Source: Ectocarpus siliculosus
Lineage: Eukaryota; Sar; Phaeophyceae; Ectocarpales; Ectocarpaceae
Reading direction: 5' to 3'
Assembly (NCBI GenBank): GCA_000310025.1
Contig: FN649728.1
Coordinates: 3,783,965 to 3,847,964, forward strand
Length of the DNA stretch: 64,000 bases
This document shows positions 1 through 64,000 of the stretch, piece after piece. The first letter of the stretch is position 1, and every line of letters begins with the position of its first letter. The notes beneath the pieces were generated by a model that made no database searches, had not been told where the DNA came from, and was given only the letters and a program-made list of their open reading frames with translations. A program made the position numbers and the translations under genes.

Positions 1-7
1 GTGCGCT

Positions 8-370
8 GCATCCTGCCAAGGTGTTCGGCATCTTGTGCATACTTCCTTGCGTACGGACGACAGCTGCGTATGACTTTACTTACTATCTGGTGCTTTCACT
101 TCCATAGACAGTTATAAGCACTGTGTAACTGCCTCGAGGGTGCTTGACCAATTTTAACACAACGCGGTGCGATCATCCCCTTTGCGCGGAGTGAGGGTTT
201 TCGACCGCGCACAACATGATCTACTCGACCACCATTATGGCTACCGCAAAAAAAAAAACAGAGGCAAAGAAAGAACGAGGTAACCTGGTTGCCGAGCTCA
301 CGAAGTGTTCGGCTTGTTTTACAACGTCCTTGCCAGTGACGAAAACCCAACCTCGATGGCAAACACCGGG
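8..370 (-). repeat. Dispersed repeat copy 1 with tRNA-like head (SINE candidate)
   Basis: This stretch is about 85-90% alike by eye to 38699-39062, in the same orientation, and the similarity stops near 370. On the minus strand, 247-186 can fold like a degenerate tRNA: GCGG at the start pairs with CCGC at the end. It carries a box-A-like TGGTCGAGTAG and a box-B-like GCGGTCGAAAACC. This suggests a tRNA-derived SINE, or another short repeat with a pol III promoter. The copy may be cut by the window edge. No protein-coding capacity is convincing. Confidence 0.5.
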
Positions 371-1525
371 TTAACTGTATACGTGATTATTTATTTTTCG
401 TATGATCTGTTGTTTGATACTTTATTTTTCAAAGTGCACTTGTCGCACTCTCCCTCCTTCTCTTTTGTTCTCTCTCTCTATTGTCGCGCAAGGAGAGGGT
501 GGGGCAAGGGTCGGGCTATGGACAAATCTCGTGGTTACCCACTAGCTATGGCAACATTCATGCACGGGATACATCTACTGCTGTATGGGTCGAATGGTGG
601 TGTTCGTACACGCATGCAACAGACAAACGTAATGTTCTGTTCGATATTTGCAAAGTGCCTTTTTAACCTTTTGGCAGGACAACAAGGTACCCTTCCTTTC
701 GTAACAACCCGTTTTGGTGCGAGAAAGGGTGGAGCTCCGTCTCCTCCGAAGATAGAACTACAATTTCGCTGTTGAGAAAAGCCTCCAAATACTTTACGGG
801 TGGGTATTGTACGGGGCCCAAAGGGTTTGCTGAAAGAGGCTGGCAACACTGGAAGACCGCGTAGAAGGGGTGGACAGCGCGGGCCAGAAGGACGGACGGC
901 GTGGAATTGGTCGAAGAGGGACACGCGATTGAAAAACACGCAGCTATGACGTTCACACCTGACGCTGTTGCCCGTTGAACCTTCCATTGTTTGGAATAGG
1001 TGGAGGAAAAGAAAGAGCAAACGTTAACGGGTAGACAACGTCAATATCATTTCGAATTCAGAGCACGGAGTATTGGCCAACGGAAAAGATAGGCGTCAGT
1101 AGGGACTTGTTCATGTAACCCTTGCCGCAGCGCCACAACTTGGTACATCCGAACATCTGTGGGTGGCGAAAGCAAAGACATGGTGCAGTGTGAACAGAGA
1201 GCGGGACGGCGCAAGGCGCGTGTCGCCTGTTTTTGCCAGTTTGGTCGTCCTCCGTGTGTCTCTCTGTCTCGGTCTTGCGGACAACAACAACTACGACCAC
1301 AACAAAGATCAACCATCTCGCCTCTGGAAGCTTGTTGTGGATCGGCGTTGCTTATGTTGAGACCTGAGAAGAACCGTGAACCGATCGCTTGAGGACGATC
1401 GGTGCTCTTGCTAACACGGCGCAGTGGCTTGAAGCCAGCCCGCCATTGCTACAGGTGAGGTGTTGCAACGCCGTCGTTTAGTGTGCCGCTCTTTCCGTGT
1501 GCGTGTAACGTTGCTTGAGCAGGAA
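371..1525. other. No recognisable gene
   Basis: Short open frames here on both strands show no recognisable domain and no mutual splice logic. An upstream exon of the kinase gene that follows could lie here, because its first visible exon is preceded by an acceptor-like TTGAGCAG at 1516-1523. I could not pick one out. Confidence 0.4.
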
Positions 1526-4500
1526 ATGTTGAGTGGCGACATGGCTCTCATTGGTACCGGCAGAATTCGGACTGTTTTCATGGTCAACTACCAGGGAGAA
1601 AATGTGGTCGTCAAGACCCTCCAGCACGTGGAGGAGCTGAGAAGGGAGAAGGCGCACCTCAGCATGCATAGACGAGAGGTTTTGACTCTGGATGCGGTGA
1701 GAAGACTATATAATACTTACTTCTTCCTAGGGCGGTGTTCACACTGCTGTCGACACTGCTTGCCCGGTACGACAAGGAGTTTCCAGGAACATATCCTGAT
1801 TCCGAGAGGACCACCTCATACTCGTTGCGGCCCAGTCCAAACGAATGGAGAAGATGTTCCTTCTATCTCTAGGACCGTCTCAGTGGCTTTTCTCCAGCGC
1901 TTAATGCGTTCCTCACGCCAATTTCAACGCATGCCAAAGAAAATGTTGTGTGGCCATATCACGCTTGTCAAAGATGTTTAGTCTTCGCCGACCCGCAAAA
2001 GTTCCCTTGATATTTGCAAAGGTTCTTTTTTCATGTATTATCCTTCTGAGTTCGCTTCGTGCCCCCCATATCTCCAGAAAACCTTTCTGATATCAGAACG
2101 CGCGCTGATCTAGCATGTCCGTCCGTTCTTACCCGCCCTTCTCGTTCGAACACGGGCAGTTACGGGGGCAGCCGCACATTGTGGGAATGCTCGGCTTTTG
2201 TCAAACCACGGTGGTGACAGAGTACCACTCGGACAACTTTCTGAGTACCATTTTCGGGCTACCACACGGACGATCTCTTGGCCGAGTGGTTTCCTTGGCG
2301 CTCGACGTCGCCCAAGGATTGCAGGCAAGTGATCGAGAGGGACACTACAGAAATTTGGGCGTACCAAAAACGCTGATGATTCCGAACGATAACACACATA
2401 GTAACTAACTCAAACCACTCTCGCGAAGATTTACGTGTGCCGCGTATCTGACCAGACACCACGAAGGCGAGTAATTCTGACGCGTGATAACTGGGGATAT
2501 ACTGTAGTTGACTACGTACACCCGAAGCAATCAAATGGGCCTCTGATTCCGCCACTAGAAAGAAGTTGCCGGGGAGAAGTTCATTTCAGGTGGAGATCAA
2601 CTTTCTCCCCGACTCAAAAAGCGCGATTCATGGCGTATCGGCGGCGAGGGTTACCCTGCCGCGTCCTCTCCACCGATTGTTTATGGATGCCAGCGTCCAC
2701 GACAGTACACTACCGCGGTGTGCTATCTCGACAAGTACCCCCCTCGGTTTCTTAGGATTCGACGACACGTCTAAGCTCCAAACTCCGCGCTGAACCAGGG
2801 GTGCCTTTCAAGCGCTCCTGTGTGACACCAATCATCAAACGGTCCACTTTGTCCCCGTTGTGGTTTCGGCTGCAGGCATTGCACGAGACCGCTGGCGCAA
2901 TCCACCTTGACATGAAGCCGCAACAGCTGCTCATTGACGGTACTGGACGTGGAAAGGTCAACGACTTCAACAGTGCCCATCTCATGAGCGTAGATCGTGT
3001 TACTGGAGAATATTGCCCAGCAAACGCAGCCAAGCCAGCTCGGATAGTGCCGTGGAGGGCCCCTGAAAACGTTGCGGGAAAGGTACGACGTAGAGAGACC
3101 CATTTGGAAGCCCAACTCTTCAGCGGCCAACACGGGTAACTCCCGGGTGTTGGTCAAGTGGTTTGATCGGCTTTCCGGCAAAAACATTCTCTGTTTTTCG
3201 CCTGTTTTTTAGGTATATCTCGGTATCTCGGTCGCACTGTACACATTGTTACAGTAGATAGCGAGAAAATTATGAACAGGAGTCGGATGCCCGGTTGCCC
3301 ACTTGTTCGTGTAAGCCTGCGCCATGGGAAGTGACGTGGCAGCTATTCTGTTTCGGTCCTTTGTATGCATAGGCGCGTTTTGCAGGTTATTCCTGAGTCA
3401 ATTCTAGAAGGTGCTATGGCACGGTACGTACAATGAGAGCAATGCAAGCATGACAAGGGTGGAACGAGGTGCCAAGCAATCTCCCCCAATATCACACGCA
3501 AACGTGCGCGACTCCGTCCATCTCACCGTAGTTACTCGAGACGTCGACCGGCAGACGATACAACATGCATTTTTCGGAGTGTAGGGCAAATAGAAGGCAC
3601 ACGGACATGTCCCCAATAGCTAGCACAAGATGCCAACGATTCTCATACAGCAAGCCTTCGCGTTGTTGTTTCTTTTCGATTTTGCTCCGTGGGTCGAAGT
3701 ATTAGAGGGTGTGAGAGTGTCCATTTGCTGCAGGAGTTGTGTGCCGAAGTAGTGTGCCTTTGGCTTTGGGAACCGGAAAGTACTCGCATACACGGGCATA
3801 CTTGGTGGATTTTCTCCCATGTTGTTAACATGGATCATGGTTTTGGGATGCAGCTTTCCTTGGTCAGCTCCTCACGTACACAAGCGACTATCTCAACCTT
3901 TGGAGCATTGTCTCGAATTTCGGTGGAATACGCCATACAGGAGATGGTGTGAAATAGCCCTCAGAAGAAATGCCATTGCAGAATGCCACAAGCAAGTACT
4001 AAACGCGACCAACATAATTCTGAAGTGTTTCAAACGCTCAGAGAGCGCCTTAACAAAAAAAAACTCACGAGGCAGGGCGAAACGTGTGTCCACACCCCCT
4101 ACAGAATATCACACCGCGCCATGTTTTTGTCAAACGCTAATATTTTTCGTGGCCGGGGTGTGATATCCTGCGCCACTCGAGGCATACCCAGAGAGCATCA
4201 CGACATGCATATATAAGTCGCTCCTGGACAATCACACACCATGCTCATTATTGCAATTTGCGTTCTCTCTCCACCCGACTCCCATGCCAGCCCCTGTCAG
4301 AAAAGGTCGACATCTACGCCATGGGAATGATCTACTTCTCACTGATTTCTGGTGGAGTGCCTTTTCCCGACCAAGAAGCTTTCGAGAGGGCATATGAAGC
4401 TAAATTAAGGCCAGAGATAGATCCATCGTGGCACAAGGGCTTCACAAGGGTGAGTCCGCGTGTTCTTTTCACAGAAAATATCACAACAATAGCAAGACCT

Positions 4501-5383
4501 TGAATTCCCTCGGGCGTGCAGTATTCCTTCGGGAGTGACGCAGGATGCCCAAATGTTTGATACGCCCATCTATTTAGTTAGATCCTTGCGAAAATCATTG
4601 ACCGATCAAAGTGTGCTGAACTCCTTTGGCTTGTGAAGAAGATGAGCCTTGACGTGACGCCTGTTAATACTTCAGGTGTTCTCCGTGCAGGTCAGCCATC
4701 CTTATATTTATTTTGTTGACAACACTTCGTGCCGCGTGCGGTGCGGCAGCACTTCCTTGATTGCTGGGTGTGGAATTACGCCTGCCATATTCCTAGCGAC
4801 GCTCAAGTGGTTGCAGAACACCAAAGCTGGCATGGGGTATTTTCGGCCGCTCTTGTGGTACTTACTACTTAATGCAATAGTCTCGTCAAGTTTTAAACGA
4901 GTGGGGAGGGCTTACTTGACGGCATTGGCGGAAGGTCGGGCAGAGGCCAGTCTGGGCAGCACACGTTCGGAACGCGAGTTACCGTCATGGGTGTGCGCAG
5001 GCACATCTCCTCAGTTGTTCGGCGAGTTCCCCGTATCAACCGTAGAGGTTTTTGGCATCGCGGCGAAAATATTGCTGGTCTTGATGGCGTTCGAGACATG
5101 AAAGGGGCAAGGAGGCAGGGCGTATTATTTCCTTATTTGGTCGTTCACCTCGTCCAGCCTAACCCTCGTCCAGCAAGTCATTCATCATGTGGACACCGAT
5201 GTCTGAGGACACTGTCGCTTGGGTTCGAACTTTCGATGCGCGGTTCTCCTGCGACGTGCACCGTGCAAGCAGATTTTTCAAGACATGTGGCACCAGGACC
5301 CCGAGCGAAGACCGTCTGCCCGACAAGTCGTCCTGCGCTTGGAAGATCTACAAAGAGAGCTTTTAGTAGCAAGTTATCCGTAA
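1526..5383 (+). CDS. Divergent protein kinase (HLD / NDFN type), five exons
   Basis: Exons are 1526-1696, 2160-2324, 2876-3082, 4291-4449 and 5273-5383, and every intron is phase 0. Joined, they give about 270 residues spanning a whole kinase fold. The glycine loop is GTGRIRTVF, the ATP lysine lies in VVVKTL and the helix-C glutamate in HRREVL. The catalytic loop reads IHLDMKPQQLL, the metal loop NDFN, the activation segment ends in APE, and the C-lobe has MWHQDPERRPSA. HRD is thus HLD, the loop Asn is Gln, and DFG is DFN. NDFN in place of DFG is, from memory, seen in a stramenopile kinase family. Activity cannot be predicted, because the catalytic Asp is present but the loop Asn is missing. 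Intron 2 starts with GC (GCAAGT at 2325). The final TAA sits inside a perfect GTAAGT donor, so another exon may follow. The start could also be ATG 1541 or lie in an unseen upstream exon. Substrate and location are unknown. Confidence 0.72.
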
Positions 5384-7789
5384 GTACTTTTGACAATCTT
5401 TCGGCTTCTCGGGGATGTACCACGCTCCGCACGGTTATGGGTCCTCATGGACGGGCAGGGCGTACGTGTATACGCGGTATTCTACATCAGATGGGTTATT
5501 TCTAGCACAAGTTCAGCATCGGATGTGCCGGGATCTACAGTAGGCATCGCTCCGACAAGAGGAAACACGGTTTTGACATGATGCTTTGAGTGCCCTCATG
5601 CCTTCCGACCAGGATATCCTCCTTGGAAGAGGCACAGCCATTTTGAGAGATTCCCTGCCTGGTGTTGTACGTCTTGTCTTTCCCGCAACGAATCCCCCTC
5701 CAAGGGCTGATGCGCTGAGGACGTGCAGGTGCCTGCCCGGCATCTTGCATATTGATATTGGTTCAGCAAGGATTAACGTCGGGGCCGAGTATATGTTACT
5801 GTACTCTTCCTGAGCTTGATGTTTCGGTTTCTCTTGTTGCCAAACGACGAAGCCATGCCGTAAGTTAGACTGTAGAAACACAATATAGGGCTATCAGGCC
5901 CATGCACAACTAGTTCTCCAGTTCAAATATTTGTTGGTAACTCTGTCATAATACCCAACAATGGACAGATGTTGGATGGTTCTTGTCTGGTGCTCAAACA
6001 CCACATCGTTAGACTTCGGCGTTTGGAATTCGCCGTGACAGATCTGACCGAGCGGTGTTCGTTGCTTCTTTCCCCCAAGCTGCTTTCTGGAGCTCAGGCG
6101 TGTGTGTTCCCTGCAGTGATCGCACGTTGATGTAGTCCGTTGTAGAGGAGATGTGCCCATAGGCGTAGATGAAAACAAACATTTCATGACTTGCTGCCAG
6201 CCATCCACTCGATGGTCTCTCGTGGGTCTCTTGGGGGGGCTTTGGCCAATGATGCGGAAGGGGGTCCAAGGAGAGCTTGATTTGTCGAAAAGTGTAGTGA
6301 TTGGTCTGTATGTACCTCGACATGCAGATAAAGGAATATCTGGGTTGCTCCCTCGGTCGCCGCCGGACTATGCGTAGTAAACCCCAACACTAGCCTATCA
6401 CCATGCTCTTCATGGCGTGTGGGCGTGTTGCCAGTGCGTGAGGCTTGGGTTTGGAGCGGTTTGGACCATGTTCGAGGCGTTTTGTTGGGGGTGTCGACTA
6501 ACTTCCTGTGTCTCGACGTCGATGCTATCCTGCAAATCGTTGACGCAATTTCTACACATCCCTGACCAAACCTGCGTTAAATCGAAGCGGGGTGGTATGC
6601 ACGTGATAATAGTAGTAAGAATGGTTGGACATGAATAGCGAATAAAACTGCTTAGAAGATGCTGAAGAAAGCAGAGTCGCTTGGGAATCGTACCGTCTGC
6701 CAAAGACGTAGCTAGCGTGCATAAGCGATATCGGATCGAGGAAAGCGGTGGAAAAGGAGTAATAGAGTATCGCGGATTTCCTGCAGTACTTGAAGCAGAA
6801 ACAGCAACCGAGTGTATTTAATTCTTTGTTATTTGCTTGCGGTGAGCCTCCCGTCTTACTATAGTGTCCCGTCTTAGTGTTAGCGCTTTTGTGAGCATCT
6901 GCCCATTGCACCTCCGTACTCGGCACTGATGCCGCTTGAGGGTAAACGATTTGTGCAACGTGATGTTGCAAGAAAAACGCCCATGTCGAACGTAGAGGAG
7001 GACTTCCAAAATCAGTATAAAACACACTCCGTAACGTCACAACTCGTATTCTCCGGAATAAACCTTTGAGTCCAATACATAGCACGGATGATCCCGCTGC
7101 ACTTTGGGCGTGGGTGCTGCTAGAGGCGAACGTCATGAAGGAGGGAGTGAGGAAGTCTAGGAGGGCGACAGCCCGCATGCTAGGGTTCCCCGCTAATACA
7201 CCAACGTTTCGGGTTGATGCCGCCTGAATGCTTGGTATGTTGTACTCTTCACGAGAAACATGAATATGAAGCATGCGACAAGACCAAACTACTTACGAGA
7301 AATTGACGATTTCGGCTGGATCTCGAACCTAGAATATGGAACTGAGCCCCGACCCCATATTTCGTACGCTTCTCTTGAGTGCCCGATTTTTTTACGGTCT
7401 CATCTTTCCCATGAAGGAGGTGTTAGATTCCGGAAGAAGGATTCGACAACATGGACCATCAGATGGTCTACGTAGCACACGTTTCCCAACACCTCTGCCC
7501 ATTGAGTTATCCTTTGGTTATTTTTCCACTGTCTGGGTCATATCCTCCACATTCACACAATTCACCCATAGTCATCATCCCTTGCCACTCGGAAACTAGA
7601 TATTGCTGTCATAGCATGCGGTACACTCTTTCAAACACCTACCTGCGCTACCCGGTAAGCGCGACAAATACACGAGGAGCTCTTAGCGTGCGGCACACTA
7701 TTTTCTGAAGCTGAAAGGTTCACTCTCTCCGACCTAAATTCAATTTTGTCGCAGACCCTCTTATTCCGATTCCCCTACCCTTGCCCGAC
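5384..7789. other. Gene-poor stretch
   Basis: No domain, codon pattern or splice-consistent exon set is visible on either strand. The longest open frame (minus, 6552-7274, 240 codons) has no recognisable motif and a composition typical of chance frames. Confidence 0.4.
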
Positions 7790-9000
7790 CGTGTCTCAAA
7801 AGTCGATCTCGACCTATGGCGCACGTCTCGCGACATCCCGACCATGCCTCGGTAGGGCATCGCAATTCATGGCCCCTCGCCAAGTTCCATGGGATTTCCG
7901 CGCCCGGTAGCGTACGCCTCAAGTGGACGGCCATGTGCGACCATGCGCGCTGTTGTTCTTCTCTGGTCTTCACCGTTTCGCCGTGTGCCTGTTTCCGTCG
8001 CTCTATTGGTCTTGACGAGAACGGATTCGAAAAAAATCGAATCTCAGGGTCCGCATGGCACCAAACAACAGACCGATCTCAACCTACGGTGCACGTCTTG
8101 CGATATCTTGAGAATGCCTTTGTAGGGTATCGCGCGTCATGGGTCCTCGCCGATTTTCATCACGGTTAGCGCACAGTGGCATGCACCACAAGTGTGCGAC
8201 CATATGCGATCATCCATGCGTTTCTCTGGTTCGCCGTCTTCCCGTCTAACTCCTCTGCTTAATATTTTTCTTTCTAAAACTCAACAAATCCATCTCCTCC
8301 ACAGACAAGAGTCCGGGTAAGAGTAGCAATGAAAAGTCATATGCTATGTTGCATTTACCCTTTGTCTTTTTGAACAATTTCACAATGTCGGCAAAAATGC
8401 AATAATCGAATCAAAACGTCCGTTTGTGAGCAACCAACGATAAAATGTTCAGTGCAGGTGGTGGCCTAGTAAATGAAAATGTGCGCGACATAGTGCCAAT
8501 AAGCCATGATACGACGAGCAAACAAGTTGCATGTTGTGAAGTGTGCCACCATGCGCGTTACCCCGGTGTTTCGGTCCTCTTGACCGGTCCGCCTTCATCT
8601 TCCTGTCTTGATCGCGCTTGTTGGCTTCTCGCACAAAGCCGGAACAACTCGAATCTCAGGGTCGGCGTGGCAGCAACCAACGGCGTCATTATGTTCATTT
8701 CAGAGGCGGTTTGGAAATGAAAACGTGTGAGGGCCGAGTAAGTTACCCACTCGACCTAGAGCCAATACGTCGTGGTGCGGCGAAAGCGCATACTAACGCC
8801 GATGCACCACCATGCTGCGTACGCTAGATGTGTGCGACACGTACGACTATGCATGCTATTTCTCTCCCTTTCACCGGGTGGCCCCCGTCCGGTCTCTATC
8901 GCTCATTTTTGGTCATCGTCTCGAATTTGTTTTGAAAAAGTCATCTCATCTAGGGATTCAAATAGATTCATTCGGTGCGCCAGTCTACTACAAAAACAAA
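7790..9000. repeat. Diverged tandem repeats, period about 240-270 bp
   Basis: The segment starting at 7805 (GATCTCGACCTATGGCGCAC) recurs at 8074 (GATCTCAACCTACGGTGCAC), a period of 269 bp. Related units recur near 8476 and 8717 with 'AATGAAAA.GTG', 'CACCATGC' and 'GAATCTCAGGGTC.GC.TGGCA' blocks. The copies are well diverged. This is an old satellite-like array with no coding support. Confidence 0.55.
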
Positions 9001-10173
9001 ATCAGAAATACCAAACGGTATCATCATTAGCAACAACAGTAGATATATGCCCTTCGTTGTTCAATTTTTTTTTTACCTTTTTCGGGGTTTGTTTTTTTTG
9101 TCGATATACTTCCTTTGGATTCTTGGCCTGTGGCCACGGTTGGAAGGTAGTGTAGTTTGTAGTGTGACGTACTGACTGAGCAAGCGTATAGGTTCTGACC
9201 ACAACAACGAACGGTGACCGGCGAAATTCTCTACGTGTAGCACCGTACCCTTTTTCTTCGACAGACAAGAATCCGGGGCAGGTCACCAATGGGTTCTTTG
9301 TTCGGTGACTAACTTGTTATTATACGGCCTCGTTCCCCGAGCAGCTGTTGTTCCTTTTCTTGTTTCCATCCGCCATCGGTTCGTGACCTACCAACAACGC
9401 AATACACAGCCAACAGCTAAATAACCCCGCAAAAAAACAAATCAGCTTCAGACAGGCAACGCCAACGATACTCGTCACGTTGATCTATCACCATGAAACT
9501 CCTACCTGCGCTACCCGGAAAGCGCGACAAATACATGAGGAAGCGTATGCGTACATTGAACGGAACAGAGAGAGAGAGAGAGAAAGAGAGAGAGGAGAGC
9601 CGTATGGGAGAGCAGGTCAATGTGGGCTGTCTCTCTGCGATATTCTGCTCGATTCCCGTCCATTTTTTGGCGTTACATTCCTTGGTTAACATTTTTGTAC
9701 TTGTTTGATGTTTAGACTGTAACAAGCATGGAGCGACCGAAGATGAGCGACCCCCAAATAATGTGTCGAGAAAATGGGACCAGCAGCAGGGAGATCCGGG
9801 TTCAAAATGCGGCAGGGTGCTACAACATTGGCTGGGCAAGTTGTGAGCCGATTATGCATAAAGTAAACCGCTGAGGAATACGTGTGGCAACTGCATGTAC
9901 TGTACTGTGCAGTGCCGGTCTGTTCATAAGAAACATCTACTTCTCCCCACCACTGAGCAAAGGCTTCTGTATAGGAATGAATGTAGCGCCCGGCCGCTGG
10001 CTCAATTTCTTATTTTTGGGCATTTCCAAGATCTGAGCCAACATATTGCACGAGCGGGCCGGCACTCTGTATATGCTTGACCAAATACAGTGTACTTATG
10101 TCACGTTGATTGAAGAGAACGGCTGAGAGGGAGAACGGGAGAACCTTGTCTTCGAGCCAGTCGAGCCGTTGAG
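9001..10173. other. No recognisable gene; GA microsatellite
   Basis: A short (GA)n run lies near 9567-9596. A 40-bp block around 9500-9540 ('CCTACCTGCGCTACCCGG.AAGCGCG') repeats one near 7638-7680. Nothing else is identifiable. Confidence 0.35.
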
Positions 10174-10628
10174 CCACGACCAGTTGACACGAGCAGTCGA
10201 GGGAAGTGTAAGCCCTCTGGGCCGATCAGGCATGCATGCATCAGATTTTGCATAAAGCGCCCGTTTTTTCCAACCCCCTCATCAGGAATATGCCTGATTT
10301 GGTGCCTGGTGAGGGCGTTTGTATCAAATGTTTGCCTGAGACCGTGTTTTGTTGCCTGACTGCCCCTACACAGTTCCAGGCAGCTTCAGGCAGAACATGA
10401 AGAAAAAACACGACGATAAGCCCGTCGCTACGCTATGAGAAATATTTACATGCTTGAAATACCAGACGTCCCAGCAGACGTCCAGACGATATATCAGGCA
10501 TGGAATCGTAGGTCAGGCAGATGCTTGATGTTGCCTCTGACACCAATTTTTCGCTTGCCTGAGCACACCTTCCCGTGCCTGATCGGCCAGGGCGCCAGGG
10601 CTTATGTTATTCGAGGCGTCCTGGTCGG
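10174..10628. repeat. Inverted-repeat element rich in TCAGGCA/TGCCTGA
   Basis: The left arm (about 10174-10232, containing TAAGCCCTCTGGGCCGATCA then GGCA) is the reverse complement, with small gaps, of the right arm at about 10576-10628 (TGCCTGATCGGCCAGG followed by GGGCTTA). Between them, short TCAGGCA or TGCCTGA motifs occur about ten times in both orientations. The structure could be a foldback or MITE-like transposon, or a cluster of protein-binding sites. No transposase is nearby and no clear target-site duplication is seen. Confidence 0.5.
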
Positions 10629-12167
10629 GGCCCTGTCCTGTCGAGCTGTCGCTGAGCTGTCGGAGGGTCGAGGGTTCGGGGTTCGGGGTTCGGGAGGTTT
10701 GAGGTTCGAAGGTTCCATTCGTCAAAAGGTGTGGTTCCCATCTAGAACCGTCCAGCGCAATAAACGGGGACACGAGCTGCTGTCCCCGTGCTGCCTGGTG
10801 CTGACCTGTTGCCAACACTCCAACACAACACAACACACGCCAGGCGGCTTCTCCCGAGCTCAGCACCCCAACGGCGCCAGGTGAAAACAACCTCTTGGTG
10901 GCAATAAGCTATCGAGCTCACGTGCAACACTGCTGTTTCCCATCTATTGTCACGCTGGGTCGTGTGGGAGAGGTCACCAACTTGCTTGCCAGCTTTCAAA
11001 TATCCGTTGCTTGTGCTCCAGCCCGGATTTGGTACCAGTTCCACAACAACAAAGCCTCGGAAAGATCAGCGTTTCTACAAATAAACAGACATATATATGC
11101 CCATTCTGTACGAAACTGGAGCCTAATCTTGCGGAACCCTGTCTCTGCCGTTTGACCCTGAACACGTTCTTAGTTTTTACCTGTTCAACGGACCAAAGGG
11201 TGGTGTCTGCGACAGGCCACTACCAATTCACACGAGAATCTGGCCTTTCAAGGATGCCTACGTTACCCAAGTGCGTTACTCTGGTGCTGCTGGCGTGCTT
11301 CGCGCGTGGCTTCAAGGGTTGTACGAAGGCAACGATAACAACAGGTGCGCGTATCGACACCAGTTCTTCTAAATTGCGGCAGCAGTTTGGTAGAGGTTGG
11401 GGTGGCACTGAGAGAGGTTGTCGTTTCGGAATAAATTTACTGGGCGTACTTGCTGGAAAACAGCAGTACCAGCAGCAGTAGCATGTGCACTGATCTCGCC
11501 TCTCAGTAAGAATGAACACCAATAGGTTTCCCACACAGCACACACTTTTTTCCCATCTCTGCCTGCGCATCTTAAACGCCCCAAAAGCCTCCCATCTTAT
11601 ACCGACAAGTTCACGAAGATTGTCTGTCGGCAAATGATTTGCACCCAATCAATCTAGCCCACGCTTATGCAGCTTCACACCTACAACAAGGCGGGCTTCA
11701 GCTTCCACCGGCACCTATCGTGAACTTCGAGCTTAACATGCCCCTCCCTCCTCCAACGAAAAACAAATCAGTGGCAAGCGTGCTTTCGTGTCGAAAACAC
11801 GCAACACAACCAGAACACAACGCCTCCTTTCAATATCTGGTTATGGACAACCTCAGAAAAGGCACTGCGATAAGCTTCCCAATACCACCGGTTTTCTCCA
11901 TCACCAAATATGCTGCCCATCGTCGAGCTATTTCATGAGGCAGCGGGTGAGCCTTGATTGCTGGAAAATATTCATATTATGCACGAAGTACGGGATGTCA
12001 TTGGTAAGCATTGGAAACGACTTTCGAAGGATTCCCCTCCGATTCCACGACAAAGAAGTAAGGCAATATTTTCAACAAACACTACTTTTTCGAATGTTTC
12101 CTTCAGGCGCAACGTAGTGCCAAGGCAATGTGAGCACACGAGAGCAGTATGACGAGACCGGGGGATC
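10629..12167. other. Intergenic, upstream of the PPR gene
   Basis: Contains a GGTTCGGGGTTCGGG repeat run near 10671-10700 and CAACA repeats near 10821-10840. No coding region is supported. The promoter of the downstream single-exon gene should lie in the last few hundred bases, but no TATA-like element stands out. Confidence 0.35.
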
Positions 12168-13097
12168 ATGAGTATGGCGAGGACGGCGCCCCCCCCTATT
12201 CCGTTCTCGTGCTTCTTAGCAATCATGCTCCACGCCCACGGCCCACCGCGCTCCCTGTTCTTCAACGGCATGTACGGACCATTGCCGACCACGTTCACAG
12301 GTCGCGCTTCTTTGCGAAGCTTGTTCGCTGTGCGTGTGATCTCCAGCATCACTTCAAAATCGCGCGAGTCTTCTCGGATATACGCCTGGAATAAAGCTGC
12401 CGTAGAGAGGCGACCGAAGGTAAAGGTGGCCACCAAGACAGCTCGGAGAGATGAGGAGGAAGGGGTTGCTGGTGATTTGAAGTCCAGCCTGAAAACGACG
12501 CTGCACAAAGCTGGGAAGAAGAGGGATTGGAGGGTAGCACTGCAAACGCTCGATGAAATAAAACTGTCCCCAGGACTTGTCGACGCGATGTCGTACAACA
12601 TTGCCATCACGGCTTGTGGAGGAAGGCAGCTGGAGAAGGCTTTGGATCTTTTGGGTGAGATGGAAGAAGAGGGGGTGACTCCCAACATCTTTATTTTCAA
12701 CTCGGCTATAAAGGCGTGCGGCGATGCAGACGAGTACGAAAAGGCTCTTACTCTTCTGGACGAGGTTTTGGGACGGGGATTATCCCCTAATGTCATCACC
12801 TACAATGCAGCTATCGGTGCGTGTGCAAAATGTGGTCGGTGGCAGAAGGCTCTGGACCTCCTCGGCGAAATGTCGGAGAGGCAAGTGGTTGCTGACGTCA
12901 CAACCTACAACGCCGTCATCGAAGCGTTTGCGGGTGGGGATCAATGGGAGAAGGCCTTGGACCTCCTGAGCGACATGTCGGAGCGGGGAGTGGTCCCCAA
13001 CGCTAGAACCCGCACTTTAGCAATCTCTGCTTGTGGAAAGCAGGGTAGCGGAAGAAGGCTTTGGGGATATTTGGGCCAGCTGAAGAAAAAGCTTTAG
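12168..13097 (+). CDS. Pentatricopeptide-repeat (PPR) protein
   Basis: A single exon of 309 codons. After a hydrophobic then basic N-terminus (FSCFLAIMLHAHG, later RRPKVKVATKTARR), which could be an organelle-targeting peptide, come 35-residue PPR units: a weak one from about residue 122, then four clear ones from about 140 to 280 with the 'YN..I.AC....W.KALDLL.EM.....PN' pattern. PPR proteins bind organellar RNA in a sequence-specific way, so a role in mitochondrial or plastid RNA processing is expected. The fifth unit is disturbed. The current frame ends GSGRRLWGYLGQLKKKL, while a +1 shift reads RKKALGIF and runs on to a stop near 13123, so a small indel may have shortened the gene. ATG 12168 is the first good start, and no intron is needed. 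Solitary on its strand here. Confidence 0.82.
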   Translation: MSMARTAPPPIPFSCFLAIMLHAHGPPRSLFFNGMYGPLPTTFTGRASLRSLFAVRVISSITSKSRESSRIYAWNKAAVERRPKVKVATKTARRDEEEGVAGDLKSSLKTTLHKAGKKRDWRVALQTLDEIKLSPGLVDAMSYNIAITACGGRQLEKALDLLGEMEEEGVTPNIFIFNSAIKACGDADEYEKALTLLDEVLGRGLSPNVITYNAAIGACAKCGRWQKALDLLGEMSERQVVADVTTYNAVIEAFAGGDQWEKALDLLSDMSERGVVPNARTRTLAISACGKQGSGRRLWGYLGQLKKKL

Positions 13098-14794
13098 GTC
13101 TCCGTTGGAAGATGCAATCATGATAGACAACATCCAACAGCTTCAGGGAATATGTCTTGTGCCATGGAGTTGCCGCCAGCCTCATCTTAGTTTCTCACCG
13201 ATTCTCCGCGTTCGACAGACTCTGGGAAAACTGCGACATTCGCTCCCGTACGACAACCACAACGGAGCGCGCGAGTGAGTGCGTGGGCGCATGTAGTCGT
13301 CCACGCCGAGCATGGGCGCGACAGGGATAGAAATGCACACATCAGGCTGTGACACACCCGAATAGGAGAATCTGTATCCGCTACGTTCATATTTTACGGC
13401 TGTAGTGTGTCCTGTCTGTTCGGTCTTTGGATTTCGAGCATGGGTCAAGATAGACAGAGCTGGTCGTTCTTGGTTCCGAGACTCCCAGAGTATAGTCCTC
13501 AGCTAGGGTGGACAGAGCAGAAATTTTTTGTTCCTCATGCTCTCTTGGGCATGACACCAAACTCCAGGAACGGCTGTGGCCTTGCACCCGCTACGCGGCT
13601 ACGCCCAAGTAAGTTCGCGTCGCAATCGCACCGTGAAAACCAAATCCAGAGCGTCACCAGCCACCGGTGCAGGCCGGGTTTTGCACACTCGCGGCTGTGC
13701 GTGGATATGTAGGCGTGACATGATCTTGCGCAATGCGTCAGAAATGAGCCGCGATGAAAAACATGTACTGTGGTGCGTACTTGTGTTGTGAGTGTAATCG
13801 TCGAAGCCTGGTTGCAATGGAAACAGGAGGGTTTCGACGTTAGCCGAAAGAGGCTTCGAGCCTTACAAAAGGGGATTTACGAACAAGTCTCGAGAGTTGC
13901 ACACCGTCCCTAACGACCTAGGGTGCAATTTTTCGTCCAATCAACGCTCTGTGGTCTTGAGCACGAGAGGATATTCGCAAGAAAGCCGGCTACCCACAGC
14001 GGGGGGTAATCAGCGCAGAAGGAAAAATAGGAGAAAAACGTCACCATGTGCGCACGCGAACATAGGTTGTGCCATTGCCGTTGACCGTTTTCTCTTTGCT
14101 ATATTTCAGAGGGATGTCGAAACGAAATATTTCTGAAACATGCAAACATCAAGAGAAAACCGTACGCTGCATCAAGAAAGCAACAACCCTTGTGGCGGAA
14201 TAAACTGCAACCCATGGTCGTAGGTGCAAACTCGCTAAATTTTTTCGTCTCGGCGCGACGTAAGCCTTTCCGTCAACCCACGCTAATGGGCCTCCAAAAC
14301 CGCCAACAACTACTATTAGATATTGTCGACTGCTCTATGTACAGATACATGCCTAGCCCTACCACAACCATGCCGTTAAACGACGACGAGACAGAGACAG
14401 AACACTTTGAAAATAATAACACAACAGCTCTATATCTTCAGCGACAAGCGCACAACTAGCGATTGGTCTACAACCGTTCAGTAACGATAAACAAACACGC
14501 ACGACGAAGATTCAGTTTGCGCTGCAACCGGCAGAACCAGTGTTGCACGTTGCGCCGTCCACGCTTGACCACTGCACGTCCTTGCCGGTGCTTTAGGACT
14601 TTCGCGATTCGTAACGACGATGGCGCACCCGACGCAGCGCCGTCCAACGCCTCTACGACCTCCAGCAATACATGAGCACCTTCCCTATTCCCAATCCCCA
14701 ATGGGCGGAGACTGCGTGAGCTACCTACTCCCCAAGAGTGGCCGCACCGTGGCGGCACCCGACCAAAAAGCCACGCGCGTCAGCGCATTTTTCG
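13098..14794. other. No recognisable gene
   Basis: About 1.7 kb between the PPR gene and the minus-strand low-complexity exon. Short frames only, with no domain or splice-consistent structure seen. Confidence 0.35.
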
Positions 14795-15812
14795 TCACCG
14801 CTCTGATCGCTGCTTTTCATCTCGTCCAGCGGAGGCGGAAGAAGAGGGCCCAAGGCCGGAAATCGACCGTTGCCTTGTCCCTCGCAACTCGGCGGCACTG
14901 GAGCATTGTTCAGGAGAGAAGGCACCCCAGGCGCTGGTTTGTCCCGGATGTCTTCGGTGGCTGCCACTGTCGTCGTCGTTGTACACCGGCTGGGGTTGCT
15001 GGAGCAACCCTCCCTGCTCCTCGCGTTTCTCATTCTCGTCTCCCTTCTCTTTCGCCTCTTCGCTAATGTTCCTTCGTGCTTCTTGGGACTCCTGCTGCCG
15101 CCGCCCCTCGTTGGAACTGCTGCTGCCTGTCGGTGTTGCCTGCGTCGCGTATTCGAACCGGACGGCGGCCGCAGATTCCCCGTGCCGGGGGCCCCATTCC
15201 GGGGGTTCTTCCGCAATGCCCTCCAAGGCGAGTACTTGTGGCTTCACGGCGTCAGCGGCGATACCTCCATTGCGTTCCTCGTACACTCCGCCACTGCCAC
15301 TGGGTGTGCTCGTCATAGTGTAATAAGGAGTGCCAGCGTAGGGCGGTGATCTCGCTCGCGACAAGGACCCGGGAGCTCGCTGATCGCGCCCACTCTTTTC
15401 GCTGCCATCTGGCTGCTGGGGCTGCTTCTTTTGCGCGGAAGAGGAGGGTGAGCTGGACGGCCAGCTATTCGCGTCCGGGCTTGGGGTCTCCGGGCCCAGC
15501 CGCCTGCGAGAAGAAACAAACTTCGACGATGACGATGATGATTCTTGGTTATCGTCCACCGCTCGTGTCGTCTCTGCTTTGGCTAGATCTTTGGAAGTTG
15601 GGCCCCGAAAGCCCTCTTCAAGGCTCTGAGAACCGCCTCCAAATCGCCCTGTTTGGTCTGCTTGAGATCGTGATTCATTCGTTCGATGCTCGTCCGCGAA
15701 GATGCTCACCCCGTGCTCTTCCTCAAGCTGCGGCTGCTGCTGTTGCTTCTTCCCCACCAGTGCTGCAAGTCTTGCGCTGTTGTTGGTCTTCAAGAACTCC
15801 ATGCCCGTGCTC
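14795..15812 (-). CDS. Long low-complexity coding exon (possible C-tail)
   Basis: An open frame of 335 codons from ATG 15802, preceded by a good acceptor (TGAAACAG ending at 15813). The sequence is disordered, rich in Ser, Gln, Glu and Pro, with runs such as SSSSSS and QQQQ and a charged stretch EEAKEKGDENEKREEQ. No domain is present. The composition is asymmetric, as in real disordered tails, and resembles the juxtamembrane region of the receptor kinase upstream on the same strand. It may therefore be its last exon or a separate gene. With the acceptor above the exon begins in phase 2, which does not match candidate exon 16656-16721 directly, so one exon between them would be missing. A GC-rich chance frame cannot be excluded. 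Confidence 0.4.
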
Positions 15813-16655
15813 CTGTTTCACAGAACCAAGTCAGAAGCCGACAAAACTTCAGCCGCAGTTGGCGGGGGGAAGCAACGCGGAGCCACATCTATCTCGCCGT
15901 ACAACAGAAGGAATGAAACCGAACCAAGCCCCCGTGCACAATGTGGGGACGTGTCCATACACACTGGATGATACAGAGCGCACGGGATATTGTAGCCCCT
16001 CAGCTGAGCCGTACCGGCGTATTCGTCCAAAGGAGCCTACTGCAGTACATGCCTCAGGGTCACCACTACACGTTCCAGAGAACGTGCAACAAAAGGTTGA
16101 AATGGCGTGACAGCATGATACTCGTGTAATCCCCGACCCTTCTCAGACAGTGTCGGCTTCTTGCGAGACCAAGGGAATGAACAACTGGCAGCACGAACGA
16201 ACCCAGGGAAGCCTCTCATCGCATTTGTCAAGGAATAGTGACAGGGAACCGTATACCCGTGCGTGGGGCTTCCCACGAACAGCGAGCGGGTGTTGATATA
16301 GCACACACACACAAAAGTGTTCTTGGCGACGATTCTTGCAAAACCACCTGCCTAGGGGCGTTTTCCAGTTAGGTTTGTCGGGGAACACATCGACAACACC
16401 TGTCGGAAAACAGACGTACTTCAGATCGAACAGATGTCACCACTATCGGCAAGTAGAGAAAAGCCAACATAGTGTTACACTTGCGTTGTTCGAATGGTGT
16501 GGTGAGAACGGAATTTGGGGTGTGCGGGGCAGAATTCAGCATGGAATTTTTGTGGGGAAGGCAGCAAATTCTCACCCCTTGATCGGGATGAAGCCCTTGC
16601 CCCGTCTCCTTGTCCAAGGACGTGCCGACAGATCAGAGACCCCAGTGTGCCCCAC

Positions 16656-17467
16656 CTGGTCCGCGGGGTGGTGCTGTTCTTCGACCGACCCTGCCGCCTC
16701 TACGGAAGCAAGATGCCCATCCTGGGAACATTTTATTGCGATCATGATATGGGAACCGTGAGGAAAAACGGCGGCGGTGGAAGCATCGGTACCAAACTTA
16801 GCGTGGTGTTTCAGACCCGGTGTCACAAAGTGGGGGAGAAGGGCGCCAAGGGACGGTAGACAGGTACATTTCTCACGTTTTTGAGGCATAATGGTGTAGA
16901 CCAAGACCTCACTGCAAATGTCACCACAGCTCTGAACTATCCCATCGCGTCACCAAGGTAGAATAGCTGTGTATGCAACATGCAGCGACTCCCCCCGATC
17001 CCATGCTGGTGGGACTATACCCGAAAGCGTCTGGTCGAACAACGACTCTGTGCAACATGCGGCGTTAAGCTTGTTTTCAACCATGGTCATACCTCAACCA
17101 CGCGCTATCATTCCCGTATCGCGCGAGGCCATGGTGTACCGTACCTGCTCGCTGGCATGGACCTGTGCTACCGCGCCCTGGGGCATCTCCTCCACCGAAG
17201 CTCGAGCTTCGCGTTTCGCCGGGATCGAGCCGAAAGCAGCAGCAGTAGCTACCTCGGCGCCAGTCTGAACGACAGGATCTTTGTCGCAGCCATGCTGGCC
17301 CGGCACCGCCCCCGACTTCATGCCTGTCGATTCGTTCAGTTCCGGCTCACCCTCCGACGGCTGGCGTTCGAAGATCTGGACAAGGGGGGCAGGGCGCTTA
17401 TCGGGAATAGGCACGGCCCAGATGCCGTGCGAAGTGCTGACCGGCTCTTCCTTGTTCTTGTCATCAC
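16656..17467 (-). CDS. Candidate extra C-terminal exons of the receptor kinase
   Basis: Two minus-strand exons can be added to the receptor kinase without breaking frame: 17145-17467 (CCCCTAG acceptor, CAG/GTACGG donor, 107 codons) and 16656-16721 (TTCCCAG acceptor, CAG/GTGGGG donor, 22 codons). They would be used if the last kinase exon splices at 17705 (TATG/GTGCAG, phase 1) and does not read to its TGA at 17691. The 1+2 base join restores GGT, and the frame then runs GDDKNKEEPVSTSHG onward. The predicted peptide is hydrophilic, with no domain. The alternative is that this is the 3' UTR or intergenic DNA, so only transcript data can settle it. Confidence 0.38.
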
Positions 17468-17690
17468 CTAGGGGATGGACAAAGCCTGAAGAAACCCGCC
17501 TACCATCTATTGACGCCAACCGAAAACAACGTGAATACCAACGGTCGAGAAAGAACACCGAGAAGCGCACCGGTCGAAGTGCGTCCGAACACCAAGAGCA
17601 GCAAACTGATTTAGGATGTACATCGCGTACGACACGTTTGTTCTTAGCCCGAACACGCCATGCAACTGCCCGCCCCAACTCTGGGAACTC

Positions 17691-20600
17691 TCAAAACCCT
17701 GCACCATACCCATGTGTTGCGTGTACGTCTCTCCACCAGGCCTTTGACTTCCGACAGTCGTAAACATCGCTGCCAAAACACACCTCGTCCCTTGCGATGG
17801 TCTCCAAGAACTCCACGATCTCCTCGAAAGTCGGTCTCATTACCGGAATCGGCGCCCAGCACTGTTCGATCAAAATCCTCAACGTCTACGTTGTTTGGTG
17901 GGTAGAGGGGCGGGGGGGACAAGAAAAATAGTCATGATCATTGATAGGTCGGATGTGCTGCTCGCCGGTGTTCATCACGGACAGTGCACGGCAGCAAATC
18001 TGGACTGCAATGGCTAGGTAGCCGATGCGGAGCAAGTACGCTAGTGATTGGACATTTGCCTCGCATTTATCCAACATCTCGAAAAGATCGTGGTCAAGAA
18101 CCGCCCAAAAGGGAGGACTGCGGTGGTCATCGACGTTCACATCCATTGTCACCAGTATTTATCGTTTCTGTGTTGTTCGTAGTGCCCCAAATGACCACAG
18201 ACAAATGACCCTGTGACATTTGACAGCCGGATTGGCCTGCCCTCGCAGAGCGGGTCACCCCCGGTGGAAAGGCGCGAAAAAAAACTAGCTTAAAATGAGC
18301 GACACTTGAGGCACCAGCACCGTCCGAAAATTTACCTACAAAAGCGTGTAAGGAATGACAGATCCTTTTTTTTTTCCGCTCAAAGAACTCTTTTCCGCTC
18401 TTGGCTCTGTTAGACCGCGACATCCAGAACAAGTGGAGAGGTGGCTTGGTCCGGCGTTTTGAAAGCGAAAACTGCGGAGGAGGTGAATCCAACCCGCAGC
18501 TTAGACTTCATACAAAAGAAGGCGACACAACAGCGTAAGAACTCTGTTGGCTGTCTGTTGTGGTTGTTGTTGTCGGTGTCGGCAGCTACACACCTGAAAC
18601 ACTTCGGATGGTAGCGTCGGCCTGAGGCCTTCGTTCACGATCTGGTTGGTGATGGCCATGTGTGTCAGGCCCCCTCCCACCCACCCCACGCCCGCGGGGG
18701 GGGTCGACCCTCTTCGAACGGCCTACTCGAGATAAGGGGAAGAAGACGCAGAGAAAAAACAGAACAAACGGATGGACGGCTCCTCTCTTTATTTTTCCAT
18801 GCGAGCTTCCAGCAGAAGGAAGCAACGAACATGCGGAAGGCCTAGTGTTCAATTCTCTCGCTCTCCACCGGCCAACAAAGCAACGTCTCGTAACGCACAT
18901 CAGGCCACGCTTGTCATCAAATTCCCACCAACACCGCCGTAACCTGCAAGGCTTCCAAAACAGCACTTGGCTGTAGCCTACTCCATCAAGTGTGGCGTAG
19001 TACCGATGCAGTCGCCGGGGTTTATCAAGTGCCGTTCGAGTATTGCAGTTCCAACCTCTTCGGCAAAGACGGTCACGACGTCATCCTTGAGCTGTAGCAT
19101 CGCCAAGAGCACCACCGCAAAGCTGTAAATGTCGCAACGCTCGTCGTAGCAATCTCCTCGGACGATCTCCGGCGCGATGTACAACAGCGTCCCAACCTGG
19201 TAACACGCACCGGAACAAAATATAGCCCGTCAGGTGCATCACCGCGACCGCACGCATGTGGTGGGAAAGTTTTCTGCGCCGTCGGGGAACTGGCGGCACA
19301 GGAAGGAAAAGCCAAGGCGGCATGGACTCATACTTTCCAGGAAGTGCCGTGCCGCAGAACGTCTTACAGAATTCCCACCCTCTGATGACCCCGGAGAGAG
19401 GCGTACAGAAGATCGCCGGCTATGTCTACAAGACTTGTCTTGGAGTCAAACGGACGTGTAGGCTCAAGAAGCAAACGTGGCTCTGACGGCATAGTCTACG
19501 GGACCAAATCAACGATTCGTGAACCGTGTGTCGGTTTGCCTGACACGTACGAGTGAAGCCGAGAGGGCGTCAGCGAGATTTACATTCTGTATCTTGTTCT
19601 GGCGCTAAAGCAGACCAGCGGAAAAAATATACGGGCCGGTTCATACGTACTGGCGATATCTCCCGTATGCGGCAACGCTTACTTTTTTGCTTCTTGAGCA
19701 ACCTTTATGCGAAGCCAGTAACTTCGAAAAAAGAAAAGCGCCGCTGGTAAGGTGGTCTTGTCGTAGGGTGCAACGCCAGCTTGGTCGTAAGCGGCCAACC
19801 TGCTGTGGTGGTATACACTCGTACGCCAACACTACTATCGCGGTGATTCATGGCGGTAAACTCATCGATCGGCGCTCTGATTGTGGTCTCCACGTTTTCC
19901 ATCAGCAAACAACAACAGGCACCATCCCCAAGGAGTGGTGTTTCACAGAAAGAATCAATTTCCAACCTGAGTGTCGCGCGGATCATTTCCCCTTCCAGTG
20001 GCTGCACCAAAGTCCGAGATTTTCACCCGGTAGTCGTGAGTCACCAGCAGGTTCTGCGGCTTCAGGTCCCGGTGGATGATGCAGTCGTGCATCGAGTTGG
20101 ACAGCTCGTTGAAGTGCCTGCGCAAGAGCAAAAGCAGATGGACCGGCAGCTCAGCCAGTGCGACCACAACGGCAGCAGCAGCAGCAGCAGCAGCAGCAGG
20201 GACATTGCTCATGGGACGAAGCGAGGCCACCCCTTCTCATCTGTGCCAGCAACGGGGAGACGCCAAGCGCACAAAGCTCCCCCGGAGATCAATTCAAAAG
20301 AGAAACTACCATTGAGTGGTCTCAACATTGCTCCTCTCAAACACGGAATAGCCTATAGGGGGGTGGGGGCCGGTGGAGAGAGAAAAACGAGAAGGTTGTC
20401 CTCTCCGAACGAACGGACTGAAACCGACGAGAGAAGACAATGGACGGAGAACAGACGGTGAACACGTTTCATCGGGAACAAGGGGGCGGATATTTTGAAG
20501 CAGAACAGCAGCAGTTTCACACACTCCGGAGTGGAGTCAAGCCAATATCAAATCAACGGTTATCGGTAAATCAAGCCAGAAATGGGAACCAGATCAACCG

Positions 20601-23600
20601 CGTGCAGCGCGACTCTTCTGCTGGCCAAGCGTGTGTTCGAAGAAGCGTATCTAGCCTTTACTCTGACTTCAGACGGATTTCGTCGACAGAGTCCGGTAGC
20701 CATGCATGCTGCACGTTTGCAAAACGTAATATGTACCCGAAATAGATCGGTTTTGGCTGCAAGGAGTTGACAATGCCTCCCTGCCTGCACGTGTGACGAG
20801 CGTTGTCGCTATCACAGCAAGAAACTGGACCTGACAAGAGCTACTATTTACAACAAACTTACGTGAAGCGATGCAGGTACGCCATGCCATTGGCGATGTC
20901 GAGGCACATGCGAAACTTATGCCGCGGCCACGACAACACCGGGGTTTCTTCCAGGACCTTGGCCAAGTTTCCCCTCGAGACGTACTCCAGCTGGGCAACG
21001 GAAGAAAATGACGGATAAAACTATTGATAACGAATTCTCACTTGCACACGTCCAAGGTCGGCCACGCCCTGTGTAGGGTTGTTGCAACGCCGTGGAGGTA
21101 CTTGTTGAAAATCTGTGCATAAGGTTTTTTTCTCGAGGCTCGCGATTCTCGCGGAGTGTGCGTTGTCGGGATGTCTTCTCGCGTGGATATTGGCCAGGTT
21201 CTCGCTCGGTACACGCCCCGATACCAACATCTCAGACAATTCGAAAGAATGCGGGATAGAGGGAAGAGACACGATGAAAACAAGAGATCAAACAAAAAAA
21301 CGTGTCAACACAACGGCCTGGGTTCGCGGCGCTTCGGCGGGGTGGTGGCGACCTCTGATACATATTAAAGAGTAGTTTAACACGTGCATTTGCACGCCTT
21401 TACACACATATGCACGCGCGTAGCACGATATGACGGTGTCAAACAGGATTCGTGACACGCAAAACCTTCACATCACGTGCCAGGTGTCCTACAGGTTAAA
21501 CCGACGTGAAAACGAAGAACAGAGGACTATGAAACAGCGTGAAAGACGTGGCATACGAGATCTGAAAGCAGATCTCCGAAAACTCACGATCATCATCAGC
21601 CTCGGGCCGCGCCACGTCGCTCTCAGCAAGCGCACGATGTTCGGGTGGTTGAAATCCTTCGAGGAGGCGAGCAACATAGCGGGGAGAGGGTGTGTGCGGC
21701 GTCAAGCGGTGGTTGTAGCAATCCCAACAGGAGATTAGGGTCAATTTTCTTGGTGTTAATAATGGTACTGTTTTGCCCCTTGATCTCGTACCCCGTGGAA
21801 GCAGCGTCACCGGCGACCGCACTCCGCGTAGAGAATACCGTTGACCACCTTGTAACGCACGTTCGCAAACGACAGCAATTGCTTGCTTCGATCACAGCTC
21901 CACCAAGCCGCGGGGAACAAACAGTGCTCTCAATACATGGCCTCGAGAGGTAAGTCACACAAACCCCCGCCTTTACCCTACTTTTCTTAACACCGAAAAG
22001 GTGAGTATTTAGAGCCATAGAACACGACTCTACATACATGACCAGAACGGTCCGGACCGCCTGTGCTGGCGACGTGGGAAAGCAACCCTTTTCGCGCGCG
22101 GGGGCGGGGAGCAGCGACAGTCAGAAGTACATCGACAACTCTTGGTGCATGGAACAGAGTCCTCGACTCGCTGAGTTAGGTTCAAGAACCCCAGAAAACC
22201 TAAATTCACGCAAACAAACGTGCCAAGCTATGACGACCACTCTCCTTGATACAATTTTCGATACACAACACAAATGGTTGAAAGAGACAAGGAAACTCCG
22301 TCCACCACAACTGGGATCAATGACGAGAGCAAGTGCAAATCAAAAAGAACACCACCTCGACCTGTTGCAGGGGCATGTTTGCTTGCAATTGTTTAAGTAT
22401 CCGGTGCACATATCTGGTTTGAAGGCCACAATTAAACGTTACCACCTAAATTACCTTCATGATGAGAACCTCGAACCAGAAGTGCTTGAGGGTCGAACGT
22501 CGAGCGTCCCGCGGGATTTTCACCGCTACCTTGGCCGCACCTTCCAAACAAGCAAAGAGTTCAAGAGGTTGCCAGGGAAACATGCCAACACAATGTTCGT
22601 CGTAGCTGTGGATGGGTGGTGCGACGAATCTGTGTTTCGTACGATTCGAGAGCTTCGATGTGGCTCGTCAACCACAACCTCTCCAGTCCTCCATTCCAAA
22701 AAATAACCCGTAGTCCTATTTTCGGCTGATTTTCACGCAGTACATCAATTTCCCAGAATTCGATTGCGTCATACCCATGTTCCAAACGAAACGCATCGGT
22801 TCATTCGTTTGAGAGGGGTCCATGAAAGGTTGCTGATTGATGTTCCCTAGGAAGTGAATTGGAACACACACATCTGGCAGTAACATAACACGATAACCAA
22901 TATCAACTTGGTGGATATAGCCTAGGCTTCCGGGGAGAGGGATTGAAACCCCGGGGGTGGGCGCAAACGCCTGCTGCACCTGTTCCGACAACTCCCATCG
23001 TGTCGAAGAGGCGCCCTTGTCGGACTTGCGCAAAAGTCCCGGAGCCGATTATCTCTCCCACGCCCACGAGGCTGGCATCCACCTCCACCTGTTTGTAGGT
23101 GCAGTGGCAGACCGCGCGCGCAAATTGGCTGAGTGACACTTTCATACGAGACCAAGAAAATCACATTTTTCGTTGTTCATGTCTCGAATTCTTGGTGTGG
23201 TCATTTCATGGCCCGCTTCGGATTGATTCATCCCCGATCTGCCTCGATTTTGATCCAACTATAGAAGGGAACAGCCTTGTTGAGTGTGAGCCAAAACACA
23301 AACTCAAACGGTATGGTCCGATTTCGATTTGAATGGAGGCCTGACATTGATCCACAATTGTTTGTTTTTCCCTCTCCGCAACCAGAACAAACGAGCGCGG
23401 TAACACACACGCAGGGCGAGGACGTGCTTTCACGACGAGGACGTACTTTCACAACAAGATCGTCAAGCACGAAACCTGCGTGCACACAAGATTCTAAGCT
23501 CCAAACCCCGCATCTTGTCCGAAACTAACCTCCTCTAGAGCCTCCCTCGCACGAAAGCTGATCTTCTCGAGCTCTTCCTGCACCATCTGAAGCTGCGGTG

Positions 23601-24143
23601 CGCTCTGCAAGGCGAGCGACGCGGTCTTCCGCACCGCGGCGGGAGAAATCGCGGCCCCGCCCACCCAATGATGAGGAACATCCCAACCCCCGCGATCCCC
23701 CCCTCCCCCCGCCTCGTCTGGCCTCGATGTTCCTGTCCTTTGGCCTTCCAGTGCAGCTCTCCCTCCTCCATCTGCCATAGTTGGCGTTTCGCTCTCCGAG
23801 CTTGGTGCCTGGGCCGGAGCAGGAGAAGAGGACTCCGACCATGCACGGGACCCAACCGCCCTAGTTCTAGCCGCGATGCCGCTACCAATGTTGCTGTCCC
23901 CACTACAGCCACCGCTGCCCAACCACCGCTCTGGATTTTTCGCCGCGGCCTCCGCGGCGGCAGCAGTGGCGGCTGCTGCTATTGCCACTGCCGTCAGTGC
24001 CGCCACCGACCCCTCCGGCACTGCGCCTCCCACCTCCGCCGTCCTGATAGGATCGCCTGCGAAATTCGGATGAAAACTCCCCGCCGAAGCCGCACTGCCC
24101 GGAGTACCAGAGCCAGCTACTCTTCGGGTTGAGCTCTCACTAC

Positions 24144-24177
<34 letters not shown>

Positions 24178-27100
24178 CATCCGGTTGTCCTCTCCTTCCA
24201 CGCTTCTCGTTTCCCCGGTGCTTAACCCGGTTGGCGTCAGCCTGCTCGTGTCAGCGATCACCCCCGCCGCCACCGTACCCGCGGTCGCAAGCGCCGTCAC
24301 TGGAGAATCGCCGATAACCGCCGTCTGCTTCTGCCGCGAAACGGGAGGTTCTACCACGGAGGGGGGCGAGGAGGGGGGGGGTAACCCGGGGCGCCGCACT
24401 CTTGTGGTGATTTTATCGCGGGCCGCTGCTGCCGCCAACGTGAGCGCCACGGCGAGCAAGGCTGCTAGCGCCAGCGTCAGCAGCAGGCACGTGAATGGAG
24501 ACTTGGATAAGCAGTCGAGCGCAGCTAGAAGACCGTTTGCGCCATCGTTCCGGTTGTTTCCACAACCGATGCCGACGCTCACACAGCCGGCGCCGCCACA
24601 GCTGCTGACGGTGCTGTCACAAGGATAATGATCATCCTTGTCCAGCGTGGACTGTGCACGCGACGGTGGTCTTAGCCCGCCGCCGTCGGGCAATGCCCCG
24701 GGACAAGCAGTCACTCCCGACAGCGAGGCGGGCCATTGCATGTGTCGTAGAAGCTGATGTGCCGTGATCCGCCGTTCGTTGTTGTTGTTGTTTATGGCAG
24801 CATTGATGTCGTTGGTGTTGATGTCATGGGCAAACATCATCGTTGTCCGTGCAGCCGTCGTTAAGTAGCACGGATTTTTGGCGGTTGTCAGCCGCCAAGG
24901 ATTTTGAGTTGTTCAAGTAATCGCAAGACGCAGGAGGTCGCCACCCCGCCAGCGTGGTGAACACAAGATACAATGGTAGATGCACGCGAACATCGTGTGA
25001 CATGTTAGGAGAAATAGAGGAGGGGGGGAGGGCGCATGATTCACAAAGGTTATCGGGATTTTTTTCCGTCGCTGTACTGCCAACACAAGTGCACCCGAGC
25101 AATCAACGAGGACCAAAACCCATTTTCCGCCATGTAGCCTGGCCGAATAAAAAATCACCGTTGCTGATTCTCATACCTAACAATTAACCTTCCAGCCTGG
25201 CAGCAACTACCAACCAGCAGCGTTCACTCAGTCGACCCGTTCGGCCAAGCAACACGCTTTTCCTTGACCACTCGAACCAATCCCACTCTTCCATGGACGA
25301 CCCTTGAGACGCCCAAGCTGTTCAACAACAAAAAAACTCTCCAACGGCGCACCCCCATCCCGTCCACAACCAGGCCCGGAGATCCCTCACCTGTACTGTC
25401 TCAGAAGCGGAGTCGTACCTCGCCGCCTCCTTCCCCGAAACGTAAGAAGCGCCGTCCGCGGTGACACCCTCCATCAGCCGGAACGAAACGTCCATCCCCA
25501 TGCGGTTACCGAGATCGTCCATCTCGACCTGTTTCACGCCAAGTGACCAGCAGTGGAAGCAAAGGATGGGCGTCGAAAAGAGTAAGGGAGCCGACAACGG
25601 GATGCCGCTACGTGCTGTCGTGGCGAAAGGAGAGGTGCATGCAGCGCACGTGTGGAGTGGCCATCAGCAACCCCGGGCTGGTGGCTAAAAGGGCGGGTGC
25701 GCTGCGAACACTAATCACGCTCCCGGCTACAATCGACACGATATCAACACTTCGGGTCTCGTGATGTGCTGCTTCCGCGATGTACACGCAACGGAGAGCT
25801 CGACAAGTTGCGGTAAGGCATGGGAATAAGACGAAAGAGACACGGAGGTCCGTCGAAAAATGAAACACACCATTCGCGGGAAAACTTCACCAGCATGCAC
25901 GCAGCTCCTTAGTAATTCTGCGCACGGATGATCCGGTAGGTGGGTGTCGCTCGAGGTATATTTTCTTCTCCGGTGATTTCTTCTCTCCTACACCATGGCT
26001 TTCTAGGACCGGGAGAGGGCGGTGTTTCGAGTGGTGTGATTTTTCCCTTCACAAAGGGCTTGTGACGACCTGAGCTGCGTTCCGAAACAACGGAACCTGG
26101 CAGCATACAAGATTGCCCTGCACCGAACACAAACAAAAAGCTGAGAATGACTCTCGAATCCTGACGACGGGGGGGGGGGGTGTCCGTGCGTGGAACGAAG
26201 TTGTCCAGCCGAGCCGCCATCCTACGCCCAGAGAGAGTTGCACAAGCGGGGTACTGCAGCCTCCACTATGCACAGTCTAGACGTTGCGAAACTTTCGCGT
26301 CGCGGCAACCCGCAATCAGCCACCCCTGCGGGGCGCGACGCGCCGCACGTCACACGACAGGTGTACCCCTCGGAAAAAAAAAACGCACCTTGCCAGATAG
26401 ACCCTCGAACCCAACGCCGGCTGCCAGCCCCGCCCATCCGCCGTCTCCGACCCTCCCAACTCTTCTGCCCGCCGCGGCGAGGACGCGCATGCCCAGCTCG
26501 ACGGCGTCAAACATCAGCGCGGTCGCCGTGAGGAGCCCCCGAGGGACGCCATCGTCAGGACTAGCACGGTAGTCTCCGGCTGCTCCCGGGCAAACCCTGC
26601 CGCCTCCCCCGCCCCAGCGATTCGTCTCGTCGCCGTCGCCGTCGCCGTCGCCGCCCTCTTCGACCGCTCCTACCGCTGCTCCGCCACCACGTCCGTCAGA
26701 GCGGTGGCCAGAGGTATCACAGCAGGGTGACCACGGAGCAGAACAAGCCCCGCCATCGGGGCTGCCGCCGGCCCCGCAAGCAGCACGTGAAGGCGGTGTC
26801 CCCCGCGGGCCCGAGGGACCAGAGAAAGGGACCACCGGAGACGCATCTCCCGCCGGCGGCGGGAAAAAATCCGACGCAAGGCCCTCGCGTCCGAGAGCGA
26901 CGGCGGGGTCCATGCACGCTTCCACGCTCGTGCGGGAGGTCGGCATCAGCGCCCAGTCTATCGACAGGGCGCCGGACATCGAGGAGAGGGCCAGAGCGTC
27001 TCGTCCGTCGTCTCTGCCCGCGGGGGTGTTTCGTCGTGTAGAACACACCGGGTGGTGAGGAGGATGCCGGACAACAGAGCGGCAAGGACAGAGAGGTTGT

Positions 27101-30100
27101 GGTATCACGAGGGTGGAGATGGTACAAGAAATGGCGAAAAAGCAGCGCCAACGAGAGGACGATTTTTGCCGCCGAGGGAGATTAAGACAAGGCGACCGAC
27201 GTCTTCGCGCTCCCAGTTCTAGCCTCTTCTTCGGAAACGAAGTACCCGTTACCGTGAAGAGCTACGTAAAAAAGACGGTTCTATTTAGTCGGAGCCTCCG
27301 TTACGAAAGGCAATCACACCAACCGAGGCGAAAGAGCATCAAGGGGTCAAAGGCGACAAGTTCATCAACTGCAGTTGACCAGGATATAGAAGACACTTCA
27401 CAGCGAAAGAAGCGGTGACTGCGACAAAATGCCTGCGTTGTAACTCTGTCTATCTTGTCGAGATCTTTCCTAAAACATTTTATCATTTGATTGTCGCCTT
27501 CTCACCATCGTGGAGCAATCGAGCTTTCAAAGTTGGTCCAGGGGGCGTGGTAACTTATCCAACCTACTGAATGCAGCGCGTGAACGCGAGAGCATGCGCA
27601 CGCTGAGGGCCGTGTCTACCCTGCTGGTGTGAGCTACCGAACTACGCACCTCCCGCAAGCGGCCGCGCTGGCATGGCATGTCGGATCACGCGCTGCGGAC
27701 AGGAGAAGCCACGCTCGCTCCGACTTGAGGCCCCGCATCGCCGCGAACGTCATAACCTTTTCGTGGATGTTGTTGGTGGTGGTGTTGGCGGTATGGGCAA
27801 TGGCATCAGAGGGACGTTGTATTCCAAGTTAGTGTGGAACCACCCCTTTGCGGCTGCGGAAGGAGCCACGCGGGGTCGGCAAGCCGCACTTAGTTAGTTA
27901 CCCCCCTAAGGCTACGGAAGGAGTTCGGGGGTTTCAACCCGCACTATACGGCGGGCTCCTTGACCGAGTCTGTCGACGATGGTGGCGGGGCAAACAGAAA
28001 CGCGCGCGGAGGTGTGGATGGAGTAACCATACGTGATGAAAGCGCGTGCCAGTTCGTCCCATCTATTCTGGCGCCAGTCTACACACCTCTCGGCGTGTAT
28101 TTCTGATGCATCAGTCGGGGTCACACAGGCAGAAGGTCCCCCAAGAGCTCTATTTTCTTTTTTTCTTTTTTTCGTGAACCAAACACAATCGTGTACAAAC
28201 AGTGTGGTGTGGTCGCTGCTTGAGCCAAGTTCTCAGCAGGGCCAATCCCCGTCCCCCAACCCCCCCTCCCACGCCCCTGTTTGGTTCACCTGGCGGTAGT
28301 CGGCGCACTCGCCCAGAACGATCACCACGCTGTCTCTCCCCGCTCGCACCGCCTCCACCGCTTTGCGAACCCCCTTGGCATCCCCCGCGCCCGCCTTGCA
28401 AGATTCGCCGCCGTCGAACCCGGCGTACACGCCCACGGAGCCCCCTTGCCCCTCCAGCACCCGCCTCATCTTTGTGGCGACGAAACGGCACGGAAGATTG
28501 GTTTGTTCTTGGTGGACAGAGCTGTGCCGTGTCGTTGCACTCCGACACGAAACAAAGTGAAAAAGCAATGGATTGAAAACAGAAGCGGGGGGTGTTTGCA
28601 TTTGTGTACGTATCATTCTCATGTTTTTCGTGCTTCGGCACATCGTTCCCTCGCGGCAGCAAGACATTTTTTCATACTCGCTTCTCAGGGAGACGCAGGG
28701 GGCTCGTCGGTACAACACCGCGCATGCCCGAGGACCGTCAGCCATCCGCGGCCAGTGCAATCGACGTTCAAAGTCGCTGCGACAAAGATCCATGTGGAAC
28801 ATGTGCATATGGGCGTGAACCGGGGGTCTGTTGGCAGTTGAAGCCCGCGCGTGGGGAGGAGGAGGGGGGGCGATTCGGACGCAGGTTTTCCGCACCTGCT
28901 GCGCCAGAGATGTATAGGCGAGCCCCCTTAACGGCCCTTCGGCAAATAGGATGCTTGTTACCACCGCTTCCCCCGAGCCTTGCCGCTTGTAGAGCGAGCC
29001 CACCGCCAAGGAGAATTCGTCGCTCGCACCCACCACGCGCAGAAATGTCGGGTGCAGCAACTGCATCGGTGTGGCGTTTTCACGAACGTTGCCCAATCAA
29101 GAAAGGGTCATGTCGGGTTACAAGGCATACGGCGGAGGCGCGTCGGCCACGGGTAAAACTTGACTTTGCCTTCTTGGGGTTATTGATGTCAGCGATGATG
29201 CCGTTACAGCGTTGCAGCTGCTCTAGAGGACGACTCTGGCCGGCGCTTCTACCGGGGTAATCCTCAAAACTGTAAAAGACTGGTGGTAGCGGCGGCGGCG
29301 GCGGCGGTGATTATGGATAGCGGCGGTTTCGTGGTGCCGATGGCCATATGGTAGTTCCGCCGCAGTCGACGATGTGTTACGTCAACCATCTACGGTGTTT
29401 TTGATACGCAAAACCTCGTCTGTTGAGCGCACCGGGGGGCAAGCATTTCCACCCGAACCATTCCGCACACAGCGTCAATCCAACAGAAAATCCCTCTCAA
29501 CACCTCATGGGGCTCAACGTGCATGTATGTGTGCGTCTGGTGTCCGCATCCTTTTACCTTGTCCGACAAATGGGCCGCAGAACACGCCCACGACACTACC
29601 GGCACCCCCCTCCTGGCCGCCAACGCGCTCGCTGCCGCCGCCGAGGAGCAGCAGGCCGGGCCGACTATCAGGTCCACGCCGTACGTGTCCAACAGCACTT
29701 CCGTCGCATCGTACGCCTGGGTAGGTGGGTAGGTACGGCGAGGTTCCCCGAAAACATTGATTTATCATCCTTTTTCGAATGGCAATCTTGGTCGGCACCA
29801 TTTTTTTCTTCCAAACTTTCGAACGACATCCATGGCAAAAACAGCCGCACACACTTTCCGTAAGATAGCTTCGGCCACCTATAATAGTAGGCCCGACGAA
29901 AAGGGGACTACAGGGCCCACGAGGAGGGGGGCCGAATCCTATTAATCTTCTCTCCCTCTCCGGCCCCCTTCCAAGTTAACATTAAACGGGTCAGTGGTAG
30001 TGCACAAGGTGCTCGGGGTGTGATACGGCCGGTCGGTGGTCCACGGGGAGAGATGGCTTCCCCCGACACTATAATAGGCTAAGGTGCTTTTTGCTTGAAA

Positions 30101-30286
30101 AAGGGCGCGTTCAGAGGCCGCTCACCTTCTGGGCGTCGCACGCGGAGTCGTGCCACACCCACTCCACCCTGTCCCCCCTTGCGAAAACGCCGCCCGAGCC
30201 CCCGAAACCTCTGGCTGCCGCCTGTACGGCCGCTTGCGCCACCGCCGGGTACAGCGGAGATCCCAGCCCCCAGTCCACAAGAAACC
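17691..30286 (-). CDS. Receptor kinase: ANF-receptor-like ectodomain, TM, kinase
   Basis: Sixteen exons (minus): 30126-30286, 29558-29716, 28896-29060, 28290-28469, 27650-27756, 26389-27013, 25391-25528, 23530-24753, 22980-23088, 22455-22540, 21588-21656, 20863-20990, 19967-20117, 19004-19196, 18594-18673, 17691-17885. All joins keep frame, giving 1,255 residues. An N-terminal exon with the signal peptide is missing, because the first exon begins mid-codon. Residues 1-511 match a type-1 periplasmic-binding (ANF receptor) fold: VDLIVGPACCSSAAA, HPTFLRVVGASDEF, SVVIVLGECADYRQ, and FEGLSGK followed by VEMDDLGNRMG. A Cys-rich stalk precedes one TM helix at about 596-622 (TCLLLTLALAALLAVALT). A 300-residue Pro/Ala/Ser juxtamembrane follows. 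The kinase spans about 930-1225: GSGTFAQV, VAVK (Lys 963), helix-C Glu 979, HRDLKPQN (Asp 1067), DFG (1085), APE (1108-1110), RPTF. All catalytic residues are present. The likely role is ligand sensing at the plasma membrane with cytoplasmic phosphorylation. Ligand unknown. Confidence 0.88.
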
Positions 30287-31967
30287 CTGATGGTGTGAAC
30301 CGACGCCATGTGCTGTTATGGCATGGGACGGGATATCGGAAAAAAATATTGTGCCCGCCCTCCCCCTCCCCTTCGAACCGGTCCATGAAATAAGGCGTTC
30401 ACGGGGTATGCCTCACTCCCGCCGGAACTGGACTGCCGTACAGTCTAATACCGGCCGGTAGGGCTCGCTTAGTTATAGTTACCCCTACTTTTTCCAGCAA
30501 GATTTTTTTAGAGTTGACATGCGAAACAATTTTTGGCATAAATTACAGAGTGCCGAAGGCATCGAAAACCGAAAACTGATTCACCAACAGTCGGGGGGCA
30601 ATGGCGGCTATTCTCGTAAACGGCGCGAAATTGACCCGAAACGCCACATAGTTGGCCCGAACAGATGAACAGTTATCCCGCAGAAACATGTTCTTCTCCC
30701 GCTCTGAGTTTGCTGTGCTGACTCCCTAATCACCGCCTGTCTGTGCCGGCATGCTCACCCCGATCAGTTCTCCAATCAAATGTGACGGGATTGGCGGCGA
30801 TGCCCTGATTGGATGGAGGAAAACCTCGTGTCACTACAAATAAACCGCTAAACTTGGACCATGTGTACGGGCGAGTAACGTAGGCGTGAAAGCGGCGTAC
30901 AGATAGCGCCCGCACATATGGTGCTTAAGTTCTTATGTTCGATGCAAGTTGAGCATGAAGTTCTCGAGTGCGGGCGCTGTCTGTATCAAAAAAATACCGT
31001 CTGTGGGTCCTGTGCGCGCTCATCATCCTAGTATTACAGTAGATACCACACCTGCACTCACATGAAAGTCGAAAACATGAAAATATGAAAATATTATTTA
31101 CACGTCTATCTATGGAGGCTACCGCAGTTGTCGAGGACACAAGCAACGACATGGAACAGGGAGCAGGAGTTCTGAGCCCACTACATGTTTGCTGTTTCTT
31201 GTTTGGAAGGATGACTGCCGGCCCGAGCCTTCTACTGCTGCTGAAGACAGGCTCGTGTTGCAGTCTCGCTTTCAATCTCTCTGTCCGTCTCTCCCTCTCT
31301 TTGTGTGTGTTTCTTCTGTCTCTGCCTTTCTCCGTACCTCACCTATCTTGACTGTTGCCCCCTCACATGCATGCCTCACCACCAATCCGCTCACCAGCAG
31401 AATCGACCACCGCAAACCCATGCTTGCGGCGCCGCTGCTCCTTCTTGTCTGTCACGGCCGAACGGACAAGGAGATACAGCAGCTCTTTAGACCTTCCTGA
31501 AGTGAACAGTAAAGACCCCCCCCCCCCCGTTGCTTGTCAGCAATTTGCGCCCCAAGTGCTTTCCGGGTCGTGGGTGCAGCAACAGCTGCGCAACACCTAC
31601 ACCAGCTGTCGACGAAGCAAGTAGATCTAGCTGCAGCCAGCTGCAGCAAACAACAACAATCGATGACATATCTGACACATCGCTGGACTTTTTTGCTGAG
31701 GTTTCGCCGCATTCTTGATGACCGATAGACCGAACAGTCAATGCGGATGCCTCCAGAACTCTTACACACTGACTGAGACAATAAACAGAGGGCACGACCA
31801 CACGCCTTCGGGGAAAGAGAGAGCATTAGCTCGGCCCATGAAGGTTGCGGAAGCCTTGTTGCCCACTTCTTACGTGTGATACTTCTATGCAACGATGCAT
31901 ACATGTCTGAATATATGTGGTTTTGGTGGCGGGGGTTTGTTTGCAGGTCCAGGTCTGTCTTGCGCCG

Positions 31968-31998
<31 letters not shown>

Positions 31999-33190
31999 CT
32001 CGTACTGCGTTGACTGCTGTCGCTACGCTACGACTTTTCCGGGGATGTTGCCTCATTTATAGCTGTAGATCTCACGTACGCGTGGGGTCGCAAGCATTGC
32101 CGAGTACGAACCTCTATACCGAGGTCAGGACGTCCGAGTTAGAGAAACTAATTAGGAGGGGGGCGGCAACGATCCTCGAGAGTTTTTTTCAAACAACATG
32201 AGCCCTTCACAACTACAGAGTTGGACGTGATCGATTCACACATGGCAATGTGGGTGATACGCAATCATCCCAACAACATTTTGTACACGCATGTATGTAT
32301 GACGATCATATCACACAACATCAGTGGCTGCGTGGTACACTCGGCGTTCCCTCACCAGGCAGGTGCATCCTTTCTGTGTGGAGAAAATCTCGGAATTTCG
32401 GGGAAAACATACCGAACTTTTGACAAAACTCAACACCCTGCTTTTCAAAATAGACACGAGCAAAATTCTCGTTTACTTGTAGGCAAAGCTTGTCAGCAAA
32501 GCTACAAGCGCTTGCAACACGAAGTCAACCGTGAGCACATGTCGAGTCGACCTCCTGCATCGCACAACAATTACCAACGGTACGCGTTTGGATTGCAGTC
32601 TCGACAGCTTGCAAAAACCGTACAGCACACCCTAATGGTGCCTCAACAGAGGGGGCCGAGAAAAGGAAGAAACGCATTTCAAGGTACAAGGGCCATATCA
32701 TTGTGCGAGGCCCAACGTTTCTCGGAGAGAGCGTTGTGGCGGCGCAACAGGACACGACCAGCACGAGACTAGTTGAAGCATGTATGCTACACGATGTACC
32801 AGTGACGCGAGGCATATCTGTCTCATCACCCAAAAACTCGCACGCACGTCATTCACCACACACCCCTCTTTTGGGAATGTCTTTGCGAAGCACGAAGCGA
32901 GACGCGATGACACCCGGCATCCCCCAACGGAAATCGAATCAAAACTGCTACGTCTTCCTTTTGGCAGCACCGACACGGCGCTCGATGTCAGCAATTGCAC
33001 GTAAAGCAAACCAAAACAAACGATATTTAGACAAATGGTGCGCCTGCAATCGTTCATCTCTTCGTTACTCCCCTTCCCCTGCACTGCTAGGGTCTGTCTT
33101 TCCTCGGCGGGATTCTCTCGTGCAGAACAAAACTTCCCCCTCCTTTGTCGGGTACCCGTTCCCATACTTGCAAACCAAGCTTTAAGAAGT
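30287..33190. other. Region upstream of the receptor kinase
   Basis: The missing signal-peptide exon of the receptor kinase should lie here on the minus strand, ending with one base of a split codon. I found no convincing hydrophobic start exon. Short frames on both strands carry no domains. A (CT)n run lies at 31969-31993 and poly-C at 31517-31530. Confidence 0.4.
31969..31993. repeat. (CT)n microsatellite
   Basis: An uninterrupted CT dinucleotide run of about 12 units in non-coding DNA. Confidence 0.9.
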
Positions 33191-33249
33191 TGGAGTATTT
33201 CCTGGAGTATTTCCTGGAGTATTTCCTGGAGTATTTCCTGGAGTATTTC
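33191..33249. repeat. 12-bp tandem repeat, 4.9 copies
   Basis: The unit TGGAGTATTTCC is repeated perfectly from 33191. Because 12 is a multiple of three, all frames stay open across it, which explains the odd SWSI, EILQ and SRKY repeat peptides that can be translated there. No gene is supported. Confidence 0.95.
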
Positions 33250-34438
33250 AAAACACAATGATGTGGCGTCAGGTTTAGTGATCCACCAAACTTGTACATT
33301 CCCGCCCGCAATGGGTCCTCGGGGTCCAATCCAGGGGGATAATCTGTTCTAGTACGGCACATGCTGTAGTACTATCCGTTCGCCGTGGCGCGCGGCACCC
33401 CTCTTTTTCGCAGCAAAGACGAACTCGCTACAATGCCAGGTTCCAAACTTCCGGAGAATGCAAATACTGCTGTTGTAGCCCCAAGTTTAAACGCTAGCGC
33501 CAGCGCCAGCGCCGTACAGCAGCGCTCCCGTCGCTGTCAGGTTGCCACAGCAAAGGTCGAACCAACGCGGTCTGTACGCACCCCAGCGGTGATCAATTTC
33601 TCCGAAAGCTTCAAGGCTGGGCATCAAGCTTATCGGGGTCATGGCGCTTCGTCGATCGCGGTCTCGGCTCCCGATACACTTGTGGCAAGGAGGAATACAG
33701 CCTTCCCAAAACAAAGTTGGCGTCAACGCGGGGGGACGGCGGCAGCATGAGAGTTCGTGATTGAAACGGGAAGAAAATGAGAAGACAGGAGGGAGAGCGG
33801 GAGGTTCCGAAAGCGGCAAGGAGATCACCCCCAGAGAGAGAGACGCACGTCTGGAGAGCGAACACGAGAGTTGGATAGACGACAGATGACGCACCCATCA
33901 GAGAGTCGAAGGACCCACCCAAGCAGGAACGACGCGTTGGTTTTGGTCCTGCTGACGAAAAAGGAAAAACTTGACGATCAAAAGGGTGAGTTACAGTCGG
34001 AGGGCACCCACAATCCAGCGCTACCCCCATGCAGACCGAGGGGAGTAAATCGGAGCTACTGCGCAACAACGGAAGTAAAATCATAGGCAAGAAAGCATTA
34101 GCTGCTTTGTGCCCGTTGATCGCAGCCTCTAGCTATGTTGTACTTGCGATGCCTGTGAACATGACGAGCTTTGATGCGGGGTCGCACAAAAATTACTCCA
34201 GGACTTGGGCAGGTCCTGCCCTCCAGTGACTTAGCGTATCCGCCACCGAACGTTCCTACCGCAGTGCTCTTTCTTTCGGAACCTAACTCTAGACCTAACC
34301 ACCAGGAGGATTCGACAAGTCACCACCTTCAAAATGCGGGCCACTTTGGGCCACTGACAAAAACTTTGGTAAGAGTTGTTCACGCGACTGAAATGGAAAG
34401 GATGTAATTGTCAGGTACAGACCGGTACATACATACAC
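33250..34438. other. No recognisable gene; possible 3' end of the secreted-protein gene
   Basis: Downstream (minus) exons of the gene at 34439-35392 probably continue into this stretch, since its last visible exon ends at a donor (CAG/GTGTATG). I could not identify them. Nothing else stands out. Confidence 0.35.
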
Positions 34439-35392
34439 CTGTGTTGCAGAATGCTGCTGTCGGCAAACTGATTTGCAGGGTTTTTGGAGTGCCACGCGAA
34501 ACCCTATCACTGGCAAGGATGCCAAATTCTCTATTTTGAGCAACGTTGCCATCGCGGCCGCGGGCTGCGGACGGTGCCACGGACAAGCAGGGGACTACGT
34601 AGACGCAAGTAGCCGTTGGACACTCTTGCAGGTGGCGTTTGGCGTCGTACAGAGTAGATGGTATCCCATGCCTCGTTTCAGGCAAAGGATGCAACTTGTC
34701 GCTCAGGGCTGCCAACTGCACATACTGCATTGCTTTGTAGCCGTCTGCGTACAGACCACTTGGTACCCGGTGTAGAAGTGATGCAACAAAGCTGGTTGGT
34801 GATTGCCTATGCACTTGTACAGCAGCGTACAGCAGTTACGTACAGTAAACACGGCAGTCACAGCAGCAGAGCGGCACATGCTCATGTTTGATGATGATCC
34901 ATCAAACTCGGCCTCCGCCAAGTTGATTGCAGTCAAACAAACAAGCGCACATTCATCGCTCACCCCCCTCACCTCTACATGAGCACGGCCTGTCGCTTCG
35001 TCCGCGTGGCTAATGTGCCACCGAACGACCGTAGCCGCCTCACCCCCCTCCCGCAAACACTCCGCCCTAACCCGTCTCTCGTATGACCCTGGGCTAGCTT
35101 GCAGAGGCAGGGCAAACTCTCTCAGCACCAGCTCTTGCTGGTCGTAGTCAGCAACGCCGCACATCATCGAGTAGCTCTTGTGGATGCTGTCGGCAGCGCA
35201 GAGTCTCCGGGTGCCCATTTCTTGCCTGGCAGCGCTGCGCCTCGGCAACGTCAGCAGCGTTACTGCCGATAAATGCCGATGTATTCTCCCTCGGCGTGAG
35301 GCGCCCGCGCTGCTGCCGATCGGTGCGGTGGAAATCAAAGCATCCGCAGCGGTATAGAGCCAGACAAACCAAGCAACGATGCTGTATTTCAT
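34439..35392 (-). CDS. Putative secreted protein, partial multi-exon model
   Basis: Three phase-0 exons: 34973-35392 (donor GAG/GTGAGG), 34599-34715 (acceptor GTGCAG, donor TAC/GTAGTC) and 34439-34564 (acceptor CCGCAG, donor CAG/GTGTATG). Together they give 221 residues, and the 3' exons are not identified. ATG 35392 opens a good signal peptide (MKYSIVAWFVWLYTAADAL, cleavage expected just after). The rest is a mixed, cysteine-containing sequence (for example CAADSIHKSYSMMCG, LQECPTATC) that looks globular and extracellular, with Cys pairs that could form disulfides. I do not recognise the family. The gene is head-to-head with the TBC gene, with 443 bp between start codons. The first exon is well supported by its signal peptide and donor; exons 2 and 3 are less sure. 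Confidence 0.55.
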
Positions 35393-35835
35393 GGCCTAAC
35401 CCGGCTATTAGGACTTAGCCTCTATGACACGGGTGGTGGTGTATAGCGATGTGCGTGCTCTGTGGAGCTGAATTTTGTCTGCAGTCCGACCCCACCAGCC
35501 ACGCCTGCGGACACTGCTGAGCGACCGACGACCCTGTACCTCAGAGGATACTGGGGTGGGTGGGGAGGTTCATTCAAGTCTTCCCGTCTGTCGGGTTCCA
35601 TTTGGGGCCGGTGTGATTTTGGTATAACCTCGTAACTGCACCTCCCAACCTATCTCCAGCCTCGGCCTCCAGTCCACTGGTTGACTACGTTTGGGGACTC
35701 GGACCTTGTTCACAGCAGTCCGGCCCTTCCTTTTGACTGGAGAGGATACAGCAGTCTTCCTGAGCGGAGAAGCCCCCGGCGTGAGACAGCGGAGCAACCT
35801 TTTTTTTGCTGCTGTTGACAGCAGCATCGGGAACT
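35393..35835. promoter_or_regulatory. Shared divergent promoter region
   Basis: 443 bp separate the start codon of the minus-strand secreted-protein gene from that of the plus-strand TBC gene, so both promoters must overlap or lie close. A poly-T run ends near 35810. No TATA box is evident. Assignment as a promoter follows from gene layout only. Confidence 0.4.
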
Positions 35836-37897
35836 ATGGCCTCCCACGAGCAGGTCGAGGTGGACGTAGGCAAGGGACCTCTCGACTCAGCCGGAGATGG
35901 AGACGGGGAGAAGCACGAGGAGGAGGAGTATGCCAGGGTGGTGGAGCGCTTGAGGACGCTGGTGGGCTGCGAGGACCAAGACCTGGACGAAATCAGACGC
36001 CTCGTCGTTACCCGGCCGCCGAAGTCCGCATGCGGCGAACATGATGCCGTCGAGCCTATACGGGCAGACCTCTGGAGCGCGATGCTTTTGGGCTTGAGGA
36101 CGGAGGATCTCAACAGGTGAGCCGCTAGTCGTCTTGGCGTGATTCATTTCCACACATGAGGAACGGGGCACTTCTGGGCGTATTGTGTATCATGCATGCA
36201 GGAGACTCGTATTTGATGCTCCGAGTTCCGTTGGGAGTGGACGTACAGCAGTACTCAAGAGTCAAGAGTGGTAGCGCCAGATGTAGCGCCCCAATCGGCG
36301 GAGACCGAAGAAAAGATTCACACACCACTTTTTTTTTTTGTGGGTTCCCGCGACACGTTCTGTCCATCCCGACCGCTCCCGGCTCACGTGCAACTCGGGG
36401 CCTGGGTCGAACTAGGTTCGTGTATCTGCTGCTTTGTAATATTGGCAAGTTTAGTATGGAAGTACCTTTATTATCGTGTCCGTTGAGAGGACTGCTGAAT
36501 GTTTTTTGGAGAGGTCCAGAGCCAAGTAGATGATCATCCAATCAGGACCACATGAGAGCCTTTGTCACGACTCGGTGTGTTTGTCCGGACAGCTGCCGGC
36601 CCACCGTGCAGCTCGGGCCTGGGTCGAATTAGATGGGATAGAAACCAACACGAGGGGCGTCTTCTACTCCTTCAGATCGCCTACTTGAGTCAATGCTGTG
36701 TGTATACTACAGCAGTAGTACATGACACTTCCTTTTTCTTCCGTTTTTTTAAATCAAGAACAAAAATCCAGTGGGGCGCATGCGTACCGCAGCCAGTAGT
36801 AGTATTGAGCTGGTCAGAAGTTACGCTTTTCTGCTAAATTTACCTGCCTACATATACCGCGCACAACACTGCTGTGTGTAGCTCCTCTTTGTGGGCAACA
36901 AGCGTTGGTTGTGTATCGAACTCCTGTAAAAACAAGAGAAACCTGCTGGTACGTGTCCTACTACTGCTGTACGCTTTCGTTTCGACCGGCTCTGGTACTG
37001 CTGTAGATGGCTCAACAGCACCTCGGTTCGACGAGACGCGGAGAGTTGCTCTACATGCACATTGTTGATCTCTTACACACTAAATAGTGGACAAGATCGA
37101 GCTATGTACCAGCCGTGTGTGCAGCTTTCCTCTCGTGCGACCCCCCGCTAGTTCGCCCACAAATATGCATATATATTTTCTGGAGGTCGGCACGTCGGCC
37201 TTCTCCATCCCCGAGGCGTCATCTTGGCACGTGACGAAAAGTACAAGTGTACTCAATAGACCGGATCTTCCCATCTCGAGAGGCTGGAACCGAGGACAGA
37301 GAGAGCGCTCCAACACCACGTAACGCGTACAAAGCTTGCTGCCGTGCCTGCGGCGTGCCGAGCGCAGGTCGTAGAATCTGCCTCTCTAACCTTCACCTCA
37401 GCTTCCTGCAATTTGTAACCTGGTCGAAGCTTGTCTGAGTGGCAGCAAGGATTCAAGGGGATGCTGATGTCTCTCTCCGAGACCCACCGCTGTGTCTCTT
37501 GTACGAAGTATTTCGAAGTCGTGTTCAACGACCTTTACGAACCAGAACTGCATAAAGATACTGCTGCTTTATCACGCTGCCGCCGACATGCGGCAAGGGT
37601 ACATGTACATGACTGAGGCTGCTGCACCTCCCGTTTGCTGTAGTAGTGCAACTGCCGATTCCCACCTATCATGAGCCAGCCACCCATATTCCATCAAAAA
37701 GGTGGTGAGCACCAGCGTGGCGGCTTTATTTTGAGGGTTGTTTTATGCGTGGAACGGCCTGTTTCCACACGAACGAGAGCTGTACGTATCAAAAATCGCC
37801 GCCGGCATGGGACTTCGACCCTGTTTCGCGCTCACTAATTTTTGTGATGAGAGAACTTCTGTGAGGGTGAACACCGTGCAAACAGAAAAAAAGAGGT

Positions 37898-37951
<54 letters not shown>

Positions 37952-40900
37952 TAGAATGAACATCGCACAGAGAGAGTCTGCACTAGACACACGAGTAATC
38001 AACATCTACAGCAGTACAAGGTGGCGGCCAGCCATCTCCTGTGATTTACCAGTGCATCGCCAGCAATGATGTGTTGGTGCAAACAATATTTTATCTTCGA
38101 CTCTTGGAGTGGCTTGCAGAAGCACCGCGCAGCACATACCGCTACGCGACGAAGCTGGTGTCAAACGTCATGCTGCAGAGAGAACAAGAGCTTGCTGTTG
38201 AATGACGTTATTCCCCTGCTCGCTGCGGTGCCGCTCCGGCTGTGCACACTGCAGAGCTTCGTATGTGCGAATCCTACGCCGACCAGCATGCAAGAGAAGG
38301 GTCGGCAGGCACCCTCCCTGCTGTGGTTTGGACATCCCCTTTGTGCAGGGTGTGCGCTCCCTCACGTGACGATCCTTCAGCAAGCACGGCAGGCTAGGCC
38401 AATGGCGACGCGATGTTAAGGGGGGCGGGCACGAAATCTAACTCAACAAATATTTTGTGCATGAACTGCTCTGTTTAGTGGTGCTTCGGGTGTTTGGCGG
38501 TTCGTTAGTTTCCGACCACGACGACGAGCGTAGGGGGGGGTGTACTCATAGTCGTGCATGACAATAGTCGTTCGACTATTGACCTCGCATCCCTACAAAG
38601 CCGGGACGGAGCACGCCGGGTTCTCACCGGACCAGGCTCTCACATCACCAAGCGCGAAGCGCCGTGAGGTATTCGGCGAGTCGCATGAAGGGTGTTCGGC
38701 ATCCTGCTAAGGGTATTCGGCATCTTGTGCTTACTTCCTTGCGTACGGATGACAGCTGCGTATGACTTAATTTATTTTTTCTGGTGCTTTCACTTCCAGA
38801 GACAGTTATAAGCACTGTGTAACTGCCTCGAGCGTGCTTGACCATTTTAACACAACGTGGTGCGATCATCCCCCTTGCGCGCGGAGTGAGGGTTCTCGAC
38901 CCCGCACAACATGATCTACTCGACCACCATTATGGTTACCGCACAAAAAAGAGGTACAAAAAAAAAACGGTAACCTGGTTGCCGAGTTCACGAAGTGAAT
39001 TGGCTTGTTTTTCAACGTCGTTGCCAAGCGACGAAAACCCAATCCCGATGGCAAACACCGAGGGTGGGGCGACAACGAGCGTAGGGGAGGGGAATTACCG
39101 TTCGGGCGAGAGACCAGAACGGTTTATTTATTCGCTAAGACACAACTACCCAAAACTGCATCGAAATGCCTCTCTTTCCCCGTCGCACCCTCACTCTGTC
39201 AGTACATTTCTCTCTCTCCCTCTCTCTCTCCCTGCTTCTCATGTTGTCATGTGTCGACACTTTCGCGTTCGTGCGCTCGACTACCGTTACGGTACGGGGT
39301 GACGGTAACGGCAACGACACGGCGCGGCGCGGCACAGTCAGCACGAGCTTGTTAGCACTTCGCTTCATGGAAGATCTTCCGAGGAAGACCATGCCGCTGG
39401 CCTTATCCACTTCCCCAAGGTAAGTTTGCATGCGCCCCAACAACGAAAAAAGAAGCCAACTACACGTACGTAGGTACTCGAACATGTGCTGTTTTTTGTG
39501 TGTCTACCGATGGTGATGCGCGTGGGTGTGTGGTCGCCACGTCTATTCTGGCTCCAGTCTACGAACACCTTTCTCTTGAACGTATCCGCCGGGGTCACAC
39601 AGGAGGAAGGAAGGTCAACATGACTTCTTTTTTTTTCGTTTGTGCTGGTTTGGTTTTTGGCCCCGTTTTTTTCTCCTGCGGTGCTTGCCTGTAGGGTTGG
39701 TTGTGGGGAAGGAGTTGGAATAGCATCGGCCGTGCTGTATGCTGGCACCCATATTTCTTCGTTTGTTTATTGGGTCCACGTGGGTGTGTTTCGTTTTTTT
39801 TTCTTTTGCGCGCTGTGGTCGGCAGCTCTCGACGATTCGCCAACAACACGAGCCACGAGCCACGAGCCACGCGATGCCAAGCCCCAGATGAACCTACCTA
39901 CTTTTTTTCACGCGCTTCCGAGTAGCCAGCATCAAAGCGCTGCGGCTGCGTTTTTCAGAAAATATGCATCAAGATACCGAGAGACTAACTGTTCCAGATA
40001 ATACCTCCATAGTCGAAGGTTGTGCTGAAAGTAATTGCACGCTGGCTTCACTCCTCCCTGGAGCGCGAGGCGGAACAAGGGGGAACCAAGGTTCAGCAGT
40101 TCCTTCGTTGTCGAAACAGATGAAAACACAAGCGTCGCGAATTGCCGGCTTGCTTGCTGCAGCAGTTGCGAGTACGTCGCCGCATCGGCGCGCGCATCAA
40201 GATCAACCAACCAAGCAAGACGACAAGAAACGATTCCTCGAGCGGCGGGTAATCTGTAATCTTGTCCCCCCGTGCTTTCTTTCTCTGGTCTGTGAACGTC
40301 ACCCTAGGAACGGGTACACAGCAGCAGTCAGCACTTTCGTTTTTTTTTGTTCATGGCGACTTGCACGCATGGTTGTGTCGAAAGCCCTTGCTCCCTACCT
40401 ACAACCATTTCTTTTCACGATCGGGGCTCTTGGAATCTTCTTCTTTGTCGTGCAATAACTACAAAATGCTAGCACCATGAATTCCCTCCCAGACTCTTAT
40501 TTTATCTGTGCAAGAAAGACTTGCTGTAGGTATGAGCCAAGAAAAATGAAACAATCAAGTTCGTCAACGCATTTGTTTCCGTTCTCATCGTGTCTCCCTT
40601 GCGATGTCTGTAATGACGGGTGGCAGGAAGACCGACGGGTTCTGGCGGCCGACATTAAGCGGACCAGGCAGGCGTACGCCATGTTCAAGCGGGAGGAGGT
40701 GATGCAGCTGGTCTCGCAGGTCCTCGAGAGGTACTGCGTGGGGCACGGCATCCGCTACAAGCAGGGCCAGAACGAGCTGATCGCTCCCTTCGTCATGCTT
40801 CAGGTACACGCACCGTATGGCACACGCTTCCTGTTGGGTAGGTGGGGAAGTTGGTCGTTCCTCACAGTACCTGCGCCGACTTGAGATGTATGGCGGAGTT

Positions 40901-43266
40901 TTCCATGTGGGTAAAAAACAATCCGATCCAAGTGCCTACCTACCGCCTTGTCAGTTCCATCAGAAACACAAAATCCAACCTGTATCTACCCCTCCCCCCC
41001 CCCCCCCCTCCCGCCCCTCCAGGACCCGCCGCTGCCCGTGCCGGTGCTGGGGTTGATGTTCGAGTCCTTCATGAGCCGGTTTGTTAGCCGCTGGTTCGTG
41101 GACGACGAGATAGAGGCCCTCTTGGTGAGCTACAGGGTGTTCCGCGTGCTGCTGTTCTACGTCGACCCCGGCCTGGCGAGAAAGCTGGACGAGGCCGACT
41201 TCGTCCCGGAGCTGTACGCCACGGCGTGGCTCATCACCCTCTTCAGCAGGTAGGCCTGCTGTCTGCCGCGGTGTGCTGCTGCTGTGCGCTTGTGTGCGAC
41301 ATTAGAAAGTGGTGGTGGTGGGGGGGGGGTTGTGAGAGGTTTTATGTGGGATGTATTGCGTGGTGGCCCATGTCGCTACATGTCTTTTGTTGGATGTACT
41401 CACAGCATTGACAGATTATTGCAACCGAGGAATGTTCCTAGAAGATGGAGCGGGGGATTTTGGGGGTTCCGCAGTTGTAATAAATTGGGGGAATGGTGGT
41501 ACCATCTTTGCCACATATTATTGTTTTCTGGGTATGCGTGTCAGCAACGGTGTTGGCCACGTGCCCTTGATTTATTCATCTTCCTTTTTCCCGGCTATCA
41601 CGCCCTGGGCTATCACGCCCGTGCCCATACTACCTATCCACCATCTATCACGCTGCCAGGCTTTCACGCCTCTAGGCTATCACGCCATCACAACAGCTAT
41701 CACAGCACCAGCGTCAACACATCAGAGCTATCACGCTCCGGAACATCATAGATGCGGCGGGTTACCACACCCGTGGGCAGTTTACTGTATTTTATCGTTG
41801 CCGGCAAACTCGCCGCGCGGTTCTTTTATTTTTGCCGTCTACAACTGCGCCGGGCGCACCAAGCCACCCAACACGCTAGCGTAATAGATCAAGAAAGTGG
41901 CTGCTGTGTCTGCGCGAATAAGACGGCTGGAGGAGATGGACGAAGACCTCCGCGGGGACCAGGGACTAGTTCCTCTCCCCACGGGGAAGACAACGGGGGG
42001 GAAGGACGAGGTTCGTTGAACCTCCCCGATGTGGACCAGCAGGGAGGAACGAAAGCAGCCGCGGATGGAGGGGAACAAGATCCAACTATCGCCCTTGTCG
42101 ACCTCCTCCGCCGGGTTGCCAACTTCGCCTCCCAGACTCCGGGACATGACGTCCGCTCAGGCACGTCTAGTTCCCAGCCCATAGAGTTGAAGCTGAGAGA
42201 GAGAGTCGAAGTACCTGAGTGGAATGATGCTTTCTTGAAGGATCGAAGTGTGACTGTCGCGTTCCGAATTTTTACGAGTTGTTTCTCAGGGTGGATGGAT
42301 GCAGAGGGTCTTGAAGAGATCATGAGAGGAGAAGAGATTCCTGTGGGTTCGTTGCACGTCGATAAGACTTGGTTGCGGCAGAGGTATGGCGATGAAAGTG
42401 TTCGAAAGGCCACGAGAGCCTGGATGTGCTTGATCACGAAAATCAACGTTCAACCTATACTAGACCAGATACTAGCTTCAGAGAGTCCACAAGCAGGGTG
42501 GAGAGTGTTTCAGTCCTACTACACTACAAACAGGACGCATGAGAGAGAAATCCTGGACGGCACTTGGAACTGCCTTAGACAGAAGCATGGAGAGACTCTG
42601 GTCGACTACTGGGGAAGGGCGAATACTGTGTGGATGCAATTACAGTCTTGTGGGGACAATCGAGAGGAGACGTTAATGTCGAGACACTTTGCACGTGGCT
42701 TGCTCCCAATGTACGACGATGTCAAAGACCGTATTCTGTTCCACCCCATGCTTTCGAGAGGTACTCTGGAAGAGACGCTGAGGCTGGTCGAGCACGAGCA
42801 GAGGATCAAACGGAGGTGTGGGGAGGGGATCGAGGACACGAGGCATGCGCCCGTCGCTGCCGGCGCAGGCCGGGACGGCGGCATGAGGAGAGCAGCTGCT
42901 GCGGGAGCGGATGGCGGACCATCTCATGAGCAGAGAGGTGCCTTCTTCTGCCAGGTTCACGGAGCGAACTCCTCCCACAACACCCCAGACTGCCATAAAC
43001 TTCGCAAGGACTTCTTGTTCCACTACAACGACTTCATGGCGTTCATTCGCGAGAGGGACGGTATGCGGGGACCAGGTTTTCCTCAGGCCGGGGGGCAAGA
43101 ATCGGGGCGCTTGTCGGGCGGATCATATCGAGAGCAGCTGCACCAACTCGACCAAGGGGCAAGCTGGGGTCGGGGCCGCCCGTTCTGTCCCCGTTCTGCA
43201 GGGCCCGACGCTGATGAGCAGCGAGTCTTCAACGAGGCCTTTAGCACCGCTACTCAGCCGGCGACT

Positions 43267-43316
<50 letters not shown>

Positions 43317-46300
43317 CATCGGCGCTAATCCAACGACCTCTGCCTCCTCGACGGCGACCCCCTCTCCACCTCCGGGCGACACTCCTCCAGCAAGTGGCGC
43401 CCCTCTTCGTCTCTTCCTCACACGTAGTGTGAATTCTCTAGGCGAGTCTGATTCTGTGTCTGGAAATGAGATTAGAGTTGTTAGTGATGGGGAGGTGTCT
43501 GGTGTTCCCGTTGCTGGTATGTCTGTGCCTGATGTTCCTGTGGTTCCTGTGGTGAAGCCTGCTGTGACCTTTCAAGCCCCGGTATGGCACACTAGGATGT
43601 CAACACCCAAAGGTGGTGAGCAGTTGCAGGGAGACTCGGGGACGAGTGCGAGGATGTTTGATGCGAGGGAAGGTGTTGCGTCTAAGTGTGATGTGGCTGT
43701 GTTGGGTCGTGCCGAACAAATGGATGTTGACGGTTTCCACCACCGCGCTGGCTACTTTCCCCAACCCGTTTTGAGTTTGACTGCCAAGCAACAAGGGAAC
43801 ACCCTCCCCAGGGAGTTGGGACCCGGGGCCATCGCCGCTTCGCAGCCCGCTGCCACCGCTGCGCCTTGGCCTGTAGCCGCCGCCGCCGCCGCCGCCGCCG
43901 CACCACCGCCGCTGCCGCCAAGTCCCGGGGCACCCGTGCCGCCTGCATCCTCGCCGGATGTCGCCGCGCTGCCGGACCCGCGGATGACTGCGACGAGGAC
44001 TACCGCCGCTCCGCTGCCCGCCGCTGTTACTACCGCCGCGCCGTTGCCGACACGCAAATCGGTGCCGACCTCCGAGGCCGATGGACCACATCCATCTCCG
44101 ACGGCGCGTATTGAACGGCAAGCCGATGATTTGGCCTGGGATGATACGGACCGGTGAGCTGGGGGAAGGCGAGCTGGGGGGCGACGAGATGGAGGGCGGT
44201 GGAGAACAGGATGTTTGGGAGGGGTGCATGTGGGAGATCAAGAACAACCTGCTGGGGGTCGCCCCTCCGAGCGGGGCACTCCGTTTGGGCTCGTGACGCG
44301 CCTTGCATCGCGCGACGACATCGAGTCTGATCTAACAATGTGGGTTTCGTGTTTAGTTTAGTTTTTTTTGCCTTTCTTTCTGGCAGCGCGTTTTACTTTT
44401 GCACTGGTTTTTTTTTCTTTGTTGCTGTTTTTATGTACATCCAGAATCATGGGGGGGGGGATGTCATGTGTGACCATGATTCTAGAGGGCATGAACAGCA
44501 ATCGATTTGTTTTTGTTTCCCCATATGAACAGCTACCTTTGCAGGGGGGCTGTCTCCATGTTTGTTAGTTGGCATTTTGATATTCGCGGAGTGTTCTTGC
44601 ATGAACTCTGGAAATGTAAGGGGTATGTTTCGGGATGTGACAGCGGGGGGCTGTCTATATGTTTGTTTAGTTTTCTATCCGTTTCGTGGACAGCAACGGC
44701 GGCACCGATTTGCGTGTGCGCACTGTTTAGTTTGGTGCTCAACGACTATACTGGAGCAAGGAGTTGGCAGGAGTGATTGTTAGGGCCTATGTGCTTTCCG
44801 AATACTCGTTTCTGTCGTCCAAGAAATTGTAACATTGTTTCGTTTGAGTTTTTGTGCCTACTCTTTGAAGCTGTTTTCCTCAGAATTGTCCGTCCCCATT
44901 CCGATGTTTTTCTGATGCAGCGCTGCCGCTTGTTTGGTATTTGTCTGAGAATGGTTCTGTGCTGTTGACGGTTTGAGATAATTTCCAGAGAAGGATGCAT
45001 CGCCCAGCGGGGATGGAAACCACGGGCAACGGCGGTTTAGTGACAGATGTATGCGGGTTTGTGGATCCGGAATTGTTTTTTTGGTTGGTTTTTGGTTTTG
45101 GCTTGTTTCGGCGTTCTTTCGGATTTGATTTTGCGATTGAAATTGCACCTGCAAGAATATTTGACGGCATGAAGGCTGCGTTGAAACTGTTCAGAAAGGA
45201 TCATGATGATGGAATAGGGTTATTGGTTTGAATCCTTGCGGCCATGTCGCGAAGGCCGCTACTATGGTTGTGCTTGTTGTTTTTGTTTTTTCCTTCTGCG
45301 TGTGGCATTTTTTTTTAGGTAGAAGGCTCTATCTACATTGTTGTTGTCCCCTGTGTGTTTGGCGCGCCTCTCCATGTACCATCGGCCCAGGGGTAACCCC
45401 TCTATTTATATAAAATGCTATGTCTTCGATGCTGTTGTCAATTGTCATTGGGGGGGGAATTGGTGTGTCATGACAATTAACTACAGCAATGTTACGAAGA
45501 ATGGAATGTTTCGTCTGTTTTCGATGTTCGATTTGCAGAGTTCGGGATTTGACAATGCAGGTTGCGATTTTGGGGTTGTTTCCAGTACCCAAATGTCACA
45601 AGATGCGTTTATCAAGTAGAGGGTTGATCCCTTCACGTCTGGTGTTCGGAGAAGGGGGGCCGCAGCCAGACATGCATGGGTAGGGTATGCAGGAAGAAAA
45701 TAAAAGGTATTGTAGGAAACTGAACGAACGGAGGTTTGTTTGTGTTTGAGGAAAAATAATGAAAGAAGAAGGGGGGCCTATCTTTGTAGCACTCCATGAC
45801 TCCAATGTACCTCGCGCTGTCAACCACGCAGGCAGGGCACGTAGCGATGTCACATGTTTCAAGGAGATTTTGTTTCTGAGGCAGGTTTGGTGTTGCTCCC
45901 ATGTTGCTGAGGTATTCTGGTTTGTAATTTCATCGTGTTTGTTGGACATTGAATTCAAGATTGGCCGATAGAAAATACTCGAAAGGGTTTTTTTGTATTA
46001 ATGGTCTTCGTGTTGTTATGAGGATGAGGTATTATTGTGGAGTCGAGCATTTTTGTGCAATCATGATTCTTGTGCTACGTGTGGATTTGAAGTCTCCTCG
46101 GAAAGTGATTTGTCCCGGACGGTGTTGGATGTGTTTGCATTTGTGTTCGTTTTCATTTGTTCCTGATATAACCCATTGGCGGTTGTTTCCACGATTTGAG
46201 TTTTGGATGATTTGATATTGGGAATTTGAAATTCATGAGCGACCGATGGAAATTGTTGGTGGTGTTCCTGGTTTAATGGTTTGGAACCGATGGGAATTGC

Positions 46301-49300
46301 AATCAAGTGTTTCTGGTTTAATGGTTTTTAGTGAATGTTTTGATCTTTGGAGATTCTGGATACAATGGAGACCGATGGAGATTCTGGTAGTAGGTGTTTC
46401 TGGTTCGTTTGCGACAAATGGAAGTTCGAACTAGTCTCTCTGGTTTAATGGTTTATGGTTGTTGCAAGAGGATGGGAGGAGAAACGACTGTTGCACAATG
46501 ACATTGATTTCTGGAGTTTTTGGGATGGGTTTCGTGTGATGCATAATATAAGCAAGTTCGGGTATAATCTTGACAATGCAGCGAGCAGGGGGGCTGTTGG
46601 ATGTACTCACAGCATTGACAGATTATTGCAACCGAGGAATGTTCCTAGAAGATGGAGCGGGGGATTTTGGGGGTTCCGCAGTTGTAATAAATTGGGGGAA
46701 TGGTGGTACCATCTTTGCCACATATTATTGTTTTCTGGGTATGCGTGTCAGCAACGGTGTTGGCCACGTGCCCTTGATTTATTCATCTTCCTTTTTCCCG
46801 GCTATCACGCCCTGGGCTATCACGCCCGTGCCCATACTACCTATCCACCATCTATCACGCTGCCAGGCTTTCACGCCTCTAGGCTATCACGCCATCACAA
46901 CAGCTATCACAGCACCAGCGTCAACACATCAGAGCTATCACGCTCCGGAACATCATAGATGCGGCGGGTTACCACACCCGTGGGCAGTTTACTGTATTTT
47001 ATCGTTGCCGGCAAACTCGCCGCGCGGTTCTTTTATTTTTGCCGTCTACAACTGCGCCGGGCGCACCAAGCCACCCAACATCTTTGGTGCTAATTTTTTT
47101 TTTTTTTTTGCGTGGTTGTTAGGTCGTTGCTGCAGTTTTGAGCGGAACGCTTGTGACGGCGAGGATTTTGTTTTCGAGGGGGGGGGGGGGGGGCGGTGCG
47201 GCTCCGGGTGATTTTGCCAGCGGGTGAGGCTTTGTCGTCGCAGACTGCGTGGGATCGACACGGGTACTTCTGCGGATTAAGAAAGAGCCTTCCTTGTCCC
47301 GGAGGTTCCGTGTTTGGTCATGCCTACCCTCTGAAGAGTGCCTGTGGCGGCTTCTTGTGCGTCTCACATCCCACTTGACTGATACATGTTTTGTTTTTTT
47401 TTGCTTGTCCACAGTGTAGGGGGCAACGATGAGGCCGCCACTTATCATAGTTCCGGTAGTCGGGTGGCGGAGGTTCTTGCGATCGTAGCGCGGGAGGGGG
47501 TGTTGTATTTTGGCTTTCGGTCTCGAGTGGCGATCTCTGGCTCATGGTCGACATATCAAAGAAGAGCCGTGTGGCACATATGGTGCTGGAAATTTACTCC
47601 CATTTTATTTCATCATCAGTTCGATTTTGTGTTTTCGAGCAATAGAATATGACCTTGCCGTGCCGTCTGTCCGGGCGACAGGGCTGTTCCAGCATTAGCT
47701 CTGCCTCGTGCGTGGCGTTGGTTGTGTTGGGGCTTGCTGCCAACTGCGAACGAGATGTGGAAGATTTCGGGCATTCACCCTCCCCCCCCTCGTTTTTCAC
47801 GTCCACGACTGCAGGAATTTGACGATGGAGCTGGTGGTGAGGCTTTGGGACGTGTACCTGGCGGTGAACGACCCCTCCCTCGTGTTCTTCCTGCTCGCCG
47901 CTCTCCTCGTCCGTAACAGGCAAGCTATAATAGCTAGCGACCGAACAAGGTAACCACCGCCGTACCAATAACACCACGTACTACGCACACAGCAGCAGTA
48001 GCGGCAGCAGCAGCAGCAGCAGCCCTGTGATTGCATAAGAGGACGTGTGCATTGCATAGAGACGAGAGGAACGCTCCCTGTGGTTTGTGTATTTGTTCGA
48101 GAGGCAGACCCCAAGACAACAAACAGCCTTGGCAGAAGATGGCAACAGTTTCTCTCGCCTGCAAGTGCCATTGAACACGTGCAAAAAAGAGAAGGGCCTT
48201 CACCGTGGTGTCTTCTTTGTTTCACTCTTCGGCTATGGATCACTCGCGGTGGCTCGCACGCCATATTTTCCTTTGTTTTCTTATCTCCGATTTTTGCCGT
48301 TCTATATTGGCTTTTACCCCGGTTGCCACACTACACCCATCCACATCCGTGTGTTAAGTGTTGTCCGTTGTCTTGACAACACGACGAGCTCTGTCTTCAC
48401 AACACGAGGAGCTCTGTCGAGTACCCAACACTACTTTTTCCCAGCCCCTCATCGCCTGCACTAACAACAAACATGGCACGATAGGTACTCTTAAGTGTGA
48501 TTGTAGCATACGGTACCTTTTTTTCTTATAACCTGAAAGACATCGATCGAGGAGGTCCTCGCTCCGGGAAGGCGTTGGTTGCCCCCCGCGCCACCCATAT
48601 GACCGCTTTTTTCTACGCGTCTTGTTGTTGTGCTTGTTTTTGTAATGTTGCTGCGTTTCCAGGAACACGATCCTGGGGGTGGACCAGGCACACATGATGC
48701 CGGAAATGATCCAAAGCCTTACCGTCACCGACAAGGAGGTGGGTGTGCTGGTGGGGGTTGTGGCGGGATCTATGTCGTCATCCTGTTCCTCGATCATGCG
48801 TGTGTGTGTGGGTGGGTGTGTTTTGGTTTTCGGTTGACGTGTGGTTTCGTGTTGTAGGGCTGCCATGCCGCACAATCAACGCGGGCGCTTAGGCTGCTGT
48901 CGTTCGGCTGCACGTTTGGACGATTTTTGGGTGGCCGTGTTTGACCATGTTTCGGACGGACGTGGTCGACAGCAGCACTGCACAAGATTTAGCGGTGGTC
49001 GTTCAGTCATGATGCTGAATTTCGTGGCGTGATTTTTTCTGTGTTTCTCTCCGAAGGATTTCACTCAAGCTGTGCGATTGATTGCTGTTCGAACACTGCG
49101 CTTGAAATGACCGGAAAAAAATGAATAAATGTCAGGACCTGGAGGAACTCATAGTGCAGGCGCGAGAGATGCTGAGGAAAGTTCCCGAAAGCTTCCTCCA
49201 GACCGTTCGCAGCTGCTGCAGCGACCAGTGCAACGTGCCCCTGGACACCTCCCGCTCTCTCTTCTGCGAATCCGTCAGGTTGGTACGGGATACATTAGAG

Positions 49301-52300
49301 ATAACTTTAAGAGTCCTTTTGTTTCTCTTTTCAAACCACAACGAATTCATGTCTTTATAGAAGGAGTCCGGGATAAACAAAATCCATAGCGTTGCATAGC
49401 GGACACGCTTCCATTTTTTGTTTTTCGCACTCCGCGATTGCCGTGACTCGGAAGGGTGGTCGTTGGCCTGAATTAGGCCAAGCTCATGGACCGAACGTTC
49501 GATGTATCCGTCGCCCGCTCGTCGTGCACAGGCCGCGCCCGCACGCGCAAGAGCCTTTTTCTTACGTTGCCGCGAGACTCGCTTCTTGCTTCCCTTCCCT
49601 GTGTGGGGTAGCACCCAACAGCGAAAACACCTCCAGGGTTGTAGGATATTAAGTAATAGGATTCTTACATGAGCCCCTGCTCTTGCATGGTCAGGTCAAG
49701 TTCTTTCGTCCATACTCTCTTTAGTCTGGACTCCTTATCTCACTCCATGGGGCTTGCAGAGGGGACGCGTATACTGCGTGCACCCAAACGGCTCTTTGCA
49801 CATTTCGGCGCCCCGCCGCAGGTGCGTCTCGATCGGCCCGGGAGAGCTCCTGGACAGGATGGCCAGAAGGTCGCCGGGGGATGGGGAGGGCGGGGGCGGA
49901 GACGGTAGGGAGGGGACACGCGACGGAAAGGTCGCAGCAGCGGACGGAAACCGCAGCCCTTGCCCGATGCGGCCCGGGGCGGTGGACACGGTTGCGCTGG
50001 ACATCCGGCCACTGCACGACTACGAGAACAGCGGGGCCGGGCACCTGGGAAAGGTGCGAGAATCATGTCATAGTGCTGCGAGAAACAAGGTTGGCAAAAC
50101 AAGTTTTTTTGCTGAAGAGAGTGGCAGGAATGCGGGAGGCAAGACGGTTCCCAGGCGGCATGTCCATCATACAGGTATCATCCGCTTTTAACCCCCCCGG
50201 AGGCCCCGTATTTCAGCAGTACCCTGCCGAGCACCGCCAAACATCTTGTCCTTGTCCTATCCGCGGAAGGGTAAGGTTTGACTCAGAGGCCCCAACACAG
50301 TTGGACATCGCGCGAAGCACGTACTTGGCCAGTTGCCCCCGCTTGTCGTTGCTGTTGTTGTTGTGGTCGGTTGTTTTCTTGAGGTGTGTGTGCTGTTGTT
50401 GGTGGTTTTGTCGTTCATGATTGTTGTGGATGTGGGTGCCCGGTTGACGTGCGATAGGCATGTACACTACTGGTGTTTATTTTCAGCGTGTATTTCTGGT
50501 CGCAATGCCTTGTCACCTAATTCTTGCCATGCACTACTGCTGGGGAAGCAGCGGCGTTGGAGCCGCTAAAACAATGGCGGCAGTCGATAGAGCTAAAATA
50601 GCCGTAGGCGCTAAACAAAGACAACAGTTCGATAGAGCTAATTGGCCGTAGTCACTGGTCTGTGATACCCGTTCTGCACCGCGCCGTCTGGCACAGCACG
50701 TCTTGGTACATACAGTACTCCCATCGGTGCCGGGTTCGTGGATTGGTTATCGGTGTGTCCCTGTAGTGTATGAATTCGAGCGAGGCGTTAGTGGCCGTCT
50801 GGCAAGATTACCGCTCGTAACCCCTAACTGGAACGGCCTGGGAAGGGGAGACGTAGTACGGAACATGGATTTCTACACAATGCACATATGTGTGCTTCTT
50901 TTGGGTAATCGCATTTTCACGGTACGGTACGGTGTTCCATCTCCGTGCAGCATGTTTTGGAACGCACCAAGATGTTACTGAAGTCAGCAGTGGCGATCGG
51001 CTGGTTGACTTCGACGAGAATCTTCAACCGTTGCGGTCGCACACCGGTAGACTTAACAGTGCAAGAACATGTTTCATCCAGTACATTTTCTACAGATGCT
51101 GTTTTGGTTGACGGTGGTTCTGCTGATTTTGCCGGTACTCGTACCGTGCATCTTGTCTTTGCTTCACCTGGCGACGCCTGCAGCAGCCCATGGTATAAAA
51201 CAGGTCAGAGAAAAAAAAGGCCGGTAGCACAGCGTCGTACGTTGATCCACGATTTCCCGCACGCACACACACTGTTTTTGTTGCCCGACGACCAAAAGAC
51301 TGCAATCGAAGCCCAACCCAACCCATTCCAACCCGCTATTATTTCTCATGACACCATCACACACGGCACACCCTCGTTGCCCTGCGACCACAACAATCCG
51401 ATCGAACCCCCCCCCCAATCCACTCCACCACAAGACACACGGACACACGCTAATAAACCCCTGCCCTGTCTCTTTTTGGCCCCGGACGCAGTCTCTACGG
51501 CTGGATCCCTACCTGTTGGAGATGGAAGACGTCTTGGAGAAGTGGATGCAGCACTTCGACGGCACCCGGGGGACTCACGTGTGCCTCGTCGACTCTCTCG
51601 ACCCCTCCACCGGCTCTGGCGCTTACGGCAGCAGCAGCGGCGGCGGGCACGGTGATGAAGCCGGGGGGCGTGGAGGCCAACAACAGCAGCAGCAGAAGCA
51701 GCGACGAGAAGAGGAGCGAAGACGGGGCGGGAGCGAGGCTGCTGAGAAGGACAGGGCGGGTAGAGAAGTAGCAGCAGCAGGGGCAGCAGCATCGGCGGGG
51801 GGCAGGATTATCGAGGACCCCTTGTGGAGACGTCTTTTGTTCGGGGAGGGGGATCCCATCACGGCGGGCGGGAGAGAGGGCAACGCGGATGCACCAGATT
51901 GGGAGTGCCAGCAGCAGCAGCAGCAGCCGGAACAGCGGCAGCCGTCTGATGGCAGCGATCGTGCCTCTCGTGGGGGAGGTTCAGGGGTAGTGGGGGTAGT
52001 CGAAGGCGGCCCGGGAGAGGGTTTCGGAGCTGCGAAGGTGAAAGAGGGGGGGGGGGGGGTACTCATGCTTCTGCATGCCTTCGCTGTTAGACCATTGACC
52101 ACACATCCTCGAGAGGACGGAGCATTGTCCTCACATGACCGATCACTGATGTCCAATCTTTCGTTCCAGGAGTTGGGGGGGGGGGGGGGGGATGGGTGCT
52201 TCTCCAACAATCATTTTCCGGTCATGGTTTTGTGTACAGTTTTTCGTTTTGTTTCTGTCGTTGTGCGTACATGGCTGGTATATGGGTGCATCGAGCCTTG

Positions 52301-55300
52301 GTGGCGCAGCAGGAACACATGAAAAACAGCAGCAGCAACCACACGGACCGTAATGGTGCACTTCGAGTTTTTGTTTTTTGCAAATCGTGACCGAGGATCT
52401 CACCACGTGGATATTACCGCGGCAATATGATTTTTGGTCAGTTGATTGTTTTAGCTCCCGAACTAACCATTTTTTGCTCCCCAACAAACCAATTGCACGG
52501 CGCGTTGACTGGTTTAGCCCCCCCAGCTAACTAACCAGTTGCACGGCGGGTTGATTTTTTGTTTGCCCCCCAACGAACCAATTTGCGCGGCGCGTTGACT
52601 GTTTTAGCCCCTCAACTAACCGATTGCTGTTGGCTGCTGCGCATTTGTTGGCAGGCCTTCGCCCGGAGGCTCCACGCGAGAGGATTTCCGTACGTGTCCA
52701 TCTTGGAGGGAGGCATGGAAGGCATCGTCCAACACCTCAAGAAGGAGGGGATGTGAGAAAAAACCCGCCCTCTCCCAACGAGGATCGCTACTAGCGCTGT
52801 GGCTTGTTCTGAAAAGCAGCGGCAGCTTTGTTGTAATAGGTTTCCTTTGTTGTACAGCGTGCGTAGGTGCCGATTGCGTGCGGCCGGGCAACGCCGCTAC
52901 ATGGCCACCGCTGGCGGCTGTCGAATGGCGTGCCAGAGGGCAAGAAGCAATCGCTTGCGAGAGACGCGTGTTCTCGAACGTTTGGAGGCCGGCTCCGCGT
53001 TTAGAACGGGAGCGGTGACGCTGCTTTGCCCGGACCGGCCGCCTGCGCATTCAGTCGTGTCGGAGCATCCCACTCCCAGGAACAGCACTCTGACGATCTA
53101 TGGGTATCGACCCACCACCCGTAGGATGCATACCGTTCACAGGAAACAACCCTGCGACTACGTAGGAGTATCGACTCCCCCCCCCACCCCATGCCATCAT
53201 TCCTTGCGGCAGCCCCCTGGAGCCTACGGTTATCGACCACGACCCGGAAGCGTATCAGCGTTGGAGAGAGGCCCAAGCCCGCCGCCTGGCGGCAGCGCTG
53301 CCCCCGGAAGGCCAGCGTAGGGAATCCGCCAGCAGGTTTGTGTGTGTTTGTTTGTGTGTATGTGTTTTTGTGTGTGTTTGTTTTTGGGACTAGCATCGAC
53401 CGCGCTAGCCGACTGACCAATGAAATCATGGTAGTCTCAGTGCGGCTGAAAACAGAAACTGCTTCGATGATCTTGGACCTCGTGAGGGGGCCTCATGTGT
53501 GTGTGTGTGTCTTGTTTCTTTGTGGACAACTTCCGTGGTGACCGACTGACCGATGAAAAGACGCCAGTCTTGTAGCGGGATACCACAAACACGAGCATTT
53601 TCTATTCAAAGGGTGTGTGTGTGTTTTCCTATTGCTTTGTATTACACAACGAATCCATCTATAGCCATAGATAATGAAGTATGTGTGTGTTTTCGACTTT
53701 GAATCGACCGCGCTAGCCGGCTGACCAATGCAAAAATGTGTGTGTGTGTCTACGTTTATTGTTTTGAATCGATCGCGCAAAGGACGCGGCACGCCGATAT
53801 TGTTGTAGAGTGAAGCCAAGCCCTCACTGTAACACCGCCGGAAATATGCCAAACGCATGCCAGCAAGCCAGGTAAGCAGTGATTCCCCTGTACCCTGCCC
53901 TGCCCTGCCCTAACACTTGAGCCAAGATGGTAACAGCCTTCCTTTCACCTGTCTATGTTCCTGACTACGATGATAAGACGTGAAATGGTCACAAACAGCG
54001 AGCCACGCCAGTCAGAAATCGGGACCAGCGGCACAAACAGCAAGACAGCATGGATAAAAGAAAAGCCTGAAATTGTATTGAGCGTTGGTGAGGTAGCTAG
54101 CTGGACACCTGACGCGAAATATTTCCTCCTGCACCGAGACCAACGGCGAATGGGAAAGATAGCTCTAGAGCGATTGAACGCTTCTTTTGCCGCGCGTCAC
54201 CCCCCCCCATTGGGAGCAGGGCAGGAGAGGCGTTTTCCTGGAGGGAAGAAGGGGACGGCAAAACCGGCGACAACAGCAACAGCAACAGCCACTACAGCGG
54301 TTCTTCCTCCGCCTCTCATCAGAACGACGGGCGCCAGCACCAGCGAGAGGAGTACGGCGGAGGTGGTGGGGGCGGGGCGGAAGGTGGAGGGGGAGTGGAG
54401 ACTGGCCAATCGAAAGTCGGCGTTCTCGACCGGCTCGGGCTGGTGAGCTGAACCCATGCGTTTCAAAAATGTGGAGTGGTACAGCGGCATTTTTAATTTT
54501 TTTGGACGAAAGGGCGGGGCAGGTCGGTCGCCTTGAAAACGTGGGAAAGGCTTGTCGTTCTCGTGTGGAACGTTCTCCTGTGATGGGGATTCGTTTTTTT
54601 TTCCCTTCTTTTTTGCCTCGATGCGGAGGCGTGCTTTCCTCCCGTGTGAAACACATACACGGGCTTGGAGGGCCGAAAGACGAAAGTGGGCTATGATACA
54701 CTAGTAACTCTACCGTCACGACTGACGCCTGTGCACGATGGAAAAATGGGTGAGGTTTTCATCTCGGGGCCTCGAGTCCCTGCAAGCCTTCGCGCCTTGT
54801 CCTCTTTTGTCGGTGTCTCCTGCGGAGCGCCTGATTGAGCGTTCTGATGACGTCACGGGTCGACTTGGGATTTGCACCAACCGGAACATTCCTTAAAACA
54901 TATATATTCCTGAACTATTTCCGAAGTATTGGCCGTGCAGAAAATTGCGGGGACATGTTTTGCCGGTGTCCTCTCCGGCGGGCCTGTCGAAAGCAAATAA
55001 GTTCTGATTCCATGCACTAATCAAACCCCGTGCAAGGTTCACGAACGAAAAAAAGATGTTGCCACCTCCCTGGATGGAATTAGGTACCTGTCGACCAGGG
55101 ACTTTCCCCCACCAAAAATAAAATTCATTCTCAAACACAAAAATGGACCAAACAGATTTTCTTGCGCCCACACTCTTCTCTTACCCCACCGTTGCCCTTG
55201 TCCGCTCGGTCTTTTGGTCCGTCTCGACGCGAAAAGGTGCGAGTGAGGGACGGCGTGAGCCACGGCGTGGGCACCGTGGCCCGGACGGGGGCCTGGGCCG

Positions 55301-57811
55301 TTCGAGGCGGCGCGGGCATGATAATCCCGTCCGCTCTCTCGGCCGACAGCGGCGACATGGTCCACCAGCAGGAACGGGAGGAGGGCAGGTACGCGTTGGT
55401 TGTGCCTTGCCCCGTGGATTTTGATGTGACTGCTGTGGCGGCGTCGAAAAAGAGTTGAATCAAAAGTGTTGCGGAACGGATTTTTCTTGCTTCAATGTGC
55501 TCAAGAGGTGTCCGGACTGCTTGTTGCGGCGTATGTTCGACGCGGTCTATTGGACGCCGTCTATTGGACGCGGTCTATTGGACACGATCCATTCGACGCA
55601 GTCTATTCGATCACAGCCCTATTCGACGCGGTCTATGCGGAGGGTGCGCATGATGTACGCATTCATGCGGCGTCGCGTTCACTCTCCTTTGGTCCTTGGA
55701 GCAGCGGAAAACCCGCGCCGTGAGAGCCGTCCTCGGGGATGAGGTGGAGAAACGGTATGTGAAGAAAGTTTCGCGCGACGACGGCAGCGTGAAACAAAAC
55801 GGCCGATTAAACAGGCTTCTCTGCGGCCGCGCACGCCGCGCGTGCTTGGAGAGTATTTAGCTCACAACCACCCTCTCTCACCGTAAGCGCTCGCATCTTC
55901 GTCGAGTCACCTCTTCAGGTTCCGTGGACAAACCGCTCCCAGAGGTCACGCGAGAACGGAGAGTGGAAACATCTGGGAGGACGAGGAGGGTGCCGATGGT
56001 GGCGGTGGCGGCGGGTTGAACAACCTGATGAACGGGGGCCTCGTGGACAGCAACGATGTGCAGGCCATCTTGGGAGCGGTGAAGACCGCGCAGGTGCGAA
56101 GCACGCCGTGGTTCCACCACCACCAACCCCCCCCCCCCCGACCACAATAGCTGGTCGAATGTATTCCGAAACAGTGAGCCCTGGTTGTCAGGTAAATGCT
56201 CTTGTCGATGTGTCCAGTGTTTGTATTCCACATGTCCCAACCCCCAGCCCCGTTCTCTGGCTCTTCCCCAAGCCACGTGGTTCTCTTGGCCCTCAAACAC
56301 GCCCCCCAAGGTCAACCCCTCGTCTTGTGATGCTGTTCAGCTGCACTTTTGCGCTCCGGCCAGTCAGCCAGCGAGCTATTGCCTCTGCTAGAACCCCATC
56401 CCTGTCTCTCGTCGTGCGGTAAGATGCATGATGTAAGATATGTCACACCCTGGGCCGATTTTCAAAGCTCGATCACCTTGCAGAAAATAAAAAATGGTGA
56501 CTCCGTTGCAGCCATCGCGCCGATAGCTTTCCGAAAAACCGGTTCGGGGTGCATATTATCTTTCGGGATCCACGGTACAGTCCCCCCTTGACTCTCGACC
56601 CACATCTCAAACCCTCAGCCCTGCTCATGCCCTTTATTCGATGTGCATCATGTTCACCCACTGATCAGGATTGTCATTGCGTCAGAAGCAGCGGATGGAT
56701 ATCCCGTAGTACTAGTACCAGGTGCTGCCCGCATCTGCTACATAGGCCGTGCCCCATCCCACGCCCCCGCGAGAGGAGATCTGGTCGGAGGCTCCAGCTC
56801 ACCCTACCCTTTTAGTACCCCGGCCGCCCTAACCTCGGCCCCTATCCCATGCCCTCTACACTATTATGTCGTTGTACCACCTATCGCCGGTACAATCTAC
56901 CCCACTGAGCCCCGCTTTGCTTACCCCTAACCCTTATCGCGGCTATGAAGTTTGCTCGAACCCTCAACTCTGCGCAACCCGCGCTCTTGACCGCCCCCCC
57001 CACCAATGCAGGCGGGCGTCCGAGATGGTATCAGCCGAGGGGTCGGCACTGTCCGTCGCACAGGGTCCTGGGTGGCGAGGGAGGGAGGCATAGCCGGGAG
57101 AGGCGCGACCCCCCCACCCGCCCCTGCCTCCATCGATGGCGGCAACAACCCGGGTGGGAGCAGCGGGGATGGGGCGGGCAGGGCGCAGCGGCTCCGTCCG
57201 AGGAGCGGCACCGGGAGCGGGCAGGTCGGGGAGGGGGCGAGCGAGGACGATGTGGACGAGGAAAACGAGGAAGCTGCGCTCTTGGTGGCTCTCAAGACGG
57301 CAGAGGTGTGAGCAAAAAGCACACGCCTGCACCGTGATCCAGGAGAGAGATGATTGATATATGTAGAGAGCTGTTGATCCAGCTGCTACTTAGCGTCGCC
57401 GTCGGTTTATTAGTATGCTGTTAGGTCGTGTTGGGCGTTCGTTGATCATTCGTGCGGCTGTTACTGCAGCAGAGGAGGTGCGCGTTTTTGTCTGCTGCCT
57501 TGTTCCGAGCTTCCCGTCAAGAACACCCCGTTGCTGCTTGCTGCTGCCGTTATTGTCGCCGCTGTCGCGCCTTCCCCCCGCCCGGTGACGCTGCCGCCGC
57601 GCGGCAGGCGAATGGGCACACCGCTGTCGCCAAGGTTCTCCGAGGCCGGCTTGGGTTTCTGCAAGGCCAGGCGGTCAGGCTTCGGCTCGCACGAAAAGAA
57701 GACAGCGGCGGCGGCGGCGGCGGCGGTAGCGGACCCGCCCCCTCGAGCGACGTACAACCGCCGTACGAGGACTCTCCCGACCTAGCTAGCACCCCGGTCC
57801 GTGTCGACTAG
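35836..57811 (+). CDS. TBC1D23-like Rab-GAP with rhodanese-like domain
   Basis: Sixteen exons: 35836-36116, 39356-39419, 40627-40803, 41023-41249, 47815-47919, 48663-48738, 49136-49278, 49762-50053, 51492-52037, 52655-52752, 53213-53335, 54220-54442, 55237-55388, 55919-56093, 57012-57305, 57608-57811. Every join is in phase; the total is 3,180 bases (1,059 residues). Residues 70-310 form the TBC domain (RADLWSAML; ADIKRTR; RYKQGQNE; LWDVYLAVNDPSLVFFLL). A TBC1D23-type linker (DLEELIVQAREMLRKVP) leads to a rhodanese-like fold (LDIRPLHDYENSGAGHLGK, HVCLVDSL, GFPYVSILEGGMEGIVQHL), interrupted by a ~140-residue Gln/Gly/Arg insert. Order and length match TBC1D23, a trans-Golgi tether for endosome-derived vesicles. 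Arg 127 and Gln 161 fingers are present, suggesting real GAP activity. The C-terminal PH-like domain is not recognisable; exons 13 and 15 repeat one motif. Intron 5 starts with GC (47920). Exon 2 is the least certain. Confidence 0.87.
37902..37949. repeat. (GA)n microsatellite
   Basis: About 24 GA units inside intron 1 of the TBC1D23-like gene. It has no coding role. Confidence 0.95.
38699..39062 (-). repeat. Dispersed repeat copy 2 with tRNA-like head (SINE candidate)
   Basis: This is the second copy of the repeat at 8-370, lying in intron 1 of the TBC1D23-like gene, antisense to it if the pol III-like boxes set the direction. On the minus strand, 38942-38881 carries box-A-like TGGTCGAGTAG and box-B-like GGGGTCGAGAACC, closing with CCGC that can pair with the leading GCGG. 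An A-rich/T-rich tract (38943-38968) sits beside the tRNA-like part. Target-site duplications were not found. Confidence 0.5.
41388..41873 (+). repeat. 5' long terminal repeat
   Basis: 486 bp, TGTTGG...CCAACA, preceded by TCTTT. It contains seven copies of a CTATCACGC-like motif (41594-41738), probably in U3. The sequence right after it (CGCTAGCGTAATAGATCAAG) should hold the primer-binding site, but it is not the usual initiator-methionine tRNA complement TGGTATCAGAGC. Confidence 0.93.
41594..41738 (+). promoter_or_regulatory. Cluster of CTATCACGC-type direct repeats in the LTR
   Basis: Seven short direct repeats of CTATCACGCC (some with TTTCACGCC, CTATCACAGC or CTATCACGCTCC) sit in 145 bp of the LTR, and again at 46801-46945 in the 3' LTR. 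Short direct repeats in U3 often act as enhancers, so that role is inferred here. They are spaced irregularly, which argues against simple slippage. Confidence 0.45.
41752..44157 (+). CDS. Gag-like protein of the LTR retrotransposon
   Basis: An open frame of 801 codons. The first ATG (41752) lies inside the 5' LTR. The first ATG after the LTR is codon 182 (42295), which would cut into the conserved-looking core, so starting in the LTR or at a non-AUG codon seems likelier. The core (about residues 140-390) has the helical, tryptophan-dotted look of retrotransposon Gag capsid (DGTWNCLRQKHGETLVDYW, LPMYDDVKDRILFHP). A zinc knuckle follows at 400-414: C-x2-H-x5-H-x4-C. The C-terminal half is low complexity with a poly-Gln run (about 507-521), Pro/Ala runs and no aspartic-protease motif. 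It probably packages element RNA into particles. Confidence 0.85.
44158..46594. other. Long non-coding internal region of the LTR element
   Basis: 2.4 kb between the Gag stop and the 3' LTR. It is T-rich on the plus strand, with many short stops in all frames. Near its end (about 46260-46455) a 'TTTCTGGTTTAATGGTTT' motif recurs four times with variation. No pol remnant is recognisable, so this looks like replaced or captured sequence, not a recently decayed polymerase. Confidence 0.7.
46595..47080 (+). repeat. 3' long terminal repeat
   Basis: 486 bp, apparently identical to 41388-41873, followed by the target-site duplication TCTTT at 47081-47085 and then intron sequence with a poly-T stretch. 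Confidence 0.93.
52441..52629. repeat. Minisatellite in intron 9 of the TBC1D23-like gene
   Basis: About four imperfect units of 44-63 bp, each beginning GTTGA(T/C)T and carrying 'TTTAGCCCC..AACTAACCA.TTGCACGGCGCG'. The array ends only 25 bp before the exon 10 acceptor, so it may include the branch point. Confidence 0.75.
53394..53760. repeat. Diverged repeat and GT-rich tracts in intron 11
   Basis: The block ATCGACCGCGCTAGCCG(A/G)CTGACCAATG occurs at about 53394 and 53702, with a partial version (GACCGACTGACCGATGAAAA) at 53540. (GT)n stretches lie between them. It looks like an old duplicated unit joined by dinucleotide repeats. Confidence 0.65.
55537..55636. repeat. 14-bp tandem repeat in intron 13
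   Basis: Seven units of T(G/C)GACGCGGTCTAT, one expanded to 16 bp. It lies in intron 13 of the TBC1D23-like gene. The unit is not a multiple of three, and no frame is conserved. Confidence 0.9.
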
Positions 57812-58430
57812 ATCTCAACAAGTTTTTGCTTTGCTGCCGTCGGTTTCGCGAATAGATGATTCAGTCCATTTTTTACTGGGGAGGGATAGTCTGGGGGAGG
57901 GAGGGCGGGGTCGATGGTAAGCGGTAGCGTTCTGCGGCGGCACTGAAAGAGAAGGGGAGGTGTATCAAGTCCCCAGCTTTTTTGTGCAAGTCTAGAAAAC
58001 GGCGTTCCAAACAAATATTTTGACAATCGCTGTGAACTAACTGCGCACGCCGCTATTTCTCTATAATAGCGCGTTTTGCTGATGGCATTTGCAGCAGGAT
58101 TATGTGGACGTCCGCGTCGTGAAAGGTCGGGTTTTAAGCCTTCCTGCCCATGTGTATGTGCCCCCATGTGTATGTGCCGCGCTTTTCCCGTTTGGATGTG
58201 GGTGCACTTTGTCGTGGTCGGTCTATCGCTCTGTGAGACAAGAGAAGCAAGTGAGAACAAGAAAACGCCCGACGTGTTGAACTCGGCCTACGTGGGCAAC
58301 AACGTAACCGCTGGTCCCCTTTTCCAGGAACGACACCCCGCGTACCTCATCCGCCTACAGCCGTCGTTGAATATCGACGCCTCAGAACAGTGGGAGGTGC
58401 CCCCAACCAATGAATAGAATCTTAACAATA
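57812..58430. other. Convergent 3' intergenic region
   Basis: 619 bp between the stop of the TBC1D23-like gene and the stop of the minus-strand zinc-finger gene. Both 3' UTRs and polyadenylation signals must lie here. A short plus-strand frame (58076-58417) has no recognisable domain. Confidence 0.4.
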
Positions 58431-61400
58431 TTACTGGAACTTTTTCTTGGCCCCAACGCCCCCTGCCTCTGCAGCATCGGCGATCTCCCGCTCTTCGTAT
58501 CGTTTCTGGAACTTTTGGGCGAACGCCTCCACAGATGTCGCGGCCGTCGTGGACACCTTCGGTTAAGGAGCATGCACAGCGTGTTGGGACCGGTGTCGTT
58601 GGCATTCGTTGCTCGATGGGGCACTCTTCGTATCATGACATTCACCCTTTCCCTGTGACAAGAAAAGGCAAGAACTTCACGTTGTTCATCAAACCAACGT
58701 ATGTATGTGCACTGCATTAATCCACCTCACTCCGGACACCCTACTACACAACGGTTGCTGGCAGTATTCCCGACCGAACTCGATTTGCTTGTTCCTCTAG
58801 GAGACCGATACGGTCTCTAGAGGTTTCAGAGGACGGAAAAAAAAATGTGAGTGAATGAATGTCGTCGTTCACGCCGAAGCTCCAAACCACACGCTTTTTT
58901 GACGCGACCGCCCGATGCGCCAGGAATCAGACCAATCGGGCCTCCTTATGTACGTACTTTAGACGCCGTCAGCAAAAGTCGTCTTGATTGGCGCCTCTCT
59001 CGTCAAAATTTGGCAATGTCGATGATCGGACTTACCACGCACGAATATCCAGCACGTATAAGGTGCTCCCGGCACGAAACAGCACGAAATGCTCCGATCT
59101 CGATAATGTTTCGCCTAATCGTTGGCTACCCGCCATCAAATTGAAGCTCCGTCTAATCTACAACAGGAATGATCGTGTGTGAACCTATTTAGCCTTCCAA
59201 CGAAAGGTTAGGAGCACACCTCTGCCGCCTATCGAGGCGGAGTTTTCCGCCGAAATTTGCACGCTCACAACAACTTGATGATTGATGACTTTCTCTCTAT
59301 GGTGATCGAATTTATCAAGCACGAAACTCGAGATGGGAGAAATTTGCGCTTGCACATAGATGCCTCCCTTCCCGGGATACGTTGCCAACGGCAGGGTCGG
59401 GGCACACACCAGTCACCTGCCTCGCGAAGGCTGATTACTTTTATCCCGGCTGTCAGCAGCTACATTTATTTGTTATTTCTTACGTGCGCGCGCACTGCTT
59501 TTAGACTACTATATGATGGTTGCATGTGCTCCGTCATTCCATTCACCTTACCCACGGGGTGTGTACGTGGGTGGAGATCCAAATGCACTAGCACCGGTGG
59601 TGTTGTATTTTGTGAGGGCAAGCTGCGATACCCTCATTGGAATGACTGTCTGCCTAAAAAATTACGCTGCCAGCTGCTTCCGCCGCCGGCCGTCCCAGCA
59701 GAAATATTTTCCGGCGCATTGGCAGGGGTACACTGTAATTTACGCCGCGTTCCAACAGTTGTCGCATACAGGGTTGATGCCTCACGTCGCACACACTATT
59801 GTCCTGCAATTTTTCAACTAGCTTGGACCGCCCAAGTCTACAGTTTTTAAATTTGCCGAATTATTTTCTCAAACTCTGCAGCACCACATACAACGTAAAC
59901 AAAAAACAATCCTAGAGGACCAGCACGGTTGCCCGAGGCAAGCTGTGTGATACAATTATTATGTGATTAACGGTACAGATGGTGCAAACACGCGCACCAT
60001 GTATGCGGAGAGAGCAATTTTTTCCAATCTTGCCACACCTACCTTTGTACGATCCTCATCTTCGCAAGTCAAGTCCTTCAGGTCTCTGAGAGAACGGAAA
60101 CACAGTGAATCCACGAGGGCGGACTTGGGAACGTCAAATTGCATTTATTTATTTGCTGCTCAACACTAAAAACTAGACACACCCCGGGTGAAGTGTTTAC
60201 AGTCTACTGGAAATAAATGATGCTGGAACCGCAACGAGTTGATGCGACGAGATTCTCTTCGGCCGCATGCATGCATAGCCATAGCATGCCGCTCAACTGC
60301 ATTCGAGTGAGTGCATGTTTACTCTCGCTCCACACACATACCTGACTTTGACAGACAGAGCCTCATCGAGTCTGGCCACTCGTTTGATAGCATCATCGCC
60401 CTAACAGGGAGACAAGGTCAAGAAAAGAGAAACGATCGCGAAACGACAAATAATATGGCTGAGAAGGCGTAATCATATCGCTCGTTGGTTTCATTCCCCA
60501 AGAAGCGGAGCACTTTTTGCCAGGATGTCTTGAGCAACATTACATGTGTAGACTACTGCTGTTGATTACACGCCTGCGAGACTACATTATTACCAAACTA
60601 TTGTGGAAACACACATACATACATCGTTCACCTTCGTGTCGGTATCTTGCATGCAGAGCTCACTGCCCCATTCTGAAGCATGCTCAAGCAGTCCTCGGAT
60701 GTCCGCAATATTCCTCTCTAGGGTCGCTCTGTAGGATTGCTGGTCCACGTCCGCCAATCGTGCCCATTTGTGCTTCACCCGGTAAAACGGGTGGCATTTC
60801 TTGAAGCAATCACAGCAGTACGACCCCGTGGCCGCCCCCTGGAACCTTGAACAGCTGAAACAGACCACACTCGCTGGTGCATTCCCGCATCGCGCGCAGC
60901 TATCGCGCGCGGGCTGCCAGCGAGGAAGGCACAGCAGATTCGTTGTAGGTTGTCTTGCGAAGCTTCTGGATCAGTGCCAATACTAGAGCGTAGAAGATCA
61001 GGAAGAACCCAAACATGCCGAGAGTTTACAGCTACATTCATGTAGAGCGTGCCAAGAAGTTGGCACAGTCTTACACCTCAATAAACAATCATGAGACACA
61101 GCAGCACAGCTTCGGGGGGGTTGAATTAAAAGAAAGCTTCTACTTGTTGTGTCTCCAGAGTTTCTCGATCAGGTTTGGAGGCAACAGGAAGCAAAACTTA
61201 CACAGCAGTGCATCGCGATGGTACTGATGGTTCATGTGCTTCCATAGGATACGGATCATAGAAGTACGTACGATGGATGGACGTGAAATCGTCCACGCAA
61301 TAGATAGGCCGTTTGCTTAGTGTTTACATACCTTCCGTCAACTCCTTCCATCGTCGATTCTGAACCACAGCAAGAAACTGCCGAAACACCTACTGTAGCA

Positions 61401-61813
61401 CGTACTATGCATTACAGGCTACAGTAGAGCACGATTTGTTCTCTTACTCTGGGAGGAGCGTGTGCGAAGAAGGCTGAATCGGAGTAAAATCCTGCAGGGT
61501 CGGCGTCGAGTAACGACATGTGTTGTTCGGGTTCTCCACTTTCAGATCGAAGCGACACAAGATTGTCGTCCTTTTCTCCTGCAGCAGGGCTCATCTCTTG
61601 CGGTCCCTGTAAGAGTGCTTGGGCCATCGCCTTGAAACACCGGGCGGGCACCGGACTTCGTTCTTCGGTCCCATCTACTGTCAATTCTCCATCTACGACT
61701 GCTGCTGCTGCTGCTGTGGTTGCATCCAACGGTCTCTCGCCCATTTGAATTTTCGCTTGCGCCAGAGATCGACGTGCAGTGTAGCCCAGAGAATGGTAAA
61801 CCACAAGAAAGTT
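58431..61813 (-). CDS. B-box-like zinc-finger protein, multi-exon
   Basis: Minus-strand exons: 61448-61813, 60632-60913, 60342-60400, 60043-60085, 59036-59157 and 58431-58556. The first five join in phase. The join into the last exon does not (two bases are left over), so one small exon near 58.6-58.8 kb is missing. Exon 1 may start at ATG 61804 or extend upstream. Exon 2 holds a zinc-binding cluster, C-x2-C-x8-C-x2-C-x11-C-x2-CF-x3-H-x6-HKW, like a B-box, followed by a helical stretch (QQSYRATLERNIADIRGLL). Later exons read DEALSVKVRDLKDLTCEDED and HFVLFRAGSTLYVLD. The C-terminus (FAQKFQKRYEEREIADAAEA then GAKKKFQ) looks like a charged helix. B-boxes mediate protein contacts, so a scaffold role is possible. 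I cannot name the family. It is convergent with the TBC gene. Confidence 0.65.
58794..58823. repeat. 30-bp near-perfect palindrome
   Basis: CCTCTAGGAGACCG-ATA-CGGTCTCTAGAGG: arms of 13-14 bases with one unpaired G and a 3-base loop. It lies in the last intron of the zinc-finger gene, or in its unplaced exon. Confidence 0.85.
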
Positions 61814-62219
61814 CTACCACCGTTGTTTGCTCGCCAATCGAGTCGCTGCCGCTTTGGCGATGTTGGAATCCCCGTCATCTCGCGCTAGGTTGCTAGGTTG
61901 CTAGGTTCCAAAATTGGAAAGAAAAATGCGGTGGGATTGCTGTCGTTTCGGAGTTGTTCTGATATGGCGCCGCTTTGTAGGTGCCGGATTGCGGATTGCC
62001 GGATTGCCTGATTCACAAGTTCCCTCATGCCCCAGCAGTCGCTCCCACTAAGAACTCGAGGCTCTATGTGCTCTGTCAAATGAAATAGAATCATGGGCGC
62101 TTCCCATAAACGTGGGCCCGTAAGGGCTGTTTGTTGGGAGTGCATCCTTTCCTTCGACAAAACAACAAATGGAATTTAAACTGACTGGTTGGTGGTGTAG
62201 GAGTAGAGATGGAGTTAGG
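61814..62219. other. Upstream of the zinc-finger gene
   Basis: Probable promoter and 5' UTR side of the minus-strand zinc-finger gene. It contains small tandem repeats: GGTTGCTAGGTTGCTAGGTT near 61888-61910 and GGATTGC repeats near 61986-62010. A minus-strand frame at 61885-62160 shows no domain. Confidence 0.35.
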
Positions 62220-62311
62220 CCACTTGTTAAGCTGTCCTTTTTTGGGCTGTCCCTTTTCTCAAAAAGGGACGAACCAAAAAAGAATCTAGCAAAAAGATGA
62301 CCCACTTGTTA
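62220..62311. repeat. Foldback between 10-bp direct repeats (MITE-like)
   Basis: CCACTTGTTA occurs at 62220-62229 and 62302-62311. Between them, CTTTTTTGGGCTGTCCCTTTT pairs with AAAAGGGACGAACCAAAAAAG across a TCTCA-type loop, giving a ~20-bp hairpin. Direct repeats bordering a hairpin resemble a very small foldback insertion with target-site duplications, though the arms do not reach the direct repeats exactly. Confidence 0.45.
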
Positions 62312-62409
62312 CGGTGCTGGTCGATCCTTTTTGCTCATCCGCAAAAAAAAATGACCCTGCAACAACAAGTGCAACGGCCGTTCGTCACACAATGAGTACC
62401 TTGGCACCG

Positions 62410-62887
62410 AGTTGGTTTTTCGGTGATATCTCCGCACAGAGCGAAGCATCAGCAACTGTAAAGCTATCCCCCGCGAGCTGGGTGCTTGGTCCGCCTTGTG
62501 TGGCGGCTGATCGAGACCACAGGGCAGTGGGAGGCACGGTAACTGAGGTGGCGAGAGTCAACAGCACCTTGAAAAACCCCACCGCGCCAACAACCAGCTT
62601 TGTTTGCTCTTTTTTGCCCATGCCGCAACTTTGGTTCATGGATGCTCCCTCGCCACACACTGAAACAACAGCGATGACAAAGGTATCCGCCACGAGCTAT
62701 GTGTATGGTCCGTCTTGTGTGGTGGTTGATACAGACCAGAAGGCTGACGGGCGGTCAGAGGTTGTGAGCCCGAGAGTGGTGGACAAGCGGGAAAAATGAC
62801 CCGCCGCGTCTCCAAGCATATTTTTTGTTCTTTTTCCCCGTGTTGCAACTTTGGTTCATCGATGCTCCTGTTCGTGGGTCTACGGAC
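62410..62887 (+). repeat. Tandem repeats of about 218 bp abutting a Pol fragment
   Basis: Units begin at about 62410, 62626 and 62845 with (C)AACTTTGGTTCAT.GATGC or a diverged form. Each full unit carries 'GCGAGCTGGGTGCTTGGTCC' or 'ACGAGCTATGTGTATGGTCC' in the middle and a TTGTTTGCTCTTTTT / TTTTTGTTCTTTTTC block at the end. The third unit breaks off after about 43 bp, where retrotransposon coding sequence starts. The open frame 62314-62799 across the array is probably incidental. Confidence 0.65.
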
Positions 62888-63628
62888 ATGGTTTGGATTC
62901 TTTACCCCGAAGCACCAAGCTACCCCTCCCTTTGGGCCGAAGCCACAGCTTGGGCATGCAACGCCCTGAACTGCACCTCCACCACATCCAACCCGGACAA
63001 GAAATCGCCGTACGAAATGTGGCACGGGCACCCACCTCCCCCAGAGGCGACGTACCCGTTCCTCAAACCCGCCGTATACAAGGTCAAGCGCACGCACAAG
63101 TCAGAGCCGAAAGCAAAAAAGTGTTTTTACCTCGGCCCTGGAATCAACACAAACCGTGATTGCGTGCGCATCCTGAACGAAAAACCTCAAGCGATCACCA
63201 CTCGCAACTTCACCTGGCAATCTGTGCCCGCCGCCCCGACCGCGCACCCCCAGCCGCTGCCTCCCATTGCAGAGGAGGACGAGGAGCTCACGACTGGGGA
63301 GCACGAGGGCGGAGGGGGTGCGTCATGCCACGGTGGAGGGAGGGCGGAGGGAGAACCTGAGGATGGAGGTTTCCACCTTGACACGACGGCAAACCCGGGG
63401 CCCGCGGAGCCGCCCGCGCGCGATGCGCCGGCGGCGCCGCCGGCCGCGCCCCAGGAGTCGGGCGCGGGCGACGCTGGCGATGGCGCCCCCTCGAGCAGGG
63501 AGGGCGCGAGCGTCGCCCCATCTACCACGTCGACCGGGATGGCCGATGTGGGCGGCGGCGAGGACGACCGCCGCAGCAGCAGCAGCAGCAGCAGCAGCCG
63601 CGGCGGCGGCGGCGGCAGCAGCAGCAGC

Positions 63629-63662
<34 letters not shown>

Positions 63663-64000
63663 GTGGCGGCAGCGACAGCGGCAGCGACACGGATATTCCG
63701 GCGCTCCGCGGGCCCGAGGAACGGAGGCTCGCCCGCTTTGGCGAGCCGGCCGAACTCACCAGCCGCCGACTCAGGGAGAACCCTCGCCGGAACACGAGGT
63801 ACGAGTCGTCAACGAGTGCCGAAGGTCTGCTCGCCCGCCATGCATCGGCGGCCGGGCTGCCCACCCTGCCCATCACCAGCACGGAGGAGTACACCCACTG
63901 GATGCTCGCGTGTGTGGTCGACGTGGTGGAAGGGCTAGAGGCGAGGGCGGTGCAAGCGCTGCTGTGCGAGCGCGCGGAGGAGGCCAACATCGCGCGCCAA
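62888..64000 (+). pseudogene. Ty1/copia-type Pol fragment, 5'-truncated, open at window end
   Basis: An open frame of 371 codons runs off the window without a stop. It begins near the end of a copia-type integrase catalytic region (SLWAEATAWACNALNCT, then SPYEMWHGHPPP). It continues into the integrase C-terminal part (KCFYLGPGINTNRDCVRILN) and a long linker with Ser and Gly runs (about 63560-63680), and reaches the stretch normally just before reverse transcriptase (ENPRRNTRYESST, TSTEEYTHWMLACV). Integrase zinc and catalytic residues, protease and Gag are absent upstream, where tandem repeats lie. It is thus a truncated copy, or a junction made by rearrangement. It is not intact enough on its 5' side to move alone; the 3' side is outside the window. 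Confidence 0.82.

Follow-up and report, generated by a model that had tools for sequence, protein, structure and literature searches.

Does one gene of the brown alga Ectocarpus siliculosus join an extracellular flytrap (VFT) sensor to an active protein kinase, and, if so, how does such a receptor compare with those described in animals? Complex multicellularity arose in brown algae independently of animals and plants, and, to our knowledge, most of the receptors on their cell surface are still poorly understood. The question arose from an initial annotation of a 64,000-nucleotide stretch of DNA, hereafter called the window (G000:C3:3783965-3847964; the genome searched amounts to 189,456,909 bases in 492 contigs). 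In our revised model, the minus strand of the window carries one receptor-kinase gene, at 31421-17094, with 18 exons and a product of 1402 aa. The best explanation, to which we give a probability of roughly 0.65, is that this single gene encodes a type-I membrane receptor kinase that was put together independently, out of a sensor of the periplasmic-binding type and a TKL-like kinase, and whose mode of action resembles that of animal Venus kinase receptors (VKRs). The protein would consist, in this order, of a signal peptide, an extracellular VFT, one transmembrane (TM) helix, a flexible juxtamembrane region, a short heptad helix, a TKL-like kinase, and a tail.

Gene Model

The initial annotation had joined 16 exons, from 30286 to 17691, into one frame running from ectodomain through TM helix to kinase. 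We reproduced this join exon by exon, with GT-AG at all chosen borders and with matching phases; such agreement alone is no independent proof, as the borders were chosen by eye for GT-AG and phase. Because they were picked to fit, the independent evidence comes from domain matches spanning exon junctions. In the 17-exon, 1282-aa version of the model, Pfam matches above curated cut-offs run over exon junctions and the frame stays open, which confirms the single frame. The extent of the gene had to be revised, although the 30286-17691 join itself holds: a first exon at 31421-31343 had been missed, and probably also a last one at 17467-17094.

Exon 1 (31343-31421, minus strand like all the others; aa 1-27) codes for MGLRWSILLVSGLVVRHACEGATVKI, and its phase-1 join to exon 2 yields ATVKIGFLVDWG. 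It provides the Met and the signal peptide, followed by the first beta strand, ATVKIG. With exon 1 in place, the Peripla_BP_6 alignment starts at profile position 1 (aa 23), and that of the best PDB match, 4gnr, starts at aa 20. Between 30320 and 34500, 97 ATG..GT stretches have a fitting phase and size; 20 of the 97 begin with a hydrophobic segment, and a single one, exon 1, also ends in a strand pattern, which had been fixed only after exon 1 had been found. The codon score of exon 1 (0.06) is uninformative. A separate observation concerns intron 2, where 29878-30078, flanked by CCTATAATAGT and ACTATAATAGG, is perhaps a small inverted-repeat element.

Flytrap Ectodomain

The VFT spans about aa 23-560. 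Lobe 1 is entered in exon 2 (30126-30286; aa 27-80); exon 3 (29558-29716; aa 81-133) holds the pocket region with GPACCSS and WACSAAHLSDK, and the VFT continues through exons 4 (28896-29060; aa 134-188), 5 (28290-28469; aa 189-248), and 6 (27650-27756; aa 249-284), where its Pfam-supported part ends. The second VFT half, with a Gly/Pro/Asp-rich insert, is encoded by exon 7 (26389-27013; aa 284-492), whose codon score is 50.4 across 208 codons; exon 8 (25391-25528; aa 493-538) presumably completes the domain.

A type-1 periplasmic sensor had been predicted to emerge from a domain search, and in the first VFT half it did. On the 1282-aa protein, ANF_receptor (PF01094) matches aa 63-266 with an E-value of 1.2e-15 (57.9 bits, cut-off 25.4), covering only profile positions 21-211 of 353, and Peripla_BP_6 matches aa 23-272 above its cut-off (E 2.4e-12). 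PDB matches to the first ectodomain half include 4gnr, a bacterial branched-chain amino-acid binding protein (1.1e-6), GABA-B1 (3.3e-4), and NPR-C (0.0017); a bacterial branched-chain family of NCBIfam reaches 32 bits, far under its cut-off of 477. For the second VFT half, neither of two fragments matched any Pfam family, and the five PDB rows returned include no VFT. As judged from these searches, the domain support is that of the first flytrap half, and the C-terminal half is unsupported by itself. No N-glycosylation sequon occurs in aa 1-626.

A short ungapped alignment with mGluR1, weak as it is (E 0.034-0.04), shows LSDK and FLRVV conserved and places Cys103 at the position of the carboxylate-binding Ser of class C receptors, with Ser104 adjoining. 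We take Cys103 to correspond to mGluR1 Ser165 and Ser126 to Thr188. Since Cys103 stands in place of the key class C Ser, an amino-acid ligand is uncertain. One could go further and propose that the flytrap no longer binds any small molecule and acts as a dimerization or partner module, in the manner of a co-receptor, as the replacement of the class C Ser by Cys103 and the Gly/Pro/Asp-rich insert of the second VFT half would allow. We hold this to be distinctly unlikely, as Ser104 lies right beside Cys103, Ser126 aligns with mGluR1 Thr188, and the kinase is intact.

Junction between Exons 8 and 9

Exon 9 (23530-24753; aa 539-946) carries the Cys stalk, the TM helix, the juxtamembrane region, and the heptad helix; its alternative start is 24651. 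The junction that ties it to the flytrap is the weakest point of the model, and the codon scores there slightly favour a separate gene start. Indeed, the stretch from an in-frame Met at 24840 to the acceptor at 24753 has a codon score of +6.5 over 29 codons, and the next 45 codons score only 0.6. The locus might, then, consist of two same-strand neighbours, the first encoding a secreted flytrap protein in exons 1-8 and the second, from Met 24840 on, a TM kinase with a short ectodomain, a proposal to which the choice of two acceptors for exon 9, 24753 or 24651, adds some weight. We nevertheless consider it unlikely: exon 8 ends in CAG/gtgagg, a donor that shares the required phase 0 with both acceptors; the codons upstream of the acceptor are repeat-like and rich in AAC/ATC, a composition that can pass for coding sequence; and exons 1-8 by themselves would lack a membrane anchor and would reach a stop codon only beyond the donor.

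Stalk, Transmembrane Helix, and Juxtamembrane Region

In the single-gene model, the flytrap is followed by a stalk with Cys residues at 583, 590, 595, 602, and 619 and by the best hydrophobic stretch of the protein, aa 627-645 (Kyte-Doolittle 2.65), which by hydropathy is the sole strong helix and agrees with the single TM helix initially annotated. The sequence RDKITTRVRR can be read directly after it, and this positive side suggests an orientation towards the inside, in line with a type-I topology. From the TM helix to about aa 925 extends a low-complexity juxtamembrane region. It includes a weaker, Ala-rich stretch at aa 787-805 (1.90), which may be a second TM helix and would in that case place the kinase outside. 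A heptad-patterned helix can then be read at aa 926-947 (L926, V929, L933, I936, A940, A943, V947).

Kinase Domain

The kinase begins with its glycine loop in exon 10 (22980-23088; aa 947-983), followed by VAVK with Lys990 and by Glu1006 in exon 11 (22455-22540; aa 983-1011), by exons 12 (21588-21656; aa 1012-1034) and 13 (20863-20990; aa 1035-1077), by HRDLKPQN and DFG in exon 14 (19967-20117; aa 1077-1127), by GTLLYIAPE in exon 15 (19004-19196; aa 1128-1192), and by exon 16 (18594-18673; aa 1192-1218), and it ends in exon 17 (17705-17885; aa 1219-1279). PK_Tyr_Ser-Thr matches aa 957-1245 above its cut-off (E 2.2e-42) over profile positions 4-258 of 258. The four motifs VAVK, HRDLKPQN, DFG, and APE, previously annotated as intact, are all present, as are GSGTFAQV and Glu1006. 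With its catalytic motifs intact, the kinase should be active, and we predict it to be catalytically competent.

KPxN and GTxxYxAPE are signatures of Ser/Thr kinases. The best 17 of 2610 PDB matches are to CTR1, TAK1, MAP3K12, Roco4, and MLT, which we take to be TKL kinases, FGFR1 being 18th. By these best PDB matches we class the kinase as TKL-like, and its signatures are those of a Ser/Thr enzyme.

C-Terminal End

The initial annotation let the frame stop shortly after the kinase. The stop codon exists, at 17693-17691, and is reached when the last intron is left unspliced, but it probably lies in that intron, the 3' end then being the probable exon 18 (17094-17467; aa 1279-1402 and stop), which codes for a C-terminal tail. 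A phase-1 donor at 17704 fits the acceptor before 17467; GTs in phase 1 also occur at 17779 and 17755. Downstream of 17467, the ORF reaches 0.25 bits per codon, a value above those of all 62 intronic ORFs of at least 50 codons (0.04 or less), and its best coding segment (32.7 bits) begins two bases past the acceptor. The codon model behind these scores was trained on one gene and two kinase ORFs, with the introns of the same gene as background; it is not strictly specific, as two antisense ORFs within the gene total 35.0 and 30.2 bits. We consider a gene end at the stop at 17691 less likely than the 18-exon model. The tail after the kinase matches no Pfam family at E-values up to 0.1, and, as had been claimed, no cyclase follows the kinase: Guanylate_cyc matches neither the protein nor the 124-residue tail.

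Intron 16 contains a minus-strand ORF, 17886-18158, that looks protein-like (EANVQSLAYLLRIGYLAIAVQICCRALSVMN) and has a codon score close to zero; its portion at 18000-18158 has no Pfam match. As an additional exon, this ORF (18158-17886) was rejected, with a codon score of about 0.05 and no fitting donor found by eye.

Other Features of the Window

An LTR retrotransposon candidate occupies 41388-47080. Its identical 486-bp repeats (41388-41873 and 46595-47080), TG..CA ends, and 5-bp TCTTT duplication point to a recent insertion; within it, 41752-44154 gives a gag-like match under cut-off. Just upstream of this element lie plus-strand RabGAP-TBC exons at 40459-41250, with 40915-41250 above the cut-off (E 6.7e-7) and 40459-40881 below it (0.0012). 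On the plus strand as well, an ORF at 12153-13094 contains pentatricopeptide (PPR) repeats (PPR_2, E 1.3e-42), and another, at 62768-64000, has the top coding score in the window (104 bits) and resembles a copia-type polyprotein by eye, with no match among Pfam families at E-values up to 0.1. Rfam and ARAGORN gave no matches.

Relatives in the Genome and Elsewhere

Searched over the genome at E-values up to 10, PF01094 found one exon, belonging to the receptor gene itself (two candidates scored), and Peripla_BP_6 found the same single exon. PF01094 thus recognized just one exon of the receptor gene, so a search of this kind may overlook further ANF genes. The ectodomain gave seven matches, six being its own exons and the seventh a spurious place: this would-be paralogue at G000:C17 (E 0.0095) has two in-frame stops, reads like an LRR gene, and was rejected. 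A search with the kinase returned 22 matches, 8 of them in the gene itself, the best other one reaching 45% over 74 residues; with the heptad helix and the kinase N-lobe, all three matches were the receptor gene. Elsewhere in the genome there are seven 7tm_3 matches at E-values up to 1 (one above cut-off) and three Guanylate_cyc matches, on contigs C24 and C14. A tblastn search with the ectodomain and the kinase against eight regions, including the surroundings of five of the seven 7tm_3 matches, returned five rows, none convincing (best E 0.82), so that no VFT relative was seen there, and no relative was confirmed in viral_contigs or genome_contigs, two collections that do not hold eukaryotes as such.

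EsV-1-7 repeats, for their part, are abundant in the genome (150 matches scored of 880 candidates) and were found in none of the 14 genomes used as controls, the named ones of which are all prokaryotic. The excerpts of PMC7457493 describe the EsV-1-7 family as expanded in brown algae and patchy across eukaryotes; by this marker, a brown algal genome is likely, short of proof. RuBisCO, searched for as a further clue to the affiliation of the organism, gave no match.

Proposed Mode of Action

What goes beyond the anatomy is inferred from VKRs and class C receptors. A small extracellular molecule would close the flytrap within a receptor dimer; closure would rearrange the TM segments and the heptad helices; and the paired kinases would then phosphorylate each other and, subsequently, Ser/Thr residues of downstream proteins. 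VKRs offer a precedent for both the mechanism and the dimers (excerpts of PMC4026697). We would also propose, tentatively and with rather less than even confidence, a brown-alga-specific family of flytrap receptor Ser/Thr kinases, built from such a sensor and a TKL-like kinase in parallel to the VKRs and sensing small molecules through a pocket rewired around Cys103.

Prior Literature and Implications

We found no description of a flytrap receptor kinase in algae in the literature searched, which leaves most subscription journals outside; an algal one may be described or annotated elsewhere. The excerpts of PMC12716839, PMC12223298, and PMC10445921 mention no flytrap receptor kinase. As far as our searches reach, the flytrap-kinase design has precedent, and its TKL-like Ser/Thr version in a brown alga is unreported. 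If the locus yields one transcript, the direct fusion of a flytrap to a kinase arose at least twice, each time with a kinase of another class, and its product would be a candidate brown algal receptor for small diffusible molecules, amenable to expression and testing. If the family is true, it would be a further class of brown algal receptors beside the LRR receptor kinases.

Comparison with Known Systems

The initial annotation compared the protein with natriuretic-peptide receptor cyclases and GABA-B/glutamate receptors, a set from which the closest design, that of the VKRs, was omitted. According to excerpts of PMC3703292 and PMC4026697, invertebrate VKRs combine a PF01094 ectodomain, one TM helix, and an active tyrosine kinase, and the choanoflagellate proteins UTK12 (Monosiga) and RTKS (Salpingoeca) have a similar layout. 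The algal receptor shares with VKRs the PF01094-type flytrap, the single TM helix, intact kinase motifs, and the absence of a cyclase. It differs in its TKL-like kinase with Ser/Thr signatures, where VKRs have an insulin-receptor-like tyrosine kinase, in its long low-complexity juxtamembrane region, and in its non-animal lineage; it also carries Cys103 where VKRs have the ligand-binding Ser (the mGluR1 Ser165 position). That Ser is required for arginine in VKRs, as stated in part of PMC4026697, and some VKRs also go without it, as stated in part of PMC3703292. The annotated claim of a separate, non-animal receptor-kinase design is therefore partly supported: flytrap-driven phosphorylation as such was already known from VKRs, and the differences lie in kinase class and lineage.

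Could the algal protein nonetheless be a true VKR, by common descent or by transfer from an animal? Its domain order is that of VKRs as given in the excerpts of PMC3703292. The tyrosine-kinase motifs of VKRs are, in the excerpts of PMC4026697, HRDxAxRN, PVRWMxPE, and a YY pair, whereas the algal kinase has HRDLKPQN and GTLLYIAPE, and its activation segment DFGAATGRGNDPRDTQVGTLLYIAPE contains no YY pair. Moreover, the closest PDB kinases (the best 17 of 2610 matches) are TKL and not of the insulin-receptor type, and the gene has many introns, as do its surroundings; we reject this origin as extremely improbable.

Receptor guanylyl cyclases of the natriuretic-peptide type share the ANF_receptor ectodomain, the TM helix, and the kinase fold, but their kinase domain is a pseudokinase, whereas the algal receptor has intact HRD and DFG and no cyclase. 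Class C GPCRs of the GABA-B/mGluR type share the PBP1/VFT ectodomain, as reflected in the PDB match to GABA-B1, and have seven TM helices where the algal receptor has one TM helix and a kinase; Pfam found no 7tm_3 in it.

Closer in lineage, the brown algal genome paper reportedly lists LRR and beta-propeller receptor kinases. The TM TKL kinases of stramenopiles (the LRR receptor kinases of Ectocarpus and oomycetes and the oomycete subfamilies) share with our receptor the signal peptide, the TM helix, and the TKL-like kinase, and differ in having LRRs or undefined ectodomains in place of a flytrap; none of the eight Pfam rows of the algal receptor is an LRR family. Excerpts of the literature report transmembrane TKL kinases and TKL subfamilies in oomycetes (PMC3019232, with no occurrence of an ANF or periplasmic domain in the text covered), two LRR receptor kinases in Ectocarpus (PMC3268121; also PMC8307928), and, in diatoms, candidate class C GPCRs that carry PBP1 domains (PMC3727952). 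Taken together, the oomycete and Ectocarpus kinases and the diatom GPCRs indicate that the lineage possesses both components. As the algal protein lacks the kinase signatures of VKRs, we read it as a receptor Ser/Thr kinase that resembles VKRs and was built separately from them.
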